The notes under the pieces: generated by a model
Databases searched by the model: none
Told to the model about the DNA's origin: nothing
Seen by the model: the letters and a program-made list of their open reading frames with translations, nothing else
Part shown: in pieces, positions 1 through 64,000 of the stretch
Layout of the letters: the number at the start of each line of letters is the position of its first letter
Position numbering within the stretch: position 1 is the stretch's first letter
Made by a program: the position numbers and the translations under genes
Virus record (IMG/VR): IMGVR_UViG_3300031669_000001
Location: 281,070 to 345,069 of that record
Origin: a virus
Direction: 5' to 3' (one strand)
Length of the DNA stretch: 64,000 bases

Positions 1-951
1 GATCGTTTCAATCTCAGGCGCTATCTTCTTCTGAAGAAGGTTCAATTGATTTTCATACTCAAGGTCTGTAGCGCCTCGAAGTCCCCTGAAGATAAACTTT
101 GCGCCTGAGTTTGCTGCGTAACTAACGATCAGTTCGTCGGATGGAATGAAGTCGATTGTGACTCTCGCCATTTGTTCAGGTGACAGGACTTCTTGTAACG
201 TGCACTTTACTAGCTGCGATCTCGTCTCATCATCGAAAAGGTATTTCTTAGATGGGTTTGATGCTACAGCGACGATGATATAGTCCACTATATCAAGCGC
301 TCTTTGAATGACCCAGGTGTGTCCCAGTGTAATCGGATCGAATGATCCAGACACTATACCGATCTTCTTTCCCTTCAGCTGCTTCTTACGCATGAGGTCA
401 AGAGCTTTCTTTATCTCCAATTGAAGATAATTTTCTTCATGTATCGCTCTTATTCCATTGTAGATTATCGCATCGCTAACCGCAAATCTATGTTCGTCTG
501 TAGTTTGAGATTCCATGATAGCCAAAATTTGATCTTGTGATCGTCCATCTCTATCACTCACTCGCTGAATCTGTAAGCTAGGGGGAGACACCACTGAGAT
601 TACAAAGTCAAACCTTGAAATCAACGTTGGAGCGTTCTCAACTAATAACGGGAACTCTAGGATAAAGTCATTCCTTTGCATAAGAGTTTCAATCTTCCTA
701 GAGATTATGTCATGAAAGATGAATTCAAGCTCTTTCATCGCTTGCTTATCTGCAAAAACAATATCACGTATCTTTAATCGATCGCTTGTTCCAAATTCCA
801 GCCTTAAAGCGCTGCATATTTCTGGATTATCATACGCATCCCTTACAAATTCATCTATGCTAAAGACGTGATGATTTGGAAGAGCGTCAGCTAACAACTG
901 ACATACTGTTGATTTGCCTGAACCTATCCCACCTGTTACTACGATCTTCAT
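1..951 (-). CDS. CoaE-CoaD fusion: dephospho-CoA kinase + phosphopantetheine adenylyltransferase (3' end outside window)
   Basis: The reading frame starts with ATG at 951 and is still open at base 1, giving 317 visible residues. The N-terminal ~190 residues are dephospho-CoA-kinase-like: P-loop GGIGSGKST at residues 7-15, then the usual CoaE-type core. The C-terminal part is phosphopantetheine adenylyltransferase-like: nucleotidyltransferase motif GSFDPITLGH at 202-211 and RGLRGATDLEYE at 289-300, where CoaD has its RGLR-DFEYE motif. These are the last two steps of CoA synthesis. The order kinase-adenylyltransferase is the reverse of animal COASY. The last part of the CoaD domain, with its C-terminal ISSS-type motif, lies beyond the edge. 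The start overlaps the upstream stop (ATGA). Cytosolic. The family call is firm; activity of both domains is inferred. Confidence 0.88.
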   Translation of the reverse strand, partial: MKIVVTGGIGSGKSTVCQLLADALPNHHVFSIDEFVRDAYDNPEICSALRLEFGTSDRLKIRDIVFADKQAMKELEFIFHDIISRKIETLMQRNDFILEFPLLVENAPTLISRFDFVISVVSPPSLQIQRVSDRDGRSQDQILAIMESQTTDEHRFAVSDAIIYNGIRAIHEENYLQLEIKKALDLMRKKQLKGKKIGIVSGSFDPITLGHTWVIQRALDIVDYIIVAVASNPSKKYLFDDETRSQLVKCTLQEVLSPEQMARVTIDFIPSDELIVSYAANSGAKFIFRGLRGATDLEYENQLNLLQKKIAPEIETI

Positions 952-1238
952 GATATTTTTACCTCGAATGAAGTTTTGATTTCAGCTGGTGTTACCTTCA
1001 GCGCCAAAAAGTTCTTGTCACCATAAGTAGCAGATAAACGTTTTTTGATCTCATCTTCCCATTCTTGCTTTTCGGTGTACGCAACGTACTCTAAAAAGTG
1101 TTCTGTTGAAGCTGGATATCCGTGACCTGGAAAGTCAATGCTTCTCTGATCGCCTGGTATCGAGACAGAACGATTCTCGATGATCGCGTAGTGCTCTGTC
1201 TTTGGCACTTCACTTGTGTTATGGCAATATTTTATCAT
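948..1238 (-). CDS. hypothetical protein, 96 aa
   Basis: I do not recognise this family. It is a soluble, charged 96-residue protein with no signal peptide or membrane segment. Its TGA overlaps the ATG of the CoaE-CoaD gene (ATGA), and its own start overlaps the stop of the gene before it. It is therefore translated in a coupled chain ending in the CoA enzyme. No function can be assigned. Confidence 0.75.
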   Translation of the reverse strand: MIKYCHNTSEVPKTEHYAIIENRSVSIPGDQRSIDFPGHGYPASTEHFLEYVAYTEKQEWEDEIKKRLSATYGDKNFLALKVTPAEIKTSFEVKIS

Positions 1239-1612
1239 GGCTTTTTAGGTGGTGCTTTAATTGGTTTTGGTGTAGGACGATAATCAAAAATTTCATCTTT
1301 CGATGGAACAACTTCACAATCATCAAACCAGAAGCGGCTCAAACATCCTTTCTCGGTTCTCGGCTCCGTCAAGCTAACGTGATCGATGCTCTGGTCTGTA
1401 TATCTTTTTGATGGTGCTGACCAAAGAGATAATTTTCCGTCTTCATCAATGCAACCTGGTGCATATTCCCAATAAGTTTGTCTCCAGATGTATTGACCAT
1501 TGCTAAGCATCGTCCACGGCCACCAGGCGTAATGCTCTACGCCATAAATTTGTTCACGAAGCTCTAGTTGTCTTTCATAATGCTGCTGTTCAGTTGTTTT
1601 ACCAAAGATCAT
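1235..1612 (-). CDS. hypothetical protein, 125 aa, Trp-rich
   Basis: Unrecognised. The N-terminal half is rich in Trp and Tyr (around HYAWWPWTML and IWRQTYWEYAPG) and the C-terminus is Pro/Lys-rich (PTPKPIKAPPKKP). It has no transmembrane segment. It is coupled by 4-base overlaps with the genes on both sides. Confidence 0.75.
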   Translation of the reverse strand: MIFGKTTEQQHYERQLELREQIYGVEHYAWWPWTMLSNGQYIWRQTYWEYAPGCIDEDGKLSLWSAPSKRYTDQSIDHVSLTEPRTEKGCLSRFWFDDCEVVPSKDEIFDYRPTPKPIKAPPKKP

Positions 1613-1947
1613 TTTATTTCCTTTTCTGATTCTTTTGTTTCCTTTTCTGATTCTTCTGTCAATTCTTCAACTGATTCCTGCATCTCTTCGATCGTCTCGT
1701 TGACTTCTTCCATTGAAGATTTCACCTCTGTAAGCTCTACACCTTGGAGATTTACGGTTAACTGCAGGAAAAGCATTTGATAGATCGCCTCTAGCGATAC
1801 TAACGTAGTGAGAACTAACAGGATATGATCACGTCTGGATACGTCAAATAAGAACCACAGCCCCATTCCAGTGAAGAAGATGGTGTGTAGAATGATGGAT
1901 TGAGTGGTGCCGATCCACTGAGTTATCTTTTTTGCTAAAGCTTCCAT
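1609..1947 (-). CDS. DUF1003-like membrane protein with acidic coiled-coil tail
   Basis: 112 residues. Two hydrophobic segments (about residues 15-35 and 43-65) surround a short loop and resemble DUF1003-type inner-membrane proteins (HTIFFTGMGLW, then LTTLVSLEAIYQ). The C-terminal ~40 residues are strongly acidic with heptad-like Glu repeats, suggesting a coiled coil. Probably an inner-membrane protein with a cytoplasmic tail. The family assignment rests on overall pattern only. Confidence 0.7.
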   Translation of the reverse strand: MEALAKKITQWIGTTQSIILHTIFFTGMGLWFLFDVSRRDHILLVLTTLVSLEAIYQMLFLQLTVNLQGVELTEVKSSMEEVNETIEEMQESVEELTEESEKETKESEKEIK

Positions 1948-1955
1948 TTTCCATC

Positions 1956-2273
1956 CTAGTAAAGATTTTCTGAGAAGAGATTACCACCATTCAAGGTGTC
2001 ACCACCACATCTTCTAAAAATTTGACCGTTCTTCTCCGCTATCACCCACGCTTCTTCACGAGTATGAAAGTCACCAAATTGATCTATGAATCCTTGAATA
2101 ACTCGTTGTCGTTCTTTTTCTTCTTTCCAACGATCTCCTAACAAGGCTATCTGCTCTCTCATCGTAGAATCATAGTGACGTGGACCAATTACAACAACGT
2201 CACCACACGCGCAAGCTGCACAAACTATCCTAGGTTCTGCCTTGCCTTCCCAATGTTCAGATCTTTTGATCAT
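1956..2273 (-). CDS. hypothetical protein, 105 aa, with N-terminal Cys cluster
   Basis: Unrecognised soluble protein. Cys residues near the N-terminus (VCAACACGDV) and a later RRCGG could bind a metal, but the spacing does not match a standard zinc ribbon. The start ATG overlaps the stop of the 49-aa gene before it (ATGA). Confidence 0.72.
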   Translation of the reverse strand: MIKRSEHWEGKAEPRIVCAACACGDVVVIGPRHYDSTMREQIALLGDRWKEEKERQRVIQGFIDQFGDFHTREEAWVIAEKNGQIFRRCGGDTLNGGNLFSENLY

Positions 2274-2419
2274 TTTGGATGGAGAACTTCATCCATGACC
2301 ATAAATGTTATGAAGGGACTTAAGAACACTCCGAGCTGTGCACCTATATCTCCATTGTTAAACATCACAAAGCAAAAGTAAACTATCCATGGAATAAAAG
2401 TAGCTATCAAAATCTTCAT
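2270..2419 (-). CDS. small membrane protein, 49 aa
   Basis: A short gene with ATG at 2419 and TGA at 2270-2272. It overlaps both neighbours by four bases, the pattern used throughout this operon, which supports it being real. The product is almost entirely hydrophobic (starting MKILIATFIPW), with two likely membrane segments. Function unknown. Confidence 0.62.
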   Translation of the reverse strand: MKILIATFIPWIVYFCFVMFNNGDIGAQLGVFLSPFITFMVMDEVLHPK

Positions 2420-2739
2420 GTCTTCCTTACCCCTTGTTCCCATTTAGTTAACTTTTCAAGTGCTCTGAACTGTAGCAGCATTTCGATTTCTTCGTTTGAC
2501 CACTCGCTATCTTTGTACATCAGGTGAATGATGTCGACGACTGCTGCTATCACATCGACACACTCACCAATGATTCCATCAGGGCCCGGTTGCCGATTCT
2601 TGTGACCGCTAACGATTGCAATCTCTGTTGCAAGTTCTCCTACTTCTTCCATGAGCGTCATCAAGACGTCGCGAGGATCACGACCATTCTTTATCTTGTC
2701 GCTTGTTTCTAGAACTTGCGTTATCAGCGTGTTTGTCAT
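2416..2739 (-). CDS. MazG-like nucleotide pyrophosphohydrolase
   Basis: 107 residues with the all-alpha NTP-PPase signature: EEVGELATE near residue 31 and GECVDVIAAVVDI near 60, matching the ExxE...ExxD metal-binding arrangement of MazG/dUTPase-like enzymes. Such proteins hydrolyse NTPs or dNTPs to NMP plus PPi. In phages they are thought to clean nucleotide pools or lower alarmones. Substrate is not readable from sequence. It is followed, two bases on, by a small membrane gene and sits among nucleotide-metabolism genes. Confidence 0.8.
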   Translation of the reverse strand: MTNTLITQVLETSDKIKNGRDPRDVLMTLMEEVGELATEIAIVSGHKNRQPGPDGIIGECVDVIAAVVDIIHLMYKDSEWSNEEIEMLLQFRALEKLTKWEQGVRKT

Positions 2740-2740
2740 G

Positions 2741-3544
2741 TTAGTTTTTTATAGGTCCATAGCAAAATGAATGTTGTGGAGAACATTTCTCTGGCGCGTC
2801 ATACGGTTTGAACGTAGGGTCAGGTATTGGGTAGTTTGTTTCAGTCTGGTGAACCGCGTTACCGTCAAACATCTGTCCACACGTCTCAGAAACTTTTTCA
2901 GCTGAACCTACAGCGCCACTACATTGATCATTCAACGCTTTTATCTTTGCTTCAAAATCTTTGATGCGCTGTACTAGAGCGTAATACTTTTTGAAATATT
3001 CTTTGCCCCTCGCATTTTCCGCGTAGCCTTTAACATCAAACTCTTTTACTGCTTGATTGAGAGTGGCTGCATCTTGATTGATAGTATCTCGTTCAGCGTT
3101 GACTTTGCTGGCTTCATCATCAACCTTTACCTTCCACTCATTGACTTTGTCAATCATTGGCTGTATTCTGGATCTTTCGCTGCTGCACCAGTTGTACGTG
3201 TTTTGATCAACTGTCCCGCTGCACGTTCCGTTGTAAGAGTCGGCCTGTTGATTCACGTCTTTCGCGTAAGCACGTTGCTGCTTGATTTCAGCAGCAACCT
3301 GATCGGTCCATGCATTGTGCGTAGCAAGATCTTTTTCATGGGTTGTGACTGCGCGCATGAGCAAATCTGCTGTGTCAAGTTGATGAGCTTGTTCGCTTTG
3401 AAGTTTTGTTCCTTCTTTATTCAAGATGTTGATGTCTCGAATCGCGTCATGAATTGACGCGACGTATAGGCTTGCATTGGGAGCTGCGATCGCACATGTA
3501 ATCGATCCCAGCAACAGAACTACGGCTGCTATAATGTATTTCAT
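2741..3544 (-). CDS. secreted/periplasmic coiled-coil protein
   Basis: 267 residues. The N-terminus is a classical signal peptide (MKYIIAAVVLLLGSITCAIA, likely cut before Ala-Pro-Asn). The mature protein is mostly long, charged helix with heptad character and several Cys residues (C-SGTVDQ, WCSSE, QCSGAV, TCGQM, KCSPQHSFC) that could pair in the periplasm. No enzyme motif. A phage protein exported to the host envelope, function unknown; superinfection exclusion or lysis control would be guesses. Confidence 0.75.
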   Translation of the reverse strand: MKYIIAAVVLLLGSITCAIAAPNASLYVASIHDAIRDINILNKEGTKLQSEQAHQLDTADLLMRAVTTHEKDLATHNAWTDQVAAEIKQQRAYAKDVNQQADSYNGTCSGTVDQNTYNWCSSERSRIQPMIDKVNEWKVKVDDEASKVNAERDTINQDAATLNQAVKEFDVKGYAENARGKEYFKKYYALVQRIKDFEAKIKALNDQCSGAVGSAEKVSETCGQMFDGNAVHQTETNYPIPDPTFKPYDAPEKCSPQHSFCYGPIKN

Positions 3545-3587
3545 TTTATTCTCCTACTAAAATACGGTTTAATCTTCCTAAGATAGG

Positions 3588-3618
3588 ATGTCTGGCGGTA
3601 AACCGCGGACCGCCAGAC
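3588..3618 (-). terminator. strong hairpin downstream of the NAMPT gene
   Basis: A perfect 11-bp inverted repeat (TGTCTGGCGGT / ACCGCCAGACA) around a 9-nt loop lies seven bases after the NAMPT stop and before the next gene. On the minus strand no clear U-tract follows, so it may act as a 3' RNA-stabilising hairpin or a weak terminator. On the plus strand a TTTTCTTA run follows. Confidence 0.55.
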
Positions 3619-3624
3619 ATTTTC

Positions 3625-5109
3625 TTACGCGTAGGTGGTATCTGCCCGTGCCCAAGACTGTACTTCATCGAAGTCTTGGAAGCGTTTTTGCGCACCATCT
3701 TTTGACCACAATCTCCAGCCAGGACCATCAACGAAGAAGGAAGCTGGGTTGGCAGTGCAATCACGAACCTCCAACTCACCGCTTTCCAGTTCGAAAGGAC
3801 GAACCAAACCACGCAGAGACTTCTTGCCCAGGTCGGTGATTGGTTCTTTAACCAAAGACCTCCAACCGTTTGCATCCATCATCGCGATTGCCTTCATGCT
3901 GAAGCTGAAGTCATCGCGAGCACCTTCGTGGGTAACACCAGCACCCATACCCAAGGTCAGGCTGTCCATGCTGTAACCTTTGCTAGTGAATCCTTCCAGC
4001 ACTGGCTCGATGGTGTTGATGCGGATTCCATCACCTTGGATGACGGCGGTGCAAGGTGCCAAGACCTTGTAACCGGCTGCATTCTTGTGGACACCGAAGG
4101 TATCTTCGATGTCCTTTGCGACCCGCGCCGGCTCAACAGTTGCATCGCCAGAGTCAGGACGCATGACCATCACACCACCACTGTTCTCGATCTCTTCGCG
4201 GAAGGTTTCACCCATGTACTCACGAACGAAGCGGCGAGCATTGTAGGTGTCGATAACGACGCTCAACAGTGGGATGCCTATGCCGCGCTTAGTACGAGCA
4301 ACAACGGCGTGCAGGCGTTTCACTGCCATCTTCGCGGCGCCGAAGTCATCACGCTTGTCAGCGTCGCTGTGCGCGCACATTACGCTGTGCTCAGTAGCTT
4401 CAACGCTTGAGGTGTATGGCTTGTTGGAGAAAACGGTGTTCTTGTTGAACAGAGCTTTGATGTAACTGTTTGCGCGAGTGCAATCGCTACCATCGAACAT
4501 CGCTGCGTGAGCGATACCCGCGATGACAGCAGCTTCATCTGGACTGTCTGCACCACGATCGCCGAAGTTGTGCAGCTTGTAATTCAGCATTCCCATGTTG
4601 GCGCCGGTCTTCTGCATGTACTTGGCGATGATGATGCGAGCTGCGCGGCAGGTACTTGCTACGGTAGACATCTTCCAGACGGTGCATTGAACGACAGTCT
4701 CGACATAAGTAGGCAACCAGGCAAAGAGATCGTGAGTATTGACGATACCCAGCACTGGAGTTTGAGGCTTGACGATACGACCTTCTTCAACTGCCCATAC
4801 TTCCAGCGGCAGCTTGCCGTCCAAATAGTCGACCATGTACTGCCAGTCGGCGCGGTTGAATTCGTATCCTTGTTGGGTGATTTCGATATCAGCTTCATCG
4901 ACCATCCACTGTTCGATGCGCACTGAAGCCAAAAAGTTTGCTACGTAGGTTTGACCCATCGCGACGATCTTATCTGCGTACTTGCTGGGTTTACGTGGAA
5001 CGATAGCTGCGTAAGAACGCAGAGTTCCGTCGGGCAATTCTTGCCAGTGACCAGCTTTGTAGCTGTCGCAGGCCAGAATAAAGTTGAAGCGCTTTATCAT
5101 TTGTAACAT
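3625..5109 (-). CDS. nadV: nicotinamide phosphoribosyltransferase (NAMPT/NadV)
   Basis: 494 residues, full length for the family. It converts nicotinamide plus PRPP to NMN, the first step of the two-step NAD+ salvage route. Hallmarks in order: DSYKAGH at 15-21, HNFGDRGADSPDEAA at ~180 (human HDFGYRG region), EATEHS at ~237-242 with the catalytic His, VVIDTYN at ~284, MRPDSGDA at ~316 (PRPP binding), IQGDG at ~357, and GMGAGV at ~387. The start at MLQM is supported by AAGGAG six bases upstream. Its partner, the NMN adenylyltransferase, is at 7187-8344. Together they form a complete nicotinamide-to-NAD+ pathway. Confidence 0.95.
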   Translation of the reverse strand: MLQMIKRFNFILACDSYKAGHWQELPDGTLRSYAAIVPRKPSKYADKIVAMGQTYVANFLASVRIEQWMVDEADIEITQQGYEFNRADWQYMVDYLDGKLPLEVWAVEEGRIVKPQTPVLGIVNTHDLFAWLPTYVETVVQCTVWKMSTVASTCRAARIIIAKYMQKTGANMGMLNYKLHNFGDRGADSPDEAAVIAGIAHAAMFDGSDCTRANSYIKALFNKNTVFSNKPYTSSVEATEHSVMCAHSDADKRDDFGAAKMAVKRLHAVVARTKRGIGIPLLSVVIDTYNARRFVREYMGETFREEIENSGGVMVMRPDSGDATVEPARVAKDIEDTFGVHKNAAGYKVLAPCTAVIQGDGIRINTIEPVLEGFTSKGYSMDSLTLGMGAGVTHEGARDDFSFSMKAIAMMDANGWRSLVKEPITDLGKKSLRGLVRPFELESGELEVRDCTANPASFFVDGPGWRLWSKDGAQKRFQDFDEVQSWARADTTYA

Positions 5110-5165
5110 GTCAATCTCCTTGACGTTGTGGTTAAAAAGCGGAGTCTATCTCCACTTGGTGGTTA

Positions 5166-5255
5166 CTACTCTTTACTGCCTCTTCTATCAGATGCACCCG
5201 CGTTGAACATCAAGATCAACGCAACTGCAACTAAATAAATTCCAAACCAAATCAT
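5166..5255 (-). CDS. small membrane peptide, 29 aa
   Basis: ATG at 5255 overlaps the upstream stop (TAATG), and the frame ends with TAG at 5166. The product has one hydrophobic segment (MIWFGIYLVAVALILMF) and a short charged tail. Too short for family assignment; support comes from the coupled start and its hydrophobic profile. Confidence 0.5.
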   Translation of the reverse strand: MIWFGIYLVAVALILMFNAGASDRRGSKE

Positions 5256-5614
5256 TACAGCCCCATAAACTTTGTGATTAGGTAGAACGGCCAAACTTTT
5301 TCCCAAAGCAAATGTTCAAGTGGGAATCCCATCGTTAAACCTGCCCAGAATTGCCAGTTCATCAACATCGTTTTGCAACTGTGGTAACACTTTATAGCGA
5401 AACCTCGATCATCTATATGATAGTGAGGTTCTTGTGGGATGTAATCAGCTCTCATAATTTTAGGTGGGGCTGGAATTCTTCCAGCCTTTATTAGCTCTTG
5501 TTCCATTACATCCAAGGCTTCTCTACTCAATTTTTCACCTCTGCAAACACTACATGAACACGTAAAAGAATGTTGTGTGCCAAATAGAGTCGTACTGCGA
5601 GCTGTGTCAATCAC
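5255..5614 (-). CDS. hypothetical protein with CxCxxC motif and C-terminal hydrophobic segment
   Basis: 119 residues. The N-terminal part has a compact cysteine motif (FTCSCSVCRG) that could bind a metal, and the last ~35 residues are hydrophobic (WQFWAGLTMGF, LWEKVWPFYLI), suggesting membrane attachment. Not recognised. Start and stop overlap the neighbours. Confidence 0.7.
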   Translation of the reverse strand: MIDTARSTTLFGTQHSFTCSCSVCRGEKLSREALDVMEQELIKAGRIPAPPKIMRADYIPQEPHYHIDDRGFAIKCYHSCKTMLMNWQFWAGLTMGFPLEHLLWEKVWPFYLITKFMGL

Positions 5615-5784
5615 AATGATGTCCTCTTCTTAACTCTTACGTTCTGCGTCTTCAGCAGCTCTTGAAATTCTTTCTTGATGTCATCACATGACTTGTTTGC
5701 TTCGGTGTACACGACATCGTAGAATCGATATTTTCCACCGGTGCTACCGTTTTTCGGTACAAACTTGATCTCATAGAATGGCAT
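5611..5784 (-). CDS. hypothetical protein, 57 aa
   Basis: I choose the internal ATG at 5784 (MPFYEIKFV) over a longer open frame because an early-type promoter lies at 5792-5821 and transcription would begin at about 5785. The product is small, basic and soluble. It overlaps the next gene by four bases. Function unknown. Confidence 0.65.
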   Translation of the reverse strand: MPFYEIKFVPKNGSTGGKYRFYDVVYTEANKSCDDIKKEFQELLKTQNVRVKKRTSL

Positions 5785-5791
5785 TTGAAGT

Positions 5792-5821
5792 ATTATAACA
5801 CCTATTCTAATGGAAGTACAT
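5792..5821 (-). promoter_or_regulatory. early-type promoter (ATGTAC - 18 - TATAAT)
   Basis: Minus-strand -35 box ATGTAC (5816-5821) and -10 box TATAAT (5792-5797) with 18-bp spacing. It belongs to the promoter family repeated across the window and drives the gene starting at 5784. Confidence 0.7.
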
Positions 5822-6044
5822 ACCTTTTTTGGAACTGGAATCCTTCTCCGCGAAGGTAACATCCAAGATATGGACCTCTTTGACCTGGATCACGAGGGAA
5901 ACCTTCTTCGAACAGCTTAACTTCTCCATATCCAAGAGAGTTCAGCCAAGTTTGAAGTTGATCTTTAGTCAAGATATAGTCGTCAAGGTCTTGCCACTCT
6001 GTAACGGGAGTATCACAAAACACTCGACGACTCTGGTACGTCAT
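5802..6044 (-). CDS. hypothetical protein, 80 aa
   Basis: Unrecognised soluble protein, coupled to the ATP-grasp gene by a 4-base overlap at its start. Its 3' end overlaps the promoter of the next gene. No motif seen. Confidence 0.7.
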   Translation of the reverse strand: MTYQSRRVFCDTPVTEWQDLDDYILTKDQLQTWLNSLGYGEVKLFEEGFPRDPGQRGPYLGCYLRGEGFQFQKRYVLPLE

Positions 6045-6853
6045 CTCTCCATCCCTTCCAACGCCATCACTATCTCCATCACGTTTCCTGCGTAGAAGCC
6101 AGATGCATTGATGGTGTTGATCTCTACTATCTTCATGCCGTCAGGAGTCTCACAGACGTCAAGTACGTAAGCTCTGTGCGGTTGCCATGCACTCGTTGTC
6201 ATGCTCAAGGTGATATCACCAAAGCGGATAACTTGGGCTGCAAACCAACGCACCGCGTCATCAACGACAGGTGAATAGATCACGCGATTGCCTCTTTTGT
6301 AAAGAGAGGCTGTAACAATTTTCTTATCGACTATCCAAAAACGGTACTCAGCAAAGATCTTCTTTGGAGTGCAGACTTGGACGAGAGTGCTAGGCATTAA
6401 GCTGTTACCGTAGTCCAGTTCCAACACGCAAACGTTACGCTGCCAATCCTGAAATTCTTCCCACTCAAAGACCCGGCCAGCGAAGACCTTCGAGTCCTCG
6501 ATAGGACGAATGAACCGCGGCTCATCATCAGTCCAATGCACGTCTTTGAACTGAACAACTTTAGCGTCAGCGTTCAGCATCATGTCACCCCAATGCTGCA
6601 ATTGAATCTCAAAGTTGATAGGCTCGAGATCATACACTCCTGGGTTCCAGTTGTTTGCCTTTGCTGCATGACGCATCGAGTATGATCCAAAGCAGATAAC
6701 TTTGTCCTGCTTGGGTTCAGCGGGCGGTACCAACTCACCGATGAAGGGTACTACCTTGTGAATAGAGTATGGAATCTTGAAGCGATCCAGCGTTCCAACC
6801 AAGTTATCCCACTCGGCTTCATTGAACAAATTTGTTTGTAAAATCCAGTGCAT
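6041..6853 (-). CDS. ATP-grasp domain protein (DUF4343-like)
   Basis: 270 residues. The C-terminal half has the ATP-grasp layout: KVFAGRVFEWEEF, a central EYRFWIVDKKIV strand pair, and near the end AYVLDVCETPDGMKIVEIN, which carries the Asp/Glu/Asn metal-binding residues. Phage proteins of this type are usually annotated ATP-grasp/DUF4343. They are expected to form an amide or peptide-like bond using ATP, but the substrate is unknown. It sits between the two NAD-salvage genes, which may or may not be meaningful. Confidence 0.75.
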   Translation of the reverse strand: MHWILQTNLFNEAEWDNLVGTLDRFKIPYSIHKVVPFIGELVPPAEPKQDKVICFGSYSMRHAAKANNWNPGVYDLEPINFEIQLQHWGDMMLNADAKVVQFKDVHWTDDEPRFIRPIEDSKVFAGRVFEWEEFQDWQRNVCVLELDYGNSLMPSTLVQVCTPKKIFAEYRFWIVDKKIVTASLYKRGNRVIYSPVVDDAVRWFAAQVIRFGDITLSMTTSAWQPHRAYVLDVCETPDGMKIVEINTINASGFYAGNVMEIVMALEGMER

Positions 6854-6921
6854 TAGCAGAATACCGAGTAGATCATCATTAACAACGAAATCGTTACGAA
6901 GATTGTGATGAAGAGTTTCAT
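6853..6921 (-). CDS. tiny membrane peptide, 22 aa
   Basis: The frame MKLFITIFVT...IYSVFC starts at 6921 and ends with a TAA that overlaps the ATG of the ATP-grasp gene (TAATG). It also overlaps the stop of the gene before it (ATGA). It would be one membrane helix. Supported only by exact coupling on both sides. Confidence 0.4.
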   Translation of the reverse strand: MKLFITIFVTISLLMMIYSVFC

Positions 6922-7154
6922 CCTAGTTTCCTTAACATGTTTGCGACGCTGTCCTTTGGAATGCAATCTGGGTCGCTCTTTCCACTAGCGACGAGGTTAT
7001 CAATTCCTCTTTCAATGATCATCTTCCGGCCAATTGTGTTCATTGCCCGCATCGCGGTGAATATTCTTTCTGTTGTGATGGAGTTGTGACGCTTTGGATC
7101 TAGTCCATTAGCTTCATTGTAAATTTGCGTCAGCTCTTCATTTGTGAACAACAT
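6918..7154 (-). CDS. hypothetical protein, 78 aa
   Basis: Small, helical, soluble protein with no recognised domain. Its TGA overlaps the ATG of the 22-aa membrane peptide. It is transcribed with the NAD-salvage genes. Confidence 0.7.
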   Translation of the reverse strand: MLFTNEELTQIYNEANGLDPKRHNSITTERIFTAMRAMNTIGRKMIIERGIDNLVASGKSDPDCIPKDSVANMLRKLG

Positions 7155-7186
7155 CTTTCAATCCTTTCAATCCTCTGGGATCGTGT

Positions 7187-8344
7187 TCATAATTTCCCCA
7201 GCATGTACTCGATGATGAAGTAGTGATCTTCGAAGAACATCTCAGGGCTCTTCATCACTTCATCCAATGGAACCCACCAGGCCTTCTCAGCATCATCGTC
7301 ACCCTTAACCTTCGGCAGCGATATCTTGCCGTCTACTACGAAGTCAGGCAGCTTAAACAAAAATCCCTTGGTGACAGTGCGACCGCGTAAGGAACGTTCA
7401 GGATAATCGAAGTCTTCTTTGAAGATCATCGAGCTGCGCAGAATCGGTTCAGGAACCTTGATGCGAGTCTCTTCACGCAGTTCACGGATTGCAGCTTCAA
7501 ACAATCGTTCTTTGGGGTTCAAGAAGCCTCCAGGCAGCGCCCACAAACCTTTTCCAGGACGGCTACGACGTTTAACCAGCAGCACGTGACCAGTTTGGAT
7601 GACGATTGAATCAACCGTCTGGAAGATTGGTTCGTAGCGAAGACCGGGATCATTTTGACCATAAGTTCCAGGATCACGTGGTATGTTCGGTTTACGATAC
7701 TCGATGTTGAAGAGATGCTCTTCACGCAGGTTGTCGTAGAATGGAGTCTCTTCGAAAGCGCGAAGCTCATTAATCGTTTCAGCTGGCAAGAATGCGTTCA
7801 ATAACAATTCTGCGTGGTTAGCGGTGATCTCGTTGCCATCGAATGAACGGCCAAAGTAGATTTCACGGACTGCGGTGGCGGTCAAGAAGCGACTGACTTC
7901 CATATTTTCATCGACCATGTCAGCGATGAAGTTAGGAAAGTACTTCAAGTAGAACGTTGAGGAATCACGATCAGCACCAGTGATTCTGATCTCAATGTCT
8001 TTGGGATTGAGTTTGACTTGCTCAGCGCTATCAACGAACTCGTTGATCACCTTGTTAACGTTTGCTATCCAAAGTTGATCATTGTAGGGGAAGTCTCGAA
8101 TGCCACGCACTGATACCGGTGCATTTTTAGCGTGTGGAGTCCAAGGACGAGATGCCCACTTATCAATGACGCTTGCACGTTCTTCAAACGTCCAGGGATT
8201 TTTGGGATTTCTTGCTTGATTGATGGAACCGATGAGGACCAGCACAGCGTCCGAGCGCTCACGTGCTCGCTTCAGAACTTCTGCATGTCCATTGTGGAAT
8301 GGGGAAAATCGACCGATGTACACGGTCAGTACAAACTTAGCCAT
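7187..8344 (-). CDS. bifunctional NMN adenylyltransferase / Nudix hydrolase (NadM-Nudix)
   Basis: 385 residues. The N-terminal domain is an NMN adenylyltransferase: GRFSPFHNGH at 11-20 and LTATAVRE at ~154-161 (ATP-binding ISTxxR-type motif). The C-terminal domain is a Nudix hydrolase with the box GGFLNPKERL...REETR at ~272-294. It makes NAD+ from NMN; the Nudix half probably clears ADP-ribose or related nucleotides. The same fusion is known in the KVP40-type vibriophages next to nadV. It has its own early promoter (8401-8429). With NAMPT it can rebuild NAD+ depleted by host defences (NARP2-type pathway). Confidence 0.94.
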   Translation of the reverse strand: MAKFVLTVYIGRFSPFHNGHAEVLKRARERSDAVLVLIGSINQARNPKNPWTFEERASVIDKWASRPWTPHAKNAPVSVRGIRDFPYNDQLWIANVNKVINEFVDSAEQVKLNPKDIEIRITGADRDSSTFYLKYFPNFIADMVDENMEVSRFLTATAVREIYFGRSFDGNEITANHAELLLNAFLPAETINELRAFEETPFYDNLREEHLFNIEYRKPNIPRDPGTYGQNDPGLRYEPIFQTVDSIVIQTGHVLLVKRRSRPGKGLWALPGGFLNPKERLFEAAIRELREETRIKVPEPILRSSMIFKEDFDYPERSLRGRTVTKGFLFKLPDFVVDGKISLPKVKGDDDAEKAWWVPLDEVMKSPEMFFEDHYFIIEYMLGKL

Positions 8345-8400
8345 AAGAGCTCCTCTTACGTTGGAAAGTGTGAACGTCTATCGTTCACTGCATATTTACA

Positions 8401-8429
8401 TCTTAACACATATTTGAGAAAAAGTACAC
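8401..8429 (-). promoter_or_regulatory. early-type promoter (GTGTAC - 17 - TTAAGA)
   Basis: GTGTAC at 8424-8429 and a -10-like TTAAGA at 8401-8406, 17 bp apart, upstream of the NadM-Nudix gene. The -10 matches the consensus less well than other members. Confidence 0.55.
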
Positions 8430-8635
8430 TAGATTGTCCATTCTTTTTCAAATTTGTTTGCATCTGACTTCAACTTAAATCTGAACTGCCACATGTCAGA
8501 TGCTAGAGTTTTCCACTCGAGATGCCTTGTTCCGACATTTTCATTACACCACCTACCCATCTCTATGCGAATGTCAAGATCGTCAGGTATGATGTTCACC
8601 TGATGTCGCATTGGAGTTGTGTATCTGCAGGTCAT
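8429..8635 (-). CDS. hypothetical protein, 68 aa
   Basis: Small soluble protein, unrecognised. Starts in a 4-base overlap with the stop of the gene before it; its last codons overlap the promoter of the NadM-Nudix gene. Confidence 0.65.
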   Translation of the reverse strand: MTCRYTTPMRHQVNIIPDDLDIRIEMGRWCNENVGTRHLEWKTLASDMWQFRFKLKSDANKFEKEWTI

Positions 8636-8880
8636 AGAGCTGACAACATACCTGCAATTTCTTTTATCTGTTCGAAAGCATGAACAATCTCATTCTCACG
8701 ATCCATATCTGTCGTTAACTCTTTAACCTTATCAAGATCAAGAATGTTCTCCATGATCTCAGAATATTCTGAAGCTGTAATTTGATTGCTTTGAAAGGCT
8801 GACATCGCGTTGATTGTAAGATTTGCAGCGCTTTTGATGATTGGATCTGCTGAACGAAGATAGTTACTGAGAATAGTCAT
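8632..8880 (-). CDS. hypothetical protein, 82 aa
   Basis: Predominantly helical small protein (acidic, no Cys, no membrane segment). No recognised domain. Its start lies inside the 3' end of the upstream lipoprotein gene (17-base overlap). Confidence 0.65.
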   Translation of the reverse strand: MTILSNYLRSADPIIKSAANLTINAMSAFQSNQITASEYSEIMENILDLDKVKELTTDMDRENEIVHAFEQIKEIAGMLSAL

Positions 8881-9253
8881 TGTGTTTGCCTCCTACGGCC
8901 TTTACTATTTCTAGCAGAGAGGATTGTTGAACTTGCAGCTTCAACTTACAATACATCTCTGTAGGTGGTGGAGCATTTCCAGTATAAGATTTGATCATTT
9001 CATCTAAGTCTGCTTTGACTATCTCCGTAGCTTGTATCAGATTCTTTTCACCGCCATGATATTGATCGTAGATAAGGGCTTCATCCAAAGAAGTGATTAC
9101 TTCATGGATGTTATTGACTATGCTTGATGAATCACTACAGTCGGTATTAGAAAGCTGAACAGAAGCTTTCACGTATTTATCGTACAACACGTTATCAAAC
9201 GGCTGTGGAAGTACCGTACAACCAGCTAACAATAAGAGGAGAAAATATTTCAC
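8864..9253 (-). CDS. small lipoprotein
   Basis: The N-terminus MKYFLLLLLAGC is a short lipoprotein signal with lipobox LAGC. I start it at a GTG (9253) because that codon overlaps the upstream stop (GTGA) and places the signal peptide at the N-terminus; an ATG 18 bases upstream would add six odd residues. The mature protein is ~115 residues, helical, with several Cys. Likely anchored in the host envelope. Function unknown. Confidence 0.68.
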   Translation of the reverse strand: MKYFLLLLLAGCTVLPQPFDNVLYDKYVKASVQLSNTDCSDSSSIVNNIHEVITSLDEALIYDQYHGGEKNLIQATEIVKADLDEMIKSYTGNAPPPTEMYCKLKLQVQQSSLLEIVKAVGGKHNDYSQ

Positions 9254-9504
9254 AGTGAAACAATTTGCCACTTGAAAACTGAGTTCTCAATCACTCCACG
9301 GCTCAAAGTTATCTCTGCATCTTCTCGATTTGAAACTATCGTGAATGAGTCACAAGATCTGAGAAGCTCTTGAATGTTATCTCTTTCTTCTGCGGCTTCT
9401 TCCGATGAAGAAAATAACCCAGTAGCGCTACCTTCAAATTCTCCTACTTTACTGTACACATGAACATGTACCAAGTAGCCATGTTCTACGTCAAGATCAT
9501 CCAT
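9250..9504 (-). CDS. hypothetical protein, 84 aa
   Basis: Small mixed alpha/beta soluble protein (HGYLVHVHVYSKVGEF at the N-terminus). No recognised family. Overlaps the lipoprotein gene by GTGA. Confidence 0.68.
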   Translation of the reverse strand: MDDLDVEHGYLVHVHVYSKVGEFEGSATGLFSSSEEAAEERDNIQELLRSCDSFTIVSNREDAEITLSRGVIENSVFKWQIVSL

Positions 9505-9513
9505 AAAAATTCC

Positions 9514-10218
9514 TCAGTTAACGATTCGTGAAGTGTTTGGTTGAAGCGTGTTACGTCTATTTAAACTTCCATCAGAATCCTTGAACCACGTCGTGTACAT
9601 GATCTGTTGACTCATTGTCTGTAGTTCATTAAATGCGTGGATTACAACTTCAAGTAACTTTTCAGGAGCTACAAAATTTCCAGATCCATCGTTGACGTCA
9701 AGCAAAAGTTTGTGCTTTACCTGGGACTTCTCAAACGCTCTAATGAAGTCCATCTGTTCTTCATCCTTCTTATCGAAGTTGAATGATAACCCATCGTCCT
9801 TGATGAAATCGAAAGATGAAGTGTGAAGAAGAACCAACAACGTGTTATCCAGAAAAGCTGGATAATTTTGCTCTAAGTTGAAAACGTAATCACCTGAATA
9901 ACCGCGGTAGCGATGAGAATAAACTGCTTCTCCGAGGTGAGCCCTGTTCATGATAAATGGAACATCAGTAGACAGCAGCTTCATCATGTCAATGAAAGAA
10001 GCTGCTTGATACAGTTTTTGTGCCAAAGATTTAACGTTTGCCCCATCATAATCATCCGGAACATTCAGGACTTGTCTAGCCTGCTTCACGTAATGATCTA
10101 GAATTTCAGGCTTTTGATAATGGATCTCTTGGAAGAACCCTAAGCGATTTTTGATGCCACTTATGAGCGTGTTCTTTCCAAGGCGATCGATGCCTTCGAT
10201 TATGATAGAATTTAGCAT
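9514..10218 (-). CDS. thymidylate/deoxynucleotide kinase-like P-loop protein
   Basis: 234 residues with ATG at 10218 (a TTG two codons upstream is possible). The N-terminus has a P-loop EGIDRLGKNTL, the dTMP/dNMP kinase form, then a base-recognition-type segment MNRAHLGEAVYSHRYRGYSG near the middle with the DR-type Arg/His cluster. It probably phosphorylates a dNMP or deoxynucleoside for phage DNA synthesis. Neighbouring ThyA-family and MazG genes fit. The exact substrate is not determined. Confidence 0.75.
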   Translation of the reverse strand: MLNSIIIEGIDRLGKNTLISGIKNRLGFFQEIHYQKPEILDHYVKQARQVLNVPDDYDGANVKSLAQKLYQAASFIDMMKLLSTDVPFIMNRAHLGEAVYSHRYRGYSGDYVFNLEQNYPAFLDNTLLVLLHTSSFDFIKDDGLSFNFDKKDEEQMDFIRAFEKSQVKHKLLLDVNDGSGNFVAPEKLLEVVIHAFNELQTMSQQIMYTTWFKDSDGSLNRRNTLQPNTSRIVN

Positions 10219-10224
10219 TGTCAA

Positions 10225-10584
10225 TTACATCTTTGTGCCAGGGCGTGCAAGCTTGATGTTGGATGTTTGTTCCAGGTAACCATCTTCAACAGCTTTTTCT
10301 GCTGGGTAAACGGCAGCTGCACAATTTGTGAGGTTGATGGTGAACATTCCATCTTGATTTCCGAGAGACCACGGGAAGAAGGCGATAGCCATTTCATTCT
10401 TGTTGATCTGTTGTGCAGTGATACCGCGAACTTTTTCAATCGTGATGTTGCCTTCTGGTTCCCAAGGACCTTTACCAGTGAATTGATAACCATCTTCTGA
10501 ACCACCAAGCAGTACCTTTTTGTCTTCAACCACGCGACCTAGAATTTCTTCACCACTGTTCAAACGTACGCATACTACTTTCAT
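10225..10584 (-). CDS. hypothetical phage protein, possible Sm-like N-terminus
   Basis: 119 residues. The first ~20 residues (MKVVCVRLNSGEEILGRVVE) look like the first strands of a small Sm/LSm-type beta barrel, and the rest alternates strands with acidic loops. That resemblance is weak. Strong AGGAG lies upstream in the leader. Its upstream leader directly abuts the glmU-derived segment. Confidence 0.65.
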   Translation of the reverse strand: MKVVCVRLNSGEEILGRVVEDKKVLLGGSEDGYQFTGKGPWEPEGNITIEKVRGITAQQINKNEMAIAFFPWSLGNQDGMFTINLTNCAAAVYPAEKAVEDGYLEQTSNIKLARPGTKM

Positions 10585-10614
10585 ATATTTCTCCTGTTAT
10601 TTGTTTGTTGTATT

Positions 10615-10740
10615 TTATGTCGGCGCGAGCAGGATGCCGGTATTCACTTCGCTAATCTCGCGCTGCTCGGGCGTGGCATCTTTTTCCTCGACGATGCGCT
10701 GCACATCGCCCTGTGCGTCGCGCACGATGCGTCCGTAGCC
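10615..10740 (-). pseudogene. 126-bp fragment of bacterial glmU inserted in phage DNA
   Basis: Read on the minus strand from 10740, one frame encodes 41 residues beginning [20 protein letters not shown] and ending [11 protein letters not shown] before TAA. This is unmistakably the middle of the uridyltransferase domain of GlmU (GYGRI-R, VE-KDAT-EQR-I-E-NTGI). The stretch is much more GC-rich than its surroundings and has no start codon or remaining domains. It has replaced the 3' end of the ThyA-family gene, whose frame runs through it out of register. Either capture of host DNA or an assembly chimera. Confidence 0.82.
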
Positions 10741-11614
10741 GTGATGTGAGCCAACGCGTAAATTCAAACTCTTGAGGGATAGCTTCGAATTGACAAGCTC
10801 TCAAGAACTTAACTTCCGCTGGACCACTGATAGGAGGACAAGAAATTTCCTCATAGGGATCTTTTTTGGTAGTTGGTAACGACAGAAAGTTTTCTCTATT
10901 TTCGATTGTCGATCCTGTGATCTTCTCAAGAAGCTCGAAGTGTCGTTCGTAAACGTGAAAAGAATCTGCAGAGTGATGATAGTTACCGTACTTCAACTCT
11001 GGATAAAATTCACGCAATGCATTGAGCACCATCTCATGAGTAAAACTGAAAGCTGGAGCATCATTTGCCATTCCATAGACAGAATCCTGTGAACGCATCC
11101 TAACGCTCATGTTCAGAAAGTTTTCACGAATCCTGAAGTTTAGCGCGTATGTACAAGGGACGTCATTAGTGTCGCTAAGAAGATGATCTCTGCTTAGAAT
11201 CGATATAGAAGCTCTGCGAGAATCTTTGTCATTCTTTAACTGATTGACGACGTTGTCAAATTGACTTACGGGAGTATCTCTGAAGATATATTGCCCGTAG
11301 TTTGAGTTTATGGATCCATCACGATTGATGAGATTGCCCCACATCTTTGCAAAGTCTGCTATGGAAGTATCAAACTTGTCACCTTTCAGGTACCAGAGAA
11401 ATTCTCTCTTGACGTAGTCTAACTTGAAGCCGCGAGATGCAAAGCTTGTGAATCGGACGAAAGGTGGAAGGTTGTAGGTATAGTTTTCTATTTCAATGGA
11501 CTTTTGACCTCGAGGAGATACTCTCTTTCCTCTTGCAATTAAGTCTTCATAGATGTTTCTAAATGTTGATTCGCTACTGACTACATTATCGTTGTGGTGT
11601 CCTGCATTTGACAT
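10652..11614 (-). CDS. thymidylate synthase / dCMP hydroxymethylase family enzyme with aberrant C-terminus
   Basis: ThyA-family fold: SNYGQYI near 104, DSRRASISI near 131, catalytic DVPC at 151-154, [12 protein letters not shown] at 174-185, and HVY at 220-222. The residue equivalent to Asn177 of E. coli ThyA is Asp (position 185), preceded by Asn, exactly as in T4 dCMP hydroxymethylase (FRND). So a dCMP-directed hydroxymethylase is more likely than a plain dTMP synthase. From about residue 286 the sequence is Arg-rich and out-of-frame glmU, so the native C-terminus is missing or replaced. Activity is uncertain for that reason. Confidence 0.78.
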
Positions 11615-11760
11615 TATTCATCCCATCCTGGATAAGGACCTAGTTTTATTGTTCTTGATTGATTTCCATCTTGCCTATTTTGGTATGTCGGGTATTTGAG
11701 GCATTATTTCAGGTGTTCTAAAGCATTCATTTGAATTTCCTTGATGTCGATCATTTCCAT
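11614..11760 (-). pseudogene. short gene interrupted by an in-frame UAA
   Basis: A 49-codon frame starts at 11760 (MEMIDIKEIQMNALEHLK), meets TAA at 11704-11706, and continues coding-like for 29 codons (ending TIKLGPYPGWDE) to a TAA that overlaps the ThyA-family ATG. It has a promoter directly upstream and the coupling pattern of real genes. It is either a broken gene, a sequence error or a read-through case. Confidence 0.4.
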
Positions 11761-11770
11761 GATTTGATCA

Positions 11771-11799
11771 ATTATAACTTCACTGTAGCAAGAAGTAAA
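11771..11799 (-). promoter_or_regulatory. early-type promoter (TTTACT - 17 - TATAAT)
   Basis: -10 TATAAT at 11771-11776 and -35 TTTACT at 11794-11799, 17 bp apart. Drives the interrupted small gene and the ThyA-family gene. Confidence 0.65.
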
Positions 11800-11811
11800 T
11801 TATTCCTACAT

Positions 11812-12915
11812 TTATTTTGACAAAGATTTTGATAGATTTTTTGATAATTCATCTTCAATCAATTTAACATTTTTAATCAATCGGGCATCAGTTGGCTCAA
11901 ATTCAAGTGCTTTTTTTGCCAAAGTCAATGATTCTTCTTTAAGACCTAAATTATAAGCTGCTATAGCACAATAATCATAAGGAAAAGAATACCAAGCGGC
12001 GGGCTCACAAATATACGACATCGGCTTCTCGGTGATCTGCAACATTCGTTTCATGGCAAAGTAGAGACCATGCCAATTTTGCATCTGATAGTAAGTTTTT
12101 CCAAGGTCTAACCATGGCTCACGTTCACCAATAGCTTCAGCGCACGCTTTCAAACCCCAAATTTCAGCTTGCTTAACGTCACCCTTTTCAAGGTAGCATC
12201 TAGATAGGAATCTCATAGAAGCGCAACGCTCAGCATCCCACTTAGCACGTGGAAGAGATAGATGTCGCTTCAATTCATCGATAGCTTTGTCATACTGTTT
12301 GTAGTACATGTATTCTCGACCGAGATAGTGAGAATTTCTGTCATCTTCAGGTTCATCTCTACAACCCATCTCCAATAGAGGTAGGTAACTTCCTCTAGAC
12401 TTTGTTTTATCAGGATAATGAAAGAGCGTGAAGTCATGACAGTAAGTTTGAACTTCTTTGATGTCATAGTTGTGAAGAACTTCATGGACAGGTTTTACCC
12501 AACGATAACCTTTGCGAGAGTGAATCTTGTCATACCAAAAAGTGGTCCCAGGTCTACCATCTGGAAGAGTGTTCCAGACGTATTGATAGCGAAGTCTAGT
12601 TGTTTCAGGAGTCCATGCTTTTTCGATCGCAGCTCTCCAACCTGGTGTAAGAACCTCATCAAGATCGATACAGACGCAGACGTCTACATCTTCTGGAACG
12701 AACTGTAATGATGCATTACGAGGAATGTCAAACCTCCACGGCTTCATCTCGATCGAGTGAACTATCGCACCTTCATCCCGAAGCATCTGTACTGTGTTGT
12801 CTGTTGATCCGGTGTCAGCAACCACGATAAGGTCAGCTTCATCTTTGATAGAAGCCATGAAGCGCTTTACAAACTTTTCCTCATTCTTACAGATTGTGTA
12901 AACTGCTATCTTCAT
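11812..12915 (-). CDS. GT2 family glycosyltransferase with C-terminal TPR-like repeats
   Basis: 367 residues. The N-terminal ~110 residues are a GT-A fold: CKNEEKFVKRF, DTGSTDNT, and the metal-binding CIDLDEVL. The part from about residue 200 is helical with paired Tyr/Leu/Ala repeats typical of TPR solenoids. Transfers a sugar from a nucleotide-sugar donor, acceptor unknown. It is paralogous to the next gene and overlaps it by four bases. The pair is divergent from the collagen-like fibre gene, so that protein is a plausible acceptor. Confidence 0.88.
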   Translation of the reverse strand: MKIAVYTICKNEEKFVKRFMASIKDEADLIVVADTGSTDNTVQMLRDEGAIVHSIEMKPWRFDIPRNASLQFVPEDVDVCVCIDLDEVLTPGWRAAIEKAWTPETTRLRYQYVWNTLPDGRPGTTFWYDKIHSRKGYRWVKPVHEVLHNYDIKEVQTYCHDFTLFHYPDKTKSRGSYLPLLEMGCRDEPEDDRNSHYLGREYMYYKQYDKAIDELKRHLSLPRAKWDAERCASMRFLSRCYLEKGDVKQAEIWGLKACAEAIGEREPWLDLGKTYYQMQNWHGLYFAMKRMLQITEKPMSYICEPAAWYSFPYDYCAIAAYNLGLKEESLTLAKKALEFEPTDARLIKNVKLIEDELSKNLSKSLSK

Positions 12916-13919
12916 TTTGCTTCCTTTATCTGCTTTGTAAGTTGATCAAATCTTGTTCCCCAACAACCTGCGTTATATTCGTAGCCGTATGTACGCTCTG
13001 TGATCTTTGCTGCACGTTCCATTGTAGCAACAGCATCTGATTGTCGACCAGCTTCAAGATAAGTTTGTGCTAGATAAACAACGTATTCACGAACCTTAGG
13101 TGCATGCTTGACTACGTTCATCATGTTCATGATCGCCGAATCATAATCCTTCTGACGCTTGTTGATTCCAGAGAGTTGATAATGTAGAAAGGCCTTATCA
13201 GAATCAGGTAATGTGAGAGCATGCTCAATCGCTTCTGCCGCTTCTCGATAGAAACCTGCGTTGATATATTCACCTGCTAGAAATGAAAATGTCTTCCAAC
13301 GCTTCTTATCTTCGATAGCAGACTGTTTAAGCATCGTAAGATAACTTCCTCTATTCTTTGAGGTGTCTGGTTTTTGAGTCATTTGAATGTCTTTGAGCCA
13401 CCTAACTTCATCAGGCGTACCATCACACTTAACAATATGTTCGTGAACAGGAAGCTTCCACATATAACCATGTCGAGTGTGAATTCTTTCATGCCAATGT
13501 TCACTTACATTGCTGTTAGTTGTCTGCCAATCCCAGATCGTTCTGAACCTGTGGTGATAACGATCATGTGGTTTACCTCTAGCTGCGATATCTTCCTCAA
13601 CTGCAGTCTTTAAGATTTGGTACCAACCAGGCTCCAGCATCTCATCTGCATCAATGGAAACGCAAATATCAACATCACTTGGTAATGACATGAGAGCTGT
13701 ATTGCGCGCATCGTCGAAACGCCACGGACTAACGAATATATTTTTGACGATAAGATTTTTATGTTCTTTGCTTAAATCTGCTAAAATGTCGATTGTCTCA
13801 TCTTTTGATCCAGTATCACAAATTACGATGGAATCAGCTTCTTTTATCGATTCATAACAACGTTTTATGAATTCTTTTTCATCTTTGCAGATCATGTAAA
13901 TGCCTATCTTTACTGTCAT
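12912..13919 (-). CDS. GT2 family glycosyltransferase with TPR-like repeats (paralog)
   Basis: 335 residues from ATG at 13919, chosen because GGAGAATTTA precedes it. Same architecture as its neighbour: MICKDEKEFIKRC, DTGSKDET, SIDADEML (DxD-type motif), then a helical repeat region. The two genes are probably an old tandem duplication with different acceptor or sugar specificity. Next upstream is the divergent collagen-like gene. Confidence 0.88.
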   Translation of the reverse strand: MTVKIGIYMICKDEKEFIKRCYESIKEADSIVICDTGSKDETIDILADLSKEHKNLIVKNIFVSPWRFDDARNTALMSLPSDVDICVSIDADEMLEPGWYQILKTAVEEDIAARGKPHDRYHHRFRTIWDWQTTNSNVSEHWHERIHTRHGYMWKLPVHEHIVKCDGTPDEVRWLKDIQMTQKPDTSKNRGSYLTMLKQSAIEDKKRWKTFSFLAGEYINAGFYREAAEAIEHALTLPDSDKAFLHYQLSGINKRQKDYDSAIMNMMNVVKHAPKVREYVVYLAQTYLEAGRQSDAVATMERAAKITERTYGYEYNAGCWGTRFDQLTKQIKEAK

Positions 13920-13932
13920 TAAATTCTCCATG

Positions 13933-13940
13933 CATAAATA
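13933..13940 (+). promoter_or_regulatory. late-type promoter box CATAAATA
   Basis: CATAAATA resembles the T4 late -10 element TATAAATA. It would start transcription near 13947, giving the collagen-like gene a ~50-nt leader. Confidence 0.5.
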
Positions 13941-13997
13941 TAGAAATGATTGTATCTCATCTTAATGAATTTGAACATTTTCTAGAAAGCGTCGTCG

Positions 13998-18230
<4,233 letters not shown>

Positions 18231-18231
18231 C

Positions 18232-19116
18232 ATGCCATTCTTATCTACTTTCGGCACGGCATCTGTTGGAGGTTTTCGTAAAAATAATTTACTGAAACTT
18301 CCTTCAAGTATTACATATTTGATTGTTGCAGGTGGAGGCGGCGGTGCTAAAGATAATTATTCTGGTGGTAGAGGTGCTGGAGGCGGTGGTGCTGGTGGAT
18401 TATTGACGGGTGTAACATCCATTTCTCCCGCTACTTCATACCCTATAACAGTGGGAGCTGGTGGAGCTGGAGCAAATTCTTTAAATGGTTCAAATGGAAC
18501 GAATTCTGTTTTTAATTCATTCATTGCGATAGGAGGCGGTGGAGGCGGTGGAGATAATAGTTCAGGAACACCTTACAATGGTTTAGCAGGAGGTTCAGGA
18601 GGCGGTGCAAGTCAGGGATCACCAGGTCAAACAGGTGGAGCAGGAACAGCTGGTCAAGGAAATGCAGGCGGTAACTCTCCAACAAATTCTCCACCATACT
18701 GTGGAGCTGGTGGAGGTGGAGCTGGTGCCGTTGGATCCAACGGAGGATCATCAATAGGTAATGGAGGTATAGGATTATCGAGTTCTATAAGTGGAGTGTC
18801 GACGTACTATGCAGGCGGTGGTGGAAGTAACAGCGGTCAAGGCGCAACCCCAGGTACTGGAGGAACCGGCGGAGGAGGAACCGGCGGACTTTATGGCGGT
18901 AGTGTAAATGGCATTTCAGGTACTGCAAACACTGGTGGAGGCGGTGGAGGTGGAGCTTACGGTGGTAACGGTGGTAACGGTGGTTCAGGCATTGTTATCT
19001 TAAGCTTCTCTAATAATAGCTCTTTACCAACTAATGTAACAGGATCTCCAACGATAACAAATGTCGGTGGAAATTACATCTACACCTGGACTACTAACGG
19101 TTCCATACAATGGTAA
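18232..19116 (+). CDS. glycine-rich adhesin-like protein
   Basis: 294 residues. After a ~40-residue N-terminal segment the protein is dominated by Gly-rich runs (GGGGGA, GAGGGGAGG, GGGTGG), ending in a strand-rich tail (SGIVILSFSNN, YIYTWTTNG). This matches the Gly_rich domain of phage tail proteins and resembles gp38-type adhesins with polyglycine helices. Start ATG lies one base after the collagen-gene stop. Likely a receptor-binding or fibre-tip protein. Confidence 0.8.
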   Translation: MPFLSTFGTASVGGFRKNNLLKLPSSITYLIVAGGGGGAKDNYSGGRGAGGGGAGGLLTGVTSISPATSYPITVGAGGAGANSLNGSNGTNSVFNSFIAIGGGGGGGDNSSGTPYNGLAGGSGGGASQGSPGQTGGAGTAGQGNAGGNSPTNSPPYCGAGGGGAGAVGSNGGSSIGNGGIGLSSSISGVSTYYAGGGGSNSGQGATPGTGGTGGGGTGGLYGGSVNGISGTANTGGGGGGGAYGGNGGNGGSGIVILSFSNNSSLPTNVTGSPTITNVGGNYIYTWTTNGSIQW

Positions 19117-19119
19117 AAT

Positions 19120-19127
19120 CATAAATA
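19120..19127 (+). promoter_or_regulatory. late-type promoter box CATAAATA
   Basis: Located 17 bases upstream of the fibre gene ATG at 19144, followed by AAGGAA as ribosome-binding site. Confidence 0.5.
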
Positions 19128-19143
19128 AGTCAAGGAACTCAAT

Positions 19144-21282
19144 ATGACAGTAACTAGCACAACTTTAGGCCCTAACACTGTAAACATCAACATCTCTGGT
19201 GAGTATAATGTTGGAAATATCATCAACGCGATAGACAACGTGTTGACTACTCATAGTTGGGCCCAATTTGATCTCATCACTCCAACAAATGCATCCTACG
19301 CATACCAACGAATCTACAGGTCAACAAACGTAGATGGCACTTTCAAGTACATGCAGCTCTTCTTCTATCCCTGGAAACACAAGATCTTCATCGATTTCTT
19401 TGAGTCGTGGAACGCGACTACTCACGTCGGTACAAATCAATGTTACATGGGTCCAATGGACATAGGTGCTAGCATAGATTATGGACAAACAGCTTGTAAT
19501 ATCTTAATCATGGCAAATTCTCATTGGTGCGTGATGATGTCAAGCTTCACATTGTCATATTCATCAATGACAGCAGATGCTCAATTTGGGCCTTGGGTCG
19601 GTTGCTTTGAAGTAACAAGAGACGCGTTAGAAGATACAATAGCTAATGGAATTCCATGTTGGTTTGCTACTACATCTTTAAAGTTGGCGAACGGTGGAAC
19701 TACTGGAAACAATGGAACAATTCTTGAGAGCGGGTACAATGGAACCGCGCAATTTGCAGTGAGCTTTCCACGCACAAGCTTAGGAACAGGATACACTGCA
19801 TCTATGCACTCTGGTTCAGTGACGCCTTATTTTAGCTCTGGTTGTCCAAATAACAATGCATCAATAGGTGCAATCCTTGGTAACGTGCTAGGTACGGCTT
19901 CAGCATTTTTTAATAATGGTGGAAATTATGCTTGGGATTTTACTAAAAAGATAGCAAGCTTGTTTAGAGTTAACGTTGGCGCTGAACTTCATGGAACAGT
20001 GATCGGTGCAAAGTTGATGTCTAATCAATTTTCTACTCAGGCAAAGGTAACGATGCCTCTTGATGCAAATTACATTTACAGCTCAGTTGGAACGCCCACG
20101 GATCATGTAGTGTTACCTCTTCAAGTTCAAACTTATCGACAGTTAACTATCAACAATCTTCATCAATATAATACAATCAGCGCTGTAGGATTTTCAAATT
20201 CATCGATGACTTACTTCAAAAATATCTTCCTAGCACCAAATGGATATTATTATGTTTGCACGGGTGCATCGATCTACAAGATAAATCCGATATCAGTGCA
20301 AACGCTCGTCATCAGTGGGTTACCTGGTAACTTGATAGATTCCTGTTTTGACGGTCGTTACATTTATACAGTTTCTAACTCTGCTAATGGAAGCGTTTAT
20401 ACCATTGACACCCAAAACTTTGACTCTGTCATCACCAATACAACGGTGGGTGCAAATTTAACGCCTTATAGCATCTGCTGCGATGACGTAAACATTTGGG
20501 TAGGTTGTAGAAATTCCGTTGGACCTGCCATCAATGTTGTCCAAATTACAAAATCTTCGCCAACAGCGGTAGCTTTTACTACCGCCTGTGCAAATTCTGC
20601 ATCGGTTTCTTACCCTCTAACCGTGATACCTGATAATGATGGAAATTGCTTCACAATTGGATCACAGAATATTTGGACAAGTAATAATACTAATGTCCAA
20701 AATTATTCTTGGAAGATAGCCCCAGGTGGTACTACAACGTCTCTATCTAGCGGCGTGTGGAGCCAGATGTGTGGTCAAATGTTAGTAGGTCCAAGAAAGA
20801 TTTTAACCTTTGGCGCGTCAACGTACTCAAACTTTAATTTAATGCTTGTATCATCGCAAACTTTGTCAACAGATACTCTTACACAAAGCACTAGCATTTG
20901 TATGCAAACGTCAGGTTCAAACTATTTCACGAATACAGTAGGCGGTAATAATACAACTACAGGTAATCTTCAAACGATGGCATTAAATCACCCGATAAAG
21001 TTGAGCACGTATGGAAGTACAGTCCTGCTCAATCAAAGTGGTGGTACCTATGGAACTGCTATGTACGTAAATACTGCAGTCAACTCAAACTTAGTGTTCA
21101 ACACTCAAACTTATTTGAATGATCAAACTGTCCAGAGTTGGCAAGGTTTTGGAGAGATGAAGTACAATCAATGGTTTGGATTGAGTGGAAATGGTGGTGG
21201 CTCGCTGGTCGCAGTTTATAACATTTTTAGAGCAGACGACATCAACAGTTACGCATCAGGAAGAATGATCTTACCGTATTAA
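19144..21282 (+). CDS. large fibre/adhesin-like structural protein, paralog 1
   Basis: 712 residues, beta-rich, Asn/Thr/Ser-rich, no signal peptide. The N-terminal ~330 residues align along their length with the next gene (shared AYQRIYRSTNVDG / IDFFESWNATTHVGTNQC). The C-terminal half contains repeated strand pairs (YYVCTGASIYKIN, RYIYTVSNSANGSVYTIDT, NIWVGCRN) that look like beta-propeller blades. Probably a virion surface protein. The function is inferred from context and composition only. Confidence 0.78.
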   Translation: MTVTSTTLGPNTVNINISGEYNVGNIINAIDNVLTTHSWAQFDLITPTNASYAYQRIYRSTNVDGTFKYMQLFFYPWKHKIFIDFFESWNATTHVGTNQCYMGPMDIGASIDYGQTACNILIMANSHWCVMMSSFTLSYSSMTADAQFGPWVGCFEVTRDALEDTIANGIPCWFATTSLKLANGGTTGNNGTILESGYNGTAQFAVSFPRTSLGTGYTASMHSGSVTPYFSSGCPNNNASIGAILGNVLGTASAFFNNGGNYAWDFTKKIASLFRVNVGAELHGTVIGAKLMSNQFSTQAKVTMPLDANYIYSSVGTPTDHVVLPLQVQTYRQLTINNLHQYNTISAVGFSNSSMTYFKNIFLAPNGYYYVCTGASIYKINPISVQTLVISGLPGNLIDSCFDGRYIYTVSNSANGSVYTIDTQNFDSVITNTTVGANLTPYSICCDDVNIWVGCRNSVGPAINVVQITKSSPTAVAFTTACANSASVSYPLTVIPDNDGNCFTIGSQNIWTSNNTNVQNYSWKIAPGGTTTSLSSGVWSQMCGQMLVGPRKILTFGASTYSNFNLMLVSSQTLSTDTLTQSTSICMQTSGSNYFTNTVGGNNTTTGNLQTMALNHPIKLSTYGSTVLLNQSGGTYGTAMYVNTAVNSNLVFNTQTYLNDQTVQSWQGFGEMKYNQWFGLSGNGGGSLVAVYNIFRADDINSYASGRMILPY

Positions 21283-21294
21283 CAGGAGCAACAA

Positions 21295-23373
21295 ATGACA
21301 ATAACAAGTACCAGCATCGGCACAAACTCCATCGACATCAACATAAACGGTGAGTTAAACTCTGGCGGAATCATCACTGCAGTAGACGCAGCTCTTGTAG
21401 CTCAAGGATGGGCACAATTCGACTTGATCACCCCTACTGGCGCGGCTTTCGCATACCAACGAATCTACAGGTCAACGAACATTGATGGAAGCACCTACAA
21501 GTACATGCAGCTCTTCTTCTATCCTTCAGAAACAAAAATCTTCATCGATTTCTTTGAGTCGTGGAACGCGACTACTCACGTCGGTACAAATCAATGCTTT
21601 TGGGGTCCGATGGACGTAGGTGCATTTGTACAATATTCTTACGCGCTGTGTGACATCATCATCTTGGTATCCCCTCGGTGGGTAGTGTTCCAAACTTTCA
21701 TTAACAATGAACCAGGACCTTGGGTAGGTGCTTTTGAATGTGAACGTGATGCGCCTGAAGATACTCTGTTAGCAGGATTCCCTGCATGGTTTGCAACAAC
21801 TTCTTACATGTTGGGAAGTGGCGCTTCTTGTTACGGTCTTGAATCTGGCGTAGCTGGACAAGCTTCATATAGTGTAGCTTTTCCAAGAAACAATTATGGA
21901 ACGGGATACTTGGCATCGATGTATTCTGGAGTAACTACACCTTATTATGGATCTGGTTCAGTGAGTACAGCAAATCCAGCTACGTGGGCAAGTAATCTCG
22001 CTTCATCTACAGCATCATTTGGAAATTACGCGTGGAATACCGCTAATAAAATTGTTTGTGCATTTAGACCTCGCGTTCAAGCTGAGATTCATGGACGTGC
22101 GATAGGACCAAAAATTACAGGCGGTGCTTATTCTATCTACAACAAGATAAACATGAACGTAGATGCAAGTTACATGTGGGTATCTACAGGTGGAACATCA
22201 ACGGATCATTGGGTTCTTCCTCTTCACAATTTTACATATCGCGGTCCAACACAAACTGTAAACATTCCTCATGCCAGCCTCACGATGATTACAAATTCTA
22301 CAACGATGTACAGGAAGATTTATCTTGCACAAAATGGATATTATTACGCGTTGGCAATCACTGGAGCTCTACATAAGATCAATGTAACTACTTTAGTATT
22401 GAGCGTTGTTGCAAGCACTGGTAACTTGACAGATATATGTTATGATGGACAGTACATCTGGGGTGCAGTGTACGCTGCAAATGGAACATTAATGCAGATA
22501 GATACCAATAACTCTGATACAGTTACTATAGGGGCTGCAGTTGGAGCATCAATGTCGCCTGTATCCATCGCATGTGATGATACAAATATTTGGATTGGTT
22601 GTTATTTCGCTGGGCAAGCAAAGGTGGTGCAGATAGTAAAAGCTACACCATCTGCCGTCGCTTTTACAACATCTTTAACTGGTGCTACCTCAACTCCTTA
22701 TCCAATATCTATCATCGTAGATAATGATGGAAATGCTATGGTTGGAACATCTAATATCTTTTCTAGTGCAAGTCAAAATTTTGGTATAACTTACACTAAC
22801 TTTTTCCAAGTTAAACCAGGTGGAACACAAGTAGCTTTTGGTTTGACTGGACAAGCAGATTGTCAAGGTGTTTTGATGATTGCACCAAGAAAATGTTTGT
22901 TAGTTGATCAATCAAACACTAATAATTCTTCTACTTCATTGTCAGCATATACAGTAAGCACTGATACTAGCACCTTAAGCATCAACATAATTCAAACGCT
23001 AGTAGCAGTTAGCAGTTTGAATAATACTCTTCAATGGTGTGCTAATACAATATCTAATACTAATATGAAGATTAGCATGATAGGTGGAATTCCAAATTGC
23101 ATGTTTGCATCTACTCAAGGTTTAACAAACTTAGGTACATTTTATGTTAACACTCCAATTCACGGTAATGTACCTATAACAGCTATCGCTACTTATATTG
23201 ATTTAGTTTCATCAGAAATAACCACTCCCGTTTGGGGTGAATTTAAGTACAACATGTACTATGGAACTAATAACGTAAATCTTTACGTTTCGACCAGCGT
23301 CTGGCGCGCTGATGATGGATATGCTACAACGGTCGGCGCGGTTGGTGCTGGTCGATTGTTGTTGCCAGTATAA
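21295..23373 (+). CDS. large fibre/adhesin-like structural protein, paralog 2
   Basis: 692 residues, tandem paralog of the previous gene with the same N-terminal module and the same propeller-like C-terminal pattern (YYYALAITGALHKIN, QYIWGAVYAANGTLMQIDT). DNA is identical over 59 bp (19384-19442 and 21538-21596) while flanking regions differ, so recent gene conversion or strong local conservation is likely. AGGAG precedes the ATG. Confidence 0.78.
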   Translation: MTITSTSIGTNSIDININGELNSGGIITAVDAALVAQGWAQFDLITPTGAAFAYQRIYRSTNIDGSTYKYMQLFFYPSETKIFIDFFESWNATTHVGTNQCFWGPMDVGAFVQYSYALCDIIILVSPRWVVFQTFINNEPGPWVGAFECERDAPEDTLLAGFPAWFATTSYMLGSGASCYGLESGVAGQASYSVAFPRNNYGTGYLASMYSGVTTPYYGSGSVSTANPATWASNLASSTASFGNYAWNTANKIVCAFRPRVQAEIHGRAIGPKITGGAYSIYNKINMNVDASYMWVSTGGTSTDHWVLPLHNFTYRGPTQTVNIPHASLTMITNSTTMYRKIYLAQNGYYYALAITGALHKINVTTLVLSVVASTGNLTDICYDGQYIWGAVYAANGTLMQIDTNNSDTVTIGAAVGASMSPVSIACDDTNIWIGCYFAGQAKVVQIVKATPSAVAFTTSLTGATSTPYPISIIVDNDGNAMVGTSNIFSSASQNFGITYTNFFQVKPGGTQVAFGLTGQADCQGVLMIAPRKCLLVDQSNTNNSSTSLSAYTVSTDTSTLSINIIQTLVAVSSLNNTLQWCANTISNTNMKISMIGGIPNCMFASTQGLTNLGTFYVNTPIHGNVPITAIATYIDLVSSEITTPVWGEFKYNMYYGTNNVNLYVSTSVWRADDGYATTVGAVGAGRLLLPV

Positions 23374-23374
23374 C

Positions 23375-23653
23375 ATGATCAACGTTACTACTTACGTTAC
23401 TGATACAGTTGAAGATTTTGCTGCGATAATTGTCACAGGTGAATTTTCACACAGTTTACAGTGGATTTTTGCAAACGGGGCGTCATTAAATATACAAGGA
23501 ATCAGTGACTTTATAAATTTAGCGATTACACCAGATGCAGCTCAAGCCGTTGCTCGTCCGATAGGAACAGGTTTCTTTGGAAGAGTTGCGGAAACTGTAT
23601 CAGATTTGATAACTGGAACAGGTGCGGGTGTGCTGACACAAAGATGGTCTTAA
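23375..23653 (+). CDS. hypothetical protein, 92 aa, fibre operon
   Basis: ATG at 23375 lies one base after the preceding stop. An upstream extension in the same frame overlaps the fibre gene and is not needed. Mixed strand/helix, Ala/Gly-rich C-terminus. Position suggests a small virion or chaperone-like protein; no motif seen. Confidence 0.65.
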   Translation: MINVTTYVTDTVEDFAAIIVTGEFSHSLQWIFANGASLNIQGISDFINLAITPDAAQAVARPIGTGFFGRVAETVSDLITGTGAGVLTQRWS

Positions 23654-23670
23654 ATTAAAGAGGAGAAAAT

Positions 23671-23856
23671 ATGGCAATATCTTACGATCAAGCAAAAACT
23701 ATGATGAATGTACCATACATCTATTACGATGTTCCTGCAACTTATAACCCGATTCAACATCACTACATGATTTATGATGGTACAAAAATCATACTCGGTT
23801 TTGCGCAATCAGAAGATGCATTAGCAAGCTATCAACTTCAAGCTCCACCTCCTTAA
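23671..23856 (+). CDS. hypothetical protein, 61 aa, fibre operon
   Basis: Preceded by a strong ribosome-binding site AGAGGAGAAAAT. Tyr-rich N-terminal half and Pro-rich end (QLQAPPP). Last gene of the plus-strand block; its stop overlaps the stop of the convergent gene. Confidence 0.68.
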   Translation: MAISYDQAKTMMNVPYIYYDVPATYNPIQHHYMIYDGTKIILGFAQSEDALASYQLQAPPP

Positions 23857-24686
23857 AGCGAGGTTGGAACCTTGAGCTTCTTGTTTTTGATTCCTAAATG
23901 AGCCTGCTTGAGAATGTCCTCATACTTTTCAGCGTGAAGAAATTTAGGGGACCTGATGGCCTTGAGAGTGCCTTCAAAGGTCGATACTTGTTTAGGTGTT
24001 ACTCCGGGACCAAACATCAACTTGGTCACCTTCGTTGGATCATCTGACACTACTTTCTTTTCAATCGTAGCAAAGTTCTTTCCTACCTTACCCTTCACGT
24101 TTACTCTAGACCTAACACCAACCATCAAACCTCTAGCGAGATCGTAGAAGTAACGCTTCACTTCTAGAGGCTCTCCCTTGTCGTCTTTCTTAAGGATTGT
24201 TTGTGGCATGTACTTCGCGATCGCGAAGAAGAGTTCGTTGCGCTGAGCACCTTTAAGACCATCTGCAAGATCTACAGGGTTAGCTTGATAGGACCACTCT
24301 GCGAAGTTGATGTTGTTGACAGGCATCAAGTCAACCTGTACGAGCTTGTCACCAACCGGGTACGCGAAGGAGAATACTCCAATGCCCTTCATGATTCTGG
24401 ATGAGTGATTTCCCGCCAGCTCTTTTAGATGTTCATCGATGACGTTAGGATCACACTCGACCGCAACATCTAGATCTCCAGAGAGATCTGAATCTTGAGG
24501 TTTCTTTCCTGCAGAACCAATCAGCTTCACCTTGCTAGGTGATAGGCTTAGGATCGATTGAATGTTCTTGATAAGTTCAGGAGCAACCTCACGAACTTCA
24601 GCTTGAGTGATCTCTGATACCCCCTTCAAGGCTTTGCCCCCTTCTGTGAGGAGTGAGGGTGATTGGCATAATTCGAGTAGCTTCAT
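23853..24686 (-). CDS. nucleotidyltransferase-fold protein (pol-beta-like)
   Basis: 277 residues. IGSAGKKPQDSDLSGDLDVAVE at ~56-77 is a pol-beta/MNT-type motif (GSxG followed by a DxD), with a third acidic position likely at KLVQVDLMP (~117). Such enzymes transfer a nucleotide to protein, RNA or small molecules. The N-terminus MKLLELCQSPSLLTE resembles the starts of three other late-type genes here and could be a packaging/targeting sequence. A late-type box lies directly upstream with no ribosome-binding site. Confidence 0.72.
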   Translation of the reverse strand: MKLLELCQSPSLLTEGGKALKGVSEITQAEVREVAPELIKNIQSILSLSPSKVKLIGSAGKKPQDSDLSGDLDVAVECDPNVIDEHLKELAGNHSSRIMKGIGVFSFAYPVGDKLVQVDLMPVNNINFAEWSYQANPVDLADGLKGAQRNELFFAIAKYMPQTILKKDDKGEPLEVKRYFYDLARGLMVGVRSRVNVKGKVGKNFATIEKKVVSDDPTKVTKLMFGPGVTPKQVSTFEGTLKAIRSPKFLHAEKYEDILKQAHLGIKNKKLKVPTSL

Positions 24687-24692
24687 GTAATC

Positions 24693-24700
24693 TATTTATC
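24693..24700 (-). promoter_or_regulatory. late-type promoter box GATAAATA, ATG six bases downstream
   Basis: Minus-strand GATAAATA at 24700-24693, then six bases, then the ATG of the nucleotidyltransferase. With T4 late spacing the transcript would begin at the start codon (leaderless). Confidence 0.45.
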
Positions 24701-24763
24701 TGCAAACCAACACCTCCAACCAAAACACTGACCTCTAGATACAGAGATAAGTTGAAACCATTT

Positions 24764-25123
24764 TTAATAGGAATCAGCACAAATGTTGAATGCTTGAGCG
24801 TAAGGGATTCGATAGAGCTTGCAGATTTCATCAAGCGCGAACTTTGGAGTGTTACCTTCTTGAATGTATTCCTTGTAGTCCATCACTATCTTGTGAATGG
24901 ATGATGGAAGTAAATTTCGGAATTCAGGCTCATCATCGCTCATCTTGTGAGTTTGTTTGCCACCTATTTGATTGACCAATTTCCTCGGACGACCTCTGGT
25001 CTTCTTTACATCATTTGATTCTATCGGGTGATCGTGATCCCGAAAAGGTTTTCCAAGAATGTCAGCCCATAAAAGAGCTGAAACGTGAGGGCGAGAGGTG
25101 TCTATTGCAGTATCTTCTGTCAT
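24764..25123 (-). CDS. hypothetical protein with AT-hook-like motif
   Basis: 119 residues; KKTRGRPRKLV at ~40-50 is an AT-hook core, suggesting DNA minor-groove contact. The rest is helical. No known family recognised. It lies alone between the nucleotidyltransferase and a small gene. Confidence 0.65.
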   Translation of the reverse strand: MTEDTAIDTSRPHVSALLWADILGKPFRDHDHPIESNDVKKTRGRPRKLVNQIGGKQTHKMSDDEPEFRNLLPSSIHKIVMDYKEYIQEGNTPKFALDEICKLYRIPYAQAFNICADSY

Positions 25124-25212
25124 TGTAATCTTTCTTATGGATTTAGTTATTCCAACTTCGTGGATTTACTCAACCGAGAGAATTTGCTGCTAGGTGAGCT
25201 GGAGGTGATGCG

Positions 25213-25482
25213 TTAAATCAGATGGTGTAATTGTGCTTTTGCTATCATGTCAGAGATAACTTTTTCACCTTTGAATACTTTCTTTAAAAGCTCGTCAGCT
25301 TCGTGATGTTCACGAGTAGCGATCAAATATGCATGATAGACAGCTAAAGTGTCAAAGCAAGATGGTCTTAGGATCTGTGCGGTCTTAGTATTGACTAATG
25401 CTTTTTCTTCTAGGTTAATCTTGATGTGACACATTCCAATTATTCTCATATTTGCTGACGAAATGCAATTGTTGAATTTCAT
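25213..25482 (-). CDS. hypothetical protein, 89 aa
   Basis: Starts at ATG 25482 (MKFNNCISS). A TTG eight codons upstream extends the frame but lies in an inverted repeat (AGCACG / CGTGCT) next to the tmRNA. Helical C-terminus. No function visible. Confidence 0.6.
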   Translation of the reverse strand: MKFNNCISSANMRIIGMCHIKINLEEKALVNTKTAQILRPSCFDTLAVYHAYLIATREHHEADELLKKVFKGEKVISDMIAKAQLHHLI

Positions 25483-25524
25483 TTCGTCAGCACGCTGGCG
25501 AACCAACGTGCTAGTTGTTAGATT

Positions 25525-25855
25525 TCTTTAATAAGGTAGAAAGCTTTCACCCTCTATTCTAAACCTCAGGCAACAATTAAGCTGCCAGAGCCAGAGCTCC
25601 GTTTGCGTCGTTTGCATTTACATGCTTGTCAGATTTACGGTCTGTACTCACCGAGTTGTAAAATTAAGGTACGTCCCTACTCAATCGAAACCAGGTACAC
25701 CCCCATTAGGGGGCACTAGTTACTTTGATCCGACCTGGGTTCAGGTGTTAATGCGAATCAGGGAGCTCTAGTGCTCGGTGGAGGTGGGGAGAATCGAACT
25801 CCCGTCTTGCGCAGCTTTCGCTTTTTCCTTTCAGCAGTTTCCTGCCATACAACCA
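25525..25855 (-). ncRNA. ssrA: circularly permuted (two-piece) tmRNA
   Basis: On the minus strand the acceptor half comes first: T-arm GGGAG-TTCGATT-CTCCC then acceptor strand CACCTCC plus ACC at 25786-25777. After an intervening loop with GCACTAG...CTAGTGC pairing, the 5' half begins at 25704 with GGGGGTGTACCTGGTTTCGAT, the conserved tmRNA 5' end. GGGGGTG pairs with CACCTCC over seven positions. The tag frame starts at 25615: GCA then NDANGALALAA and TAA at 25579-25577, so the tag is ANDANGALALAA with the ClpXP-type LAA end. This gene order is that of two-piece tmRNAs. It rescues stalled ribosomes with SmpB. Outer ends are approximate. Confidence 0.9.
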
Positions 25856-25873
25856 TCTTTACTACTTGAATCC

Positions 25874-25903
25874 ATTATAACAAATTGATACATGAAAGTA
25901 CAT
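25874..25903 (-). promoter_or_regulatory. early-type promoter of the tmRNA (ATGTAC - 18 - TATAAT)
   Basis: TATAAT at 25874-25879 and ATGTAC at 25898-25903, 18-bp spacing, ~20 bp upstream of the first tmRNA half. Confidence 0.72.
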
Positions 25904-26022
25904 TATTTATTTGCGGGCTTTTGATTCCAATAGATAGTTGCGAGCGTGAGAAGAACACCCACACCCATTCCTAGGAAAAAAGCTGTGGAGTAGCACAGCA
26001 CATACTCTAAAATGATTTCCAC
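25903..26022 (-). CDS. small membrane protein, 39 aa (GTG start)
   Basis: GTG at 26022 follows the preceding stop by one base; stop TAA at 25903-25905. One strong membrane segment (AFFLGMGVGVLLTLATIYW) and a short positive tail. Its 3' end touches the tmRNA promoter. Confidence 0.5.
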   Translation of the reverse strand: MEIILEYVLCYSTAFFLGMGVGVLLTLATIYWNQKPANK

Positions 26023-26023
26023 G

Positions 26024-26134
26024 TTAAGCTCCAGCGATCAGAATAGCAAATATTACGAATGCAATGAAGAAATGACCTGTCACCAGGAATAGGAGCGCTA
26101 GGACTGCTAGGATCTGGACAGTATTTCTACTCAT
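26024..26134 (-). CDS. small membrane protein, 36 aa
   Basis: Frame MSRNTVQILAVLALLFLVTG...LIAGA: two adjoining hydrophobic stretches. Overlaps the stop of the 184-aa gene by eight bases and is followed by another membrane peptide. Unknown role. Confidence 0.52.
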   Translation of the reverse strand: MSRNTVQILAVLALLFLVTGHFFIAFVIFAILIAGA

Positions 26135-26681
26135 TTGTTTCTCCATAAAGTGTGTTAGGTAAACCTTTGCGTTGAAGCTTTGCACGAGAACGAGCAATCA
26201 ACGTTTCTGCTGTCGTTGGGTCCTTAACATCTCCAATAGTAATTGGTTTTACAGTCAAAACTTTCTTGACTTTCCTGTCCATGGATCCAACGATTCTTTG
26301 TTGCTTGTGTTTCAGCAGAGTTACCTCTCTGCATCGTCTAACTACGCTCTTGAGCTCGCCTATCAGAACGTTAGACATCAAGTTAATAGAAAGAGCGTCA
26401 GGCATCTCACAGCCGCCGCTACCAATGTACATCTCTTCGCGAAGCAGATTATCGGCGGTGTCTTCGATGTCGAGGCGCAGCTTACTCGATATGAAGTTGA
26501 GAGTTTTTACGCTCAACATTCCAGCCTCAGCTGCGCGGACAGCGTCGGCCATGATTGCTTGGACGCTATGAATCTTCACTGAAAGCTTTCTCGTGTACTT
26601 TGGATCATTGAGAAAGTTCAATCTGTCTGCTAGGTAGATCGCAGCTGGTGTCTTACCAAAGGTGTGCTTATCTAGATTCAT
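26127..26681 (-). CDS. hypothetical protein, 184 aa
   Basis: Helical, basic C-terminus (RSRAKLQRKGLPNT). No domain recognised. Part of a coupled run 28075-26127 in which stops and starts overlap. Confidence 0.7.
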   Translation of the reverse strand: MNLDKHTFGKTPAAIYLADRLNFLNDPKYTRKLSVKIHSVQAIMADAVRAAEAGMLSVKTLNFISSKLRLDIEDTADNLLREEMYIGSGGCEMPDALSINLMSNVLIGELKSVVRRCREVTLLKHKQQRIVGSMDRKVKKVLTVKPITIGDVKDPTTAETLIARSRAKLQRKGLPNTLYGETNE

Positions 26682-26986
26682 TTTACTTGTGCCGTAAATT
26701 TTTGTGCTTTTGTTTGGAGTTCCTGAGCAAATGCATTTTGATTCATTCCAGCTATCTCAATGTGTAGCTCACATTTAGCGCCTGTTTCTGCATCAAGAAC
26801 TTCGTCGACGCTGTGGATTCTTCCTTCATTTTTCTCAACAAACAAGAAGTAGCTAAACAGCATCTCTAAAAATTCATCCTTCTTGCTACCAAGCACGCTG
26901 AATACGATGACAAGATCGTTTGCCTTTGGTGCAGGCTTCATCAAAGTTAACTTGATGAATTTTTCCTCATCATTTTTCCAGCTCAT
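26678..26986 (-). CDS. hypothetical protein, 102 aa
   Basis: Small alpha/beta protein, overlapping both neighbours by four bases. No motif recognised. Confidence 0.7.
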   Translation of the reverse strand: MSWKNDEEKFIKLTLMKPAPKANDLVIVFSVLGSKKDEFLEMLFSYFLFVEKNEGRIHSVDEVLDAETGAKCELHIEIAGMNQNAFAQELQTKAQKFTAQVK

Positions 26987-27744
26987 TTCTTTCCCTTTAT
27001 AGGCTTTGGTATCGTTACTTTACGAACAGGTTTCACTTTACGCTGTGATCTAAAGGCGCTAGCTATAGTATCAGATGAGCTCCTTACTGGTGAACCTGTT
27101 GAGCTGTATTGTTCACCAGTTTCCAAGTCAACTATCACGTATTTTCCTGGACAATCAGTCGTGATTATGATGTCGACTTCATGATCTAACCCCTCGATGA
27201 CATTACCAGTCAAGAGCTTCCGCTGTAAACCTCCGCTAGCTTTGAGAGCTGATCTTGACGCTTGTACGCCTTCAAGCATCGTGTCAATCTGTGTTTTGTT
27301 ACAAACTTCTTCTGTGATAAGCCTGCGAAGCTTCGTTGAATCCATAGCTTTAACGAACGTTTCTGGCAAATCAGCTGGGCCAGATGCTACATATCGTCCA
27401 GAGGCGGTGATCGTTGGCTGATTATTCACCTTGATCTTACCTAGAACATCGAGAGCCTTTTTAAGTGCAAGCTCTTTCGTTATAACTTCACGAACCTCAA
27501 CCTTCACTTTACACGCTGTGTTGAAGAGCTTGGTAACCCTGATGCGAAGCTCTTTCATAAGATCTGTGTTCTGGTAGTTCACAGAATATTTGTAGCTTGG
27601 ATTTACAGAAAATTGTGCAGACTTAAAAGCCGGCCAAAAATCAATGGTGGATAGCTTTCCCGATGTCATTTGCTTGTACATGTTGTCAGCAACTTGCTGT
27701 AGTTCGTTTTCTGTCCACTTAAACTTATGCGCAGTCTTCGTCAT
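26983..27744 (-). CDS. hypothetical protein, 253 aa
   Basis: Basic, mostly helical N-terminal two thirds and a Ser/Lys-rich C-terminal tail (SSTGSPVRSSSDTIASAFRS, ending KPIKGKK). Could bind nucleic acid, but no known fold is evident. Overlaps the next upstream gene by 20 bases. Confidence 0.7.
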   Translation of the reverse strand: MTKTAHKFKWTENELQQVADNMYKQMTSGKLSTIDFWPAFKSAQFSVNPSYKYSVNYQNTDLMKELRIRVTKLFNTACKVKVEVREVITKELALKKALDVLGKIKVNNQPTITASGRYVASGPADLPETFVKAMDSTKLRRLITEEVCNKTQIDTMLEGVQASRSALKASGGLQRKLLTGNVIEGLDHEVDIIITTDCPGKYVIVDLETGEQYSSTGSPVRSSSDTIASAFRSQRKVKPVRKVTIPKPIKGKK

Positions 27745-28075
27745 CTTCTTTTTCTCCGGGAGTTAAAAAGTTGTTCCAGCAAAGTTTCATTTCTTCGTTA
27801 AACTCTAACGTTTCGACGTTGAATGGGATTATCTCTAGAGTCTCCAAATCAAGTCTATCAAACCTAATACCCATCAACTCAGCAGCGTAAACAGGAATAG
27901 GTCCATCAAAGATTCCATTATGTTCAGGAACGAAGTCGATTTGGCACTTATCACACCAAAGATGCTTCGCGTATTCTGACCACTGTGTGTTCTCATTACC
28001 ACACTTACAAGGTGCTATGTCATACTTTCTTGGTGGCTGAACGTAGCACCAAGTTCGCTTAATCAGCTCTGCCAT
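27725..28075 (-). CDS. zinc-binding-like protein, 116 aa
   Basis: CKCGNENTQWSEYAKHLWCDKC around residues 23-44 gives a CxC...CxxC zinc-ribbon-like pattern. The rest is acidic. Overlaps the YqeY-like gene start region. Unknown function. Confidence 0.7.
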   Translation of the reverse strand: MAELIKRTWCYVQPPRKYDIAPCKCGNENTQWSEYAKHLWCDKCQIDFVPEHNGIFDGPIPVYAAELMGIRFDRLDLETLEIIPFNVETLEFNEEMKLCWNNFLTPGEKEDDEDCA

Positions 28076-28512
28076 GTGGCGATGACGTCTTTCGCGATGC
28101 GCGCAGCGAGTCCGCCGTCATAACGACCCTCGTATTTGAACTTTAGAATCTTGAGCATCTCACCCATTGGCTTATTGGCAACGTCGAAGCCATTCACCTT
28201 GACGATGTCGATCAGAATTTCACGAATCTTTTCTTCGGTGAGTTGTGCAGGCAGGAAAGAATTGATCAGCTCTTTTTCAGTCGTAGCATCAACGAAGCGC
28301 TCATCACCTTCTGCAAGTAGAGGAAGAATTTGATCGAGGTTCTTGATGAACTTCTTTATCACGGCAATTGTTTCTGCATCGGTCGTTTCGCGACCTTCGT
28401 TCTTACCAACCATAGTTGCTTCAGAAAGAAGTGTGATCAGAGAAGCTGCCTTCTTGGATTCGCGATTTTTGCGCGCTGTGATAGACGCGGCTTTAATGTC
28501 ATCGAGAATCAT
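28063..28512 (-). CDS. GatB/YqeY domain protein
   Basis: 149 residues matching the YqeY family layout: N-terminal helical IKAASITARKNRESKKAASL, central DLDQILPLLAEGDERFV, and C-terminal tail domain with GGLAARIAKDVI. YqeY resembles the tRNA-binding tail of the GatB amidotransferase subunit. In a phage rich in tRNA genes it may bind tRNA, though its biochemical role is unknown. Confidence 0.8.
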   Translation of the reverse strand: MILDDIKAASITARKNRESKKAASLITLLSEATMVGKNEGRETTDAETIAVIKKFIKNLDQILPLLAEGDERFVDATTEKELINSFLPAQLTEEKIREILIDIVKVNGFDVANKPMGEMLKILKFKYEGRYDGGLAARIAKDVIATWQS

Positions 28513-28700
28513 ATCGCGACAGCGTCTGCGTGAATCTTGCCAGGGAATTTTCCTGTTTGTGTGATGTGAATTCCGCGCTCTTTCAGCTCACGAGTCTTTT
28601 CAACCCATTGATGACGAAGGTTACGAGTGACGCGGGATTTGCCGTAGAGAATTTGAGATTGTTTGACAAGCGCTTTTATAGAGTTCATTTTCGTTCTCAT
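28509..28700 (-). CDS. hypothetical basic protein, 63 aa
   Basis: Very basic (Lys/Arg ~25%), short, possibly nucleic-acid binding. First gene after the early-type promoter at 28717-28745; overlaps the YqeY-like gene by four bases. Confidence 0.68.
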   Translation of the reverse strand: MRTKMNSIKALVKQSQILYGKSRVTRNLRHQWVEKTRELKERGIHITQTGKFPGKIHADAVAI

Positions 28701-28716
28701 CTAAATTAGATGAGCT

Positions 28717-28745
28717 ATTATAACACAGAGATCCAAAAAGTACAC
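28717..28745 (-). promoter_or_regulatory. early-type promoter (GTGTAC - 17 - TATAAT)
   Basis: Perfect family member: -10 TATAAT 28717-28722, -35 GTGTAC 28740-28745. Heads the operon 28700-25903. Confidence 0.78.
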
Positions 28746-28778
28746 AAGAAAAAGCCCCAGTCTCTTGGCGACTGAGGC
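28745..28778 (-). terminator. rho-independent terminator
   Basis: Minus-strand stem GCCTCAGTC/GACTGGGGC (nine pairs, one G-U) with loop GCCAAGA, followed by TTTTTCTT. Ends the DUF3175 operon just before the next promoter. Confidence 0.8.
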
Positions 28779-28810
28779 GCTGCCACGTTCCAAAGCCTTA
28801 GGCAAAGGAA

Positions 28811-29203
28811 CTATTTAAATACCGAGAGTGAAGCCTTTGCTTTTAGACCTTCATCGTTAGCGCTCTTGATGATCTTGTCGTTCTTCAAGACTACCACGTT
28901 AACTAGCTTGTACATCCCCTTCGACGCACCACTTTGATCGTGAACGCCATGAAATTCTTTACCGATATCCTTTACGTAGCTGTCATAGGCATTACCTGAG
29001 CTAGAGATGAAAGCGAAGCGATTCTTTTCATCAGGCTTCTTGCAGACTAGAATCGTATCTTCGCTATCTTTCCACTCTGAAGCTGCGGTGATAATATCTA
29101 CCGTACGACGACCGTAAAGTGCCATGGTGGCAGGAAGAATTACCCAATCACGAACTCCATAACGACGCTCGTTGAGAGTTAAAAGCTCTAGAAGTAAGTT
29201 CAT
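28811..29203 (-). CDS. hypothetical protein, 130 aa
   Basis: Beta-rich soluble protein starting MNLLLELLTLNE, similar in pattern to the first residues of the neighbouring DUF3175 protein and the nucleotidyltransferase. Overlaps the upstream gene by four bases. No domain recognised. Confidence 0.68.
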   Translation of the reverse strand: MNLLLELLTLNERRYGVRDWVILPATMALYGRRTVDIITAASEWKDSEDTILVCKKPDEKNRFAFISSSGNAYDSYVKDIGKEFHGVHDQSGASKGMYKLVNVVVLKNDKIIKSANDEGLKAKASLSVFK

Positions 29204-29694
29204 TTTGAAGCTTCCAGCGTTTCTAAGGCGCTCTTGAGAACAGCCTTACGATCAGCTGAAAGATTTTTACCTGCACGGTTGATGTAGAAGTTTAATGCAG
29301 ATACAGCACCCTTCTTATCAGCGTGAGATGACTTTAACCATTTAACGATAGCCGATGCAGAACCGTCAGCAAACAGTCCTTCTGGAGGATGCTTTTTGGT
29401 TTTAACGTCGCCAGACCACTTCAGCTCCATCAATTGTTCTAATGAAAGATCATCTTCCATGGATTCGTGAAGGCGCTTTTTAGCAGCTTCCAAAGTTGCC
29501 TTGCGATCAGCTGAGAGCTTCTTGCCGGCGCGGTTGATGTAGAAGTTGAGAGCGCCCATTGCGCTCTTAAGATCTTTGTGGGACGACTTCAACCAAGATG
29601 CGATCTCAGCAGCAGATCCAGTTGCAAAAAGATCTTCAGGTGGGTGCTTCTTTGTCTTGACGTCGCCAGACCATTTTAATTCGGATAGTAACAT
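29200..29694 (-). CDS. tandem DUF3175-like domain protein
   Basis: 164 residues made of two copies of one domain: ELKWSGDVKTKKHPPE...ALNFYINRAGKKLSADR (residues ~5-70) and again from ~90. Each copy matches DUF3175 (WS-V...FYINRAGKNLS-R). Single-domain versions occur in bacterial chromosomes, function unknown, possibly DNA-linked. Expressed from a late-type box with a good ribosome-binding site (AAGGAGAT). Confidence 0.78.
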   Translation of the reverse strand: MLLSELKWSGDVKTKKHPPEDLFATGSAAEIASWLKSSHKDLKSAMGALNFYINRAGKKLSADRKATLEAAKKRLHESMEDDLSLEQLMELKWSGDVKTKKHPPEGLFADGSASAIVKWLKSSHADKKGAVSALNFYINRAGKNLSADRKAVLKSALETLEASK

Positions 29695-29716
29695 GATGGT
29701 GATCTCCTTATGCGCT

Positions 29717-29724
29717 TATTTACT
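29717..29724 (-). promoter_or_regulatory. late-type promoter box AGTAAATA
   Basis: Minus-strand AGTAAATA followed by AGCGCATAAGGAGATCACC and the ATG at 29694. A diverged late-type box. Confidence 0.4.
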
Positions 29725-29749
29725 ATAGGGAGATCGAAACGCGAAAAAT

Positions 29750-30142
29750 TTACAGCAACTTAAGGTGCCCAGTTATCGCGTTAATCTTATCATTCTCTGC
29801 AGGACCAACAGAAATGCATGTATTGGTTGGAACTCCACTGAATTCTGTTAACCCACTATCAGTGATCAGCGAGCAGGTTATTCCAGCAGCTTTAGCCTTC
29901 TCTAATAGTTCAAGAAGCTCGGCTTCACTGTTAACACCGCAACAGATCTTCTTGAACACTCCTTTCATGAGCCACTCATCCATCTCAGGCGTAAGTGGGA
30001 TCATGAGGTAACGTGCTCCTCCATTGGCAACAAAAACACTTCCACTATCAACAACGGGTTTCATAGAAGCGTGAGAACCTTGGGCTACCATCTTACCCTT
30101 GCGCATGTTGAGGTCGGTCCTCATTACAATGACCTGTTTCAT
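29750..30142 (-). CDS. peptidyl-tRNA hydrolase, Pth2 type
   Basis: 130 residues. Matches the archaeal/eukaryotic-type Pth2 family end to end: KQVIVMRTDLNMRKGKMVAQ at the N-terminus (catalytic Lys and Asp), GSHAS, a DSGLTEFSG segment, TCISVGPAENDKIN, and ITGHLKLL at the C-terminus. It frees tRNAs from drop-off peptidyl-tRNA. Bacteria normally use the unrelated Pth1, so this is an unusual import. It fits with the tmRNA and tRNA genes nearby. Confidence 0.9.
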   Translation of the reverse strand: MKQVIVMRTDLNMRKGKMVAQGSHASMKPVVDSGSVFVANGGARYLMIPLTPEMDEWLMKGVFKKICCGVNSEAELLELLEKAKAAGITCSLITDSGLTEFSGVPTNTCISVGPAENDKINAITGHLKLL

Positions 30143-30453
30143 TCGTATGAATCTGCCTGTACGAGGATAACTTGGAATTGATTTTTACCAAGCTTGATGT
30201 TAACGCATGAATCACCAACTATCAGCTTTGTGCCGTCCCAACCTTTCTTGCGAAGTCTAACTCCACGCTGAATCTCATCCCAGCGCTCGCGTTTTTCCCT
30301 CACAAACTTTCTATTTCCTTCTCGGTTTATCTCGGCACTTTTCTCAGGATTCTTACGGCGCCAGCGAGCATTTGCTTTTCCACCCGGAGTTTCAGGACGT
30401 ATTTCGCCTTTACGAGGGCGGCCTTTTTTGTAGCCAGTAGGTTTGTAAGCCAT
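30139..30453 (-). CDS. basic hypothetical protein, 104 aa
   Basis: The N-terminal ~70 residues are Lys/Arg-rich with an AT-hook-like KKGRPRKGE motif and helical charged repeats (NPEKSAEINREGNRKF); the C-terminus is strand-like. Possibly DNA-binding. First gene after the promoter at 30484-30512, coupled to the Pth2 gene. Confidence 0.7.
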   Translation of the reverse strand: MAYKPTGYKKGRPRKGEIRPETPGGKANARWRRKNPEKSAEINREGNRKFVREKRERWDEIQRGVRLRKKGWDGTKLIVGDSCVNIKLGKNQFQVILVQADSYE

Positions 30454-30483
30454 TTTTGTACTTTCAAAAGAAATAGGGTGTTC

Positions 30484-30512
30484 ATTATATCATGAACACC
30501 CTACAGAGTAAA
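30484..30512 (-). promoter_or_regulatory. early-type promoter (TTTACT - 17 - TATAAT)
   Basis: TATAAT 30484-30489, TTTACT 30507-30512; drives the basic protein and Pth2. Confidence 0.7.
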
Positions 30513-30518
30513 ATTTAT

Positions 30519-30740
30519 TTACGGTTGAATGCGAAAGAATCTTACGTTGGTGAGAATTTGACCATTTGAGGTGCTGAACAAACTTCCATAACCTTCGTAA
30601 CGACAGTCTTTGAAGAGGGTTCTACCGTCTGTAATGACGGTGAATCTACTCTGTCTTTGACCGTGAACTCCATGTAGTTCAAAGTCAATTGGAGTTCCTA
30701 CTGGATATTCTTTGTCGATCTCTAGTATAATTTTTGTCAT
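30519..30740 (-). CDS. hypothetical protein, 73 aa
   Basis: Small beta-rich protein (KIILEIDKEYPVGTPIDFEL). Unrecognised. Lies four bases downstream of the spanin pair. Confidence 0.65.
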   Translation of the reverse strand: MTKIILEIDKEYPVGTPIDFELHGVHGQRQSRFTVITDGRTLFKDCRYEGYGSLFSTSNGQILTNVRFFRIQP

Positions 30741-30744
30741 TTTT

Positions 30745-31002
30745 TTATTCGCAGCTTTGAGCTACAGCTTCAAGTTGAGCTTCATAGCCTTTACGAATTT
30801 CTATCTCGGCTAAAGCTTTCTTCGTTTTGACGAAGACGTCATCCTTTACGTCACCGGTATCTGTCAAGGGCATGACAGGTTTAGGTGGCAAAGTTACCTT
30901 GCAAGGAACCGTAACTAAAACATTGTGATCGACTATTTGTGGTTTTGTAGTTCCACAACCCACCAAAAGTAAGGCGGCTAGTATGGTTATAAGTTTCATC
31001 AT
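30745..31002 (-). CDS. Rz1-like outer-membrane spanin lipoprotein
   Basis: 85 residues with lipoprotein signal MMKLITILAALLLVGC (lipobox LVGC), a Pro-rich stretch (TLPPKPVMPL) and helical C-terminus. It starts in a 4-base overlap with the Rz-like gene, the usual arrangement for two-component spanins. It would link to the inner-membrane spanin and fuse membranes at lysis. Confidence 0.82.
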   Translation of the reverse strand: MMKLITILAALLLVGCGTTKPQIVDHNVLVTVPCKVTLPPKPVMPLTDTGDVKDDVFVKTKKALAEIEIRKGYEAQLEAVAQSCE

Positions 31003-31391
31003 TTTGCTCCTGTGATGTAGTCATTGTACAGAAGATTAGCTGACACACATAAATTCGCTGGAGCTGTAGCTTGAGCTAATAGAATGTCTTGAGCTTTTTT
31101 GCTGTAGTATTTGACTTTTGCATCTGCTGCAGCGAGCGCAACTTTTGCAGCTGCTTCTCTACTTGCTGCATCTGCTGCTAACTTTGCGATAGCGTCAGAG
31201 TCAGCTCTGATTTTCAGAACGAGGCCGTCATTCTGAGATTGAAGCACCGCGGTCGCAGTTACTTGTTGTGTGTATTGCTTGTGATAGTAGTATGTACCAC
31301 CACTCAATGCAGCGATCAAAAGCATGACCGCCAAGCCGATGTAAAGTGAAGTTGATCCACCAGCGAAAAATCCGAATAGCTTGCTGAACAT
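30999..31391 (-). CDS. Rz-like inner-membrane spanin
   Basis: 130 residues from ATG 31391 (GGGAG upstream; an earlier in-frame start lacks one). N-terminal membrane segment at ~15-38 (LYIGLAVMLLIAALSG), then a long Ala-rich helix and a C-terminal segment LCVSANLLYNDYITG typical of phage Rz proteins. An exact late-type TATAAATA lies upstream, consistent with lysis timing. Confidence 0.82.
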   Translation of the reverse strand: MFSKLFGFFAGGSTSLYIGLAVMLLIAALSGGTYYYHKQYTQQVTATAVLQSQNDGLVLKIRADSDAIAKLAADAASREAAAKVALAAADAKVKYYSKKAQDILLAQATAPANLCVSANLLYNDYITGAK

Positions 31392-31418
31392 TTTAGTCTC
31401 CCTATAATATAGCAAGAC

Positions 31419-31426
31419 TATTTATA
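31419..31426 (-). promoter_or_regulatory. late-type promoter TATAAATA
   Basis: Exact T4-late-like box, 28 bases upstream of the Rz-like ATG. It lies between the tRNA cluster and the lysis genes. Confidence 0.65.
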
Positions 31427-31431
31427 CGCTT

Positions 31432-31565
31432 TGGTTGTGAAGGTAGGGATCCAACCTACATCTACTGACCCATGGAATCAGCGCTTTTAAGATCTGTATC
31501 TCGGCTACATCGTAACGGATTTTTACCGTTACTCTCTTTTTGTCGGTCACTTTAAGCTACTTCAC
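31432..31565 (-). tRNA. aberrant tRNA-like gene (possible Leu-UAA) with extra hairpin
   Basis: 134 nt, abutting the next element. Acceptor GTGAAG/CTTCAC, T-arm GTAGG-TTGGATC-CCTAC (T-loop lacks the usual C56) and an encoded CCA. A loop CTTAAAA suggests anticodon UAA, but its flanking stem pairs poorly, and a variable-arm-like CTGA...TCAG follows. An extra perfect hairpin GTAACGG-TAAAAAT-CCGTTAC sits in the 5' half. Either a decayed tRNA or an unusual structured tRNA-like RNA. Confidence 0.5.
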
Positions 31566-31615
31566 TGGTGCGCTCGGGGAGACTCGAACTCCCACATACT
31601 TCTCCGTTAACGCGT
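31566..31615 (-). tRNA. 3' remnant of a tRNA
   Basis: Normal T-arm GGGAG-TTCGAGT-CTCCC, acceptor CGAGCGC, A and encoded CCA. The matching 5' strand GCGCTCG is absent; its place is taken by the 3' end of the HNH gene. The 5' half was probably lost when the endonuclease gene arrived. Confidence 0.55.
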
Positions 31616-32122
31616 TGATCCAATCTCCTCGAGAAGTTCTTGTAACGTGATAGATGATTTACTACTCTTCGAGGCATTTGCCTTGTGTGGAATAAACTCA
31701 CAGTTTGCAGGATGAGAGATAATCCTCGGATCTATTTGATTCTTGAATCCAAAATCTATTGATAGTCTGTGATCTCTAACGACTCCGCTAGGATTCGTCT
31801 TCCTTGAATACATTCCATACTTTACTAATAGATCATAACCTTTGATAGTTTCGATTATGCCTGCCAAATTGAAAGTGCATTGCTCTTGATAGATCATCTT
31901 TTTCAATTTTGCTTCGTCGGTAACTTTGCGTTTACCGAGTTTTGTTTCTGACATACTTTGAATTCTGGGGTGACTTTCTTTCGTGAGACCTTTTGACCAA
32001 GTAGTTTTCCCTTTATTTGGAGAAGGTATAGGTTGAAGCCCATTTCGATGAATCAGACACCACCGATAATGAGCGTTCAAAGATTGAGCATTTGGGAAGT
32101 CTCGTTCACATTTACATTTCAT
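31607..32122 (-). CDS. HNH homing-type endonuclease, start codon overlaps tRNA CCA
   Basis: 171 residues. N-terminal zinc-finger-like CKCERDF...HYRWCLIH, NUMOD-like linker (ETKLGKRKVTDEAK) and an HNH nuclease: RDHRLSIDFGFKN then HPANCEFIPHKAN. Likely a site-specific, mobile endonuclease. The A of its ATG is the terminal A of the CCA of tRNA-Leu(GAG), so translation has no normal ribosome-binding site. Its C-terminus runs into a tRNA remnant. Confidence 0.85.
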   Translation of the reverse strand: MKCKCERDFPNAQSLNAHYRWCLIHRNGLQPIPSPNKGKTTWSKGLTKESHPRIQSMSETKLGKRKVTDEAKLKKMIYQEQCTFNLAGIIETIKGYDLLVKYGMYSRKTNPSGVVRDHRLSIDFGFKNQIDPRIISHPANCEFIPHKANASKSSKSSITLQELLEEIGSTR

Positions 32123-32207
32123 GGTGCGACTGGGGAGAGTCGAACTCCCATGCCTTTCGGCACACGGACCTCAACCGTGCGCGGCTACCAATTACGCCAC
32201 AGTCGCA
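32122..32207 (-). tRNA. tRNA-Leu(GAG)
   Basis: Complete cloverleaf: acceptor TGCGACT, anticodon arm CACGG-TTGAGGT-CCGTG, long variable arm TGCCGAAAGGCA, T-arm GGGAG-TTCGACT-CTCCC, encoded CCA. Class II, as expected for Leu. Confidence 0.9.
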
Positions 32208-32208
32208 T

Positions 32209-32508
32209 TTAGTCTTTTTTACGCCTTATAAACGTTAAGTTACTAAGCAAGATAGCTCTTTCATAATCATCTGGACCTCCAACAAGAATTGAAGTACTAG
32301 ACATTGGATCGACTTTTACTATAGCTTCATCACCATTTTTACCGTGATAGAGATATAAAACGTCACCTTCAATCTTTCCTCCAGAAGATGATTTTGGAAC
32401 TTTTATGAACGTTAATTCACCAACCTCCGGCAAAAATTCATCATCAGTTTGAACTCTATCATATATTTTCGCTTCTTCACCGCCAGCATAAGGACCAAAA
32501 TAATTCAT
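32209..32508 (-). CDS. hypothetical protein, 99 aa
   Basis: Beta-rich small protein (LTFIKVPKSSSGGKIEGDVLY), possibly an SH3-like fold, but not recognised. It ends two bases before the tRNA-Leu 5' end. Confidence 0.68.
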   Translation of the reverse strand: MNYFGPYAGGEEAKIYDRVQTDDEFLPEVGELTFIKVPKSSSGGKIEGDVLYLYHGKNGDEAIVKVDPMSSTSILVGGPDDYERAILLSNLTFIRRKKD

Positions 32509-32521
32509 TTATGATTTCCTT

Positions 32522-32698
32522 CTAATGTGTTACATTCCAGTAGATCCTAAATCCAGCAATTGATCTTCCAGCTACAAACACGATGGTCACATAAGGAGCT
32601 TGATCACGCAACTTACGATCTATCTGAATCGTCGGCAGTGACCAAGCCTCTGGAACGTAAGCGGTCTGTTTTGAAGTTATCTTTTGAAACTCTATCAT
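32522..32698 (-). CDS. hypothetical protein, 58 aa
   Basis: ATG at 32698 directly abuts the bS21 stop; TAG at 32522. Sequence starts MIEFQKITSKQ and has alternating strands. Not recognised; coupling to bS21 supports it. Confidence 0.6.
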   Translation of the reverse strand: MIEFQKITSKQTAYVPEAWSLPTIQIDRKLRDQAPYVTIVFVAGRSIAGFRIYWNVTH

Positions 32699-32911
32699 TT
32701 AGTACAACTTTGGAGGCAACAGATTCGTTGCAAGACGCTTTTGATGGCGCTTCACTGCAGATGCATGCTTGCGCTTGCGTTCTGTTGTTGGCTTCTCATA
32801 AGCTTCACGATCTCTAAGTTCATTCAGCAATCCTGTCTTCTCGACAGCTCGTTTGAACCTGCGCATTGCAGACTCAAACGATTCATGTTCTTTCACATAA
32901 ATTTTTGTCAT
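32699..32911 (-). CDS. rpsU: ribosomal protein bS21
   Basis: 70 residues aligning along the whole length with bacterial S21: [20 protein letters not shown], then [20 protein letters not shown] and a C-terminal LPPKLY. S21 sits near the anti-Shine-Dalgarno end of 16S rRNA and affects initiation. A phage copy may be assembled into host ribosomes and favour phage mRNAs. It overlaps the upstream gene stop and lies in the tRNA cluster. Confidence 0.94.
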
Positions 32912-33250
32912 TTATTCTCCAGTTACGCTTGGATAATCAGCATCGATCATGTCCAGATACGCTAGCGGGCTCATGCCTGGTTCCAAGATCTTGATGTTTG
33001 TGAATCCATTTTCTTCGGTGATCAGTGAATCTTTTTCGTCAATAGAACCACGAAACTTGCCATCACCTTTCTTATGCATGAGCTTTCCCTTTGGACCAGA
33101 GTCAGAGGGATCTACGGAACCCCATTGACGATGCGGATCGCCCATAGGTTCAACAAAGTATTTCTTGCCTGTACGAGGTGAATGATAGATGAAGCGACCC
33201 GTCTCATCAGTATGAGTGAGGAACTTTGTTACAATCTTGGGGTCAATCAT
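32912..33250 (-). CDS. hypothetical protein, 112 aa
   Basis: I start it at ATG 33250 (MIDPKIVTKF), which has GGAGAAGAAAA upstream. A longer frame with a CKHGVPYRARCEAC motif reaches 33337 but overlaps the tRNA-like element. Charged, strand-rich. Unrecognised. Confidence 0.65.
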   Translation of the reverse strand: MIDPKIVTKFLTHTDETGRFIYHSPRTGKKYFVEPMGDPHRQWGSVDPSDSGPKGKLMHKKGDGKFRGSIDEKDSLITEENGFTNIKILEPGMSPLAYLDMIDADYPSVTGE

Positions 33251-33312
33251 TTTTCTTCTCCATATATCTTCTTCCAAGCAAGCTTCGCAGCGAGCGCGGT
33301 AAGGTACTCCAT
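33247..33312 (-). CDS. possible 21-aa peptide
   Basis: Frame MEYLTALAAKLAWKKIYGEEK has GGAAG upstream and overlaps the next start by ATGA. An amphipathic helix. Weak evidence. Confidence 0.3.
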   Translation of the reverse strand: MEYLTALAAKLAWKKIYGEEK

Positions 33313-33338
33313 GTTTACAACTTCCAGTATCTTCCATA

Positions 33339-33463
33339 GGTGCAACGTGAGAGGACTCGAACCTCCATACTCTCCAAGTTCTTGGTTTCCCAAGGTAGTC
33401 GGATCGAACCGACGGTCTCCGGCACCGATTGGGCCGTGCCTACCCCATTGCAGGACCACGTTA
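33339..33463 (-). tRNA. composite tRNA-like element with two T-arms
   Basis: Outer acceptor pairs GTAACGT at the 5' end with ACGTTGC at the 3' end, and there is a canonical T-arm GGAGG-TTCGAGT-CCTCT. Inside lie a second T-arm-like hairpin (GTCGG-TTCGATC-CGAC), a GNRA hairpin CTTGG-GAAA-CCAAG and an arm GGCAC...GTGCC with a 10-nt loop. No normal anticodon arm fits. It may be a fused tRNA pair or the 3' domain of the structured RNA next to it. Confidence 0.45.
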
Positions 33464-34145
33464 CATAGAATATACCATTAGAGCTGAAGCCAATCGGCAG
33501 ATACCTCTCTCTGTTTTCAGGTTCTTTCCACGGTCTATTCAAGAGCCAATCGAATTCGCGCTTATAGTAACCAATATATCTCCTGGCGGAAGATGGAGCA
33601 ATTGAAGCCCAACCTGTTTCCAGGTCGATCTGTTTTCGAGGCAGTCCCGGCACGCCTGTCCGGTTCATCTTCCGTGGCCAGAGGTGGTCATCCTCTGGAT
33701 GTTGCGATCTATGGGTTAGGTCTGACGAAACCTCTAAGACTCTTCTCGCGGCCCTAGTTACGTCCTGCCCCTAGCTTTGACGTTATCTTGGCATTTCCCC
33801 GGCGGGAACGGAACAACTACTGGATCTAATCCTTCACGAGTTATGCGAGTAGTACGCAATACCGTATATCGTTGCCGTGATCCACGACGGAGGTACAGTC
33901 ATCGGCTCCTCAGGTATGTCTTTGATGATGTTGCCAAGCTCGCTCTTGTACCGCCGTTCGGCCTTGAAAACGAAACCTATAGCTCAATCAAACAACACTA
34001 AGCATCCTGAACTACTACAACACTAGATTAAAGAGTGAATCTGCAGATTCGCTGCCCGACACAGTAACATCAGGGGCTGTACCGAGCAATCTTCAAACAT
34101 CATGTTATGGTTGACTGCGAGGGATTCAACCTCTACGCAATCAAT
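33464..34145 (-). ncRNA. candidate large structured non-coding RNA (~0.68 kb) in the tRNA cluster
   Basis: A long stretch without a convincing gene, more GC-rich than its surroundings. The minus strand holds strong hairpins: CCAGAGG...CCTCTGG, ACCTG-GAAA-CAGGT with a GNRA tetraloop, GAATCTGCAGATTC, and a T-arm-like GAGG-TTGAATC-CCTC followed by ACCA near 34110. One open frame (ending IGYYKREFDWLLNR and beyond) exists in part of it but lacks a good start. Location in a phage tRNA cluster, size and GNRA loops recall GOLLD/ROOL-class RNAs. That link is inference. Confidence 0.4.
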
Positions 34146-34208
34146 TGAGCAGCAAAATTAATGACCTTTGCTTTTATCACTGGGACGGTCAGGCAGGGAC
34201 TCAAATTC
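34146..34208 (-). repeat. ~62-nt repeated structured spacer, copy 1
   Basis: Shares a core (TGACCGTCCCAGTGATAAAA then GCAAAGGTC) with 36741-36804. Outer stem here is TTGAG/CTCAA; in the other copy it is TAGAG/CTCTA, so paired bases changed together. Confidence 0.65.
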
Positions 34209-34232
34209 TTATTTAATCGAAGCAGCTTCGTC

Positions 34233-34508
34233 TTAGTAATGCTCGCGAGTTACGCTGTACTGCTTTTTTGCTTCTGGGTTAGGAACGCGTTCACCTTCAG
34301 GATTTTCTTCGGTTACATTGATAACCATCGTGAAGTATTCTTCTTCTTTTTGTTTCTTCAACGCATTTGCTTCTCCAACCGTCAAGCATTGTTTCGGACC
34401 GAAAACATATTTGCTACACTTTTTATCCATATCAATGGTTGGATTGCCGTTACGATCTTGTGGACCGTCAGGATGCAATTGCATTACTGATACATGGTAA
34501 GTTGCCAT
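34233..34508 (-). CDS. hypothetical protein, 91 aa
   Basis: Small soluble protein with a charged middle (ANALKKQKEEEYFTMVINV). Unrecognised. Directly downstream of an early-type promoter. Confidence 0.7.
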   Translation of the reverse strand: MATYHVSVMQLHPDGPQDRNGNPTIDMDKKCSKYVFGPKQCLTVGEANALKKQKEEEYFTMVINVTEENPEGERVPNPEAKKQYSVTREHY

Positions 34509-34541
34509 TGTTGTGTACTTTCATGTGTAGTTGAGATGATC

Positions 34542-34570
34542 ATTATAACACAAAGAACAAAAAAGTACAC
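34542..34570 (-). promoter_or_regulatory. early-type promoter (GTGTAC - 17 - TATAAT)
   Basis: TATAAT 34542-34547, GTGTAC 34565-34570; just downstream of the tRNA at 34577. Confidence 0.78.
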
Positions 34571-34576
34571 ATCATT

Positions 34577-34654
34577 TGGTGCGAGTGGAGGGATTCGAAC
34601 CCACACTGTACGACTTCTAAAGCCGTTGCCTCCTACCAATTGCGCTACACTCGC
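34577..34654 (-). tRNA. tRNA with anticodon UAG and short variable loop
   Basis: Acceptor GCGAGTG/CACTCGC, anticodon arm ACGGC-TTTAGAA-GTCGT, T-loop TTCGAAT (one mismatch in the T-stem), encoded CCA. UAG reads CUA/CUG (Leu), but the variable loop is only ~5 nt, unlike the class II tRNA-Leu(UAG) at 36562. It shares a D-arm and variable loop with the CAA tRNA at 38185. Confidence 0.75.
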
Positions 34655-34744
34655 GGCAGAGAATACCAGAATCGAACTGGAAGCCCTCGCGGGCTCACAT
34701 CGCTTTCCAAGCGAGCCTTGTCGACCAGACAAGGATTATTCTCT
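34655..34744 (-). tRNA. tRNA-Ser(GGA)
   Basis: Acceptor AGAGAAT/ATTCTCT, anticodon loop TTGGAAA, long variable arm GAGCCC-GCGA-GGGCTT, T-arm CCAG-TTCGATT-CTGG, discriminator G. Abuts the next tRNA. Confidence 0.9.
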
Positions 34745-34766
34745 ATTTGTTGTTCCTTAGTAAGCA

Positions 34767-34852
34767 TGGTGGGTGTGAGAGGATTCGAACCTTTCAATGC
34801 TTGCGCGCCGGCATATTGGCCGGTGGGAATCACCATTTCCCCTAGACTACCC
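34767..34852 (-). tRNA. tRNA-like gene, isotype unclear
   Basis: T-arm AAAGG-TTCGAAT-CCTCT and encoded CCA are canonical. The acceptor pairs over only four or five positions, GGGAA-ATGGTGA-TTCCC could be an anticodon arm (GGU) but is too close to the 5' end, and CCGGC-CAATAT-GCCGG forms another arm with a 6-nt loop. Degenerate or unusually folded. Confidence 0.5.
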
Positions 34853-34853
34853 A

Positions 34854-34937
34854 TGGTGCCGCCGAAGGGATTCGAACCCTCAATGGCCGAAGCTCTCAAC
34901 CTCGTAACTGTGCCAGATTTGTATTAGCCACAGCGGC
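34854..34937 (-). tRNA. tRNA, probable anticodon GAG (Leu), atypical D-arm
   Basis: Acceptor GCCGCTG/CGGCGGC, arm CGAGG-TTGAGAG-CTTCG, T-arm GAGGG-TTCGAAT-CCCTT, encoded CCA. The stretch between acceptor and anticodon arm is about six bases too long; GTG...CAC pairs there as in 36656-36739. Variable loop short. Confidence 0.6.
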
Positions 34938-34938
34938 A

Positions 34939-35562
34939 TTATTTGTTGCTTCTAATACTTTCCACCGTTCCCGGTGACATGTCTCTCATCTGAACTGCTA
35001 ACGCTTTCAACCTCTTGAAAGATGTTGGTAAGCAGTTGTCAGGAACATCTCCAGCCTGTTCAACGATCAGAGCAGCCATCTCACCAAATAGTAACACAGG
35101 CAGGTGAGTCTTACGCATCATGTCATCATGCTTCGCTCCGTCGATCAAAACTCCATTCGCGTGAGTTACGATCTCGTTGCTTATCATTCTGAACAGTTCA
35201 ATAACCTTCGAGCTGTCCCTCGTTGAATGTGTTACGATGCAGGTCCTACCTTCTTTTGGACTGTTAGGCCCAAACATAGGGTGAATTCCTGTAACGTGAT
35301 CACTGTGCGTTAAACAGATCTCGTTAGATCTCCGCTGAACTGAACAAACGTTGATTAGGTGCTTTCCAACGTGCCTTACTGCAACTTCATCAAATGCAGA
35401 GATCGGAACTGCTAGGATGATAAAATCGGCGTCATCTTCATCTACGATCTTGGCGTGTGATTCCAATTCCCTCTTCAAGAATGAACCAAACACTCCCATA
35501 CCAACTATGGCGATCTTCATCTCTGTTGGTGGTGCAGCCGAAAATGGACCTGTATCGTTCAT
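34939..35562 (-). CDS. TyrA-like prephenate dehydrogenase family protein
   Basis: 208 residues from ATG 35562 (AGAGGTG upstream; a longer frame runs back through a tRNA and is spurious). Rossmann motif IVGMGVFGSF at ~19-28, then IILAVPISAF, and the TyrA hallmark GIHPMFGPN with its conserved His-Pro. TyrA converts prephenate to 4-hydroxyphenylpyruvate for Tyr synthesis using NAD(P)+. Shorter than bacterial TyrA. It lies between tRNA genes, in a cluster with three tRNA-Tyr genes. Confidence 0.82.
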   Translation of the reverse strand: MNDTGPFSAAPPTEMKIAIVGMGVFGSFLKRELESHAKIVDEDDADFIILAVPISAFDEVAVRHVGKHLINVCSVQRRSNEICLTHSDHVTGIHPMFGPNSPKEGRTCIVTHSTRDSSKVIELFRMISNEIVTHANGVLIDGAKHDDMMRKTHLPVLLFGEMAALIVEQAGDVPDNCLPTSFKRLKALAVQMRDMSPGTVESIRSNK

Positions 35563-35585
35563 GATGCACCTCTGGTTATAAAAAT

Positions 35586-35660
35586 TGGCGGGCCTGCAGG
35601 GAATCGAACCCCGCTGTTCGGTTTTGGAGACCGACATAATAGCCGATATATGACAAGCCC
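35586..35660 (-). tRNA. tRNA-Trp(CCA)
   Basis: Acceptor GGGCTTG/CAGGCCC, D-arm CATA...TATG with GG, anticodon arm TCGGT-CTCCAAA-ACCGA, discriminator G and encoded CCA. Canonical. Confidence 0.92.
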
Positions 35661-35774
35661 GGTCCGAGGAGCGGGGTTCGAACCCGCATGCCATAGGCGG
35701 GAGATTTTGAGAAACATTCACGTTAGTAAATGTTTGAAAAAGTCTCCTGAGTATACCAGTTTCTCCACCCTCGG
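35661..35774 (-). tRNA. tRNA-Leu, probable CAA, with a ~31-nt hairpin insertion in the anticodon arm
   Basis: Acceptor CCGAGGG/TCCTCGG, D-arm GAG...CTC, T-arm GCGGG-TTCGAAC-CCCGC and variable arm CGCCTATGGCAT are normal. The anticodon stem GGAGA/TCTCC encloses 38 nt instead of seven: an AAACATT...AATGTTT hairpin precedes CTCAAAA. If the insert were removed the loop CTCAAAA (CAA) would close. No known bacterial small-intron splicing explains this. Confidence 0.72.
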
Positions 35775-35800
35775 ATCAACGTTTCTTTTGGTGCGATATT

Positions 35801-36523
35801 TCAAATTCCAATAGCAAATTTCAAATCTTCACAATCTATCAATCTAATCTTTCCAGAAATAAATTTGGAATAATTTCCAATATTCTTTTCATCTCTAATC
35901 AAATAAATTTTGATATCTGGATGATCTTTAAAAACTTTTTGATATTTTACAATATCTCTTTGTGATAACCAACCTTTGACTTCAATAAAAACATTTTCAA
36001 AAATAGAGAAATCTGGCGTATAAATTTTATGATCCCCATATTTGATTCTTGGCCGAGATATCGAATAACCTAATTCTAAAAGTTTTAATCCTACATTGTA
36101 CTCCCATGTTCCTTGAACTTTAATTCCACCAACTTCAAACCATTTAATATGCGGAGAAGTTTCTAGATATTTAATTCTAGCTTCTGAGATTTTTCTTTTT
36201 GCATCTTCAGAAAGATTAAATCTTCTTCCTAGATTACCTTTACTTATTTTTCTTCTTGTCTCTTCGTGATTTGAAACAATTTCTTCTAATTTCTTTCCCT
36301 TAAATTTGCTAAGTTTGCCTTTGAATCCTGATGGTTCTGGGATTTTGCCATCTCTATGAATTAAACACCATCTATAATGAGAATTTAACGATTGAGAATT
36401 TAAGAATTCCCGTCCACAATCACATTTTAATTCAAACAATAAATTATGAACAATCCTACGATGTTTATTCAAATTTCCATTTGATGAAAATTTTTTATTG
36501 CAATCTTTACATTTTAGATCCAT
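35801..36523 (-). CDS. zinc-finger PD-(D/E)XK homing-type endonuclease
   Basis: 240 residues. C2H2 finger CKDCNKKFSSNGNLNKHRR at the N-terminus, a second finger CDCGREF...HYRWCLIH shared with the HNH gene at 31607, NUMOD3 motif SEDAKRKISEARIK, then a nuclease core TWEYNVGLKL, TPDFSIF, IEVKGW (PD-ExK). Very AT-rich compared with neighbours, suggesting transfer. A TATAAATA box five bases upstream leaves no room for a ribosome-binding site. Confidence 0.82.
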   Translation of the reverse strand: MDLKCKDCNKKFSSNGNLNKHRRIVHNLLFELKCDCGREFLNSQSLNSHYRWCLIHRDGKIPEPSGFKGKLSKFKGKKLEEIVSNHEETRRKISKGNLGRRFNLSEDAKRKISEARIKYLETSPHIKWFEVGGIKVQGTWEYNVGLKLLELGYSISRPRIKYGDHKIYTPDFSIFENVFIEVKGWLSQRDIVKYQKVFKDHPDIKIYLIRDEKNIGNYSKFISGKIRLIDCEDLKFAIGI

Positions 36524-36528
36524 AAATC

Positions 36529-36536
36529 TATTTATA
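36529..36536 (-). promoter_or_regulatory. late-type promoter TATAAATA at the start codon
   Basis: TATAAATA, five bases, then ATG at 36523. T4-like spacing would put transcription start on the A of ATG. Confidence 0.5.
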
Positions 36537-36561
36537 GAAGACCATAGAGTATACCGAATTC

Positions 36562-36648
36562 TGGTGCGCGATGTCGGACTCGAACCGACACGCCCGTGAG
36601 GACCCCGACGTCTAAAGACGGGAAGACTACCAATTCCATCAATCGCGC
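36562..36648 (-). tRNA. tRNA-Leu(UAG)
   Basis: Acceptor GCGCGAT/ATCGCGC, anticodon arm CCGTC-TTTAGAC-GTCGG (one mismatch), variable arm GTCC-TCAC-GGGC, T-arm GTCGG-TTCGAGT-CCGAC, encoded CCA. Class II. Confidence 0.85.
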
Positions 36649-36655
36649 TTACTTC

Positions 36656-36739
36656 TGGTACCCTCGACCGGATTCGAACCGGTAAAAACTCTAGATTTTA
36701 AATCTAGCGGCTGTGCCAATTTACCTAAGTCACGAGGGC
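36656..36739 (-). tRNA. tRNA-Leu(UAA), atypical D-arm
   Basis: Acceptor GCCCTCG/CGAGGGT, perfect anticodon arm CTAGA-TTTAAAA-TCTAG, T-arm ACCGG-TTCGAAT-CCGGT, encoded CCA. The D region is about six bases longer than normal with GTG...CAC pairing, and the variable region is short for Leu. Confidence 0.78.
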
Positions 36740-36740
36740 A

Positions 36741-36804
36741 CATAGAGCAGCAATATTTACGACCTTTGCTTTTATCACTGGGACGGTCAAGCAGAGACTC
36801 TATT
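36741..36804 (-). repeat. ~62-nt repeated structured spacer, copy 2
   Basis: Fills the space between two tRNAs. Core identical to 34146-34208 with a few changes; outer stem ATAGAG/CTCTAT and inner AGCAA/TTGCT pairing are kept. Confidence 0.65.
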
Positions 36805-36878
36805 TGGCAGGCTGTGAAGGAATCGAACCCTCGTCCGGAGTTTTGGAGGCTCCGTCATTACCACTATGTTAACAACCC
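36805..36878 (-). tRNA. tRNA-Trp(CCA), second copy
   Basis: Acceptor GGGTTGT/ACAGCCT, loop CTCCAAA in stem GGAGC/ACTCC (closing C-A mismatch), T-arm GAGGG-TTCGATT-CCTTC, discriminator G, encoded CCA. Diverged from the copy at 35586. Confidence 0.75.
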
Positions 36879-36969
36879 GGCGGAAGATGGCGGATTCGAA
36901 CCCCCTAACCCTTTAACAGGATCAAACAGTTTTCAAGACTGTGCTGCTCTCCGAGACAGTAGATCTTCC
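36879..36969 (-). tRNA. tRNA-Ser(UGA)
   Basis: Acceptor GGAAGAT/ATCTTCC, anticodon arm ACAGT-CTTGAAA-ACTGT, long variable arm GATCCTGTTAAAGGGTTA, T-loop TTCGAAT. Abuts both neighbouring tRNAs. Confidence 0.88.
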
Positions 36970-37056
36970 GGCGGAAGGTCAGGGAATCGAACCCTCAACC
37001 CTTCCGGGTTGGCGACGGCTTTCAAAACCGTTTGTGTACCATACACGCTACAATCC
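36970..37056 (-). tRNA. tRNA-Ser(UGA), second copy
   Basis: Anticodon arm ACGGT-TTTGAAA-GCCGT, variable arm AACCC-GGAA-GGGTT, T-arm GAGGG-TTCGATT-CCCTG, discriminator G. Two mismatches in the acceptor stem. Sequence clearly different from the adjacent Ser(UGA). Confidence 0.8.
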
Positions 37057-37155
37057 GGTGGGCATCCGTGGAGTTACACCACGATTAAGTCTCGTTTTGA
37101 GGCGAGAGGTCGCTGATCTGGCGACTGAGGCAGTTATTACCATCGCTAGATGCCC
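37057..37155 (-). tRNA. tRNA-like gene (possible Leu-CAA) with extra hairpin
   Basis: Acceptor GGGCATC/GATGCCC is perfect. An additional arm GTCGC-CAGATCA-GCGAC (7-nt loop) precedes the probable anticodon arm TCTCG-CCTCAAAA-CGAGA. The T-arm CGTGG-TGTAACT-CCACG has a non-canonical loop. 99 nt in total. Degenerate or modified fold. Confidence 0.55.
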
Positions 37156-37159
37156 ATAT

Positions 37160-37249
37160 TGGTGGATCACGGACGGAATCGAACCTCATGCCCAGAGGGA
37201 GAAGCTTTACAGGCTTCCGACAGCACCAGCAGTCCTTATTACGCGATCC
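37160..37249 (-). tRNA. tRNA-Tyr(GUA)
   Basis: Acceptor GGATCGC/GTGATCC, anticodon arm GAAGC-CTGTAAA-GCTTC, variable arm with CCC-TCT-GGG, encoded CCA. The T-stem pairs imperfectly. Class II as in bacteria. Confidence 0.8.
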
Positions 37250-37254
37250 ATGTT

Positions 37255-37860
37255 CTAAATCAATTTCAATTCTTTTAGCTTCTTTTTATCCCAGAACTCA
37301 AATTTCACATCAGGATATTTCATTTGCCATTCTTCAAACTTTTCTTTATTAGCTGGTCTCCAATAACCTTTCACTTCAATAATTGTTCCATCTTCTAGAA
37401 CAAAATCTGGTCTGTAAGATCGTTTTCCGTCTAACTTGAAAACAACTTCTCCGTACTTCCAACTAATATCTTGTTCATCAAGATATTTTGCAACTTTTAC
37501 TTCCCAGCTAGAATCCATTCTAATGTTCTTGTAAAGAGATTGTCTATCTCCTCGATGATTTCCGTTCTTATTTCCAATCATCTTTTTTGCAATCTTTTCA
37601 CACGTTGTAAGCGAATGGCTTTTATTCTTGAAAGCTGCGTCATGATCTAGTAGATGACGTTTTACTCCTTCTGAAATATTGCCTATTCTTGGGTCTGTAA
37701 ATTTATTCAATCCTTTAGACCATCCACGATTTAAGAAAATTTTATCGCGAAATTCTTTACTCTTTGGATTTTCTAAGCACCATCTTGTATGATTTGCTTT
37801 CTTCGACTTATCCGCCGAGCTAAATTCAAATTCATTGCTGCAAAATTTACATTTCCACAT
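37255..37860 (-). CDS. PD-(D/E)XK homing-type endonuclease
   Basis: 201 residues. N-terminal zinc-finger-like CKFCSNEF...HTRWCLEN, a NUMOD-like middle (GNKNGNHRGDRQ), and nuclease core SSWEVKVAKYL, YRPDFVL, IIEVKGYW. Same family as the gene at 35801 but distinct. Preceded by a late-type box and good AGGAG. Likely mobile within the tRNA cluster. Confidence 0.82.
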   Translation of the reverse strand: MWKCKFCSNEFEFSSADKSKKANHTRWCLENPKSKEFRDKIFLNRGWSKGLNKFTDPRIGNISEGVKRHLLDHDAAFKNKSHSLTTCEKIAKKMIGNKNGNHRGDRQSLYKNIRMDSSWEVKVAKYLDEQDISWKYGEVVFKLDGKRSYRPDFVLEDGTIIEVKGYWRPANKEKFEEWQMKYPDVKFEFWDKKKLKELKLI

Positions 37861-37877
37861 ATCTTTTCTCCTGAAAC

Positions 37878-37885
37878 TATTTATG
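37878..37885 (-). promoter_or_regulatory. late-type promoter box CATAAATA
   Basis: Followed by GTTTCAGGAGAAAAG and ATG at 37860. Confidence 0.45.
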
Positions 37886-37917
37886 GAAACGGGTTAAACT
37901 AACTAATTGGTCCCCTC

Positions 37918-37996
37918 AGCCGGATTCGAACCGGCAATACACTTACGTGGCTCTGCAGTCTGAGTGCAGCGACTTTACCAATTTGCCCATGAGGGG
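37918..37996 (-). tRNA. tRNA-Leu(CAG)
   Basis: Acceptor CCCCTCA/TGAGGGG, anticodon arm CTGCA-CTCAGAC-TGCAG, variable arm CACGTAAGTG, T-arm GCCGG-TTCGAAT-CCGGC, encoded CCA. Canonical class II. Confidence 0.92.
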
Positions 37997-38006
37997 AAAG
38001 TCTATT

Positions 38007-38091
38007 TGGTGCGTCTGCCTGGAATCGAACCAAGATGATCAGAGATAACCGGGTTACAGCCGGTGCCGCCTCCATAACGGTCTACAAACGC
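38007..38091 (-). tRNA. tRNA-Tyr(GUA), second copy
   Basis: Acceptor GCGTTTG/CAGACGC, anticodon arm ACCGG-CTGTAAC-CCGGT, variable arm with ATC-TCT-GAT, T-arm CTTGG-TTCGATT-CCAGG, encoded CCA. Confidence 0.85.
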
Positions 38092-38092
38092 T

Positions 38093-38181
38093 TGGTGAGT
38101 TGGTAGTGAATCGAACACTATGCCCTAGGGAAGAGTTTTACAGACTCCTGACAGCACCAGCTATCCTTATTGAACCAACTC
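38093..38181 (-). tRNA. tRNA-Tyr(GUA), third copy
   Basis: Acceptor GAGTTGG/CCAACTC, anticodon loop CTGTAAA in GAGT/ACTC stem, variable region TTCCCTAGGGCAT, T-arm AGTG-TTCGATT-CACT, encoded CCA. D-arm nearly identical to the copy at 37160. Confidence 0.86.
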
Positions 38182-38184
38182 CAT

Positions 38185-38262
38185 TGGTACCCACGATCGG
38201 ATTCGAACCGACACTGTGTAGTTTTTGAAACTACTGCCTCCTACCAATTGCGCTACGTGGGC
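38185..38262 (-). tRNA. tRNA with anticodon CAA and short variable loop
   Basis: Acceptor GCCCACG/CGTGGGT, anticodon arm GTAGT-TTCAAAA-ACTAC, variable loop ACAGT, T-arm GTCGG-TTCGAAT-CCGAT, encoded CCA. CAA reads UUG (Leu), but the class I shape is not typical for Leu. Shares the D-arm GTAGCGCAATTGGTAGGAGG with the UAG tRNA at 34577. Confidence 0.78.
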
Positions 38263-38266
38263 ATTC

Positions 38267-38355
38267 TGGTGGAAGGCTGAGTAATCGAAACCCAATCCCT
38301 TTCGGGATCGATCTGTTTAGCAAACAGTCACCGAGACCTCTCGGTTTAACCTTCC
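38267..38355 (-). tRNA. tRNA-Ser(GCU)
   Basis: Acceptor GGAAGGT/GCCTTCC, D-arm CCGA-GAGGTC-TCGG, anticodon loop TTGCTAA, variable arm ATCCC-GAAA-GGGAT, T-arm TGGGT-TTCGATT-ACTCA, encoded CCA. Confidence 0.87.
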
Positions 38356-38395
38356 ATACAACCAAATTTTTAAAGATCTTACTTCTAAAACAACA

Positions 38396-38552
38396 AAGGC
38401 TACCAACTTGGTAGCCTTAGCTTAATTCGAGAGAAACTTTACTTCAAATTCCAGGCTTCTCGCAATCGCTAAGGCTCTTCGTCCACAGATAGGACGATGA
38501 GAGCAAACTTAGATATAAAGAGGAAGTCGTTTTCATGATAAGTTTATTTATA
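38396..38552 (-). ncRNA. candidate small RNA between a late-type promoter and a terminator
   Basis: Minus strand: exact TATAAATA at 38552-38545, then ~125 nt containing a strong bulged hairpin (GCTCT-CA-TCGTCC...GGACGA-AGAGC), ending in an 11-bp terminator hairpin AAGGCTACCAA/TTGGTAGCCTT (38396-38418) and TTGTTGTTTT. A 30-codon frame with no ribosome-binding site exists but looks fortuitous. Could also act as a leader attenuator for the tRNA cluster transcribed from 38589. Confidence 0.5.
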
Positions 38553-38588
38553 TGGGTGCAAAAGTTTTTAAAATTTGACAGTAAAAGC

Positions 38589-38617
38589 ATTATAACATGG
38601 TCTGGAAGAATGTACAC
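38589..38617 (-). promoter_or_regulatory. early-type promoter (GTGTAC - 17 - TATAAT)
   Basis: TATAAT 38589-38594, GTGTAC 38612-38617. Reads toward the small-RNA candidate and the tRNA cluster. Confidence 0.78.
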
Positions 38618-38794
38618 TTATTTTTGAATCTTTTTTGGCATCTCTCCAGAAGGAACCGGCTTGGTCGGAAACAGCATCGTGCTCATTCGAACATTATCAC
38701 CGATAGTTTGAAAGATCATGCCGCCATTACCATAGATGCGAACTGTTCCATCTTGATGGACCTGAACTTCAACATGAAGAAAGTGTTCCATCAT
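38618..38794 (-). CDS. hypothetical protein, 58 aa
   Basis: ATG at 38794 overlaps the TGA of the upstream gene; TAA at 38618-38620 abuts the -35 box of the next promoter. Begins MMEHFLHVEVQVHQDGTV; small beta-rich product. Not recognised. Confidence 0.58.
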   Translation of the reverse strand: MMEHFLHVEVQVHQDGTVRIYGNGGMIFQTIGDNVRMSTMLFPTKPVPSGEMPKKIQK

Positions 38795-39075
38795 TTCCAG
38801 AGCTTACACTTTGGAAGTTCAGCGAATTCGAATGAATAAACTCTAGCATCGAATATGTGTGTTTCAGTTGTGAGCTTTCCTTCTTGAAAGTGAGCACAAG
38901 CTTTAATGCAATTACCTTTTTGAAAAGGACAACTGGCGCTAAGCATCTTCGTTTCAGCTGTGCTGATCGCAGCGAGTCTCTTTTTCGTCATCTCGGCTTT
39001 ACGAGCTTCTTCGAGCTTTTTCTCGGTAAGCTTTTTAAGCTTTCGCTTTTCAAAAAAGTTTTTGATCAATTTCAT
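38791..39075 (-). CDS. hypothetical Lys-rich protein, 94 aa
   Basis: N-terminal ~40 residues are a strongly charged helix (FFEKRKLKKLTEKKLEEARK), followed by Cys residues (SCPFQKGNCIKACAHF) that may bind a metal. Own early-type promoter. Unknown function. Confidence 0.7.
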   Translation of the reverse strand: MKLIKNFFEKRKLKKLTEKKLEEARKAEMTKKRLAAISTAETKMLSASCPFQKGNCIKACAHFQEGKLTTETHIFDARVYSFEFAELPKCKLWK

Positions 39076-39081
39076 TCGGCC

Positions 39082-39110
39082 ATTATAACACCACTCTGCA
39101 AAAAGTACAC
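39082..39110 (-). promoter_or_regulatory. early-type promoter (GTGTAC - 17 - TATAAT)
   Basis: TATAAT 39082-39087, GTGTAC 39105-39110; drives the 94-aa and 58-aa genes. Confidence 0.78.
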
Positions 39111-39129
39111 TAATTTGTGTAAATAGAAG

Positions 39130-39504
39130 ATGATATTTTCAGAACTTCTTTTCGAATACTCTTCTGCAAACCCATTCGTTGGGATCGTCTCGATGATAGA
39201 TCTCCGAATTCGCCAAGTAGGAGCAGCGGCTCATGCAAGCAACCATACGTCAGTGTTCATCTCTTCACTTAAAAACCAGCTCAACACTCTCCTCAAATTC
39301 CTGGATTCAGGATCTAATTGGAACGTTCCAGAGCCTAAGCTGAGATCAGACTTACACGCTGCTCTGCCTGAAGTCAAGCGCCACGTCAACGCAGCAATTT
39401 CAGCGTTGACGGCCGGCGATGTAAATAAAGCTAGAGGCCAACTCCTTGCAGCTCGTAAAGTTGCAGTGAAAAGATCTCACCTACAATTTGGGGACATTGA
39501 ATGA
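39130..39504 (+). CDS. hypothetical plus-strand protein, 124 aa
   Basis: Helical protein starting MIFSELLFEYSSANPF, a start similar in pattern to three late-type genes on the other strand. A GTAAATA box lies four bases before the ATG. First of three coupled plus-strand genes; the block may be virion-related. Confidence 0.65.
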   Translation: MIFSELLFEYSSANPFVGIVSMIDLRIRQVGAAAHASNHTSVFISSLKNQLNTLLKFLDSGSNWNVPEPKLRSDLHAALPEVKRHVNAAISALTAGDVNKARGQLLAARKVAVKRSHLQFGDIE

Positions 39505-39725
39505 ATCTATCTCAAGCTAACAAGCAGACGCTGGCAACTTACTGCGCGACAGGTGGAAAGGTTTATGAAGTTGCTTACGATCCAACAATAGTTGGAACTA
39601 AAGGCGGAACATCTACTCCTGAAGCGGATGCGATCGCTGCAGGTTTAATCCAATGGCACAAAGAATCCACGACAAATTTAATAGAAGTGATCTACACTTC
39701 AAGCGTCTGTCCTGCTTACGTATGA
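39501..39725 (+). CDS. hypothetical protein, 74 aa
   Basis: Overlaps both neighbours by ATGA. Small soluble product (MNLSQANKQTLATYCATGGK). Unrecognised. Confidence 0.65.
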   Translation: MNLSQANKQTLATYCATGGKVYEVAYDPTIVGTKGGTSTPEADAIAAGLIQWHKESTTNLIEVIYTSSVCPAYV

Positions 39726-40408
39726 TCTCTTTCAAAAATCTACTAACAGATTCTAATGAACAAAGCGCAGGCTTTGAATATCTGCCAAACTCTCGAATGA
39801 TGGGTAACGTCAACGTAAAAGCTGGTAGATACTATCTCATTCCCTTCTCGCTTAGAGCTAGCATGCAGATTATGCCTGTTATCATGAGCGTAAATTCTGA
39901 AATAGGTTTAAAGATAGAACTTATCGAGAGAACCATTATCAACAAAACGTTGGTGTTAGGCCCCAATAATAAAGTTCACTATTCTGTTGGAGTCTATCTT
40001 TATGGTGGATATTGTACCGAGGATAATGAAACGTGGTCTAGCGTTGTAACTTTTGGACGCTGTGGATATTCATCTTTTGCTTACGCGATAGATGAAGTTC
40101 AAGCTGACGGACTTACAATGGCACCAATAGCACAGTCAATTATCGTTCAAGATAATTCTGCTATGTTAGTTGGTGCAAATTACACAGTTGGAGTTTCAAC
40201 GTTACAAAATCAAAGCTACCCTATGAAGCTTGGAGCTAATTGGACGATGCTTTCAGATTGTTTTGATGAAAGCGTTGTGCCAAACATGATGACGGGGAGT
40301 TCTGTGTTAGGAGATGCAAATCCATCCTGGAAGCAATTGGCAGCAGATGGTAGTGATGGGCCTTACCTTGAAAAGGCATTGATAGCCTGTGAGCTATCTC
40401 ACAGTTAA
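39722..40408 (+). CDS. hypothetical beta-rich protein, 228 aa, possibly virion
   Basis: ATG at 39722 overlaps the preceding stop; a longer upstream frame is unnecessary. Beta-rich with many aromatic residues (GRYYLIPFSLRASMQIMPVI, YSVGVYLYGGYCTED), like small fibre or decoration proteins. After TAA at 40406-40408 the same frame stays open for 51 more codons. Confidence 0.65.
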   Translation: MISFKNLLTDSNEQSAGFEYLPNSRMMGNVNVKAGRYYLIPFSLRASMQIMPVIMSVNSEIGLKIELIERTIINKTLVLGPNNKVHYSVGVYLYGGYCTEDNETWSSVVTFGRCGYSSFAYAIDEVQADGLTMAPIAQSIIVQDNSAMLVGANYTVGVSTLQNQSYPMKLGANWTMLSDCFDESVVPNMMTGSSVLGDANPSWKQLAADGSDGPYLEKALIACELSHS

Positions 40409-40564
40409 CAGGATCATTCCTGCGTCACTGGTTTAAGAAAGACATATACCACTATTAACTATGAAGGAACTAGACGTGAACTGTTTACGGCGATGTTTGT
40501 TTATGCTGGATTGAAGCACACTGCAACTATCGAAGATTTTTGGAAAAAGGTTTCAGAAAGTTAA
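40409..40564 (+). other. in-frame coding-like extension after a UAA stop
   Basis: In register with the preceding gene, 51 sense codons (including NYEGTRRELFTAMFVYAGLK and TIEDFWKKVSES) run to TAA at 40562-40564. There is no start codon with a ribosome-binding site. Read-through, a sequencing change or a decayed C-terminal domain are possible. Confidence 0.45.
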
Positions 40565-40825
40565 GAAAGCTGTAGCATCTGCGAGCTCGGCAATAACGTC
40601 TCCGTGACAGGCCTCAGGAGCGCACCAGCAACCTAGAATCTTTCCGCGCATTCCAGGTAAAAGGTACATCAACTCAACGTTGCCAAGCAGATATTCCCTG
40701 TACTTCTCGATGACTTCACTTCTAGTTCCATCCTTACCAATCTCATAAGGGTTACCCCAAATCGATGGACGTCCAATGTAGACGTCAAACGGATCTCGCT
40801 TAAAGTGAACTACTCGAGTTTTCAC
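40553..40825 (-). CDS. DUF4326-like protein
   Basis: 90 residues from GTG 40825 (GTGA overlap with the upstream gene). TRVVHFKRDPFDVYIGRP, WGNPYEIG, and GKILGCWCAPEACHGDVI match DUF4326, a small domain common in phages with conserved Cys and His. Function unknown. Confidence 0.82.
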   Translation of the reverse strand: MKTRVVHFKRDPFDVYIGRPSIWGNPYEIGKDGTRSEVIEKYREYLLGNVELMYLLPGMRGKILGCWCAPEACHGDVIAELADATAFLTF

Positions 40826-41397
40826 TCCAACAACCAATCATATAGTTGCCTAAAGTCGGGAGATTTTTCGTTAAAGAATCTAGGCCAGCTTTCAAAGTTA
40901 CCTTCATTTTCAAACATAACTAACCAACCGGTAGAGTGACCTGTTCCATAAAAGTCATCGATCTTTTCAGGATCATACTCGATCTTCTTGTCATCTTTGA
41001 CCCAGTGAGTCTTAAACTTCTTGCTCAGCTTTTTAATGGCAGGCACCATCATTTCAGAGTGAACGTCACCTATCATGATCTTCGGTGATTTTTCATGACG
41101 CTTCAAAAACCAAATGAACTTTTCAAGAACGTTCTGTCCTCGAAACTTATTATCGATGTAAGCTACGTTGATCAGCTTTGCATCATAATCTGTATCAGTC
41201 TCAACTTCAAAGAACGCTACACCTGTTTCCTTTTCCATCAATAGATAGATGAACCATTCATCCTCTGGAAACTTATACACTTGAAATTTCTCAATGTCAC
41301 CAACATGTTCATAAGAATGATCTTCGTGAAACGTGATGACATATTTGTCAAAGAATCGCTTGAGGTTGTAAGACAGGTTGCCTGCCTTCATAGTCAT
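40822..41397 (-). CDS. GNAT-like acetyltransferase fold protein
   Basis: 191 residues from ATG 41397. A central LINVAYIDNKFRGQNVLEKF segment followed by SPKIMIGDVHSEMMVPAIKK resembles the acetyl-CoA-binding core of GNAT enzymes (FRGQN in place of the RGxGxG loop). Assignment is moderate. Substrate unknown. Confidence 0.6.
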   Translation of the reverse strand: MTMKAGNLSYNLKRFFDKYVITFHEDHSYEHVGDIEKFQVYKFPEDEWFIYLLMEKETGVAFFEVETDTDYDAKLINVAYIDNKFRGQNVLEKFIWFLKRHEKSPKIMIGDVHSEMMVPAIKKLSKKFKTHWVKDDKKIEYDPEKIDDFYGTGHSTGWLVMFENEGNFESWPRFFNEKSPDFRQLYDWLLE

Positions 41398-41413
41398 TTC
41401 TCTTAATTTCACA

Positions 41414-42043
41414 TCAATCCCACAAACTTTGATAATATTTTCCAAACATTTCGATAGCAACTGTAATTCTGTCTTGATGGGCTCTCATGCCTTCCCAATC
41501 GTACTTTCCTTCTTCCTTCCAACGGACAGGAACGATAGTTTTACCTTCATCCTCTGGATAGTCTGCGAGATCGAGCTGACAAGGAACTTCACAATACTGA
41601 GCTTCCCAATCATAGTTAGGTTGAAGCTGTTCAAACGCCCAGATCATCTCATCCATCATCGCTTCCCACTGTGCATGGCCAGTCTCCCACGCCAGATTAT
41701 CACCCTCTTCGTAGAAGTCGAAGCTACCTTGTGCAGAGTTGCTTGTCTGATCAAACACTGGTAGATTCGGGGATCCATGTTTCTTAATTTTTAACTGCTT
41801 CAGCATGGGAAGAATGATGATAGCGAGAGTATCATCCATGCTCCACGTATCATACTCATCAATCTTAATCTTGATCATTCGACGGCGCTTATCGTGAATC
41901 CATTGACAAACGTCTGTAATCCAATCTGGTAAATTTTTAGCCCAACGATGAGCAGTTTCCTCGCTTACACCAACTTTGGTCAACAGCTCCAAGATTTGGT
42001 AAGGACCCCACCAATTGAGGTATGGACCGATCTTTACTTTCAT
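41414..42043 (-). CDS. hypothetical conserved-looking protein, 209 aa
   Basis: Trp-rich soluble protein (YLNWWGPYQILELL at the N-terminus, later DDTLAIIILPMLKQLK). Phages often carry proteins of this composition without known role. Its start overlaps the next upstream gene by four bases. Confidence 0.72.
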   Translation of the reverse strand: MKVKIGPYLNWWGPYQILELLTKVGVSEETAHRWAKNLPDWITDVCQWIHDKRRRMIKIKIDEYDTWSMDDTLAIIILPMLKQLKIKKHGSPNLPVFDQTSNSAQGSFDFYEEGDNLAWETGHAQWEAMMDEMIWAFEQLQPNYDWEAQYCEVPCQLDLADYPEDEGKTIVPVRWKEEGKYDWEGMRAHQDRITVAIEMFGKYYQSLWD

Positions 42044-42210
42044 AGCTGCTTCTCTGTGCGAATTACAACTCGAGTAATAGGATCGATGATCAATCCACGA
42101 ACGAGACCGTTGCCACGACCTTCACCCCTCTTTGTTACGTTAGAAATTAACCACTCAGCATCTTCAGGGCTGAATGTTTTTCTGACGTAAGCTTCATTGA
42201 TCTTCTTCAT
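42040..42210 (-). CDS. hypothetical protein, 56 aa
   Basis: Start ATG 42210 chosen for its GGAGAAGAC ribosome-binding site; a longer frame begins upstream without one. MKKINEAYVRKTFSPED. Unrecognised. Confidence 0.62.
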   Translation of the reverse strand: MKKINEAYVRKTFSPEDAEWLISNVTKRGEGRGNGLVRGLIIDPITRVVIRTEKQL

Positions 42211-42277
42211 GTCTTCTCCAAAAGGAAACAAGGGCACATTATGCACCCTTGTTCTTTGCAGCTTCAAGCTCCAGAAT

Positions 42278-42889
42278 CTAAGCCTGCAAAACCCTGGAGT
42301 TTGGGTTCTTGATCTGGCTGATCAGGAATGCCATTTGATCGGCCTTGATGTTGCGACCTTTCATGATCATGTGCTCTGCCTTACATGGTACGTACGGCAG
42401 ATAAACAGGATGCATGTGACCGTCACCTTGCGGGCCTGGGTAACCAGAATGATCGTAAGGAATCTTCTGACCGTGCAGCATGTCACCTTTCAGTGAGTTG
42501 CAGCTCTTGCAAGCTGTAACAACGTTCATCCAGATATCCTTACCACCCTTAGACCTCGGTTGAACGTGGTCACGAGTCAGGTCAACTGCACGATAGATTC
42601 TGGTGCAGTACGCGCAGACGTGGCGGTCACGCTGGAACAGAGACGGGTTCGTAAGAGCCGGGTCCTTGTACTTGCGCGGGTTTGGTGCGCCGTCAACCAC
42701 GATGATCGAGCTGGTCTCAATCTTTGACTGCTCTCCAGTGAAGCGGTTCTTTCCACCGTGGTAAACGATGATAGCTTCACCAAGATGGTCGATAACCTCG
42801 TTGGTTGCTTCGTGCGCAATAGCCTTCTCGATGTCGATCCAGCTGTGCGGGGTCCAGTTACGGTCCAATACTAAAATTTCATCTCTCAT
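42278..42889 (-). CDS. HNH endonuclease
   Basis: 203 residues from ATG 42889 (GGAG six bases upstream). HNH/McrA-type core: CAYCTRIYRAVDLTRDHVQP, RSKGGKDIWMNVVTACKSC, then NSLKGDM. The paired CxxC motifs bind zinc. Standalone phage HNH nucleases act in packaging, DNA processing or homing; the gene has no intron-like surroundings. Confidence 0.88.
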   Translation of the reverse strand: MRDEILVLDRNWTPHSWIDIEKAIAHEATNEVIDHLGEAIIVYHGGKNRFTGEQSKIETSSIIVVDGAPNPRKYKDPALTNPSLFQRDRHVCAYCTRIYRAVDLTRDHVQPRSKGGKDIWMNVVTACKSCNSLKGDMLHGQKIPYDHSGYPGPQGDGHMHPVYLPYVPCKAEHMIMKGRNIKADQMAFLISQIKNPNSRVLQA

Positions 42890-43000
42890 TATAAACTCCA
42901 TAACCCGTTACAACGTTGGTGTCTTTCCAACGATCACTAGAGGTGGGCAGTTCCCTTCTAGGATTATTTTCTATTTATTCTTTAGCAAAATGAAAAGTAA

Positions 43001-43031
43001 AAGCACTTTGAGCTTCTCACTCAAAGTGCTT
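43001..43031 (-). terminator. rho-independent terminator after rIIB
   Basis: 12-bp perfect stem AAGCACTTTGAG/CTCAAAGTGCTT with loop TGAGAAG, followed on the minus strand by TTACTTTTCATTTT. Confidence 0.85.
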
Positions 43032-43066
43032 ACTTTCAAACTGAAAGAAGATACTTCAGGAGGATT

Positions 43067-44119
43067 CTACTCTTTTTGCAACTTTGCTACAGCAGCCTTG
43101 ACTACACCGCGTACAGACTTCGTTTCGATGGACATGAAGTAAACTTCAATGAAGTCTGTTCCATTTACGTTAACATCCATGTCAAGCACGAACCGATGGC
43201 CATCAGATTTAACACCGACTCTAACCTTGCCATCGCGGCAGAGGTTGAAGCTTTCTGCCAGCGCTTCCAAGCTAGGACGAAGTCCGCTCTTCACGAAAGT
43301 CACTTCAGGCGCCGAGGCTGCCTTGTTATCTTCATCGATGAACGCATCGTTGAATGCTTCTACCTTCTCGCGATTTACGCTCTTGTACTCTCCAACGACG
43401 TAGTACTCGCTTGCGCGGCCCTTTTGGCAGTTGTAATCCTTAGGGATCGCGAAGATGTGTCGAGGGTTCACCTTGACGATTACCACCTTCGAACCGCTTG
43501 TATCACCGTAGTGAGACAGATATCCCAGAGAAGCAAAGTGCAGACCGCGAGAGCACTCGTTCCGACGATCCGTATCAACTTCTGCCTGCTTCATGCGAAC
43601 AATCTTGCCTGGTGAATTGTCCATGGTACCAGTGTAGATGTCTTTGAAGTCACCTGCAACTTTCTTGTAAGCCAAGACGCAGCCATCGGTTGTGATGGGA
43701 GCTTTTCCAGATGCAAGCCACTCGTACAGTTCACCAGCAACATCCTTCAGAGGATTCTTCTGGATGTTTTCCATCAGGTACATCAGCGCGTTTGCATACT
43801 TCTCACAGCCAGGCTTTCCGAGGTCACGCAAGATGCGGTCAACCAAAGCACCGTCCAGCAGAACTTCCTTGTGGTTGCGAGTGTCTGTGAAATAGACTTT
43901 GCCGTTGCGAACGAATACCTTGCTCTTCGCGTTGCTGCTAACGCCGGTGGCGTTAATTGTCTTTTCGATGCTCATCAGAGATTCCAGCTTTTTGTAGTCG
44001 CGTACCTTCAGCGCTTCCAGGATTGCAGGGAAGTTTTGATGAGAACTCGCGATCGTGCTCTGCTTTCCATCTCTAAAGAGCGTAAGACCACCATCGTGAC
44101 GAGTATAAAAAATTGACAT
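43067..44119 (-). CDS. rIIB-like protein
   Basis: 350 residues. The central and C-terminal parts carry the rIIB-like signature: VYFTDTRNHKEVLLDGALVD, APITTDGCVLAYKKV, RGLHFASLGYLSHYG and VIVKVNPRHIFAIPKDYNC. T4 rIIB works with rIIA in membrane-linked control of lysis and exclusion. Located directly downstream of the rIIA-like gene, as in T4, with its own TTGTTTACTTT-type promoter in between. Confidence 0.85.
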   Translation of the reverse strand: MSIFYTRHDGGLTLFRDGKQSTIASSHQNFPAILEALKVRDYKKLESLMSIEKTINATGVSSNAKSKVFVRNGKVYFTDTRNHKEVLLDGALVDRILRDLGKPGCEKYANALMYLMENIQKNPLKDVAGELYEWLASGKAPITTDGCVLAYKKVAGDFKDIYTGTMDNSPGKIVRMKQAEVDTDRRNECSRGLHFASLGYLSHYGDTSGSKVVIVKVNPRHIFAIPKDYNCQKGRASEYYVVGEYKSVNREKVEAFNDAFIDEDNKAASAPEVTFVKSGLRPSLEALAESFNLCRDGKVRVGVKSDGHRFVLDMDVNVNGTDFIEVYFMSIETKSVRGVVKAAVAKLQKE

Positions 44120-44148
44120 GTTGTGTTTCTCCTTTAATCGATTGATGA

Positions 44149-44178
44149 ATTATATCTCAAATCTCACAGAAAGTAAAC
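44149..44178 (-). promoter_or_regulatory. early-type promoter (GTTTAC - 18 - TATAAT)
   Basis: TATAAT 44149-44154 and GTTTAC 44173-44178; very close to the T4 early -35. Confidence 0.75.
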
Positions 44179-44185
44179 AACTTTG

Positions 44186-46876
44186 TTAAACGGTTTCAAC
44201 TTCAGCTTCTGCTTCAATTACCGCTTTTTGAATCAAGCTGTCAACTTGCTCGATGTACGAGATCATAGCTTTCAGCTTTACACCTTTATCATAAACGCTA
44301 CCGTAACCAACGTAAGTCAACATTTGATATTGCGCATCGATTTGATCTTGAATATCTTTGGCATTTTGTTCATAATTAACAAAAGTGTGTTTAGCACCTA
44401 TCAAGTTGAACACATCAAGCTTAGCAAACGCCAGAGCAAATTTTGAACTGTTAGTGCGAAGTTCGCGATACTCTGCAAAGATTGACTTGAAGAAGCTACT
44501 AGAACCATTCCAACCATCTGCAAGTTTTAAGTTGCTTGATGACGAGAAGGTATCGTACATGCCTTTGAGATGCCGAACTTTCGACAGTGTCACGATACGG
44601 CTGACGACGTCGATGAACTTCTCATCTTCTTCCATCTTCACAATCTTACCGCTAATCAAAGAGGAGATCGCGGTAAGCTTAACACCTTTCTTCAGGAGAT
44701 AAGCGTGCTGACCTTCATTGATCATCAAGATTGGAAGGATCTTGCGAGTTTTTTGTACGGTCGTCACCACGATATTTCCATTTGCATCGTGGTGACGTTC
44801 ATCTACGTTGTATGTTTGTTCAACTATAGCGTCATTGAACATTCCAAGATGAGATGAGAGGCTCATCAAGAAAGAATTCTTGTAGCAGGATTCTTTCAAG
44901 CTCCCAACATCATCGAAGAACTTAGTACGAACGCGGCGCTTTATAACGAAGAACACTTCTTTGCACGCGCGAAGAGATTCCAAGGTAACTACCTTTTCTT
45001 CGTGCTTTAAATCAAAGTGATTTACCTTGATGCGAGGAGCGTTAACGTCAAAGTAAGCGTCGCCGACAGACATGTCGATTGGATTGCCAATGTGATAGGT
45101 CGCTACGTTGAGCTTCAATGATTCTTTATCCAACTTTACTTTTGCTATTGGTGCGCGAGCGTCTGGAAGATCAGAGAGACGCTTGACAACTGAACCTACC
45201 AGTGAGCTCTTTATCACCGAGGCAAGATCGAGATTTACATCGTCAACAGAGCAGAGCTTCTCGTTGAATTCAACGAAAACGATTTGCGCGTCATTCAGCT
45301 TTTCTGTAGCCAAGACTGTGTGATTTGTAACGATAGCTTTGAAGCGATCGCGACCAGTTCCACCTACGTCGTTGATGATGAACACCAAGGACTTGTAATG
45401 AGAATCTACCTTGAAGTGGTTCACCGTGTAGATGTCAAACTTTTCGATGTTGCTGAGAAATTGATCAAACATGCTTGGTTCGGTTTTAGCGCGCTTTTTC
45501 GAGATCAGATTTGGTCTCCAATCATGATTGGAGATAACTTCTTCTCCAGCATGGATCGTGTAATCGTATGAAGAAGATGAAATAAACAGCTCATGAGCTG
45601 AAGTTTCCTCGATTGACGAAACGGTGAGTGCAGTTGCAGATTCCAGGAAGTAACGGTGCGACCTGCCACGTGAAGCTGCGCTGTACAATCCAAAATCTTG
45701 GTAGAGGTCACGCTTGAACCTGTAGGTTCCGTTGATCAGGTCTTTGATGTAGAAGGAGACTCCTTGAAAGTCGATCTTTTCATCTGTATCTTTGTCTAGC
45801 AGCAGGCGAGTGTACGCATTTTCCTGTTCTTCAGATCCACCGTTGGATTTTATACCAACAACTTTGCGGAATTCTTTGAAAGTTTTTGCGAACTCGTAGT
45901 ACAAAGACAGGTGATCTTTGCTAGCAGCAAATACTTTTTGATAGAAGGAGTCAGCAAGTTCAGCGCGAACAGCTTCGAGACGATTGATCAACTGTTTGCA
46001 AGTAAACTCTGTGTAGGAAAGAGATTCGCGAGAAGCTGCAAACTCCAACGCACCAAGAGGGAACGTAATGATGAACGCATTGTCAGCGATCACCTTCAAG
46101 CTTGCAGGCAAGTTAGGAATCGATCCAGATTCAATAGGATATGCAACGTTACCCATGATCGCGAGAGCTGAATGACGGTCGTAGGAATTTTCAACATTTT
46201 CCAGGAACCAGCCTTTACCATCAACCACCTTTACAGGCTCTGCCAGATCGAGGTCATTTACGTCAACGCCGATCACCAGAGGTTTAACGTTTGCCCAGTA
46301 CTTGTAGATGCGAGCGTAGCGTTTGTAGAAAGCGTAGGTGTCTTCTGGACGAACTGCAAATTCAACGGTAACACCGTCAGAATCTGTGGTAGCTTCTTCA
46401 CCAACTTTAGAACCTTGAGGAGTTCCCTTCTCGTTGATGAAGCAGAAGTAGGTGTACTCGATACCTTTGAAGCGGTTCTTAACGATGAAGGAGCTCTTTG
46501 TGTAAGCGAAAGCTGACTTCGAACCGAGGCCGAGAGCGCCGATAGTTTCTTCATCTTCAGTTTTTGTGGAGCGGCCGTATGTCCAGAAGATCTTACCGAT
46601 CTCAGCAGGGTCAACACCTGTACCCTCGTCAGTAACTGAGAAGGTTGTGTCGAGATAGCTGGGGAGACGTACCGTGAATGGAACATCGCGTTTGCCGACG
46701 GACACGTGAGCGTCGAAGGCATTGCAGATGTACTCGCGAATGACCGCGAGAATTTTGTCTTTGTAGATACCGTCTGAGAGAATCGAGAACATCTTTGCAG
46801 AGTTCTCGATCGTCATGTCTATGCGTTCTTCAGGAAGATCACCTTCAAAACCGTGATTATCAGTAATAAGCTTCAT
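44186..46876 (-). CDS. rIIA-like GHKL ATPase-domain protein
   Basis: 896 residues. The N-terminal ~200 residues are a GHKL (Hsp90/MutL-like) ATP-binding module: N-box REYICNAFDAH at ~47-57, G1 DEGTGV at ~83, G2 GALGLGSKSAF at ~113. The order and flanking residues match T4 rIIA (RELITNMIDAH, GGFGLGSKSPF). The long C-terminal part is unique. Forms a functional pair with rIIB. Confidence 0.87.
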   Translation of the reverse strand: MKLITDNHGFEGDLPEERIDMTIENSAKMFSILSDGIYKDKILAVIREYICNAFDAHVSVGKRDVPFTVRLPSYLDTTFSVTDEGTGVDPAEIGKIFWTYGRSTKTEDEETIGALGLGSKSAFAYTKSSFIVKNRFKGIEYTYFCFINEKGTPQGSKVGEEATTDSDGVTVEFAVRPEDTYAFYKRYARIYKYWANVKPLVIGVDVNDLDLAEPVKVVDGKGWFLENVENSYDRHSALAIMGNVAYPIESGSIPNLPASLKVIADNAFIITFPLGALEFAASRESLSYTEFTCKQLINRLEAVRAELADSFYQKVFAASKDHLSLYYEFAKTFKEFRKVVGIKSNGGSEEQENAYTRLLLDKDTDEKIDFQGVSFYIKDLINGTYRFKRDLYQDFGLYSAASRGRSHRYFLESATALTVSSIEETSAHELFISSSSYDYTIHAGEEVISNHDWRPNLISKKRAKTEPSMFDQFLSNIEKFDIYTVNHFKVDSHYKSLVFIINDVGGTGRDRFKAIVTNHTVLATEKLNDAQIVFVEFNEKLCSVDDVNLDLASVIKSSLVGSVVKRLSDLPDARAPIAKVKLDKESLKLNVATYHIGNPIDMSVGDAYFDVNAPRIKVNHFDLKHEEKVVTLESLRACKEVFFVIKRRVRTKFFDDVGSLKESCYKNSFLMSLSSHLGMFNDAIVEQTYNVDERHHDANGNIVVTTVQKTRKILPILMINEGQHAYLLKKGVKLTAISSLISGKIVKMEEDEKFIDVVSRIVTLSKVRHLKGMYDTFSSSSNLKLADGWNGSSSFFKSIFAEYRELRTNSSKFALAFAKLDVFNLIGAKHTFVNYEQNAKDIQDQIDAQYQMLTYVGYGSVYDKGVKLKAMISYIEQVDSLIQKAVIEAEAEVETV

Positions 46877-46904
46877 TCGTCCACCTTTCTTTAGAAGATG
46901 TGTA

Positions 46905-46933
46905 ATTATAACACAACTGCGAAAAAAGTAAAC
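46905..46933 (-). promoter_or_regulatory. early-type promoter (GTTTAC - 17 - TATAAT)
   Basis: TATAAT 46905-46910, GTTTAC 46928-46933; drives rIIA-like gene. Confidence 0.8.
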
Positions 46934-46953
46934 AGAATTAGTGCTTTTATCGA

Positions 46954-47184
46954 CTATGCAGCGAAACCGTTATCTAATACTACGGTTCTCAAGACATCAT
47001 GCGCGTTTGTGATCACGAGCTTTTTGTCCTTTACAAACTGTAGAATTTGAGCGAGAGATGCTCGTTGAATGATGATCTTGTCTTCGATCAAGCTGTGCAG
47101 TTGGCCGTACAGAATTGCTCGGCCGAATTGATACTCACCTTGGATGTAGCGTATCTCTACGTGTGATGGATCTATAGTTGTCAT
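46954..47184 (-). CDS. hypothetical protein, 76 aa
   Basis: Small soluble protein, unrecognised (MTTIDPSHVEIRYIQGEYQF). Preceded by an exact late-type box at 47217-47224. Confidence 0.68.
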   Translation of the reverse strand: MTTIDPSHVEIRYIQGEYQFGRAILYGQLHSLIEDKIIIQRASLAQILQFVKDKKLVITNAHDVLRTVVLDNGFAA

Positions 47185-47216
47185 TTTATGCCTCTGATTT
47201 GTTTTGTGGTGCTTCT

Positions 47217-47224
47217 TATTTATA
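47217..47224 (-). promoter_or_regulatory. late-type promoter TATAAATA
   Basis: Exact TATAAATA, followed by a ~33-nt leader with CAGAGG before ATG 47184. Confidence 0.55.
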
Positions 47225-47228
47225 ACGA

Positions 47229-47411
47229 TCAGAAGTTAGATTTTATGAGATTTTTCTTAACGATATCGAAAGCTTCGGTAGCCTTTACCAAGAATTCTTC
47301 TTTTGTATCTGTGACTTTAAATCGAATCACACACTCGTAAAGAGTTCCACCATTCTTACCATCGGCGTCATTGTCTATCACAGCAAGCGTTATTAAAGTT
47401 TCTTTATTCAT
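47229..47411 (-). CDS. hypothetical protein, 60 aa
   Basis: Small alpha/beta protein with VIDNDADGKNGGTLYECVIR. Coupled to the upstream PDE-like gene by an 8-base overlap. Unknown. Confidence 0.68.
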   Translation of the reverse strand: MNKETLITLAVIDNDADGKNGGTLYECVIRFKVTDTKEEFLVKATEAFDIVKKNLIKSNF

Positions 47412-48171
47412 TGTCTACCCCAGTTATAACCTTCACCAAGTGCGATTTAACCATCTCCCAATTTCTGTCGTTTGCTTTATTCAGAGCCCACTCAGTGTGC
47501 CAATTAGTTTCATTGTCTTGGAATGTCTTACAACCTTGAGCGAACTCTGATCGAGTGTACGTTGTACACTTCATGAGTTCGATCTCATCTTTAAGACCGA
47601 GATATTGTTTACGCAACTGCGCGGGAGATTCTTCGTAAGGTTGCATCAAATCTGCGTCGCGAATGATTCTCTCTGTCATGATCGATGGTTCATAAATGAA
47701 GGGATATTGCGTTACTTTGATGACGTTAAACGCAGTGGCAGATGCCAACGAACTCAATCCAAGCAATCTCGATTGGGCGTAGGCCTGCGCAACTTTCAAT
47801 CCTTCAAGCGCCATCTTGATATTTTCAGAGTCAACAAGCTTTCCACCTGAATGATTGAAGTCATGAAGCAGCGCGCCAGCGCAGAGACCTCTAAGTTCTT
47901 CGCCTTCTATCTTGCTGTGCCAAGCACCTTCATAACAGTTCAACAACACACATTCAGAATGATACAGATTGTGGTAAGGCAAATCGTTGCTTTTGTTGAA
48001 TGACACTAAGAACTCGTAAAATGGTTCCAAGTTTAAGCGATCAACTACAACTTCAACAGCAACCTTACCTAAGGACTGAAGTCGATATGCTTTGATCGCT
48101 CTGAAGATCTTCATGTCTAGCTCCAAAGCATCTTCAATATTCATCGGTTTCTTAAATTCGAGAGTTGCCAT
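47404..48171 (-). CDS. class I cyclic-nucleotide phosphodiesterase-like HD protein
   Basis: 255 residues from ATG 48171 (TAATG overlap; an ATG three codons upstream also exists). PYHNLYHSECVLLN at ~66-79 and GALLHDFNHSGG at ~99-110 are the HNxxH and HDxxHxG metal-binding motifs of class I (PDEase_I) phosphodiesterases; RIIRDADLMQP supplies the later Asp. The fold is shorter than eukaryotic PDE domains. Hydrolysis of cyclic nucleotides is the likely activity, which in a phage could blunt cyclic-nucleotide defence signalling. Substrate unproven. Confidence 0.72.
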   Translation of the reverse strand: MATLEFKKPMNIEDALELDMKIFRAIKAYRLQSLGKVAVEVVVDRLNLEPFYEFLVSFNKSNDLPYHNLYHSECVLLNCYEGAWHSKIEGEELRGLCAGALLHDFNHSGGKLVDSENIKMALEGLKVAQAYAQSRLLGLSSLASATAFNVIKVTQYPFIYEPSIMTERIIRDADLMQPYEESPAQLRKQYLGLKDEIELMKCTTYTRSEFAQGCKTFQDNETNWHTEWALNKANDRNWEMVKSHLVKVITGVDNE

Positions 48172-48743
48172 TATTTCCACGTGTCCTTATACTTTTTACA
48201 ATCTTCCACCGGAACACTTGAAGTAAAGCCGAGCTCAGTGAACAGACGGTGACAAAATTTGTAGGTGAATTCAAAGATTCGAGGGCTGTTGTTAGTAGCG
48301 TTTCCTGCGATGTTGATGATGTAGGAATGATCTGTAAGGAATTTGTGACGCTCATAGCGAGATTTTGTGCCACTGATGACCCAATTCGCGTCAAAGTTGT
48401 TCAAGCATCCTTCCATGTCAGAAGGGTCAAACTTCAAGGGGAAGTGAGTGATCTCAAACTTTTTGCATTGATTGAGCGTCAATTTGGTACCTGCAGAGTT
48501 CATGTCTTCTGAAAGAACGAGAGTTATGTTTGAACTCTTCAAGTTCTCGATAGTCCGTTCTCGATAACCTGAGCTCCAATGCTCTTTTATGCCAAATGTT
48601 TCAGCCATTTCGGGGTGATTACCGTTAACAGTTCTGAAACCGTGAGGAGCAAGACCACCTGTCGGTATTCCAAAGTGCTTAGCAGCCCACAATCCAGCAA
48701 CGTCGGCACCTGTTTGAGCACCAGAGATGACACGAAGACTCAT
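48171..48743 (-). CDS. SLOG/YpsA-like Rossmannoid protein (putative molybdenum carrier type)
   Basis: 190 residues from ATG 48743 (AAGGAT upstream; further upstream starts overlap the promoter). MSLRVISGAQTGADVAGLWA and IPTGGLAPHG match the cpYpsA/molybdenum-carrier branch of the SLOG superfamily. SLOG domains bind nucleotides or nucleotide-derived signals, and many are linked to defence systems. Coupled to the PDE-like gene, which suggests a joint role in nucleotide metabolism or signalling. Confidence 0.75.
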   Translation of the reverse strand: MSLRVISGAQTGADVAGLWAAKHFGIPTGGLAPHGFRTVNGNHPEMAETFGIKEHWSSGYRERTIENLKSSNITLVLSEDMNSAGTKLTLNQCKKFEITHFPLKFDPSDMEGCLNNFDANWVISGTKSRYERHKFLTDHSYIINIAGNATNNSPRIFEFTYKFCHRLFTELGFTSSVPVEDCKKYKDTWK

Positions 48744-48774
48744 GAAGTAATCCTTACGCACATTTAAGGTAGAC

Positions 48775-48803
48775 ATTATATCATAGACGATGAAAAAAGT
48801 AAA
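48775..48803 (-). promoter_or_regulatory. early-type promoter (TTTACT - 17 - TATAAT)
   Basis: TATAAT 48775-48780, TTTACT 48798-48803; drives SLOG-like and PDE-like genes. Confidence 0.72.
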
Positions 48804-48828
48804 ATCTTTGTTTGGGGTGCCGAGAAAC

Positions 48829-48836
48829 AGTAAATA
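48829..48836 (+). promoter_or_regulatory. possible late-type box AGTAAATA
   Basis: Plus-strand AGTAAATA 66 bases before the ATG at 48903, divergent from the early promoter just beside it. Confidence 0.35.
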
Positions 48837-48902
48837 TCTGACAACAGAACAAAACAAAGCTGAGAGGGCTGCATTACAAAACTAATCCCAGCGAGGAAAA
48901 AC

Positions 48903-49184
48903 ATGGAAGAATTGATTAGCTTTATCTTTACCGATCCTACAAAATTAGGAATGGTGGGGCTTATGATGCTCATTACATTAGGCACCCTATGGATGATGGA
49001 TCGTAGAGACAAAGATCATAAGGCAGATATAAAGGACTTGATAGATCAGGCTCAAAAGCAGAATGAAGAGAACAAGAAGGACTTGATGCAAATTATCCAG
49101 AAGTATCAAGAAGGACAGATAAGCGTAATCCAGGCGATTAACGAGATTAAAATCCTTCTTGCAACCATCGGCGCTAAATTATAA
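48903..49184 (+). CDS. membrane-anchored coiled-coil protein, 93 aa
   Basis: One membrane segment at ~13-31 (LGMVGLMMLITLGTLWM) and then a ~60-residue charged coiled coil. Strong AGGAAAAA ribosome-binding site. Resembles phage holin-like or spanin-like small membrane proteins, but no firm family. Plus-strand island with the PAS gene. Confidence 0.7.
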   Translation: MEELISFIFTDPTKLGMVGLMMLITLGTLWMMDRRDKDHKADIKDLIDQAQKQNEENKKDLMQIIQKYQEGQISVIQAINEIKILLATIGAKL

Positions 49185-49200
49185 TAGCAGGGAATTTGAC

Positions 49201-49863
49201 ATGGATTTTTCAAGAAGTGCTATGAAACAGAAGAGAGTTTTGAGAATGAAAGCTCTAGAAGATGCAGCTACCATCAATAGGAAAATAATTGACGGAAAGC
49301 TAAAAGAAGCTAGCATCATTGATCAACAATTAACAAATTTGTTGAATGATACCAAGACTTTGACAAAGACAGTCAGAGAGAAGCTTAGCGGTCGTCTCAA
49401 GATCAACTCTAAAACGTTAAAGTCTATCTGTCGTAGAATCAACGAGGGAGTTGTAATCTTAAACAGTGATGGAATCGTATTAGAGGCTAATAAGGCCTTT
49501 GAAGATTTATTCTTGGATGGAGAAAGTATTGTAAATTCAAAATTCAAATCAATCTGTTCCAAGCTTGAGCCTACAACAGAAGATGGCAAAAAATATTCTT
49601 TGACTCCTAACTTTAAACAACTTGCGCAAAGAATCTTTGACTCTAAAGATTTTACAACTCCAATTCAAGCTGAAATTTCATTGTTTGTTAATCAGAAAAA
49701 TCATCCTGAGCAAAGCAAGTGCATTTTCTCTCTTAGTGTATTAGACAATGATCCAACTGAAGTGGATGATGTAACTTTCATGCTATTTTTCAAATGCTTA
49801 AATCGTTCGTCAGATAGAGAACGTAGGCACAAAGATAGACAGCTCACTCAATCTTCTTTGTAA
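49201..49863 (+). CDS. PAS-domain protein
   Basis: 220 residues from ATG 49201 (AGGGA upstream). N-terminal ~65 residues are helical/coiled coil; then a PAS core: INEGVVILNSDGIVLEANKA followed by FEDLFLDGESIVNSKF. No output domain follows. A phage PAS protein might sense a ligand or bind a host regulator. Its gene is convergent with the next and the 3' ends overlap by 16 bases. Confidence 0.74.
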   Translation: MDFSRSAMKQKRVLRMKALEDAATINRKIIDGKLKEASIIDQQLTNLLNDTKTLTKTVREKLSGRLKINSKTLKSICRRINEGVVILNSDGIVLEANKAFEDLFLDGESIVNSKFKSICSKLEPTTEDGKKYSLTPNFKQLAQRIFDSKDFTTPIQAEISLFVNQKNHPEQSKCIFSLSVLDNDPTEVDDVTFMLFFKCLNRSSDRERRHKDRQLTQSSL

Positions 49864-50297
49864 TCGATTGGGAAGCAGGTTTTGTCGTGAAACTTCGACC
49901 AGGCCATCGAGAAGAAGTTTTGTTTATCAGCTAAAGCTGGATTCTTTTCTAACTCAATCTTCTTCTTATTCTGATAATGTTCTAACGTTTTAAAAACTGC
50001 CCAAGCAAGAGCTGCGATCACCGCAAGTCCAACTATCGACAATAAAAATCCTTTAGTTTGATCATCCATCGGCAAGATGCCGTAATGAATCGACGCCAAT
50101 ACCCATGAAGCCACGTGTGCTATCGGCTTTAAAAATATAAAATACAGAATGATCATAAACAACATAATGTTCATTAAGCCTTTGCCCATCTTCCTAAGGT
50201 AGGTGCAGAAATCTTGTGGCTTGTTGTACCACGTATTGTCACCTCCCGTCGCGTAAAAGCTTACAAGTCTGTAGTGCCACGATTTTTCATTCCACAT
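49848..50297 (-). CDS. membrane protein, 149 aa
   Basis: Two strong membrane segments (MNIMLFMIILYFIFLKPIAH and GFLLSIVGLAVIAALAWAV) between charged ends. Unrecognised. Overlaps the upstream gene by 11 bases. Confidence 0.72.
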   Translation of the reverse strand: MWNEKSWHYRLVSFYATGGDNTWYNKPQDFCTYLRKMGKGLMNIMLFMIILYFIFLKPIAHVASWVLASIHYGILPMDDQTKGFLLSIVGLAVIAALAWAVFKTLEHYQNKKKIELEKNPALADKQNFFSMAWSKFHDKTCFPIDYKED

Positions 50298-50661
50298 TTC
50301 TATTACCTCTTTCCATTGCCTGTTTCAACGATACAGCGGCGAGCGTCGCCTTGTGAACTTCGACAAAAATTGGATCGTCAACTTCTATAGAATGGATTCC
50401 ACTTTCCAACATCTGGACGATTGCTTTAGCAATCTCAAGACTTCTATCTTGACATGGATTCATTAAATCTCTTTTGAGATCGTATGCTAGAATGTTCTCT
50501 AATTCAGTCTTGAAATCCAACCCATTGGTAGGAGTTGAATGTTTCATATCCTGTCGAAGTTCAATTCTAATCTTCAGCTTCGACTGTACGTCGTTGATGT
50601 CAACGGCGTACAGCGGTTCAAAGCTTTCCTTGTCTACAGCGAGATCGAGCGCGATCTTCAA
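50287..50661 (-). CDS. hypothetical protein, 124 aa
   Basis: Soluble, helical, acidic. Starts two bases after the Ro60-like stop, suggesting co-translation with it. No motif. Confidence 0.68.
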   Translation of the reverse strand: MKIALDLAVDKESFEPLYAVDINDVQSKLKIRIELRQDMKHSTPTNGLDFKTELENILAYDLKRDLMNPCQDRSLEIAKAIVQMLESGIHSIEVDDPIFVEVHKATLAAVSLKQAMERGNRNVE

Positions 50662-50663
50662 TC

Positions 50664-52214
50664 TTAACTCGCGTTGAACAGCTTTGTTGCGATGCTGTCA
50701 CCTTCACGAGTGAAGCGAACGAACTGGAAGATCCTTTCAGACCAGCCAGACAGCTGAGTCCAACCACTCCACTCTGAAATCGGCGTGGTGTTACCCGAGT
50801 TCAGGTTGACTGCAACCTTGACGCAATCAGACGAGAAGATATTCTGACCACGAGAGCTCAGACGGTTTACTTCCATGTCAGACAGGATGACGACGGTGTC
50901 TGGCTCGAAGCCGAGGCCTGACTTCATGTCGAAGGCAGACTGCAGGTTTGTACCACCACCTGCGTTGCGCGCCATGATCTTTTCATACAGCGTAAAGATC
51001 GAGTCAGAGCTGTTCAAGTCTACGTGTTGAGCGTAGTTATCGAACATCGTGAACTTTGCTTCGAAAGCGTCCTTGGAAGCCTTCATCAGCGCGGCGCTGA
51101 AGATTGCACCGACCTTGATCGGAGAGTTGTTGTTGCTGCTAATGTCGTTACGACCGTACTGGTAACCAATACCACCCATGGAACCCGAAGAATCCAGGAT
51201 GATCCAGACGCGCTTGCCGAGTTCTGGGATGTTCTTGATCGAGAGCTCTGTTGCCTCAGTGATCGCATTCAGAACGACAGTTGGAACACCGCTAGCCTTC
51301 GCAACATCGTGTGCGTTGATGAAGCCGAACGGCAGCTGCTTGGACTTCGAAACACCGACTGGATCCTTGATGCGGTTAGCAACGGTAACCCAAGTCTCGT
51401 CAGAGATTCCAGCTTCCTTCATGTTACGAAGGTTACGGATCAGAGCCATGTAGCCCATCGAACCAGATCCAACGCGGTTGATCAGCTCAGTCCACAGCGC
51501 AGCCTTTGACTTCTGCTCTTCCTTAGGCAGCTGACCATTCTTGGACAGCTCAACTTCCCAAGTGTAAGGCGACTCGAGAGTCTCTGCCATGATCTTGTTG
51601 AAGAGCTCAGCGTGAACTTCATCAGCTGGCTTTGGGTGAACGATGCGAAGCAGATCACGGAAGCGCAGGCCTTCGGAACGGTTGTACTTACCTAGCTGGT
51701 ACGCGTCAAACTTGTTGAACGCGAGAGCGACACCCTTCTTGATCGCCAGAGGAATCTTGGTCTTGGAACCAAAGGTCGTCAGCGAGTAAGCGTACATGTC
51801 TGTAAGTTCGTCAGCGCGCTGGATCAGGTAACCGATGGCTTCCTTGAAGTTTTCCAGAACGAGGTTCTTGTCGCGCAGGATCTTTGCGAGTTCAACAACC
51901 ATAACGATTGGCATCGTACGGATGAACATCTCTTCACGGGCGAAGCGCGCAACGTTCAGCGCGTAGCGTGCACCCTTCAATCCATGTGTCGAAACGACTT
52001 GGTCGAGAGCTGTGACCATGCGCTTGACCTTCGCGTTAGCGGACTCGTAATACGAATCATTGCCATAAAGCGTGCTAACTAACGTCTCGAACAGAATCTG
52101 CTCAGGCCCTTTTACAGCCTGCAGGTTGCCATTTTTGGACAACGCTTTGCCGAATGGCGCTACAGGAGTAGCTGCAGTTGGTGAGAGGGTCTTCTTAACG
52201 TTTAGCTTTGACAT
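50664..52214 (-). CDS. Ro60-like TROVE-vWA RNA-binding protein
   Basis: 516 residues. The N-terminal ~300 residues are TROVE/HEAT-like (GNDSYYESANAKVKRMVTAL, GLKGARYALNVARFAREEMF, matching Ro60). The C-terminal part is a vWA domain with MIDAS residues ILDSSGSMGG, GGTNLQSAF and ILSDMEV. Bacterial Ro60 (Rsr) binds Y RNAs and works with nucleases in rRNA and misfolded-RNA turnover. A phage version may remodel host RNA or guard phage tRNAs/tmRNA. Expressed from a leader with a stable hairpin. Confidence 0.93.
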   Translation of the reverse strand: MSKLNVKKTLSPTAATPVAPFGKALSKNGNLQAVKGPEQILFETLVSTLYGNDSYYESANAKVKRMVTALDQVVSTHGLKGARYALNVARFAREEMFIRTMPIVMVVELAKILRDKNLVLENFKEAIGYLIQRADELTDMYAYSLTTFGSKTKIPLAIKKGVALAFNKFDAYQLGKYNRSEGLRFRDLLRIVHPKPADEVHAELFNKIMAETLESPYTWEVELSKNGQLPKEEQKSKAALWTELINRVGSGSMGYMALIRNLRNMKEAGISDETWVTVANRIKDPVGVSKSKQLPFGFINAHDVAKASGVPTVVLNAITEATELSIKNIPELGKRVWIILDSSGSMGGIGYQYGRNDISSNNNSPIKVGAIFSAALMKASKDAFEAKFTMFDNYAQHVDLNSSDSIFTLYEKIMARNAGGGTNLQSAFDMKSGLGFEPDTVVILSDMEVNRLSSRGQNIFSSDCVKVAVNLNSGNTTPISEWSGWTQLSGWSERIFQFVRFTREGDSIATKLFNAS

Positions 52215-52241
52215 GATGTTTTCCTTTAATTAAATGCTGCG

Positions 52242-52257
52242 AGGGACACGCGTCCCT
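52242..52257 (-). other. hairpin in the Ro60-gene leader
   Basis: AGGGAC-GCGT-GTCCCT, six perfect pairs, ~30 bases upstream of the ATG. Possibly regulatory or a terminator remnant (no U-tract). Confidence 0.4.
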
Positions 52258-52276
52258 TCGAGTTAGTTTACTACAA

Positions 52277-52417
52277 TTATTTTACTGCGTTTACGAGGGT
52301 GATGAATGCCGCGGCTACGCAGATGATAGCTACAGAGCCCAAAAAAGCTGCAGGCCAACCGAGATGATCACCCATTGAAGAGACCGCTTGAACTGCTCCT
52401 ACTGCACTTGATGCCAT
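52277..52417 (-). CDS. small membrane protein, 46 aa
   Basis: AAGGAAT precedes ATG 52417. MASSAVGAVQAVSSMGDHLG then one Ala-rich membrane helix (AAFLGSVAIICVAAAFI). Unknown role. Confidence 0.6.
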   Translation of the reverse strand: MASSAVGAVQAVSSMGDHLGWPAAFLGSVAIICVAAAFITLVNAVK

Positions 52418-52418
52418 T

Positions 52419-52622
52419 TTATTCCTTACGAATCCTGTGAATCAATCTTGAAAATTCATTTACCGCTTCCGCACTTTGTTCGCTGCGCGGTTCATTCAGA
52501 AACATGTTCGCTGTCGCGAGCGCTTGTAACAGATCATCTCGATCTTTTTGTACCTTCAACGCTGCAGTTCGAAAGCGAACTATTTCTTCAACCGTTACAA
52601 CTGGAAAATCTTCGAGTTTCAT
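52419..52622 (-). CDS. hypothetical protein, 67 aa
   Basis: Helical, coiled-coil-like small protein (FRTAALKVQKDRDDLLQALA). Its ATG overlaps the preceding stop by one base. Confidence 0.68.
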   Translation of the reverse strand: MKLEDFPVVTVEEIVRFRTAALKVQKDRDDLLQALATANMFLNEPRSEQSAEAVNEFSRLIHRIRKE

Positions 52623-52903
52623 CAGTTGTAACTCCTTGCATTGAACTTCAAACCCAAAGTTTTGAGTTCTTTCATCGCGCCTTTGAAATAGTTGTAGCGA
52701 GCGCGAAGCTTAGCACCACGTATTTCACCGTCGCAAGACAGGTTCTCTGGAGAGAGATTGCTGTCCAACCGATCCCAAAGCTTCTGAGCATCTTCATCGG
52801 TGATGGCTTTGACATTAACGACTTTGTCGTTGAAAAATACAGCCATGCGGTTTTCGTTTTCTACAAATTTAGAGAGGTTCTTCAGTTTAGTAGCATCTGC
52901 CAT
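52622..52903 (-). CDS. hypothetical protein, 93 aa
   Basis: Basic C-terminus (GAKLRARYNYFKGAMKELKT), helical. Close behind an early-type promoter; CGGAGGGA ribosome-binding site. Unrecognised. Confidence 0.7.
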   Translation of the reverse strand: MADATKLKNLSKFVENENRMAVFFNDKVVNVKAITDEDAQKLWDRLDSNLSPENLSCDGEIRGAKLRARYNYFKGAMKELKTLGLKFNARSYN

Positions 52904-52936
52904 TTTTCCCTCCGGAGAAGTATTTACGATAGGGCT

Positions 52937-52965
52937 ATTATATCAAAACGTGGAGAAAAGTACAC
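52937..52965 (-). promoter_or_regulatory. early-type promoter (GTGTAC - 17 - TATAAT)
   Basis: TATAAT 52937-52942, GTGTAC 52960-52965. Confidence 0.78.
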
Positions 52966-52978
52966 ACTTTTTTGAGCG

Positions 52979-53206
52979 TTAATAACAGAACCACCAACCA
53001 CACTTTCCATCTGAACACTTCATACCGCCACCTGAAGCACTTACAGTCTGACTACCACAACTAGGACACAATTCATTTTCTGGATCAATGTAAGGTTCAC
53101 CCACTTCGACGTAGATCATCTTATACTTTTGAAATTGACCGTTAGCCAATTGCTTAATTCTGGTTTGTGAAGCTTCATACTTCTCTAGCAATAGCTCCTC
53201 TAACAT
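52979..53206 (-). CDS. zinc-ribbon protein, 75 aa
   Basis: C-terminal ribbon CPSCGSQTVSASGGGMKC...KCGW (two CxxC-type knuckles). Helical N-terminus. Likely a small nucleic-acid- or protein-binding factor. Overlaps another zinc-ribbon gene by seven bases. Confidence 0.75.
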   Translation of the reverse strand: MLEELLLEKYEASQTRIKQLANGQFQKYKMIYVEVGEPYIDPENELCPSCGSQTVSASGGGMKCSDGKCGWWFCY

Positions 53207-53502
53207 AGTTCATCGTCCAGTAAATTGAATTCTTGTTGAAGCTGCAGTACCTCTCGCCAATGATACTCTGTCCAAACATCTCCAGGGTTCAGATCTACCA
53301 AAGCTTGAATTCTACTTTTGATAGACTCCAATTTTTGAACATTAACGTTAGCTCTAAAGTAGAGATGATCGTCCTTTCTAGGCCACTTGAAATTGCAATG
53401 ATCACCATGACATTCGCCTATCAATTCCTTTTCAGGTGATGTGCAATTTGATGTTCCAAACCTAAAGTCACCACACTCAGGGCAATGAAATTCTTCCATC
53501 AC
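53200..53502 (-). CDS. zinc-ribbon protein, 100 aa
   Basis: N-terminal CPECGDFRFGTSNC and CHGDHCNFKW form a four-Cys ribbon; the rest is helical. Coupled to the next gene by ATGA. Function unknown. Confidence 0.75.
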   Translation of the reverse strand: MMEEFHCPECGDFRFGTSNCTSPEKELIGECHGDHCNFKWPRKDDHLYFRANVNVQKLESIKSRIQALVDLNPGDVWTEYHWREVLQLQQEFNLLDDELC

Positions 53503-53720
53503 ACTTCTCCATCATGAATGTGAGATAGAGGCACTTTGAAGATTTGCGCGGCCTGCCTACGAGCATCACCAATCGTCGCAGCGATGACGGGGATCCAGCT
53601 CTTCCCCCAAGGTTCTTTAAGACCACCTTGTGATTTGAAGAATTCACCTTCCTTAACGAACAGCGCGTTTCCGCTGTTGCAATTTACGAAGTGTGTTGCG
53701 TTGTCTTTGGTTATTTCCAT
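53499..53720 (-). CDS. hypothetical protein, 73 aa
   Basis: ATG 53720 has GGAGAGGATC in front; a longer frame into the helicase gene is spurious. MEITKDNATHFVNCNSGNAL. Small alpha/beta protein, no family. Confidence 0.68.
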   Translation of the reverse strand: MEITKDNATHFVNCNSGNALFVKEGEFFKSQGGLKEPWGKSWIPVIAATIGDARRQAAQIFKVPLSHIHDGEV

Positions 53721-53733
53721 GATCCTCTCCAAA

Positions 53734-55443
53734 TTAAAATACCAATCTTTGTTTAAACCAGTCAGGTAGCTTTCGCTCCCACTGTCCGTAAAACCACTTA
53801 AACTTGTCATCGAGAATGTAGGTGACTGAAGTATCAGTCTCGTGTCTCGTTGATCTACCACTTGCTTGCAGGATAGAAAGCCACATTTTGTTCGTGTACC
53901 AGTCGCCATCAAGATCAGACTTAACCTTCACCCTGACGTCTCCGAGGTTAGCCCATGGAAGTTTAATGATCACCTGGAATGTAGACAGATCATCATGGAG
54001 GTCAATTCCCTCCATCATTGATGGACTCAATAACACACTACCGTAAGTGCCGCCTTGAGTCTCATGTATCTCCAGAAGCTCATCGTTCTTATATTTCTTC
54101 GGGTAAGTGTTCTTTCCCATATCTGCGTTAGACAGCACGTCCATGTCTTTGCAGAGAAGTCTCTTACGATTTTTAGTTGAGACTCCCATGTAAACGTGGT
54201 TAGTCAGCTTGTGAGAGTTGGCATGGACGATACCGCGTTCACCTTCGTGGATCTTCAGAATCTCGTCTATCAAGCCACCAACTTTCTTGATGTTCCGATC
54301 GTAGTTGTCTCTACTTAGGTTGATCGAAGGCATCACGATCACAGGAGAGTGCTTTGGATCGAATGGAGAGTCAGTCTCTATGAAGAGACACTCATCGTCC
54401 TCGATGCCGAGTTCCTTACAAAATTCCTTCTTCGTTCCTAGCGTTGCAGATAGGAATACGAACTTGTCTGCAAGCTTTCCAAAGTACTCGTGAAAGAGAA
54501 AGTCACCATAGATCGGTGCTAGCTTTAAAATGTTGGCATCGTGTTGCTTGGTGATGATCCAGCGTCTTATCAATTCCTCAGTAGTCGAGTGTGTGTTGAA
54601 GAAGATGTTCAGAGGTTGAATGGCTTTGTCGAGTTGATACATCCTCGAGTTCAACTTCTTAACCTTCTCTGCAGTCTTAGCATTGAATCCTTTCGCCCAC
54701 TCTCTCGGATCCATTCCAAAGAGTCTAGCTTTTGGAAACTCGCGTTCCATCTGCTGTTTAAGCTCGATTGCCTTTTCCATCAAAGCGTCGCGAATCTCGA
54801 TCACCTTCATGTAATCCTCTTCAGGACGTCCAGTAAAGGAGATACCGTTTGTCTTTACGCCGAAGTCATCGTGAAGCTTCTGAGGATCAACATTAGACTC
54901 AGAAAAAGATACGAGGTGATTCTCGATGTTGTGTGCTTCATCAAAGATAACAACGCTGCGTTCAACCCACGGAGATTCTTCCTCGCTTGCGAAACCACAA
55001 TGCGTGCTATAAAGCAGGTACACTGGGTTGGTGATCATCGCTTTGGAACTTAAAGCTAAGTTCTTTTGGTTGATGTATGGACAGATGTGATTGTCCTTGC
55101 ATTGTTGGTAAAGAGCTGGGTTAGCTGTACACGGTGCAGCATCTACGGTGAACGAATCATTTACCGCGCAGGTGTAGTTTCCTCTTCCCTTCAAGTTGAT
55201 CAACTCTGACCAGCTCTTCATGTATTGGTCCTGTAGCTGAAGAGTTGAAGTCAACATGTAAGCATTATTGACGCTGTCAGCTATTGACGTTGCGATGTAG
55301 GTCTTTCCTACGCCTGTAGGAAGAGAAAGCGCAAAGTATTTGTAGTCGTTCCAATTTGCGTGAATCTTTTCTACAACGTCAATCTGTTGTTGACGGGGTT
55401 TAATGTGATGCTTTTCAAAAAACTTCAAGGGATGAGTGTACAT
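53734..55443 (-). CDS. XPD/DinG-type superfamily 2 helicase
   Basis: 569 residues from ATG 55443 (GGAG upstream; the longer frame starts inside the promoter). Walker A LPTGVGKT at ~41-48, a four-Cys Fe-S-like region (YTCAVND...APC...QQCKDNHICPY), DEAH box VIFDEAHNIE, and C-terminal motifs LSPSMMEGIDL and QASGRSTR. Predicted 5'-3' DNA (or R-loop) helicase for phage replication or repair. Confidence 0.9.
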   Translation of the reverse strand: MYTHPLKFFEKHHIKPRQQQIDVVEKIHANWNDYKYFALSLPTGVGKTYIATSIADSVNNAYMLTSTLQLQDQYMKSWSELINLKGRGNYTCAVNDSFTVDAAPCTANPALYQQCKDNHICPYINQKNLALSSKAMITNPVYLLYSTHCGFASEEESPWVERSVVIFDEAHNIENHLVSFSESNVDPQKLHDDFGVKTNGISFTGRPEEDYMKVIEIRDALMEKAIELKQQMEREFPKARLFGMDPREWAKGFNAKTAEKVKKLNSRMYQLDKAIQPLNIFFNTHSTTEELIRRWIITKQHDANILKLAPIYGDFLFHEYFGKLADKFVFLSATLGTKKEFCKELGIEDDECLFIETDSPFDPKHSPVIVMPSINLSRDNYDRNIKKVGGLIDEILKIHEGERGIVHANSHKLTNHVYMGVSTKNRKRLLCKDMDVLSNADMGKNTYPKKYKNDELLEIHETQGGTYGSVLLSPSMMEGIDLHDDLSTFQVIIKLPWANLGDVRVKVKSDLDGDWYTNKMWLSILQASGRSTRHETDTSVTYILDDKFKWFYGQWERKLPDWFKQRLVF

Positions 55444-55464
55444 TGCGTCTCCAGTAAGGAGACC

Positions 55465-55493
55465 ATTATAACATGCATGCACTGCAAAGGATA
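55465..55493 (-). promoter_or_regulatory. promoter with extended -10 (TGTTATAAT)
   Basis: TATAAT 55465-55470 preceded by TGT; the -35 at 55488-55493 (TATCCT) is poor. Drives the helicase gene. Confidence 0.55.
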
Positions 55494-55494
55494 T

Positions 55495-55587
55495 TTAGCC
55501 CAGTAAATGATGAGCTGCGATAACGATTCCAAGACAAACGCATGTTATCATGTTGCACACCATCACAAATAAAATCATTTTGTTCAT
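55495..55587 (-). CDS. small membrane peptide, 30 aa
   Basis: ATG 55587 overlaps the upstream TGA. Single hydrophobic helix MILFVMVCNMITCVCLGIVI. Ends just upstream of the helicase promoter. Confidence 0.48.
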   Translation of the reverse strand: MNKMILFVMVCNMITCVCLGIVIAAHHLLG

Positions 55588-56108
55588 GCTTTTCCTGCAG
55601 CGTCAACGTGAGCTTGAACGTCTTCAATCAGCTCTTTTAAATCAATCATAGCAGACTTCAGGTTGATTCCTTGTTGAGATGAGATGTCAACCCTGTTGCT
55701 TGAAGGATCTTGCGTCATTATGAAAGAATCAAACGACAGCTTTAGAACTTGAGAAAATTCTTCAAGTGGCAAGATGAACATCGCGTAATCTATCTTCGCT
55801 TCAGGAATCAATTGGTCTATGTGATCGCAAAGCTTTAGCGAATCCTTGCGAAGACGCTCCGTGATGTATGCTAACACCTTTGGGCTTCTAGAAAATTCTT
55901 CACAGAGAATCGCAGTCTTCAACATTTCACCATACAGCTCTACAACTTCCTTGCGAATGCATCTAGCGATGACGAAGCTTCTCAAAGAAACACCGGGGTT
56001 CTGATAGATTGCATCTCTTCCTGAGAGATTTTCCATCATAGCGTAAAAGTGATCTGGAAGCCTAGCCATTGCTAGGAGGTAGTTTACGTTAAAAGTTTTT
56101 GAGATCAC
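55584..56108 (-). CDS. hypothetical helical protein, 174 aa
   Basis: Soluble all-helical protein with no recognised family. Overlaps neighbours on both sides. Confidence 0.7.
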   Translation of the reverse strand: MISKTFNVNYLLAMARLPDHFYAMMENLSGRDAIYQNPGVSLRSFVIARCIRKEVVELYGEMLKTAILCEEFSRSPKVLAYITERLRKDSLKLCDHIDQLIPEAKIDYAMFILPLEEFSQVLKLSFDSFIMTQDPSSNRVDISSQQGINLKSAMIDLKELIEDVQAHVDAAGKA

Positions 56109-56311
56109 TAGTCATCCTCGTCATCATCGCTAAAGCTAAAGCCTGCAGCTTCCAGATCAAAGTCATCTGGAAATGTAAGCGTTTCAGCGGAGCCTTCATT
56201 TTGGTAGTATTCCTCTTGTTCGAGAAGTTCTTCTACTGTCTTCTCGTTCCTATACCATCGAACGTGCGCGGAACCATCTCCACCATCGCAAATCAAACCA
56301 TAAATTTTCAT
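56108..56311 (-). CDS. hypothetical acidic protein, 67 aa
   Basis: Acidic C-terminus ending FSDDDEDD. Small alpha/beta product. Overlaps the next gene start by one base. Confidence 0.65.
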   Translation of the reverse strand: MKIYGLICDGGDGSAHVRWYRNEKTVEELLEQEEYYQNEGSAETLTFPDDFDLEAAGFSFSDDDEDD

Positions 56312-56493
56312 TTCATCACTCCAATTAGCATAAGTACTAAACCAGTTACAAATTCTAATATGCCTAACAGCGCCCAGTATGCGTAACTATTATCACCATG
56401 TGGGAATGGAGTGTACAACGTCCTATAAACAAAGTGCGTTGACTGTGCTGAAAGAATAAAACAACCAATTGCTAGGAAAATGAAGAGGTTCAT
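56308..56493 (-). CDS. small membrane protein, 61 aa
   Basis: Two hydrophobic helices (NLFIFLAIGCFILSA and YWALLGILEFVTGLVLMLIG). Coupled between the AAA+ ATPase gene and the 67-aa gene by 4-base overlaps. Confidence 0.65.
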   Translation of the reverse strand: MNLFIFLAIGCFILSAQSTHFVYRTLYTPFPHGDNSYAYWALLGILEFVTGLVLMLIGVMK

Positions 56494-58907
56494 TTCTTCG
56501 CAACTTCATTTCCAGTAACGAAACCCATTCCATTACGCTCAAGACCGATCAGCTTCGCTTTTGATTCCATGTCAAGACGATCCAACCAGGTTTCAACATC
56601 CAACTGTTCATCGAGCAGATTAGCTTGACGACGAACAGTTGCAAAGTCACCAGGAGTCAAGTGTTTAATGGTTGCAAGTTCGATCTTCAGATCTTCCTTT
56701 TCAGCCTCAGTGAAAGCTTCGTAGTCACACTTCGATTCATTGATGAACATCGACAAACGTTGTTCATTGGTCAGCGCTTTGAATTCCAGCTTGAACGTGA
56801 ATCGACGAAGTGCAGCTGCATCTAGAGAAGTCATCAGGTTAGTGGCGCAGATGAACAGACCTTGGAAACGTTCCATGCGTTGCAACAGCTCATTGACCTG
56901 AGTAACTTCCCAGCTCTTCGAAGCCATCGAACGATCACGAAGGAAGCTGTCAGCTTCGTCGAGAAGTAGGATGGCGCCTTCAGATTTTGCTTCATCAAAC
57001 ATTGCCGCGATGTTCTTTTCTGTTTCACCGAGGTACATGTTGAGCAGCGCAGAAGCAGGCTTGATCAAGAGAGGCTTGTCCAACTCCATCGCGATGAACT
57101 CTGCAAGTTGGGTCTTACCCGTACCAGGAGCACCGTAAAGACACAAGGTGCCAGTTGTCTTGCGCTTCAATGCTTGGATAATCTTGTCGATAGGCATGCC
57201 GCCGGCAAGGTTCAGGTAATCGAGGCTGTACTTCGTGACGCTGTCACGAAGCTCTTCCATCTTATCACGATCTAGCGCCCGTTGGCTATTTGCTATCAAG
57301 TGAAATAAGCTTTCTTCTCCATGCTCACCTTCACGCTTTAACATTTGAACAGTGCGCGCTGCAGACTTTACCTGCTCTACGTTGATCTCAATGTACTTTG
57401 AAAGTTTAATGGCAACGTCATTGTTGAAGCCGAGAGTATCAACTACACCCTTAACTTCTTCGCGACGATCTGCACGTGAGCCGCCTTTCAGTTCAACGTG
57501 GAACAAGAACTTACCGACATTTTCTGTCGTGATGGAACTTGGTGACGTAACTAACCAGATAGTTGGAACTGGGTTGCGAATCAAGAGCAGCTCATCGCTG
57601 TCCAAATCTTCATCTTTTGTCCCAGTCAGCCCATCATCTCCAAACATGTCCAGCATCCAAGATGGACGATGGCGGCTTTTTGTTAAAGCTTGCTCTGTCT
57701 TTTCAACGATCAGGATGATTGGATCACCCATATCATCTGAAAGCTTCTTGACATGTTGTTGGGCGACGTAACAAATGCTTGGTATGTCAGTAGATCGTGC
57801 ATCACGAGTCCTAACTACCATGCTTTTCAATTTCATCTTCTCAAGAAGGTTTACAACGTAGTTCGTTTTGTCTATCTTGGATGAACCGTAGATCATCACG
57901 TTTAAACCATGTTGATCTTCTACCTTGATACCCTCTTCAGGATTCGCTTTAGCTCTTCCTGAAATTTGAGCTACGTCGTAGGCGCGTTCCAAGAATTCTT
58001 GGAGAAGTTCTTCATCTTTCACGTTTGCTTTTGCGATTGAACCAGAGAACGTCTTCTTGTTGCTGTGCTTGAATTCGTCAACGAAGCGCGCAAAGAATTT
58101 TGCATCTGTATCTGTGTAGTTTGAGATCGCGTATACCCAAAACTCAGACATGTTTGACATGCGCTTGCTCTTTGCGTCATAATTGACGATACCGAGAGCG
58201 ATCGGAGCACTGCGCTCTGACAAAGCTTCATCGATACCTAAGATAGTGATGTCATTTTCTCCAAGCATCACCTTGTAAAAATGCTCAAATAGCGTAGGAT
58301 TCTTGGTGATAGTGAACAAGAAGTCACGGAAGATCGTTGCACGAATGTCAGTGGAGAACATCAAGTTCAGCTCGAGCAACTTGCACTCAGCCTCTGTCAA
58401 TCCAATGGTATCAGACAGTCGTTCGAGGTTGAGAGTGATGGACGAAATTCTGTTCGAGTAGGATTCTTCCATCGCGCTGTACATCTCGTTCGCGATTTTA
58501 TCCAGAGCCGCGCAGGATTCATGTGAGGATTTATAGCTCATTGTGAGCTCACGGTAGATCGCAGATGAGATGAAGAAGTCTTTGACGTACGTAGTGGTGA
58601 TATTTTCGCTGAATTGAGTGCGAAGATTGTTGACGATTTGCATCAACTTTTCTTGCTTCTCCAGAGAGCTGAGAGCATTCTCAGGATTGAATTCATCAGT
58701 GTCGATGTCAGGCAGAATCTTCTTGATGATAGGCGTCAACCTATCGTTACCAAAGTCACGAGGCATACCTTGTAACAGAGATGTGAAATACGTCGAGAAG
58801 ACGTACTCATCCATCAAGATGAATGGAGCGCAGACTTTATCTCCAGCGAGATTGATCAAGTAACGGAGGAGTTGAACTGGGTATTCATGTTTTTGCTCGA
58901 GACTCAT
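56490..58907 (-). CDS. AAA+ ATPase, 805 aa
   Basis: The C-terminal third is a classic AAA module: Walker A LYGAPGTGKTQLAEF, Walker B LLLDEADSFLRDR, sensor 1 FICATN, and Arg-finger region AALRRFTFKLEF. The middle holds a degenerate second P-loop-like domain (MIYGSSKIDKTNYVVNLL, later PIILIVEKTEQ). Layout resembles N-domain + degenerate AAA + active AAA remodellers. Likely a protein or nucleic-acid remodelling machine with unknown client. Confidence 0.85.
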   Translation of the reverse strand: MSLEQKHEYPVQLLRYLINLAGDKVCAPFILMDEYVFSTYFTSLLQGMPRDFGNDRLTPIIKKILPDIDTDEFNPENALSSLEKQEKLMQIVNNLRTQFSENITTTYVKDFFISSAIYRELTMSYKSSHESCAALDKIANEMYSAMEESYSNRISSITLNLERLSDTIGLTEAECKLLELNLMFSTDIRATIFRDFLFTITKNPTLFEHFYKVMLGENDITILGIDEALSERSAPIALGIVNYDAKSKRMSNMSEFWVYAISNYTDTDAKFFARFVDEFKHSNKKTFSGSIAKANVKDEELLQEFLERAYDVAQISGRAKANPEEGIKVEDQHGLNVMIYGSSKIDKTNYVVNLLEKMKLKSMVVRTRDARSTDIPSICYVAQQHVKKLSDDMGDPIILIVEKTEQALTKSRHRPSWMLDMFGDDGLTGTKDEDLDSDELLLIRNPVPTIWLVTSPSSITTENVGKFLFHVELKGGSRADRREEVKGVVDTLGFNNDVAIKLSKYIEINVEQVKSAARTVQMLKREGEHGEESLFHLIANSQRALDRDKMEELRDSVTKYSLDYLNLAGGMPIDKIIQALKRKTTGTLCLYGAPGTGKTQLAEFIAMELDKPLLIKPASALLNMYLGETEKNIAAMFDEAKSEGAILLLDEADSFLRDRSMASKSWEVTQVNELLQRMERFQGLFICATNLMTSLDAAALRRFTFKLEFKALTNEQRLSMFINESKCDYEAFTEAEKEDLKIELATIKHLTPGDFATVRRQANLLDEQLDVETWLDRLDMESKAKLIGLERNGMGFVTGNEVAKK

Positions 58908-58937
58908 TTTATGCCTTTATGATTATTGAGAGGAATT

Positions 58938-59138
58938 TTACAGCGCACTTTCTACTTCATGTTCCTTTACTGTGATCCAGGTAACGCTTGGATCAACTTC
59001 TACGATATAAACTGGAATGTCATCGTCAGTTCCCAGACATTTGATGATACCTATCTCACCAGATTGAAGACGAACCTTGTTATTGATGTTGAATCGGTGA
59101 CGATAATGTTCACGAAGCCACTTCTGATTTTCATTCAT
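58938..59138 (-). CDS. hypothetical protein, 66 aa
   Basis: Small beta-rich protein (VRLQSGEIGIIKCLGTDDDI, SH3-like pattern). Unrecognised. Confidence 0.65.
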   Translation of the reverse strand: MNENQKWLREHYRHRFNINNKVRLQSGEIGIIKCLGTDDDIPVYIVEVDPSVTWITVKEHEVESAL

Positions 59139-59156
59139 GCGTGTTCTCCAGATAAT

Positions 59157-59357
59157 TTATAAAACGTAACCTTCATTAAATCCAAGATCAAGCTTCTTAG
59201 CGTTGTAGATAGCTGCATCTAAGATTTGAGATACAGTAAAAGCGGTGTAAGCTCTTGCAATTTCATCATTACTATTACCACCACATTGAGCAAATACTAC
59301 AGAAGTCCAATCTTCAATGAACTTCTTCCGCATTGCAACTTTTTCAGCTCTAGTCAT
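59157..59357 (-). CDS. hypothetical protein, 66 aa
   Basis: Helical small protein, coupled by ATGA to the HAD gene upstream. Unknown. Confidence 0.65.
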   Translation of the reverse strand: MTRAEKVAMRKKFIEDWTSVVFAQCGGNSNDEIARAYTAFTVSQILDAAIYNAKKLDLGFNEGYVL

Positions 59358-59854
59358 GTTTTGTAACCCTTACGGATCTCTTCTATGATCTCGATAGCGT
59401 CCCAAACGTCACCGTTGAAGAGGATCGCTAGACCACCTTTGTCAGCCCACATCGCGCAATTTTCTGGGTGATCATCGATCAAAACCTTGTTAGGACCCGA
59501 GTGAAGTTGCTTGTCTTTACGAGGAAGAACGATGGTCTCATATTCTGGACCGAATTTCTTAGCTACCCACTCACGCTTTTGATTGCGAGAACGTTCACCA
59601 GGAGGTGCGCCAGTCAGGAACTTTGGGTTAAATTGCTTCGTGTATTCCCAGAGGTGTTCAGCGTTAGGCATGAACTCTAGCTTGGCGAAGAAGTCTCTGT
59701 CAGCCATGATGAACTTCCACATACCTTTGTCAAACTGGTGTGGGTAGCGTCCAGAAATATCGTAGACTCTTTTGTTGAAGTCAGCGAATACACCGTCTAG
59801 GTCCAGGTAAAACTGTTCGAATGGATTGAAATCTATTTTTGGTATTTTTTTCAT
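59354..59854 (-). CDS. HAD-family 5'(3')-deoxyribonucleotidase-like phosphatase
   Basis: 166 residues. HAD motif I YLDLDGVFADF (Asp18/Asp20), motif II FLTGAP, motif III region RKDKQ, motif IV VLIDDHPENC. This is the NT5C-type layout that dephosphorylates (deoxy)nucleoside monophosphates. Likely adjusts nucleotide pools. Own early-type promoter. Confidence 0.83.
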   Translation of the reverse strand: MKKIPKIDFNPFEQFYLDLDGVFADFNKRVYDISGRYPHQFDKGMWKFIMADRDFFAKLEFMPNAEHLWEYTKQFNPKFLTGAPPGERSRNQKREWVAKKFGPEYETIVLPRKDKQLHSGPNKVLIDDHPENCAMWADKGGLAILFNGDVWDAIEIIEEIRKGYKT

Positions 59855-59859
59855 AGGGC

Positions 59860-59889
59860 ATTATAACAAATCATAAGGATAAAGTACAC
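59860..59889 (-). promoter_or_regulatory. early-type promoter (GTGTAC - 18 - TATAAT)
   Basis: TATAAT 59860-59865, GTGTAC 59884-59889. Confidence 0.75.
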
Positions 59890-59929
59890 ATCAACTTATT
59901 TGCTTTTCTTGACAGAAACGTAAGTGCCG

Positions 59930-60141
59930 CTAGTGTGCTTGATTAACTTGAAAGCATTTTTTTAATGCTCGTGCAAACTCGTCTGCCAGTTCTTCTGAAG
60001 TAAAGCATTCTAGTTCATCTTGTGTATCTGAACTAAATGCGCCATGCCTAGATTCCCATCGAACTTCCCAAAGTTGAACAGCGTCAACCGTTTTTTTTTG
60101 TTTGTGAATGGAACCAGTAGCGACTTAAAGTTGAGATTCAT
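59930..60141 (-). CDS. 70-aa protein requiring a -1 shift (A9 run)
   Basis: ATG 60141 overlaps the upstream stop as usual. Frame 0 (MNLNFKSLLVPFTNKKK) goes off after a run of nine A (60091-60099 region) and soon stops. The -1 frame is clearly coding-like downstream (TVDAVQLWEVRWESRHGAFS through EELADEFARALKKCF) to TAG at 59930. Slippage at the A9 run, programmed frameshifting or a sequencing length error would join them. Confidence 0.55.
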
Positions 60142-60353
60142 TTTATTCCTCGTCTTGTTGATAATTCGGCTTTCAAACCTTTGTAAGCTTTCGTTTCACT
60201 GTAATCGTACGCATCAGCTGCTTCCAACATCTCAATGCAATTTTCAATGTGCAATGTGGACATGTCCTTCATCTTGATGATCATCATGTCAAACGTTAAC
60301 CATTCGTCATCATTGTTCAATCGATGATCTTTCCAAACATTTACATCGAACAT
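60138..60353 (-). CDS. hypothetical protein, 71 aa
   Basis: Small helical protein (FDVNVWKDHRLNNDDEWLTF). Overlaps the frameshifted gene by ATGA. Unrecognised. Confidence 0.68.
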   Translation of the reverse strand: MFDVNVWKDHRLNNDDEWLTFDMMIIKMKDMSTLHIENCIEMLEAADAYDYSETKAYKGLKAELSTRRGIK

Positions 60354-60566
60354 CTAATTCTCCGATTTCATCGCAGCAACTAAGCTATCGAAATACTTGT
60401 CATCTTCATCTTCACCAGACACTACTAGCACGTCGAACAATTGACTGATGGCGAAGGAATATCCTTGAGACCAAGTAAGTCGATCCTTTTCTGAGACGCC
60501 TACAACTTCTGGAGGTTGAGTTATTCCACCAAAGAGTTGCTGGAATTGTTCTTCAGTTAACTTCAT
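60354..60566 (-). CDS. hypothetical protein, 70 aa
   Basis: Acidic helical protein (MKLTEEQFQQLFGGITQPPE). Its start overlaps the upstream gene by 14 bases. Unknown. Confidence 0.68.
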   Translation of the reverse strand: MKLTEEQFQQLFGGITQPPEVVGVSEKDRLTWSQGYSFAISQLFDVLVVSGEDEDDKYFDSLVAAMKSEN

Positions 60567-60906
60567 ATTCGTAAGGTGCTCGATCTTCCCTTGGGCCTTT
60601 GTGATGGCTTAGAGCGTATTCATCGAAGTAAACAACCGTCCAATCTGGAAGATCTTGTTTTATCATCTTTGCAATCTCGAGACCACGCTCAGAAAAAGCT
60701 TTGATGTCGAAAGCTGGAGTTTTCCTTTCGATGAATGGAAGGTAGTCATCATTTAGTTCATATTCATGGCACCAATCTTTTAGTGCCTTGACAGTTTTTG
60801 GAGATAGCTTGTAACTTTCAACGCAAGCATTTACACCATCCTCATCCCACAGCCCAGTGGAACAATAATCTGCCATCACCCGAACATACTTGATAACCAT
60901 TCCCAT
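60553..60906 (-). CDS. hypothetical protein, 117 aa
   Basis: Soluble alpha/beta protein with a central CHEYELNDDYLPFIERKTPA. AAGGAGATAGC precedes the ATG. Unrecognised. Confidence 0.7.
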   Translation of the reverse strand: MGMVIKYVRVMADYCSTGLWDEDGVNACVESYKLSPKTVKALKDWCHEYELNDDYLPFIERKTPAFDIKAFSERGLEIAKMIKQDLPDWTVVYFDEYALSHHKGPREDRAPYEYEVN

Positions 60907-60915
60907 GCTATCTCC

Positions 60916-61056
60916 TTAAACAAAGACCCAATTTACAGAATATCTTCTTTTGCCGCATCGAGTGCAAGTATGTGTACGCTCCACGTCATTTCCGCGGAAG
61001 CATCTGATCTCCACGAGATAGTCGTGACATCCAAAAAGGCATTTGATATTTTTCAT
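60916..61056 (-). CDS. small zinc-ribbon protein, 46 aa
   Basis: ATG 61056, TAA 60916. CLFGCHD and CTRCGKRRY give a CxxxC...CxxC pattern that could bind zinc. Begins one base after the end of the tRNA at 61058, so it may be expressed from the same transcript. Confidence 0.58.
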   Translation of the reverse strand: MKNIKCLFGCHDYLVEIRCFRGNDVERTHTCTRCGKRRYSVNWVFV

Positions 61057-61057
61057 A

Positions 61058-61256
61058 GGCGCGTCTGGGCTGGATTCGAACCAACCTACCTCCGACTTAT
61101 TAGGCCGGTGCTCTACTCTACAGTAAGGATCTTGATGTTAGACAGCGTGGCCAACGCTGTGGCTGATCAAAATCTTTTTGTCAGAGTCACATCACATCGT
61201 AAGGTGGAGCTCGAGATACCTTAGTCTGCTTGTGAATACCAATGAGCTACAAACGC
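61058..61256 (-). tRNA. tRNA, anticodon AAU, with ~120-nt insertion in the D-loop
   Basis: Acceptor GCGTTTG/CAGACGC, D-stem GCTC/GAGC, anticodon arm CCGGC-CTAATAA-GTCGG, T-arm GTTGG-TTCGAAT-CCAGC, discriminator G, no CCA encoded. Between TTGGTA and the 3' D-stem lie about 120 extra bases containing AAGGT...ACCTT and ACAGCG-TTGGCCA-CGCTGT hairpins. The anticodon would read AUU (Ile), unusual as unmodified AAU. Total 199 nt. Confidence 0.68.
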
Positions 61257-61269
61257 ATTTCTTCCAACG

Positions 61270-61488
61270 TTAATTTTTACCAGCGTCACGTTCTTCCATC
61301 GCCGAGCTGAGTCCATCAGCTAGACAATTTGCACCGGCGTAGATGCCAGCTGTATAAAACACGAGAGCGATTGTTTCCCAGTTTTCACCGAGCTCCACGC
61401 TTTCCTCGGGGTAATCTTCTGCAAGACCTTTTTCAAGAATTTTGTGACACTCTTGAGGGGTAGGTAGGTGTATTCTTGTATCTGCCAT
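61270..61488 (-). CDS. hypothetical protein, 72 aa
   Basis: Small helical acidic protein, no motif recognised (MADTRIHLPTPQECHKILEK). Confidence 0.66.
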   Translation of the reverse strand: MADTRIHLPTPQECHKILEKGLAEDYPEESVELGENWETIALVFYTAGIYAGANCLADGLSSAMEERDAGKN

Positions 61489-61497
61489 TTTGTTTTC

Positions 61498-61935
61498 CTA
61501 TTTCTTTAAGAGTTTAAATTCGCCAGCTAGTGTCAATGAAGCTACGCTTCTAAACATGCTGCTTATGAGCACAACCTTATCCTTGAGCTTGTTAGATTCA
61601 ACAGGCTTGTGAGGTGGATCAAGTGAGAGCGTAACGTGGTAGAAGCTGCCGTCCGCGCGATCGGTTTCATTCTCGACGTTGGGGCCGCTGATAGCAACAG
61701 CTAGAGCTTCAATGCCGTCTCCCTTAGCGTAACCGTAAGCAGTAACAACGGGTGTTGGTGTCAACATCCGCTTGTACTTTTCAAAGTTGTCCTTTGTCAA
61801 GTTAAACTCGATCGTCACGTGATGACAGATCACCTTTGAAAAACGCGGAGTAAACAGGGCCAATGCATTTGCTCTGCTCTTTTCAGAGAGTTCAAATGCA
61901 AGGTAATAACCAGGTACCCAATTTATGTTTTTCAT
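61498..61935 (-). CDS. 2H phosphoesterase-like protein (Acb1-like candidate)
   Basis: 145 residues with the two diagnostic HxT motifs: CHHVTIEFN (His39-Thr41) and FYHVTLSLD (His100-Thr102), followed by KPVESNKLKDKV. The 2H superfamily includes LigT, cyclic phosphodiesterases and the anti-CBASS nuclease Acb1 of T4 (152 aa, same motif layout). Size and spacing fit an Acb1-type enzyme that cuts cyclic oligonucleotides, but RNA-end repair is an alternative. Driven by two tandem promoters. Confidence 0.78.
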   Translation of the reverse strand: MKNINWVPGYYLAFELSEKSRANALALFTPRFSKVICHHVTIEFNLTKDNFEKYKRMLTPTPVVTAYGYAKGDGIEALAVAISGPNVENETDRADGSFYHVTLSLDPPHKPVESNKLKDKVVLISSMFRSVASLTLAGEFKLLKK

Positions 61936-61941
61936 ATAAAT

Positions 61942-62001
61942 ATTATATCACAATAATTTAGAAAGTACATATATTATATCACAATAATTTAGAAAGTACA
62001 T
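61942..62001 (-). promoter_or_regulatory. tandem duplicated early-type promoters
   Basis: Two copies of the same 31-bp unit: ATGTAC-17-TATAAT at 61942-61970 and again at 61973-62001. Both read into the 2H phosphoesterase gene. Duplication may strengthen expression. Confidence 0.78.
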
Positions 62002-62007
62002 ATTTTA

Positions 62008-62688
62008 ATGCAATTCTCAACATATCTTTATATCAAACGACATTCAATAACTGGTAAGTGCTATTTTGGAAAAACAACTCAAAAAGATCCAGTAAAATAT
62101 CTCGGATCTGGATTACATTGGAAACGACATATTTCATTACACGGTAAAGAACATATCCAAACTCTTTGGTATAAACTATATACAGATCAAGCTGAATGCA
62201 CTAGAGTAGCTTTGCTATTTTCTGAACAACAAGACATAGTAAAATCTAATTTGTGGTTAAATCTTAAACCGGAAAATGGAATAGACGGTGCTACCAAGGG
62301 AACAAAACTTTCTACAGAACATAAAGCAAAACTTTCATTAGCAAATAAGGGTTTTATAGCTTCAAAAGAAACAAGAATTAAATTATCTAATGCAGCAAAA
62401 GGTAAAAAACTTTCTGCGGAACATAGAGCAAAAATTTCTGCATCGCATAAAGGACAAAGTCATTCTAAAGAAGCAAAAGCAAAAATTTCAGCTTCTTCCA
62501 AAGGAAAAATTCTATCAGAAGAAACTAAAACAAAACTTTCAATTTCACTCAAAGGTAAACAGCGATCTGCAGAAACCAAAGCCAAAATGTCAGCCTCTTT
62601 TAAGGGACGAATTCTATCAGAAGAAACTAAAGCAAAAATTTCTGCTGGACGTAGAAAAATTATTCAATCTCCGGAGCTTCACCGGTAA
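62008..62688 (+). CDS. GIY-YIG homing-type endonuclease with NUMOD3 repeats
   Basis: 226 residues. N-terminal GIY-YIG domain: TYLYIKRHSITGKCYFGKT, then KYLGSGLHWKRHI. C-terminal half is six to seven NUMOD3 DNA-binding repeats (S-E-KAKIS-ASHKGK pattern), which is more than most phage homologues carry. Very AT-rich. Its 3' end overlaps, antiparallel, the end of a truncated gene copy (62660-62863), so the endonuclease probably homes to the intergenic site beside that gene. Confidence 0.87.
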   Translation: MQFSTYLYIKRHSITGKCYFGKTTQKDPVKYLGSGLHWKRHISLHGKEHIQTLWYKLYTDQAECTRVALLFSEQQDIVKSNLWLNLKPENGIDGATKGTKLSTEHKAKLSLANKGFIASKETRIKLSNAAKGKKLSAEHRAKISASHKGQSHSKEAKAKISASSKGKILSEETKTKLSISLKGKQRSAETKAKMSASFKGRILSEETKAKISAGRRKIIQSPELHR

Positions 62689-62863
62689 CCTGTGGGTTAC
62701 AGGCTATAGCCAAATCACGGCGGCCGGCCAGGAGGAAGTCGGCAACTTCTTCAGGCAGACGTTCACGCTTGACCTTCTTGAGAGCGCGGAATACTGCACG
62801 AGCAGAGTCTTCCACGGTGCCAGATTTTTCCATCAGGCTGCCGAGCAGTTCATTGCGAGAAGC
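62660..62863 (-). pseudogene. truncated 3' end of an unidentified gene, copy 1
   Basis: Encodes ASRNELLGSLMEKSGTVEDS...RRDLAIACNPQVTG followed by EAPEIE and TAA at 62660. No start codon; an in-frame stop of the next gene lies just upstream at 62870. Matches the 3' part of the gene at 63794-64000 except for the last residues. Confidence 0.75.
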
Positions 62864-62869
62864 TACGGT

Positions 62870-63331
62870 TTAGCTCCAAGTGCAGTGTTTCTCAGCTATA
62901 TGTTCGTTTCCGTCATACTCTGAAATTTCATAATCAACACCATCAGGGATTTCAACAATTTTCAGTTCAGCACAACCACCACTTGCGCGCTCTGAGCCTA
63001 ATTCTTCAACAACCTGAATAAGTAATTTATCTGCCCTATCATCAGGTCGGTTAGATATACTGTGCTTGTCATACGATTCGCCGCTTGCTTTCTTTTGAGC
63101 ATCAGTCATTTCATTCCAATTAACTTGTGAATTTAACACTTCGTTAGGATTTGGAATATCAAAAGCAGTCCAAAAAACATCCCTACCTGTCTGTTCTTCA
63201 GCGGGAATGTATCTATTCTGGAAGTCAGAAGTGAAGAAGTAGCACTCTCGCCCCTGCAACTCCGCAAGCCTTTTCGTTGCTTTACGTGACAAACTAAATC
63301 CTCCGAAACACTTATTGATAACTACTTTCAT
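62870..63331 (-). CDS. conserved-type phage protein, 153 aa
   Basis: ATG 63331 chosen for GGAGATTGCG in front; it begins MKVVINKCFGGFSLSRKA, a start I recognise as common to a widespread uncharacterised phage protein family. Alpha/beta, with YDKHSISNRPDDRADKLLIQ near the C-terminus. Part of the cassette between direct repeats; less AT-rich than nearby GIY-YIG gene. Confidence 0.75.
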   Translation of the reverse strand: MKVVINKCFGGFSLSRKATKRLAELQGRECYFFTSDFQNRYIPAEEQTGRDVFWTAFDIPNPNEVLNSQVNWNEMTDAQKKASGESYDKHSISNRPDDRADKLLIQVVEELGSERASGGCAELKIVEIPDGVDYEISEYDGNEHIAEKHCTWS

Positions 63332-63379
63332 CGCAATCTCCAATCCGTTAAATATTCCCGCACGCAAAAAGTGCGCTGC

Positions 63380-63508
63380 TCAAATCATCCCTTGATGTGC
63401 TTCACTCTCAGTCGGCTCAATCGGCATAATGCAAAACCCACCAGGTATAGCAGAGGCTTTTCCTGATTCATACCCAAAGATCACGGCCTTCCGCATCTCA
63501 AATGACAT
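63380..63508 (-). CDS. small protein, 42 aa
   Basis: ATG 63508, TGA 63380. Begins MSFEMRKAVIFGYESGKASA. Overlaps the frame before it. Coding-like but unrecognised. Confidence 0.45.
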   Translation of the reverse strand: MSFEMRKAVIFGYESGKASAIPGGFCIMPIEPTESEAHQGMI

Positions 63509-63605
63509 GGCGAGTGTCACCAAGAGTCATAGTGTGAGGAGGCGGCTTATGCAAATCACACCATGCTTGCCAAACAGCCAATAGTTCTTCTGCCGGATAA
63601 CACAA
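63498..63605 (-). CDS. possible 35-aa protein (TTG start)
   Basis: Frame CYPAEELLAVWQAWCDLHKP...LGDTRHVI looks coding, but the start (TTG 63605) is uncertain and the sequence may be the tail of a longer lost gene. Confidence 0.35.
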   Translation of the reverse strand: MCYPAEELLAVWQAWCDLHKPPPHTMTLGDTRHVI

Positions 63606-63632
63606 CGTCTCGAATTATGACACAACTATTTG

Positions 63633-63788
63633 CTAATCTGGTAATTGTTCAGACCAGCAATTAGACCACTTACGATTCGATTCTTCAAACAAGGCTTTAG
63701 CTCTCAACTCTTCCAGCGTTTCGCCGGTAATTACTATCGAATCTTCTACGCCATCTTGATCTTCACCATGAATGCGAAATTCGTACAT
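63633..63788 (-). CDS. small protein, 51 aa
   Basis: ATG 63788, six bases after the stop of the following partial gene. MYEFRIHGEDQDGVEDSIVI; alpha/beta. Unrecognised member of the cassette. Confidence 0.58.
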   Translation of the reverse strand: MYEFRIHGEDQDGVEDSIVITGETLEELRAKALFEESNRKWSNCWSEQLPD

Positions 63789-63793
63789 AGCAA

Positions 63794-64000
63794 TTACTCT
63801 GGTGCGTCAGCAGGATCGCCGGTAACCTGTGGGTTGCAGGCTATAGCCAAATCACGGCGGCCGGCCAGGAGGAAGTCGGCAACTTCTTCAGGCAGACGTT
63901 CACGCTTGACCTTCTTGAGAGCGCGGAATACTGCACGAGCAGAGTCTTCCACGGTGCCAGATTTTTCCATCAGGCTGCCGAGCAGTTCATTGCGAGAAGC
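63794..64000 (-). CDS. 3' part of an unidentified gene, copy 2 (5' end outside window)
   Basis: 68 visible residues, identical to copy 1 until NPQVTG and then DPADAPE and TAA. Charged, helical (RALKKVKRERLPEEVADFLL). Not recognised. Probably the intact gene from which copy 1 derives, or the reverse. Confidence 0.7.
   Translation of the reverse strand, partial: ASRNELLGSLMEKSGTVEDSARAVFRALKKVKRERLPEEVADFLLAGRRDLAIACNPQVTGDPADAPE

Follow-up and report, generated by a model that had tools for sequence, protein, structure and literature searches.

In animals, COASY carries phosphopantetheine adenylyltransferase (PPAT) and dephospho-CoA kinase (DPCK) on one polypeptide, in the order PPAT-DPCK. 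Fusions of PPAT and DPCK are also known from archaea (arCOG04076; PMC6650551). Among viruses, the separate genes coaE (DPCK) and coaD (PPAT) have been listed as auxiliary genes on viral contigs of snow viruses, along with NAD genes (PMC11097641). Because both genes were reported there, only their fusion counts as new here, and not the presence of coaE or coaD in phages. The initial annotation of the DNA studied here was aware of no described phage CoaE-CoaD fusion, and our search of the open-access literature agrees: it returned none from a phage or a bacterium, with most subscription papers lying outside its coverage.

We analyzed a stretch of 64,000 nucleotides (the window), which forms the right end (positions 281070-345069) of a virus record of 345,069 bp. 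Its left edge cuts through an open reading frame (ORF) in which a CoaE and a CoaD domain are fused.

A single intact ORF encodes CoaE and CoaD

The fusion ORF is read from position 951 to position 1, with no stop between the CoaE and CoaD domains (Table 1), and reaches 141 bases beyond the left edge of the window to a stop at record position 280929. The last 46 amino acids, encoded left of the window, carry the CoaD end (...FLMTPRELIEISSSLIKG...), giving an intact protein of 363 amino acids. Thus, the initial annotation was right to place both enzymes in one frame, and the CoaD C-terminus that lay outside its view is complete. Its concern that catalytic residues might be missing from that end is dispelled by the serines S329-S331. 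The ORF overlaps both its upstream and its downstream neighbor by 4 bases, all on one strand, as in a phage operon.

Profile searches bore out both domain assignments. The CoaE part (residues 3-170) scored 88.6 bits with the NCBIfam equivalog TIGR00152 (cut-off 65.55), and the CoaD part (residues 198-360) scored 139.1 bits with the equivalog TIGR01510 (cut-off 103.3). The corresponding Pfam scores were 89.3 bits for CoaE and 53.2 bits for CTP_transf_like. In alignment with E. coli CoaE, the kinase domain keeps the P-loop (residues 7-15), D33, H80, and R130/R134, along with the HDI, PLLVEN, RxxxR lid, and QTTxxxR motifs. In the CoaD domain, S203, H211, K235, R289, R292, and S329-331 correspond to PPAT T10, H18, K42, R88, R91, and S128-130, the residues whose mutation reduces or abolishes the activity of HpPPAT (PMC12784347). 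Solved PPATs such as the S. aureus-type 3f3m likewise have a serine at the T10 position.

An AlphaFold2 monomer model of the protein (pLDDT 87.6, pTM 0.69) predicts that the C-terminal helix of CoaE (residues 175-191) runs directly into strand 1 of CoaD, joining the two folds. With this model as the query, Foldseek matched bacterial PPATs at a target TM of about 0.9 and DPCKs at up to 0.78. By name or appearance, the 50 BFVD viral models listed included no CoaE-CoaD fusion.

Table 1. Features of the fusion and of the neighboring NAD-salvage genes, in window positions
Feature	Position	Strand	Residues	Basis or remark
coaE-coaD fusion ORF	1..951	-	1-317 of 363 inside window	
CoaE (dephospho-CoA kinase) domain	442..945	-	3-170	TIGR00152, PF01121, PDB DPCK matches
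P-loop GGIGSGKST	907..933	-	7-15	aligned with E. coli CoaE
Linker	361..441	-	171-197	AlphaFold2 model
CoaD (phosphopantetheine adenylyltransferase) domain	1..360	-	198-317 (to 360 beyond window)	TIGR01510, PDB PPAT matches
CoaD motif GSFDPITLGH	319..348	-	202-211	H211 = E. coli H18
CoaD motif FRGLRGATDLEYE	52..90	-	288-300	R289, R292 = E. coli R88, R91
Upstream ORF	948..1238	-		overlaps fusion start by 4 bases; adjoins fusion in L011 too (54% over 39 aa)
Nicotinamide phosphoribosyltransferase (NAMPT)	3625..5109	-		profile matches
Bifunctional NMN adenylyltransferase/Nudix (NatV)	7187..8344	-		profile matches

Fused and split relatives

The closest relative, L011, is 61% identical overall, with 73% in CoaD and 51% in CoaE. 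Its fusion uses the same frame, and its gene order is that of the window: fusion, small ORF, NAMPT, NatV. Two further relatives, L012 (40%) and L013 (44%), are likewise fused, so that the in-frame fusion is common to four records. Because a relative of only 61% identity and two others share it, the fusion is not a frameshift artifact. The initial annotation had allowed that a frameshift might separate two genes; both other frames of the linker are closed by stops. Between the window and L011, pS is 0.77-0.84 and pN 0.18-0.34 across both domains and the linker; with synonymous change near saturation and non-synonymous change not, all three parts are, by this comparison, under purifying selection. 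We therefore rejected a frameshift or assembly artifact on the strength of the fused relatives, the stops in the other frames, and the selection.

In five other records (L003, L018, L020, L033, and L035), coaE and coaD are two adjacent ORFs in the order coaE>coaD. These split pairs mostly touch or overlap, for example at ...TTTTGTAATGCGG in L003. A CoaD tree that included the first four of them placed the window, L011, L012, and L013 in one clade (91/82), which lies inside a phage clade with the split pairs (99/96), apart from the sampled bacterial CoaDs. The CoaE tree agrees with it in grouping the phage CoaEs of the fusions and split pairs together (92/93), with weaker support than the CoaD tree and with L013 outside the group of the other three fusions. 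From these gene arrangements and trees, the best explanation for the window's fusion is that neighboring, touching phage genes coaE>coaD were joined.

More distant fusions also exist. A coaE-coaD fusion in L038 (and also L041) has its CoaD among those from phages of Caulobacter and Brevundimonas (99/89), and the CoaE of L038 scores 49.6 bits, under its cut-off. L048 carries a coaD-coaE fusion, in the COASY order, whose CoaD takes a third place in the tree (97/90) and whose CoaE passes the cut-off. If the tree places the long-branched L038 and L048 correctly, there seem to have been at least three fusion events among phages, in both orders. Further scans of IMG/VR with the CoaD profile and with the L048 protein returned no additional fusions.

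Some details of these distant loci may be recorded here. The L048 fusion (L048:3512-4609) lies on a 68-kb viral contig near DNA ligase and homing endonuclease genes, and its position equivalent to E. coli R88 is apparently Lys. An ORF near the L038 fusion (L038:5596-6567) matches homing endonucleases and, weakly, NAD synthetase.

Rarity among phages and bacteria

CoA enzymes had been called rare in phages, and the deposited records fit this description: 68 of 50,697 matched the fusion protein at E<=1e-5, and no match covered 80% of it. Several of the 68 are probably bacterial contamination. We set aside as evidence the matches in Salmonella, Listeria, Enterococcus, and similar phage records, which are probably bacterial DNA. 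L010 (MW495066.1, Microcystis phage MaAM05) was set aside as well: its coaD stands beside ribosomal protein genes, and the record, with rplA, rplK, nusG, secE, and trxB, resembles a bacterial chromosome more than a phage.

Among bacteria, the search covered three phyla with 398 + 395 + 398 genomes (1,191 in all) and scored five candidates per genome. It found no CoaE-CoaD fusion at E<=1e-45; the one match at that threshold was CoaD alone. As a control, the remote phage fusion L038 was detected at 2.6e-47. Within this coverage, a ready-made bacterial fusion seems an unlikely source. What looks new is the phage fusion, together with its split precursors and its recurrent emergence.

Genome context and the NAD-salvage genes

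The window also encodes rIIA, rIIB, tail-fiber, and helicase genes, and its source is therefore a large tailed phage. This agrees with the phage context read from the sequence at the outset, as does the presence of two NAD-salvage genes, NAMPT and NatV, near the fusion.

This company recurs. NatV and NAMPT were both present in 7/7 records of >=100 kb with coaE and coaD (G000, G001, G004, G006, G007, G009, and G012); NatV was present in 1/7 random viral contigs of >=100 kb (one-sided Fisher p 0.0023). The association is suggestive only, because the sample is small, the coa-bearing records are larger, and the phages are related. The coaE/coaD pairs of L003 and L020 each have NatV no more than about 1.3 kb away. 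The reverse association fails, because 366 phage records carry NatV and few carry CoaD (68 match the fusion protein at all).

Several neighboring genes deserve mention in their own right. The window's NAMPT sits in the same place as that of the closest relative (L136:2147-3733) and is only about 30% identical to it, with neighbors at 50-73%; it is 57% identical to the NAMPT of another phage, G009. It looks like, from these identities, an in-place replacement by a distant version. Between NAMPT and NatV lies an ATP-grasp (R2K clade) protein (6041-6853) of the phage family phrog_7313, whose function is unknown. The thymidylate synthase match of the ORF at 10652-11614 is limited to residues 18-232, and the last stretch of this ORF is Arg/Ala-rich; it may have a frameshift or a changed end.

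Putative function and alternative explanations

Based on the domain scores, retained residues, and model, we consider it probable (about 0.7) that the protein, built from bacterial-type enzymes, works as a bifunctional CoA synthase and supports the CoA pool. A search of the 345,069-bp record, which may be incomplete, revealed no CoaBC (DFP) gene; the control was detected in 14/14 genomes. Without CoaBC in the record, the fusion should act from 4'-phosphopantetheine on. The C-terminal CoaD would adenylylate 4'-phosphopantetheine of the host to dephospho-CoA, and the N-terminal CoaE would phosphorylate this to CoA. The host could supply the starting compound by synthesis, or it could be freed from acyl carrier protein or when CoA is broken down.

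In bacteria, PPAT catalyzes a regulated and limiting step. An extra PPAT joined to the next enzyme could push 4'-phosphopantetheine on to CoA, which would lift the host's late-pathway bottleneck in infection and keep up the CoA pool beside the phage's NAD-salvage pair. Lifting this bottleneck, or rebuilding CoA in infection, is the most likely role. We infer that both domains are catalytically active, that one site passes its product to the other, and that the phage benefits; the active cofactor rebuilding during infection proposed in the initial annotation belongs with these. In many phages CoaD occurs on its own, and the CoaE and CoaD steps therefore need not go together.

A more specific account is that large phages reconstitute CoA from 4'-phosphopantetheine against host immunity, as NARP pathways do for NAD. 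Here, an undescribed host defense, with a possibly Nudix-type effector, or infection stress would break the CoA pyrophosphate bond, and repeated fusion in both orders would reflect selection for quick dephospho-CoA turnover. CoaE and CoaD are exactly the two enzymes required, the possibly incomplete record yielded no CoaBC, which acts directly above 4'-phosphopantetheine, and the window's NAD pair fits the logic of NARP2. The shared presence of NatV and NAMPT in all seven large coaE+coaD records, against NatV in one of seven random contigs, points the same way. However, we know of no anti-phage system that depletes CoA, the NAD genes usually occur without CoaD (366 records with NatV against 68 matching the fusion), and large genomes gather many metabolic genes, such that shared genome size may account for the association. 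We regard this account, including its explanation of the repeated fusions, as unlikely.

Other explanations question the protein itself. One domain could have been repurposed: CoaE might serve as a different nucleotide kinase, or CoaE and CoaD together might tune the pool of dephospho-CoA available for starting capped RNAs. CoaE is indeed the more divergent half, at 51% identity to L011 against 73% for CoaD, but its equivalog-level score and retained DPCK active-site motifs make such a change quite improbable. There is even less reason to expect two separate proteins, with CoaD made its own gene by internal initiation or by an erroneous indel. An in-frame ATG does occur at residue 187, 15 codons ahead of GSFDPIT, and in L003 and similar relatives coaD starts separately (TAATG). 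Yet the in-frame ATG positions are not conserved in L011, L012, and L013, L012 has no ATG in the 40 codons upstream, the nearest purine-rich stretch in the window (GGAG) is 21 bases off the ATG, and four records have the fusion in frame, which leaves this arrangement very improbable indeed.

The bifunctional CoA synthase thus remains our preferred reading. This indicates that viruses of prokaryotes built a CoA synthase of their own, apparently on several occasions and independently of both animals and archaea; sister phages still show the two genes unfused. CoA also appears, beside NAD, to be a cofactor that phages bring under their own control, and gene content suggests that they finish or rebuild it in infected cells.

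Comparison with known systems

Like COASY, the 363-amino-acid phage protein has PPAT and DPCK in one polypeptide. It differs in order, with DPCK (3-170) followed by PPAT (198-360), which is the reversal relative to the animal enzyme that the initial annotation had noticed. It also differs in that its PPAT is of the bacterial CoaD type (139 bits with TIGR01510); the other PPAT subfamily model, the archaeal/eukaryotic-like PRK00777, scored 17.5 bits against a cut-off of 104. By its domain order and its bacterial-type PPAT, the protein is therefore not COASY, though it resembles a CoA synthase in its working.

The archaeal PPAT-DPCK proteins are likewise natural fusions covering the same two steps, but their DPCK comes from an unrelated family and is GTP-dependent where tested (PMC6650551). 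The split coaE>coaD pairs share gene order, adjacency, and the CoaD clade with the fusion (L035 being outside the tree), and differ in having two ORFs where the fusion has one. The Dolichocephalovirinae (Caulobacter phage C1 and Brevundimonas phage Gurke) also combine a phage CoaD with NatV and NAMPT in their genomes; there, CoaD stands alone, and no CoaE was found in those genomes. The snow viruses offer the same two genes in the company of NAD genes, in a paper whose text makes no mention of a fusion (PMC11097641), whereas the phage described here carries both enzymes in a single protein.

Follow-up and report, generated by a model that had tools for sequence, protein, structure and literature searches.

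A likely functional circularly permuted tmRNA gene in a T4-related jumbo phage and the occurrence of such genes in cultivated phages

The results of our analysis showed that the minus strand of a viral DNA stretch carries a complete circularly permuted tmRNA gene (positions 25489-25904). The stretch (here called the window) makes up the final 64 kb of a virus contig of 345,069 bases, which may be incomplete, and the TerL and PolB proteins placed this contig with the large jumbo myophages related to T4. Based on PolB, the nearest isolate was Xanthomonas phage XacN1 (34% identity), which also ranked with the nearest ones based on TerL (38%). Judging from the sequence data, we consider it likely that the gene is a functional one that belongs to the phage, works with host SmpB and most likely keeps ribosomes usable. 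This reading followed from the architecture of the gene, its intact pairing, selection on its tag, its phage-type promoter and the presence of the same gene at another locus in a relative.

A preliminary description had proposed a phage-encoded tmRNA of the permuted, two-piece type and had named a covariance-model search as a check. Both a gene finder and the covariance models agreed with that proposal. Specifically, ARAGORN called a permuted tmRNA (tmRNA*) with the tag ANDANGALALAA on the minus strand (25486-25868). Processing of its transcript would be expected to yield two RNA pieces. The permuted tmRNA family RF04321 (tmRNA_permuted) matched over the full length of the model at 25577-25836 on the minus strand, with a score of 84.5 bits (E value of 1e-14 in 64 kb) compared to a curated cut-off of 47 bits. 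When the clade models RF01849 (alpha), RF01850 (beta) and RF01851 (cyano) were compared, the best was beta_tmRNA RF01850, which scored 63 bits at 25487-25888. This score did not reach the curated value of 84, so "beta-type" describes a leaning in the case of the window copy; the copy in the nearest relative (L002) scored 87.8 bits with the same model, which was over the cut-off. The tmRNA strand also outfolded all 100 dinucleotide shuffles (z score of -4.2).

On the minus strand, the promoter was followed by the acceptor half, the intervening sequence, the coding half (which includes the tag) and the terminal hairpin, as listed here.

25874-25901, minus strand: promoter, with GTACTTT at 25901-25895 and the extended -10 element TGTTATAAT at 25882-25874; the start of the pre-tmRNA is expected just downstream.
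25777-25868, minus strand: acceptor piece, the 3' half of the tRNA-like domain (ARAGORN, Rfam and pair test; 5' end approximate).
25814-25807, minus strand: 5' side of P2, CTGCGCAA, in the acceptor piece.
25803-25787, minus strand: T arm, in the acceptor piece.
25786-25780, minus strand: acceptor strand CACCTCC, in the acceptor piece.
25779-25777, minus strand: A73 and CC, in the acceptor piece.
25705-25776, minus strand: intervening sequence to be removed, 72 nt (from the sequence).
25489-25704, minus strand: coding piece, the tag region and downstream structures (ARAGORN, Rfam and pair test; 3' end approximate).
25704-25698, minus strand: 5' half GGGGGTG, in the coding piece, followed by the D-like arm GGTTTCGA.
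25684-25677, minus strand: 3' side of P2, TTGAGTAG, in the coding piece.
25577-25615, minus strand: tag reading frame, ANDANGALALAA and stop, with resume codon GCA (ARAGORN).
25489-25512, minus strand: terminal 10-bp hairpin, AGCACGTTGG-TTCG-CCAGCGTGCT, which corresponds to the final helix in the beta_tmRNA model.

The order given in the preliminary description, with the acceptor half before the tag-coding half, was thus borne out by CACCTCC-A-CC at 25786-25777, GGGGGTG at 25704-25698 and the tag at 25615-25577. The encoded 3' end of the tmRNA was CCG and not CCA, and the first base of the intervening sequence was a G where CCA would have an A; therefore, the CCA end must be added. The intervening sequence was able to form a GCACTAG/CTAGTGC helix, and its length was 72 nt in the window, compared to 18 nt in the relative and as much as 207 nt among other phages. 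The window gene shared with the permuted tmRNA families (RF04321, RF01849, RF01850 and RF01851) the acceptor-then-coding order, the T arm, the acceptor, P2, G3.U70 and a tag frame ending in AA. It differed from them in being phage-borne, in its 72-nt intervening sequence, in its CCG encoded 3' end and at the D-arm/P2 junction, which was GATTG/CAAGAC in the window gene and is usually GACNGG/CNGGAC in the families. Directly after the last hairpin of the tmRNA, we also observed a 12-bp hairpin (GCTGACGAAATG/CATTTCGTCAGC, window 25454-25491) without a T-run, for which a role in processing or termination is possible.

The pairing of the tRNA-like domain was examined in 13 permuted tmRNAs, with the intervening sequence left out, at 19 pairs (247 cells). 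All 13 sequences came from phage records or viral contigs, and one of them (L078) may be bacterial sequence. In this alignment, 97.2% of the 247 cells paired, compared to 45.7-60.7% when the columns were slid by one to three positions. Changes on both sides of a pair were found at 11 pairs and in 51 cells, compared to 16.6 in shuffles, and the covariation score was 0.582 versus 0.202. Because the relatedness of the sequences is lost in shuffles, the comparison with the slid versions is the fairer one. Pairing was used to locate the acceptor halves, which gave the acceptor helix a built-in advantage in this alignment; sequence anchors were used to place the T arm and P2, and these two held 8 of the 11 double-changed pairs. 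G3.U70, which is needed for alanine charging, was invariant across the 13 sequences. In the window gene itself, G3.U70 was present, the T arm formed 5/5 pairs, and P2 formed nearly all pairs with one mismatch (G.A). The acceptor formed 7/7 pairs, and the pairing of GGGGGTG with CACCTCC noted in the preliminary description was therefore found to be complete.

The tag frame had an alanine resume codon and an AA ending. A phage contig (G002, IMG/VR 3300037483_000443; 135,654 bases) that was co-linear with positions 126-257 kb of the window contig, and in which many proteins were 50-80% identical, encoded a tag with the same 12 residues. The two tag sequences differed at six bases, all of which were third-position and synonymous (0 nonsynonymous differences), while the segments flanking the tag were 41-53% identical. 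Under neutrality, the chance of synonymous-only change in the tag was about P = 0.001, a value based on one independent pair. As judged by the sequences of this single pair, the tag is under purifying selection. It ends in ALALAA, which is an ordinary protease-targeting kind of ending and makes it less likely that the tag has a protective effect on its carrier. Hence, the idea that the phage marks proteins with a phage-specific sequence drew no support in the sense of a special tag fate.

The tmRNA genes of 3300037483_000443 and 3300037424_000713 shared with the window gene the 12-aa tag, the D-arm/P2 junction and a co-linear genome. However, their intervening sequences were 18 nt long and the genes were located inside the main tRNA array, whereas the window phage had no tmRNA at that place in its genome and carried its 72-nt version 74 kb away from its main tRNA array. 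The different loci indicate that the gene was moved or exchanged with its tag unchanged. Pattern searches of viral contigs for more close relatives of the tmRNA yielded only L002 and L003. In a 389-kb contig with a 62% identical TerL (G012), neither a permuted nor a standard tmRNA was detected; either phages of this lineage can do without the gene, or part of the genome is missing from that contig. A bacterial source of the tag was also considered. The only match in a bacterial contig was a Coxiella-labelled MAG, and it was rejected because its tmRNA is a one-piece form. The long tag of this one-piece tmRNA (L083:990-1405) ends in exactly ANDANGALALAA, which is probably a coincidence.

The promoter upstream of the tmRNA gene belongs to a recurrent class of the phage's own. 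The motif TGnTATAAT occurred 70 times in the contig, compared to a mean of 14 for control motifs consisting of TGn plus anagrams of the hexamer, and the sites shared a GTTTACTTT-like upstream element that resembles the T4 early promoter. The tmRNA promoter had the same parts as this class, with a spacing that was one base longer, and the same arrangement was found upstream of the tmRNA in the relatives (L002/L003). The site was absent from the output of a plain sigma-70 scan. The early-type promoter that the preliminary description had placed directly upstream of the gene was thus recovered as a phage-class extended -10 element.

The genome in which the gene is located is rich in functions related to tRNA. 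ARAGORN identified 52 tRNA genes in the contig, and the following features were noted.

32122-38262, minus strand: ten tRNA genes in the window (ARAGORN).
28063-28512, minus strand: YqeY/tRNA amidotransferase-like protein (PF09424, phrog_1460).
29750-30142, minus strand: peptidyl-tRNA hydrolase PTH2 (PF01981).
Contig 207040-208374, outside the window: CCA-adding/poly(A)-polymerase head-domain protein.

Like the tmRNA gene, a number of the tRNA genes of the phage did not encode CCA. A search of the contig for SmpB gave no match to PF01668, and SmpB was likewise not found in the other phage records tested. A linear ssrA elsewhere in the genome, which would have counted against the permuted gene, was not apparent either: no match to the one-piece tmRNA family RF00023 was over the cut-off in the contig, and the weak matches were tRNAs or parts of the permuted gene. 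A tRNA with a CUA anticodon (amber suppressor type) was located at contig 202917-202992, in G002 (L088:1692-1768) and twice in XacN1 (L047:317-475). This tRNA raised the idea of TAG recoding, which was unsupported, since TAG was the stop codon in 10 of the 105 conserved ORFs. Elsewhere in the window, the translations suggested a nicotinamide phosphoribosyltransferase-like protein (3625-5109) and a NadM/Nudix-like protein (7187-8344), likely a NAD-salvage pair. In addition, a 1410-aa collagen-like protein with GPTG repeats was encoded at 13998-18230 on the plus strand, and two related 700-aa proteins (19144-23373) were encoded downstream of it; all three are probably fibre or adhesin genes.

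If the gene works as we propose, the phage promoter would produce a pre-tmRNA, from which host RNase P and 3' processing enzymes would excise the intervening sequence and trim the ends. The CCA end would be built by a CCA-adding enzyme of the phage or the host, and host AlaRS would charge the tmRNA via G3.U70. Host SmpB would then bring the tmRNA to stalled ribosomes, and the stalled chains would gain the ANDANGALALAA tag and be passed to host ClpXP. The benefit would most likely be that ribosomes can still be used when the RNAs of the host are being degraded or are outnumbered, with the tmRNA as one member of a large phage set of tRNA and translation-maintenance genes. On the sequence evidence, ribosome maintenance during infection appears to be the function that fits this setting best.

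A different use of the same molecule is unlikely in our estimate. In this scenario, the tmRNA would be a tool for something other than rescue and would over-tag host or defence proteins for ClpXP or take SmpB from the host tmRNA. The contig is without SmpB, and any phage tmRNA would thus compete with host tmRNA; moreover, host-protein tagging was proposed by the authors of PMC9004378, and inhibition of host tmRNA is described for a phage tmRNA consisting of the tRNA domain only (DS6A) or for a molecule of that kind (PMC4131195, PMC11915505). However, titration of SmpB does not need a complete tag under selection, and nothing is known that would select host chains as substrates for over-tagging.

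It is very unlikely that the gene is a captured bacterial ssrA that persists as a functionless passenger or a decaying copy. Lineages do differ in the presence and position of the gene, and the RF01850 score is below that of the relative (63 versus 87.8), as might be seen with such a copy, but the synonymous-only change in the tag, the compensatory changes in pairs and the gene's own phage-class promoter argue against it. Contamination, or a chimeric assembly with a bacterial contig, is extremely improbable. The source is a metagenomic contig and not an isolate; nevertheless, the gene lies between phage genes inside the contig under the phage's promoter class, and it is present again in a phage contig that is co-linear with this one, as well as in isolates, XacN1 among them.

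The preliminary description had regarded a permuted tmRNA in a phage as unusual, a claim of novelty that fails because two-piece phage tmRNAs were surveyed in 2022, when 53 were counted, of which 50 came from marine or aquatic samples (PMC9004378); the isolates described below add to these. Two-piece tmRNAs were published for the OM43 phage Melnitz and the pelagiphage Mosig (PMC9004378). Like the window gene, both are phage-encoded permuted tmRNAs, and the Melnitz gene also has an upstream promoter. In contrast, the Melnitz and Mosig tmRNAs are alpha-type and marine, and Melnitz has a glutamine riboswitch, whereas the window gene is nearest to the beta model and belongs to a jumbo phage with 52 tRNAs. 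SmpB was not found in the Mosig record.

We also found unannotated permuted tmRNAs in cultivated phages, including soil and plant-pathogen phages; they comprised non-marine isolates and one marine isolate. All of the permuted tmRNAs found in isolates exceeded the RF04321 cut-off.

Xanthomonas phage XacN1 (AP018399.1, 37231-37530 and 356026-356325): tag ANANTFDYALAA; two copies, in 66-kb terminal repeats.
Sinorhizobium phage Phosso: tag ANDNVSTKVALAA.
Achromobacter phage JWDelta: tag ANDDYIRLAA.
Xanthomonas phage Rb1: tag ANDDNFRPALRLAA.
Stenotrophomonas phage DLP_6: tag ANDDSFAPMAIAA.
Stenotrophomonas phage QDWS359: tag ANDSVYAQAIAA.
Bordetella phage PHB04: tag ANDDYIRAAA.
Alcaligenes phage QDWS595: tag ANDNVYAAAA.
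Ruegeria phage V10: tag ANINNAPMEMAIAA.

The newer part of these results is breadth, that is, unannotated genes in cultivated isolates, and these isolates may overlap the 2022 survey list. XacN1 shared with the window phage a beta-type permuted tmRNA, many tRNAs, a CTA tRNA and a CCA enzyme; unlike the window gene, its tmRNA has the tag ANANTFDYALAA, lies in terminal repeats and has a GOLLD RNA nearby. The word "tmRNA" is absent from the XacN1 paper (PMC5852040). A GOLLD RNA was located within about 1 kb of the permuted tmRNA in both XacN1 (L047:2840-3253) and V10 (L134:343-776), which are unrelated phages, and none was found in the searched parts of the window phage. In QDWS359 (NC_073028.1, L133:968-1546), the annotation has a hypothetical protein on the other strand that covers the permuted tmRNA and is probably a spurious gene.

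Xanthomonas and Stenotrophomonas have a one-piece tmRNA of their own. The tmRNAs of XacN1 and DLP_6 were over the cut-off of the beta model when the clade models were applied. The three main clades of bacteria in which permuted tmRNA genes have been recognized are the Alphaproteobacteria, Betaproteobacteria and Cyanobacteria (PMC11915505), and Xanthomonas and Stenotrophomonas are outside these clades. The suggestion that the gene may show the host lineage is weakened by these findings: since phages that infect Xanthomonas and Stenotrophomonas carry beta-type permuted genes, the host cannot be read from the form of the gene, which is a weak marker of host lineage. With the one-piece form of the host genes taken as general background, it follows that the permuted gene of a phage can be of a kind that its host lacks. 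A class-wide search around the Coxiella-labelled MAG gave beta_tmRNA over the cut-off in 1 of 274 genomes, a figure that does not establish the form of the gene in Xanthomonas or Stenotrophomonas. We tentatively suggest, as a possibility somewhat short of probable, that permuted tmRNAs make up a phage-borne pool and are passed between phages whose hosts differ, some of these hosts having a one-piece gene, and that some phages thereby install a foreign two-piece rescue RNA and make trans-translation independent of the host gene.

The more useful result is the wider, under-annotated spread of permuted tmRNA genes in isolates. Annotation is corrected in the case of the QDWS359 gene that lies under a hypothetical protein and in the case of XacN1, on whose tmRNA the published paper is silent. 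A supposed oddity becomes a pattern that is open to laboratory tests via isolates such as XacN1, Rb1 and DLP_6. It thus becomes possible to ask how a phage benefits from having a ribosome rescue of its own, and whether a two-piece tmRNA is functional in a host with the one-piece form.
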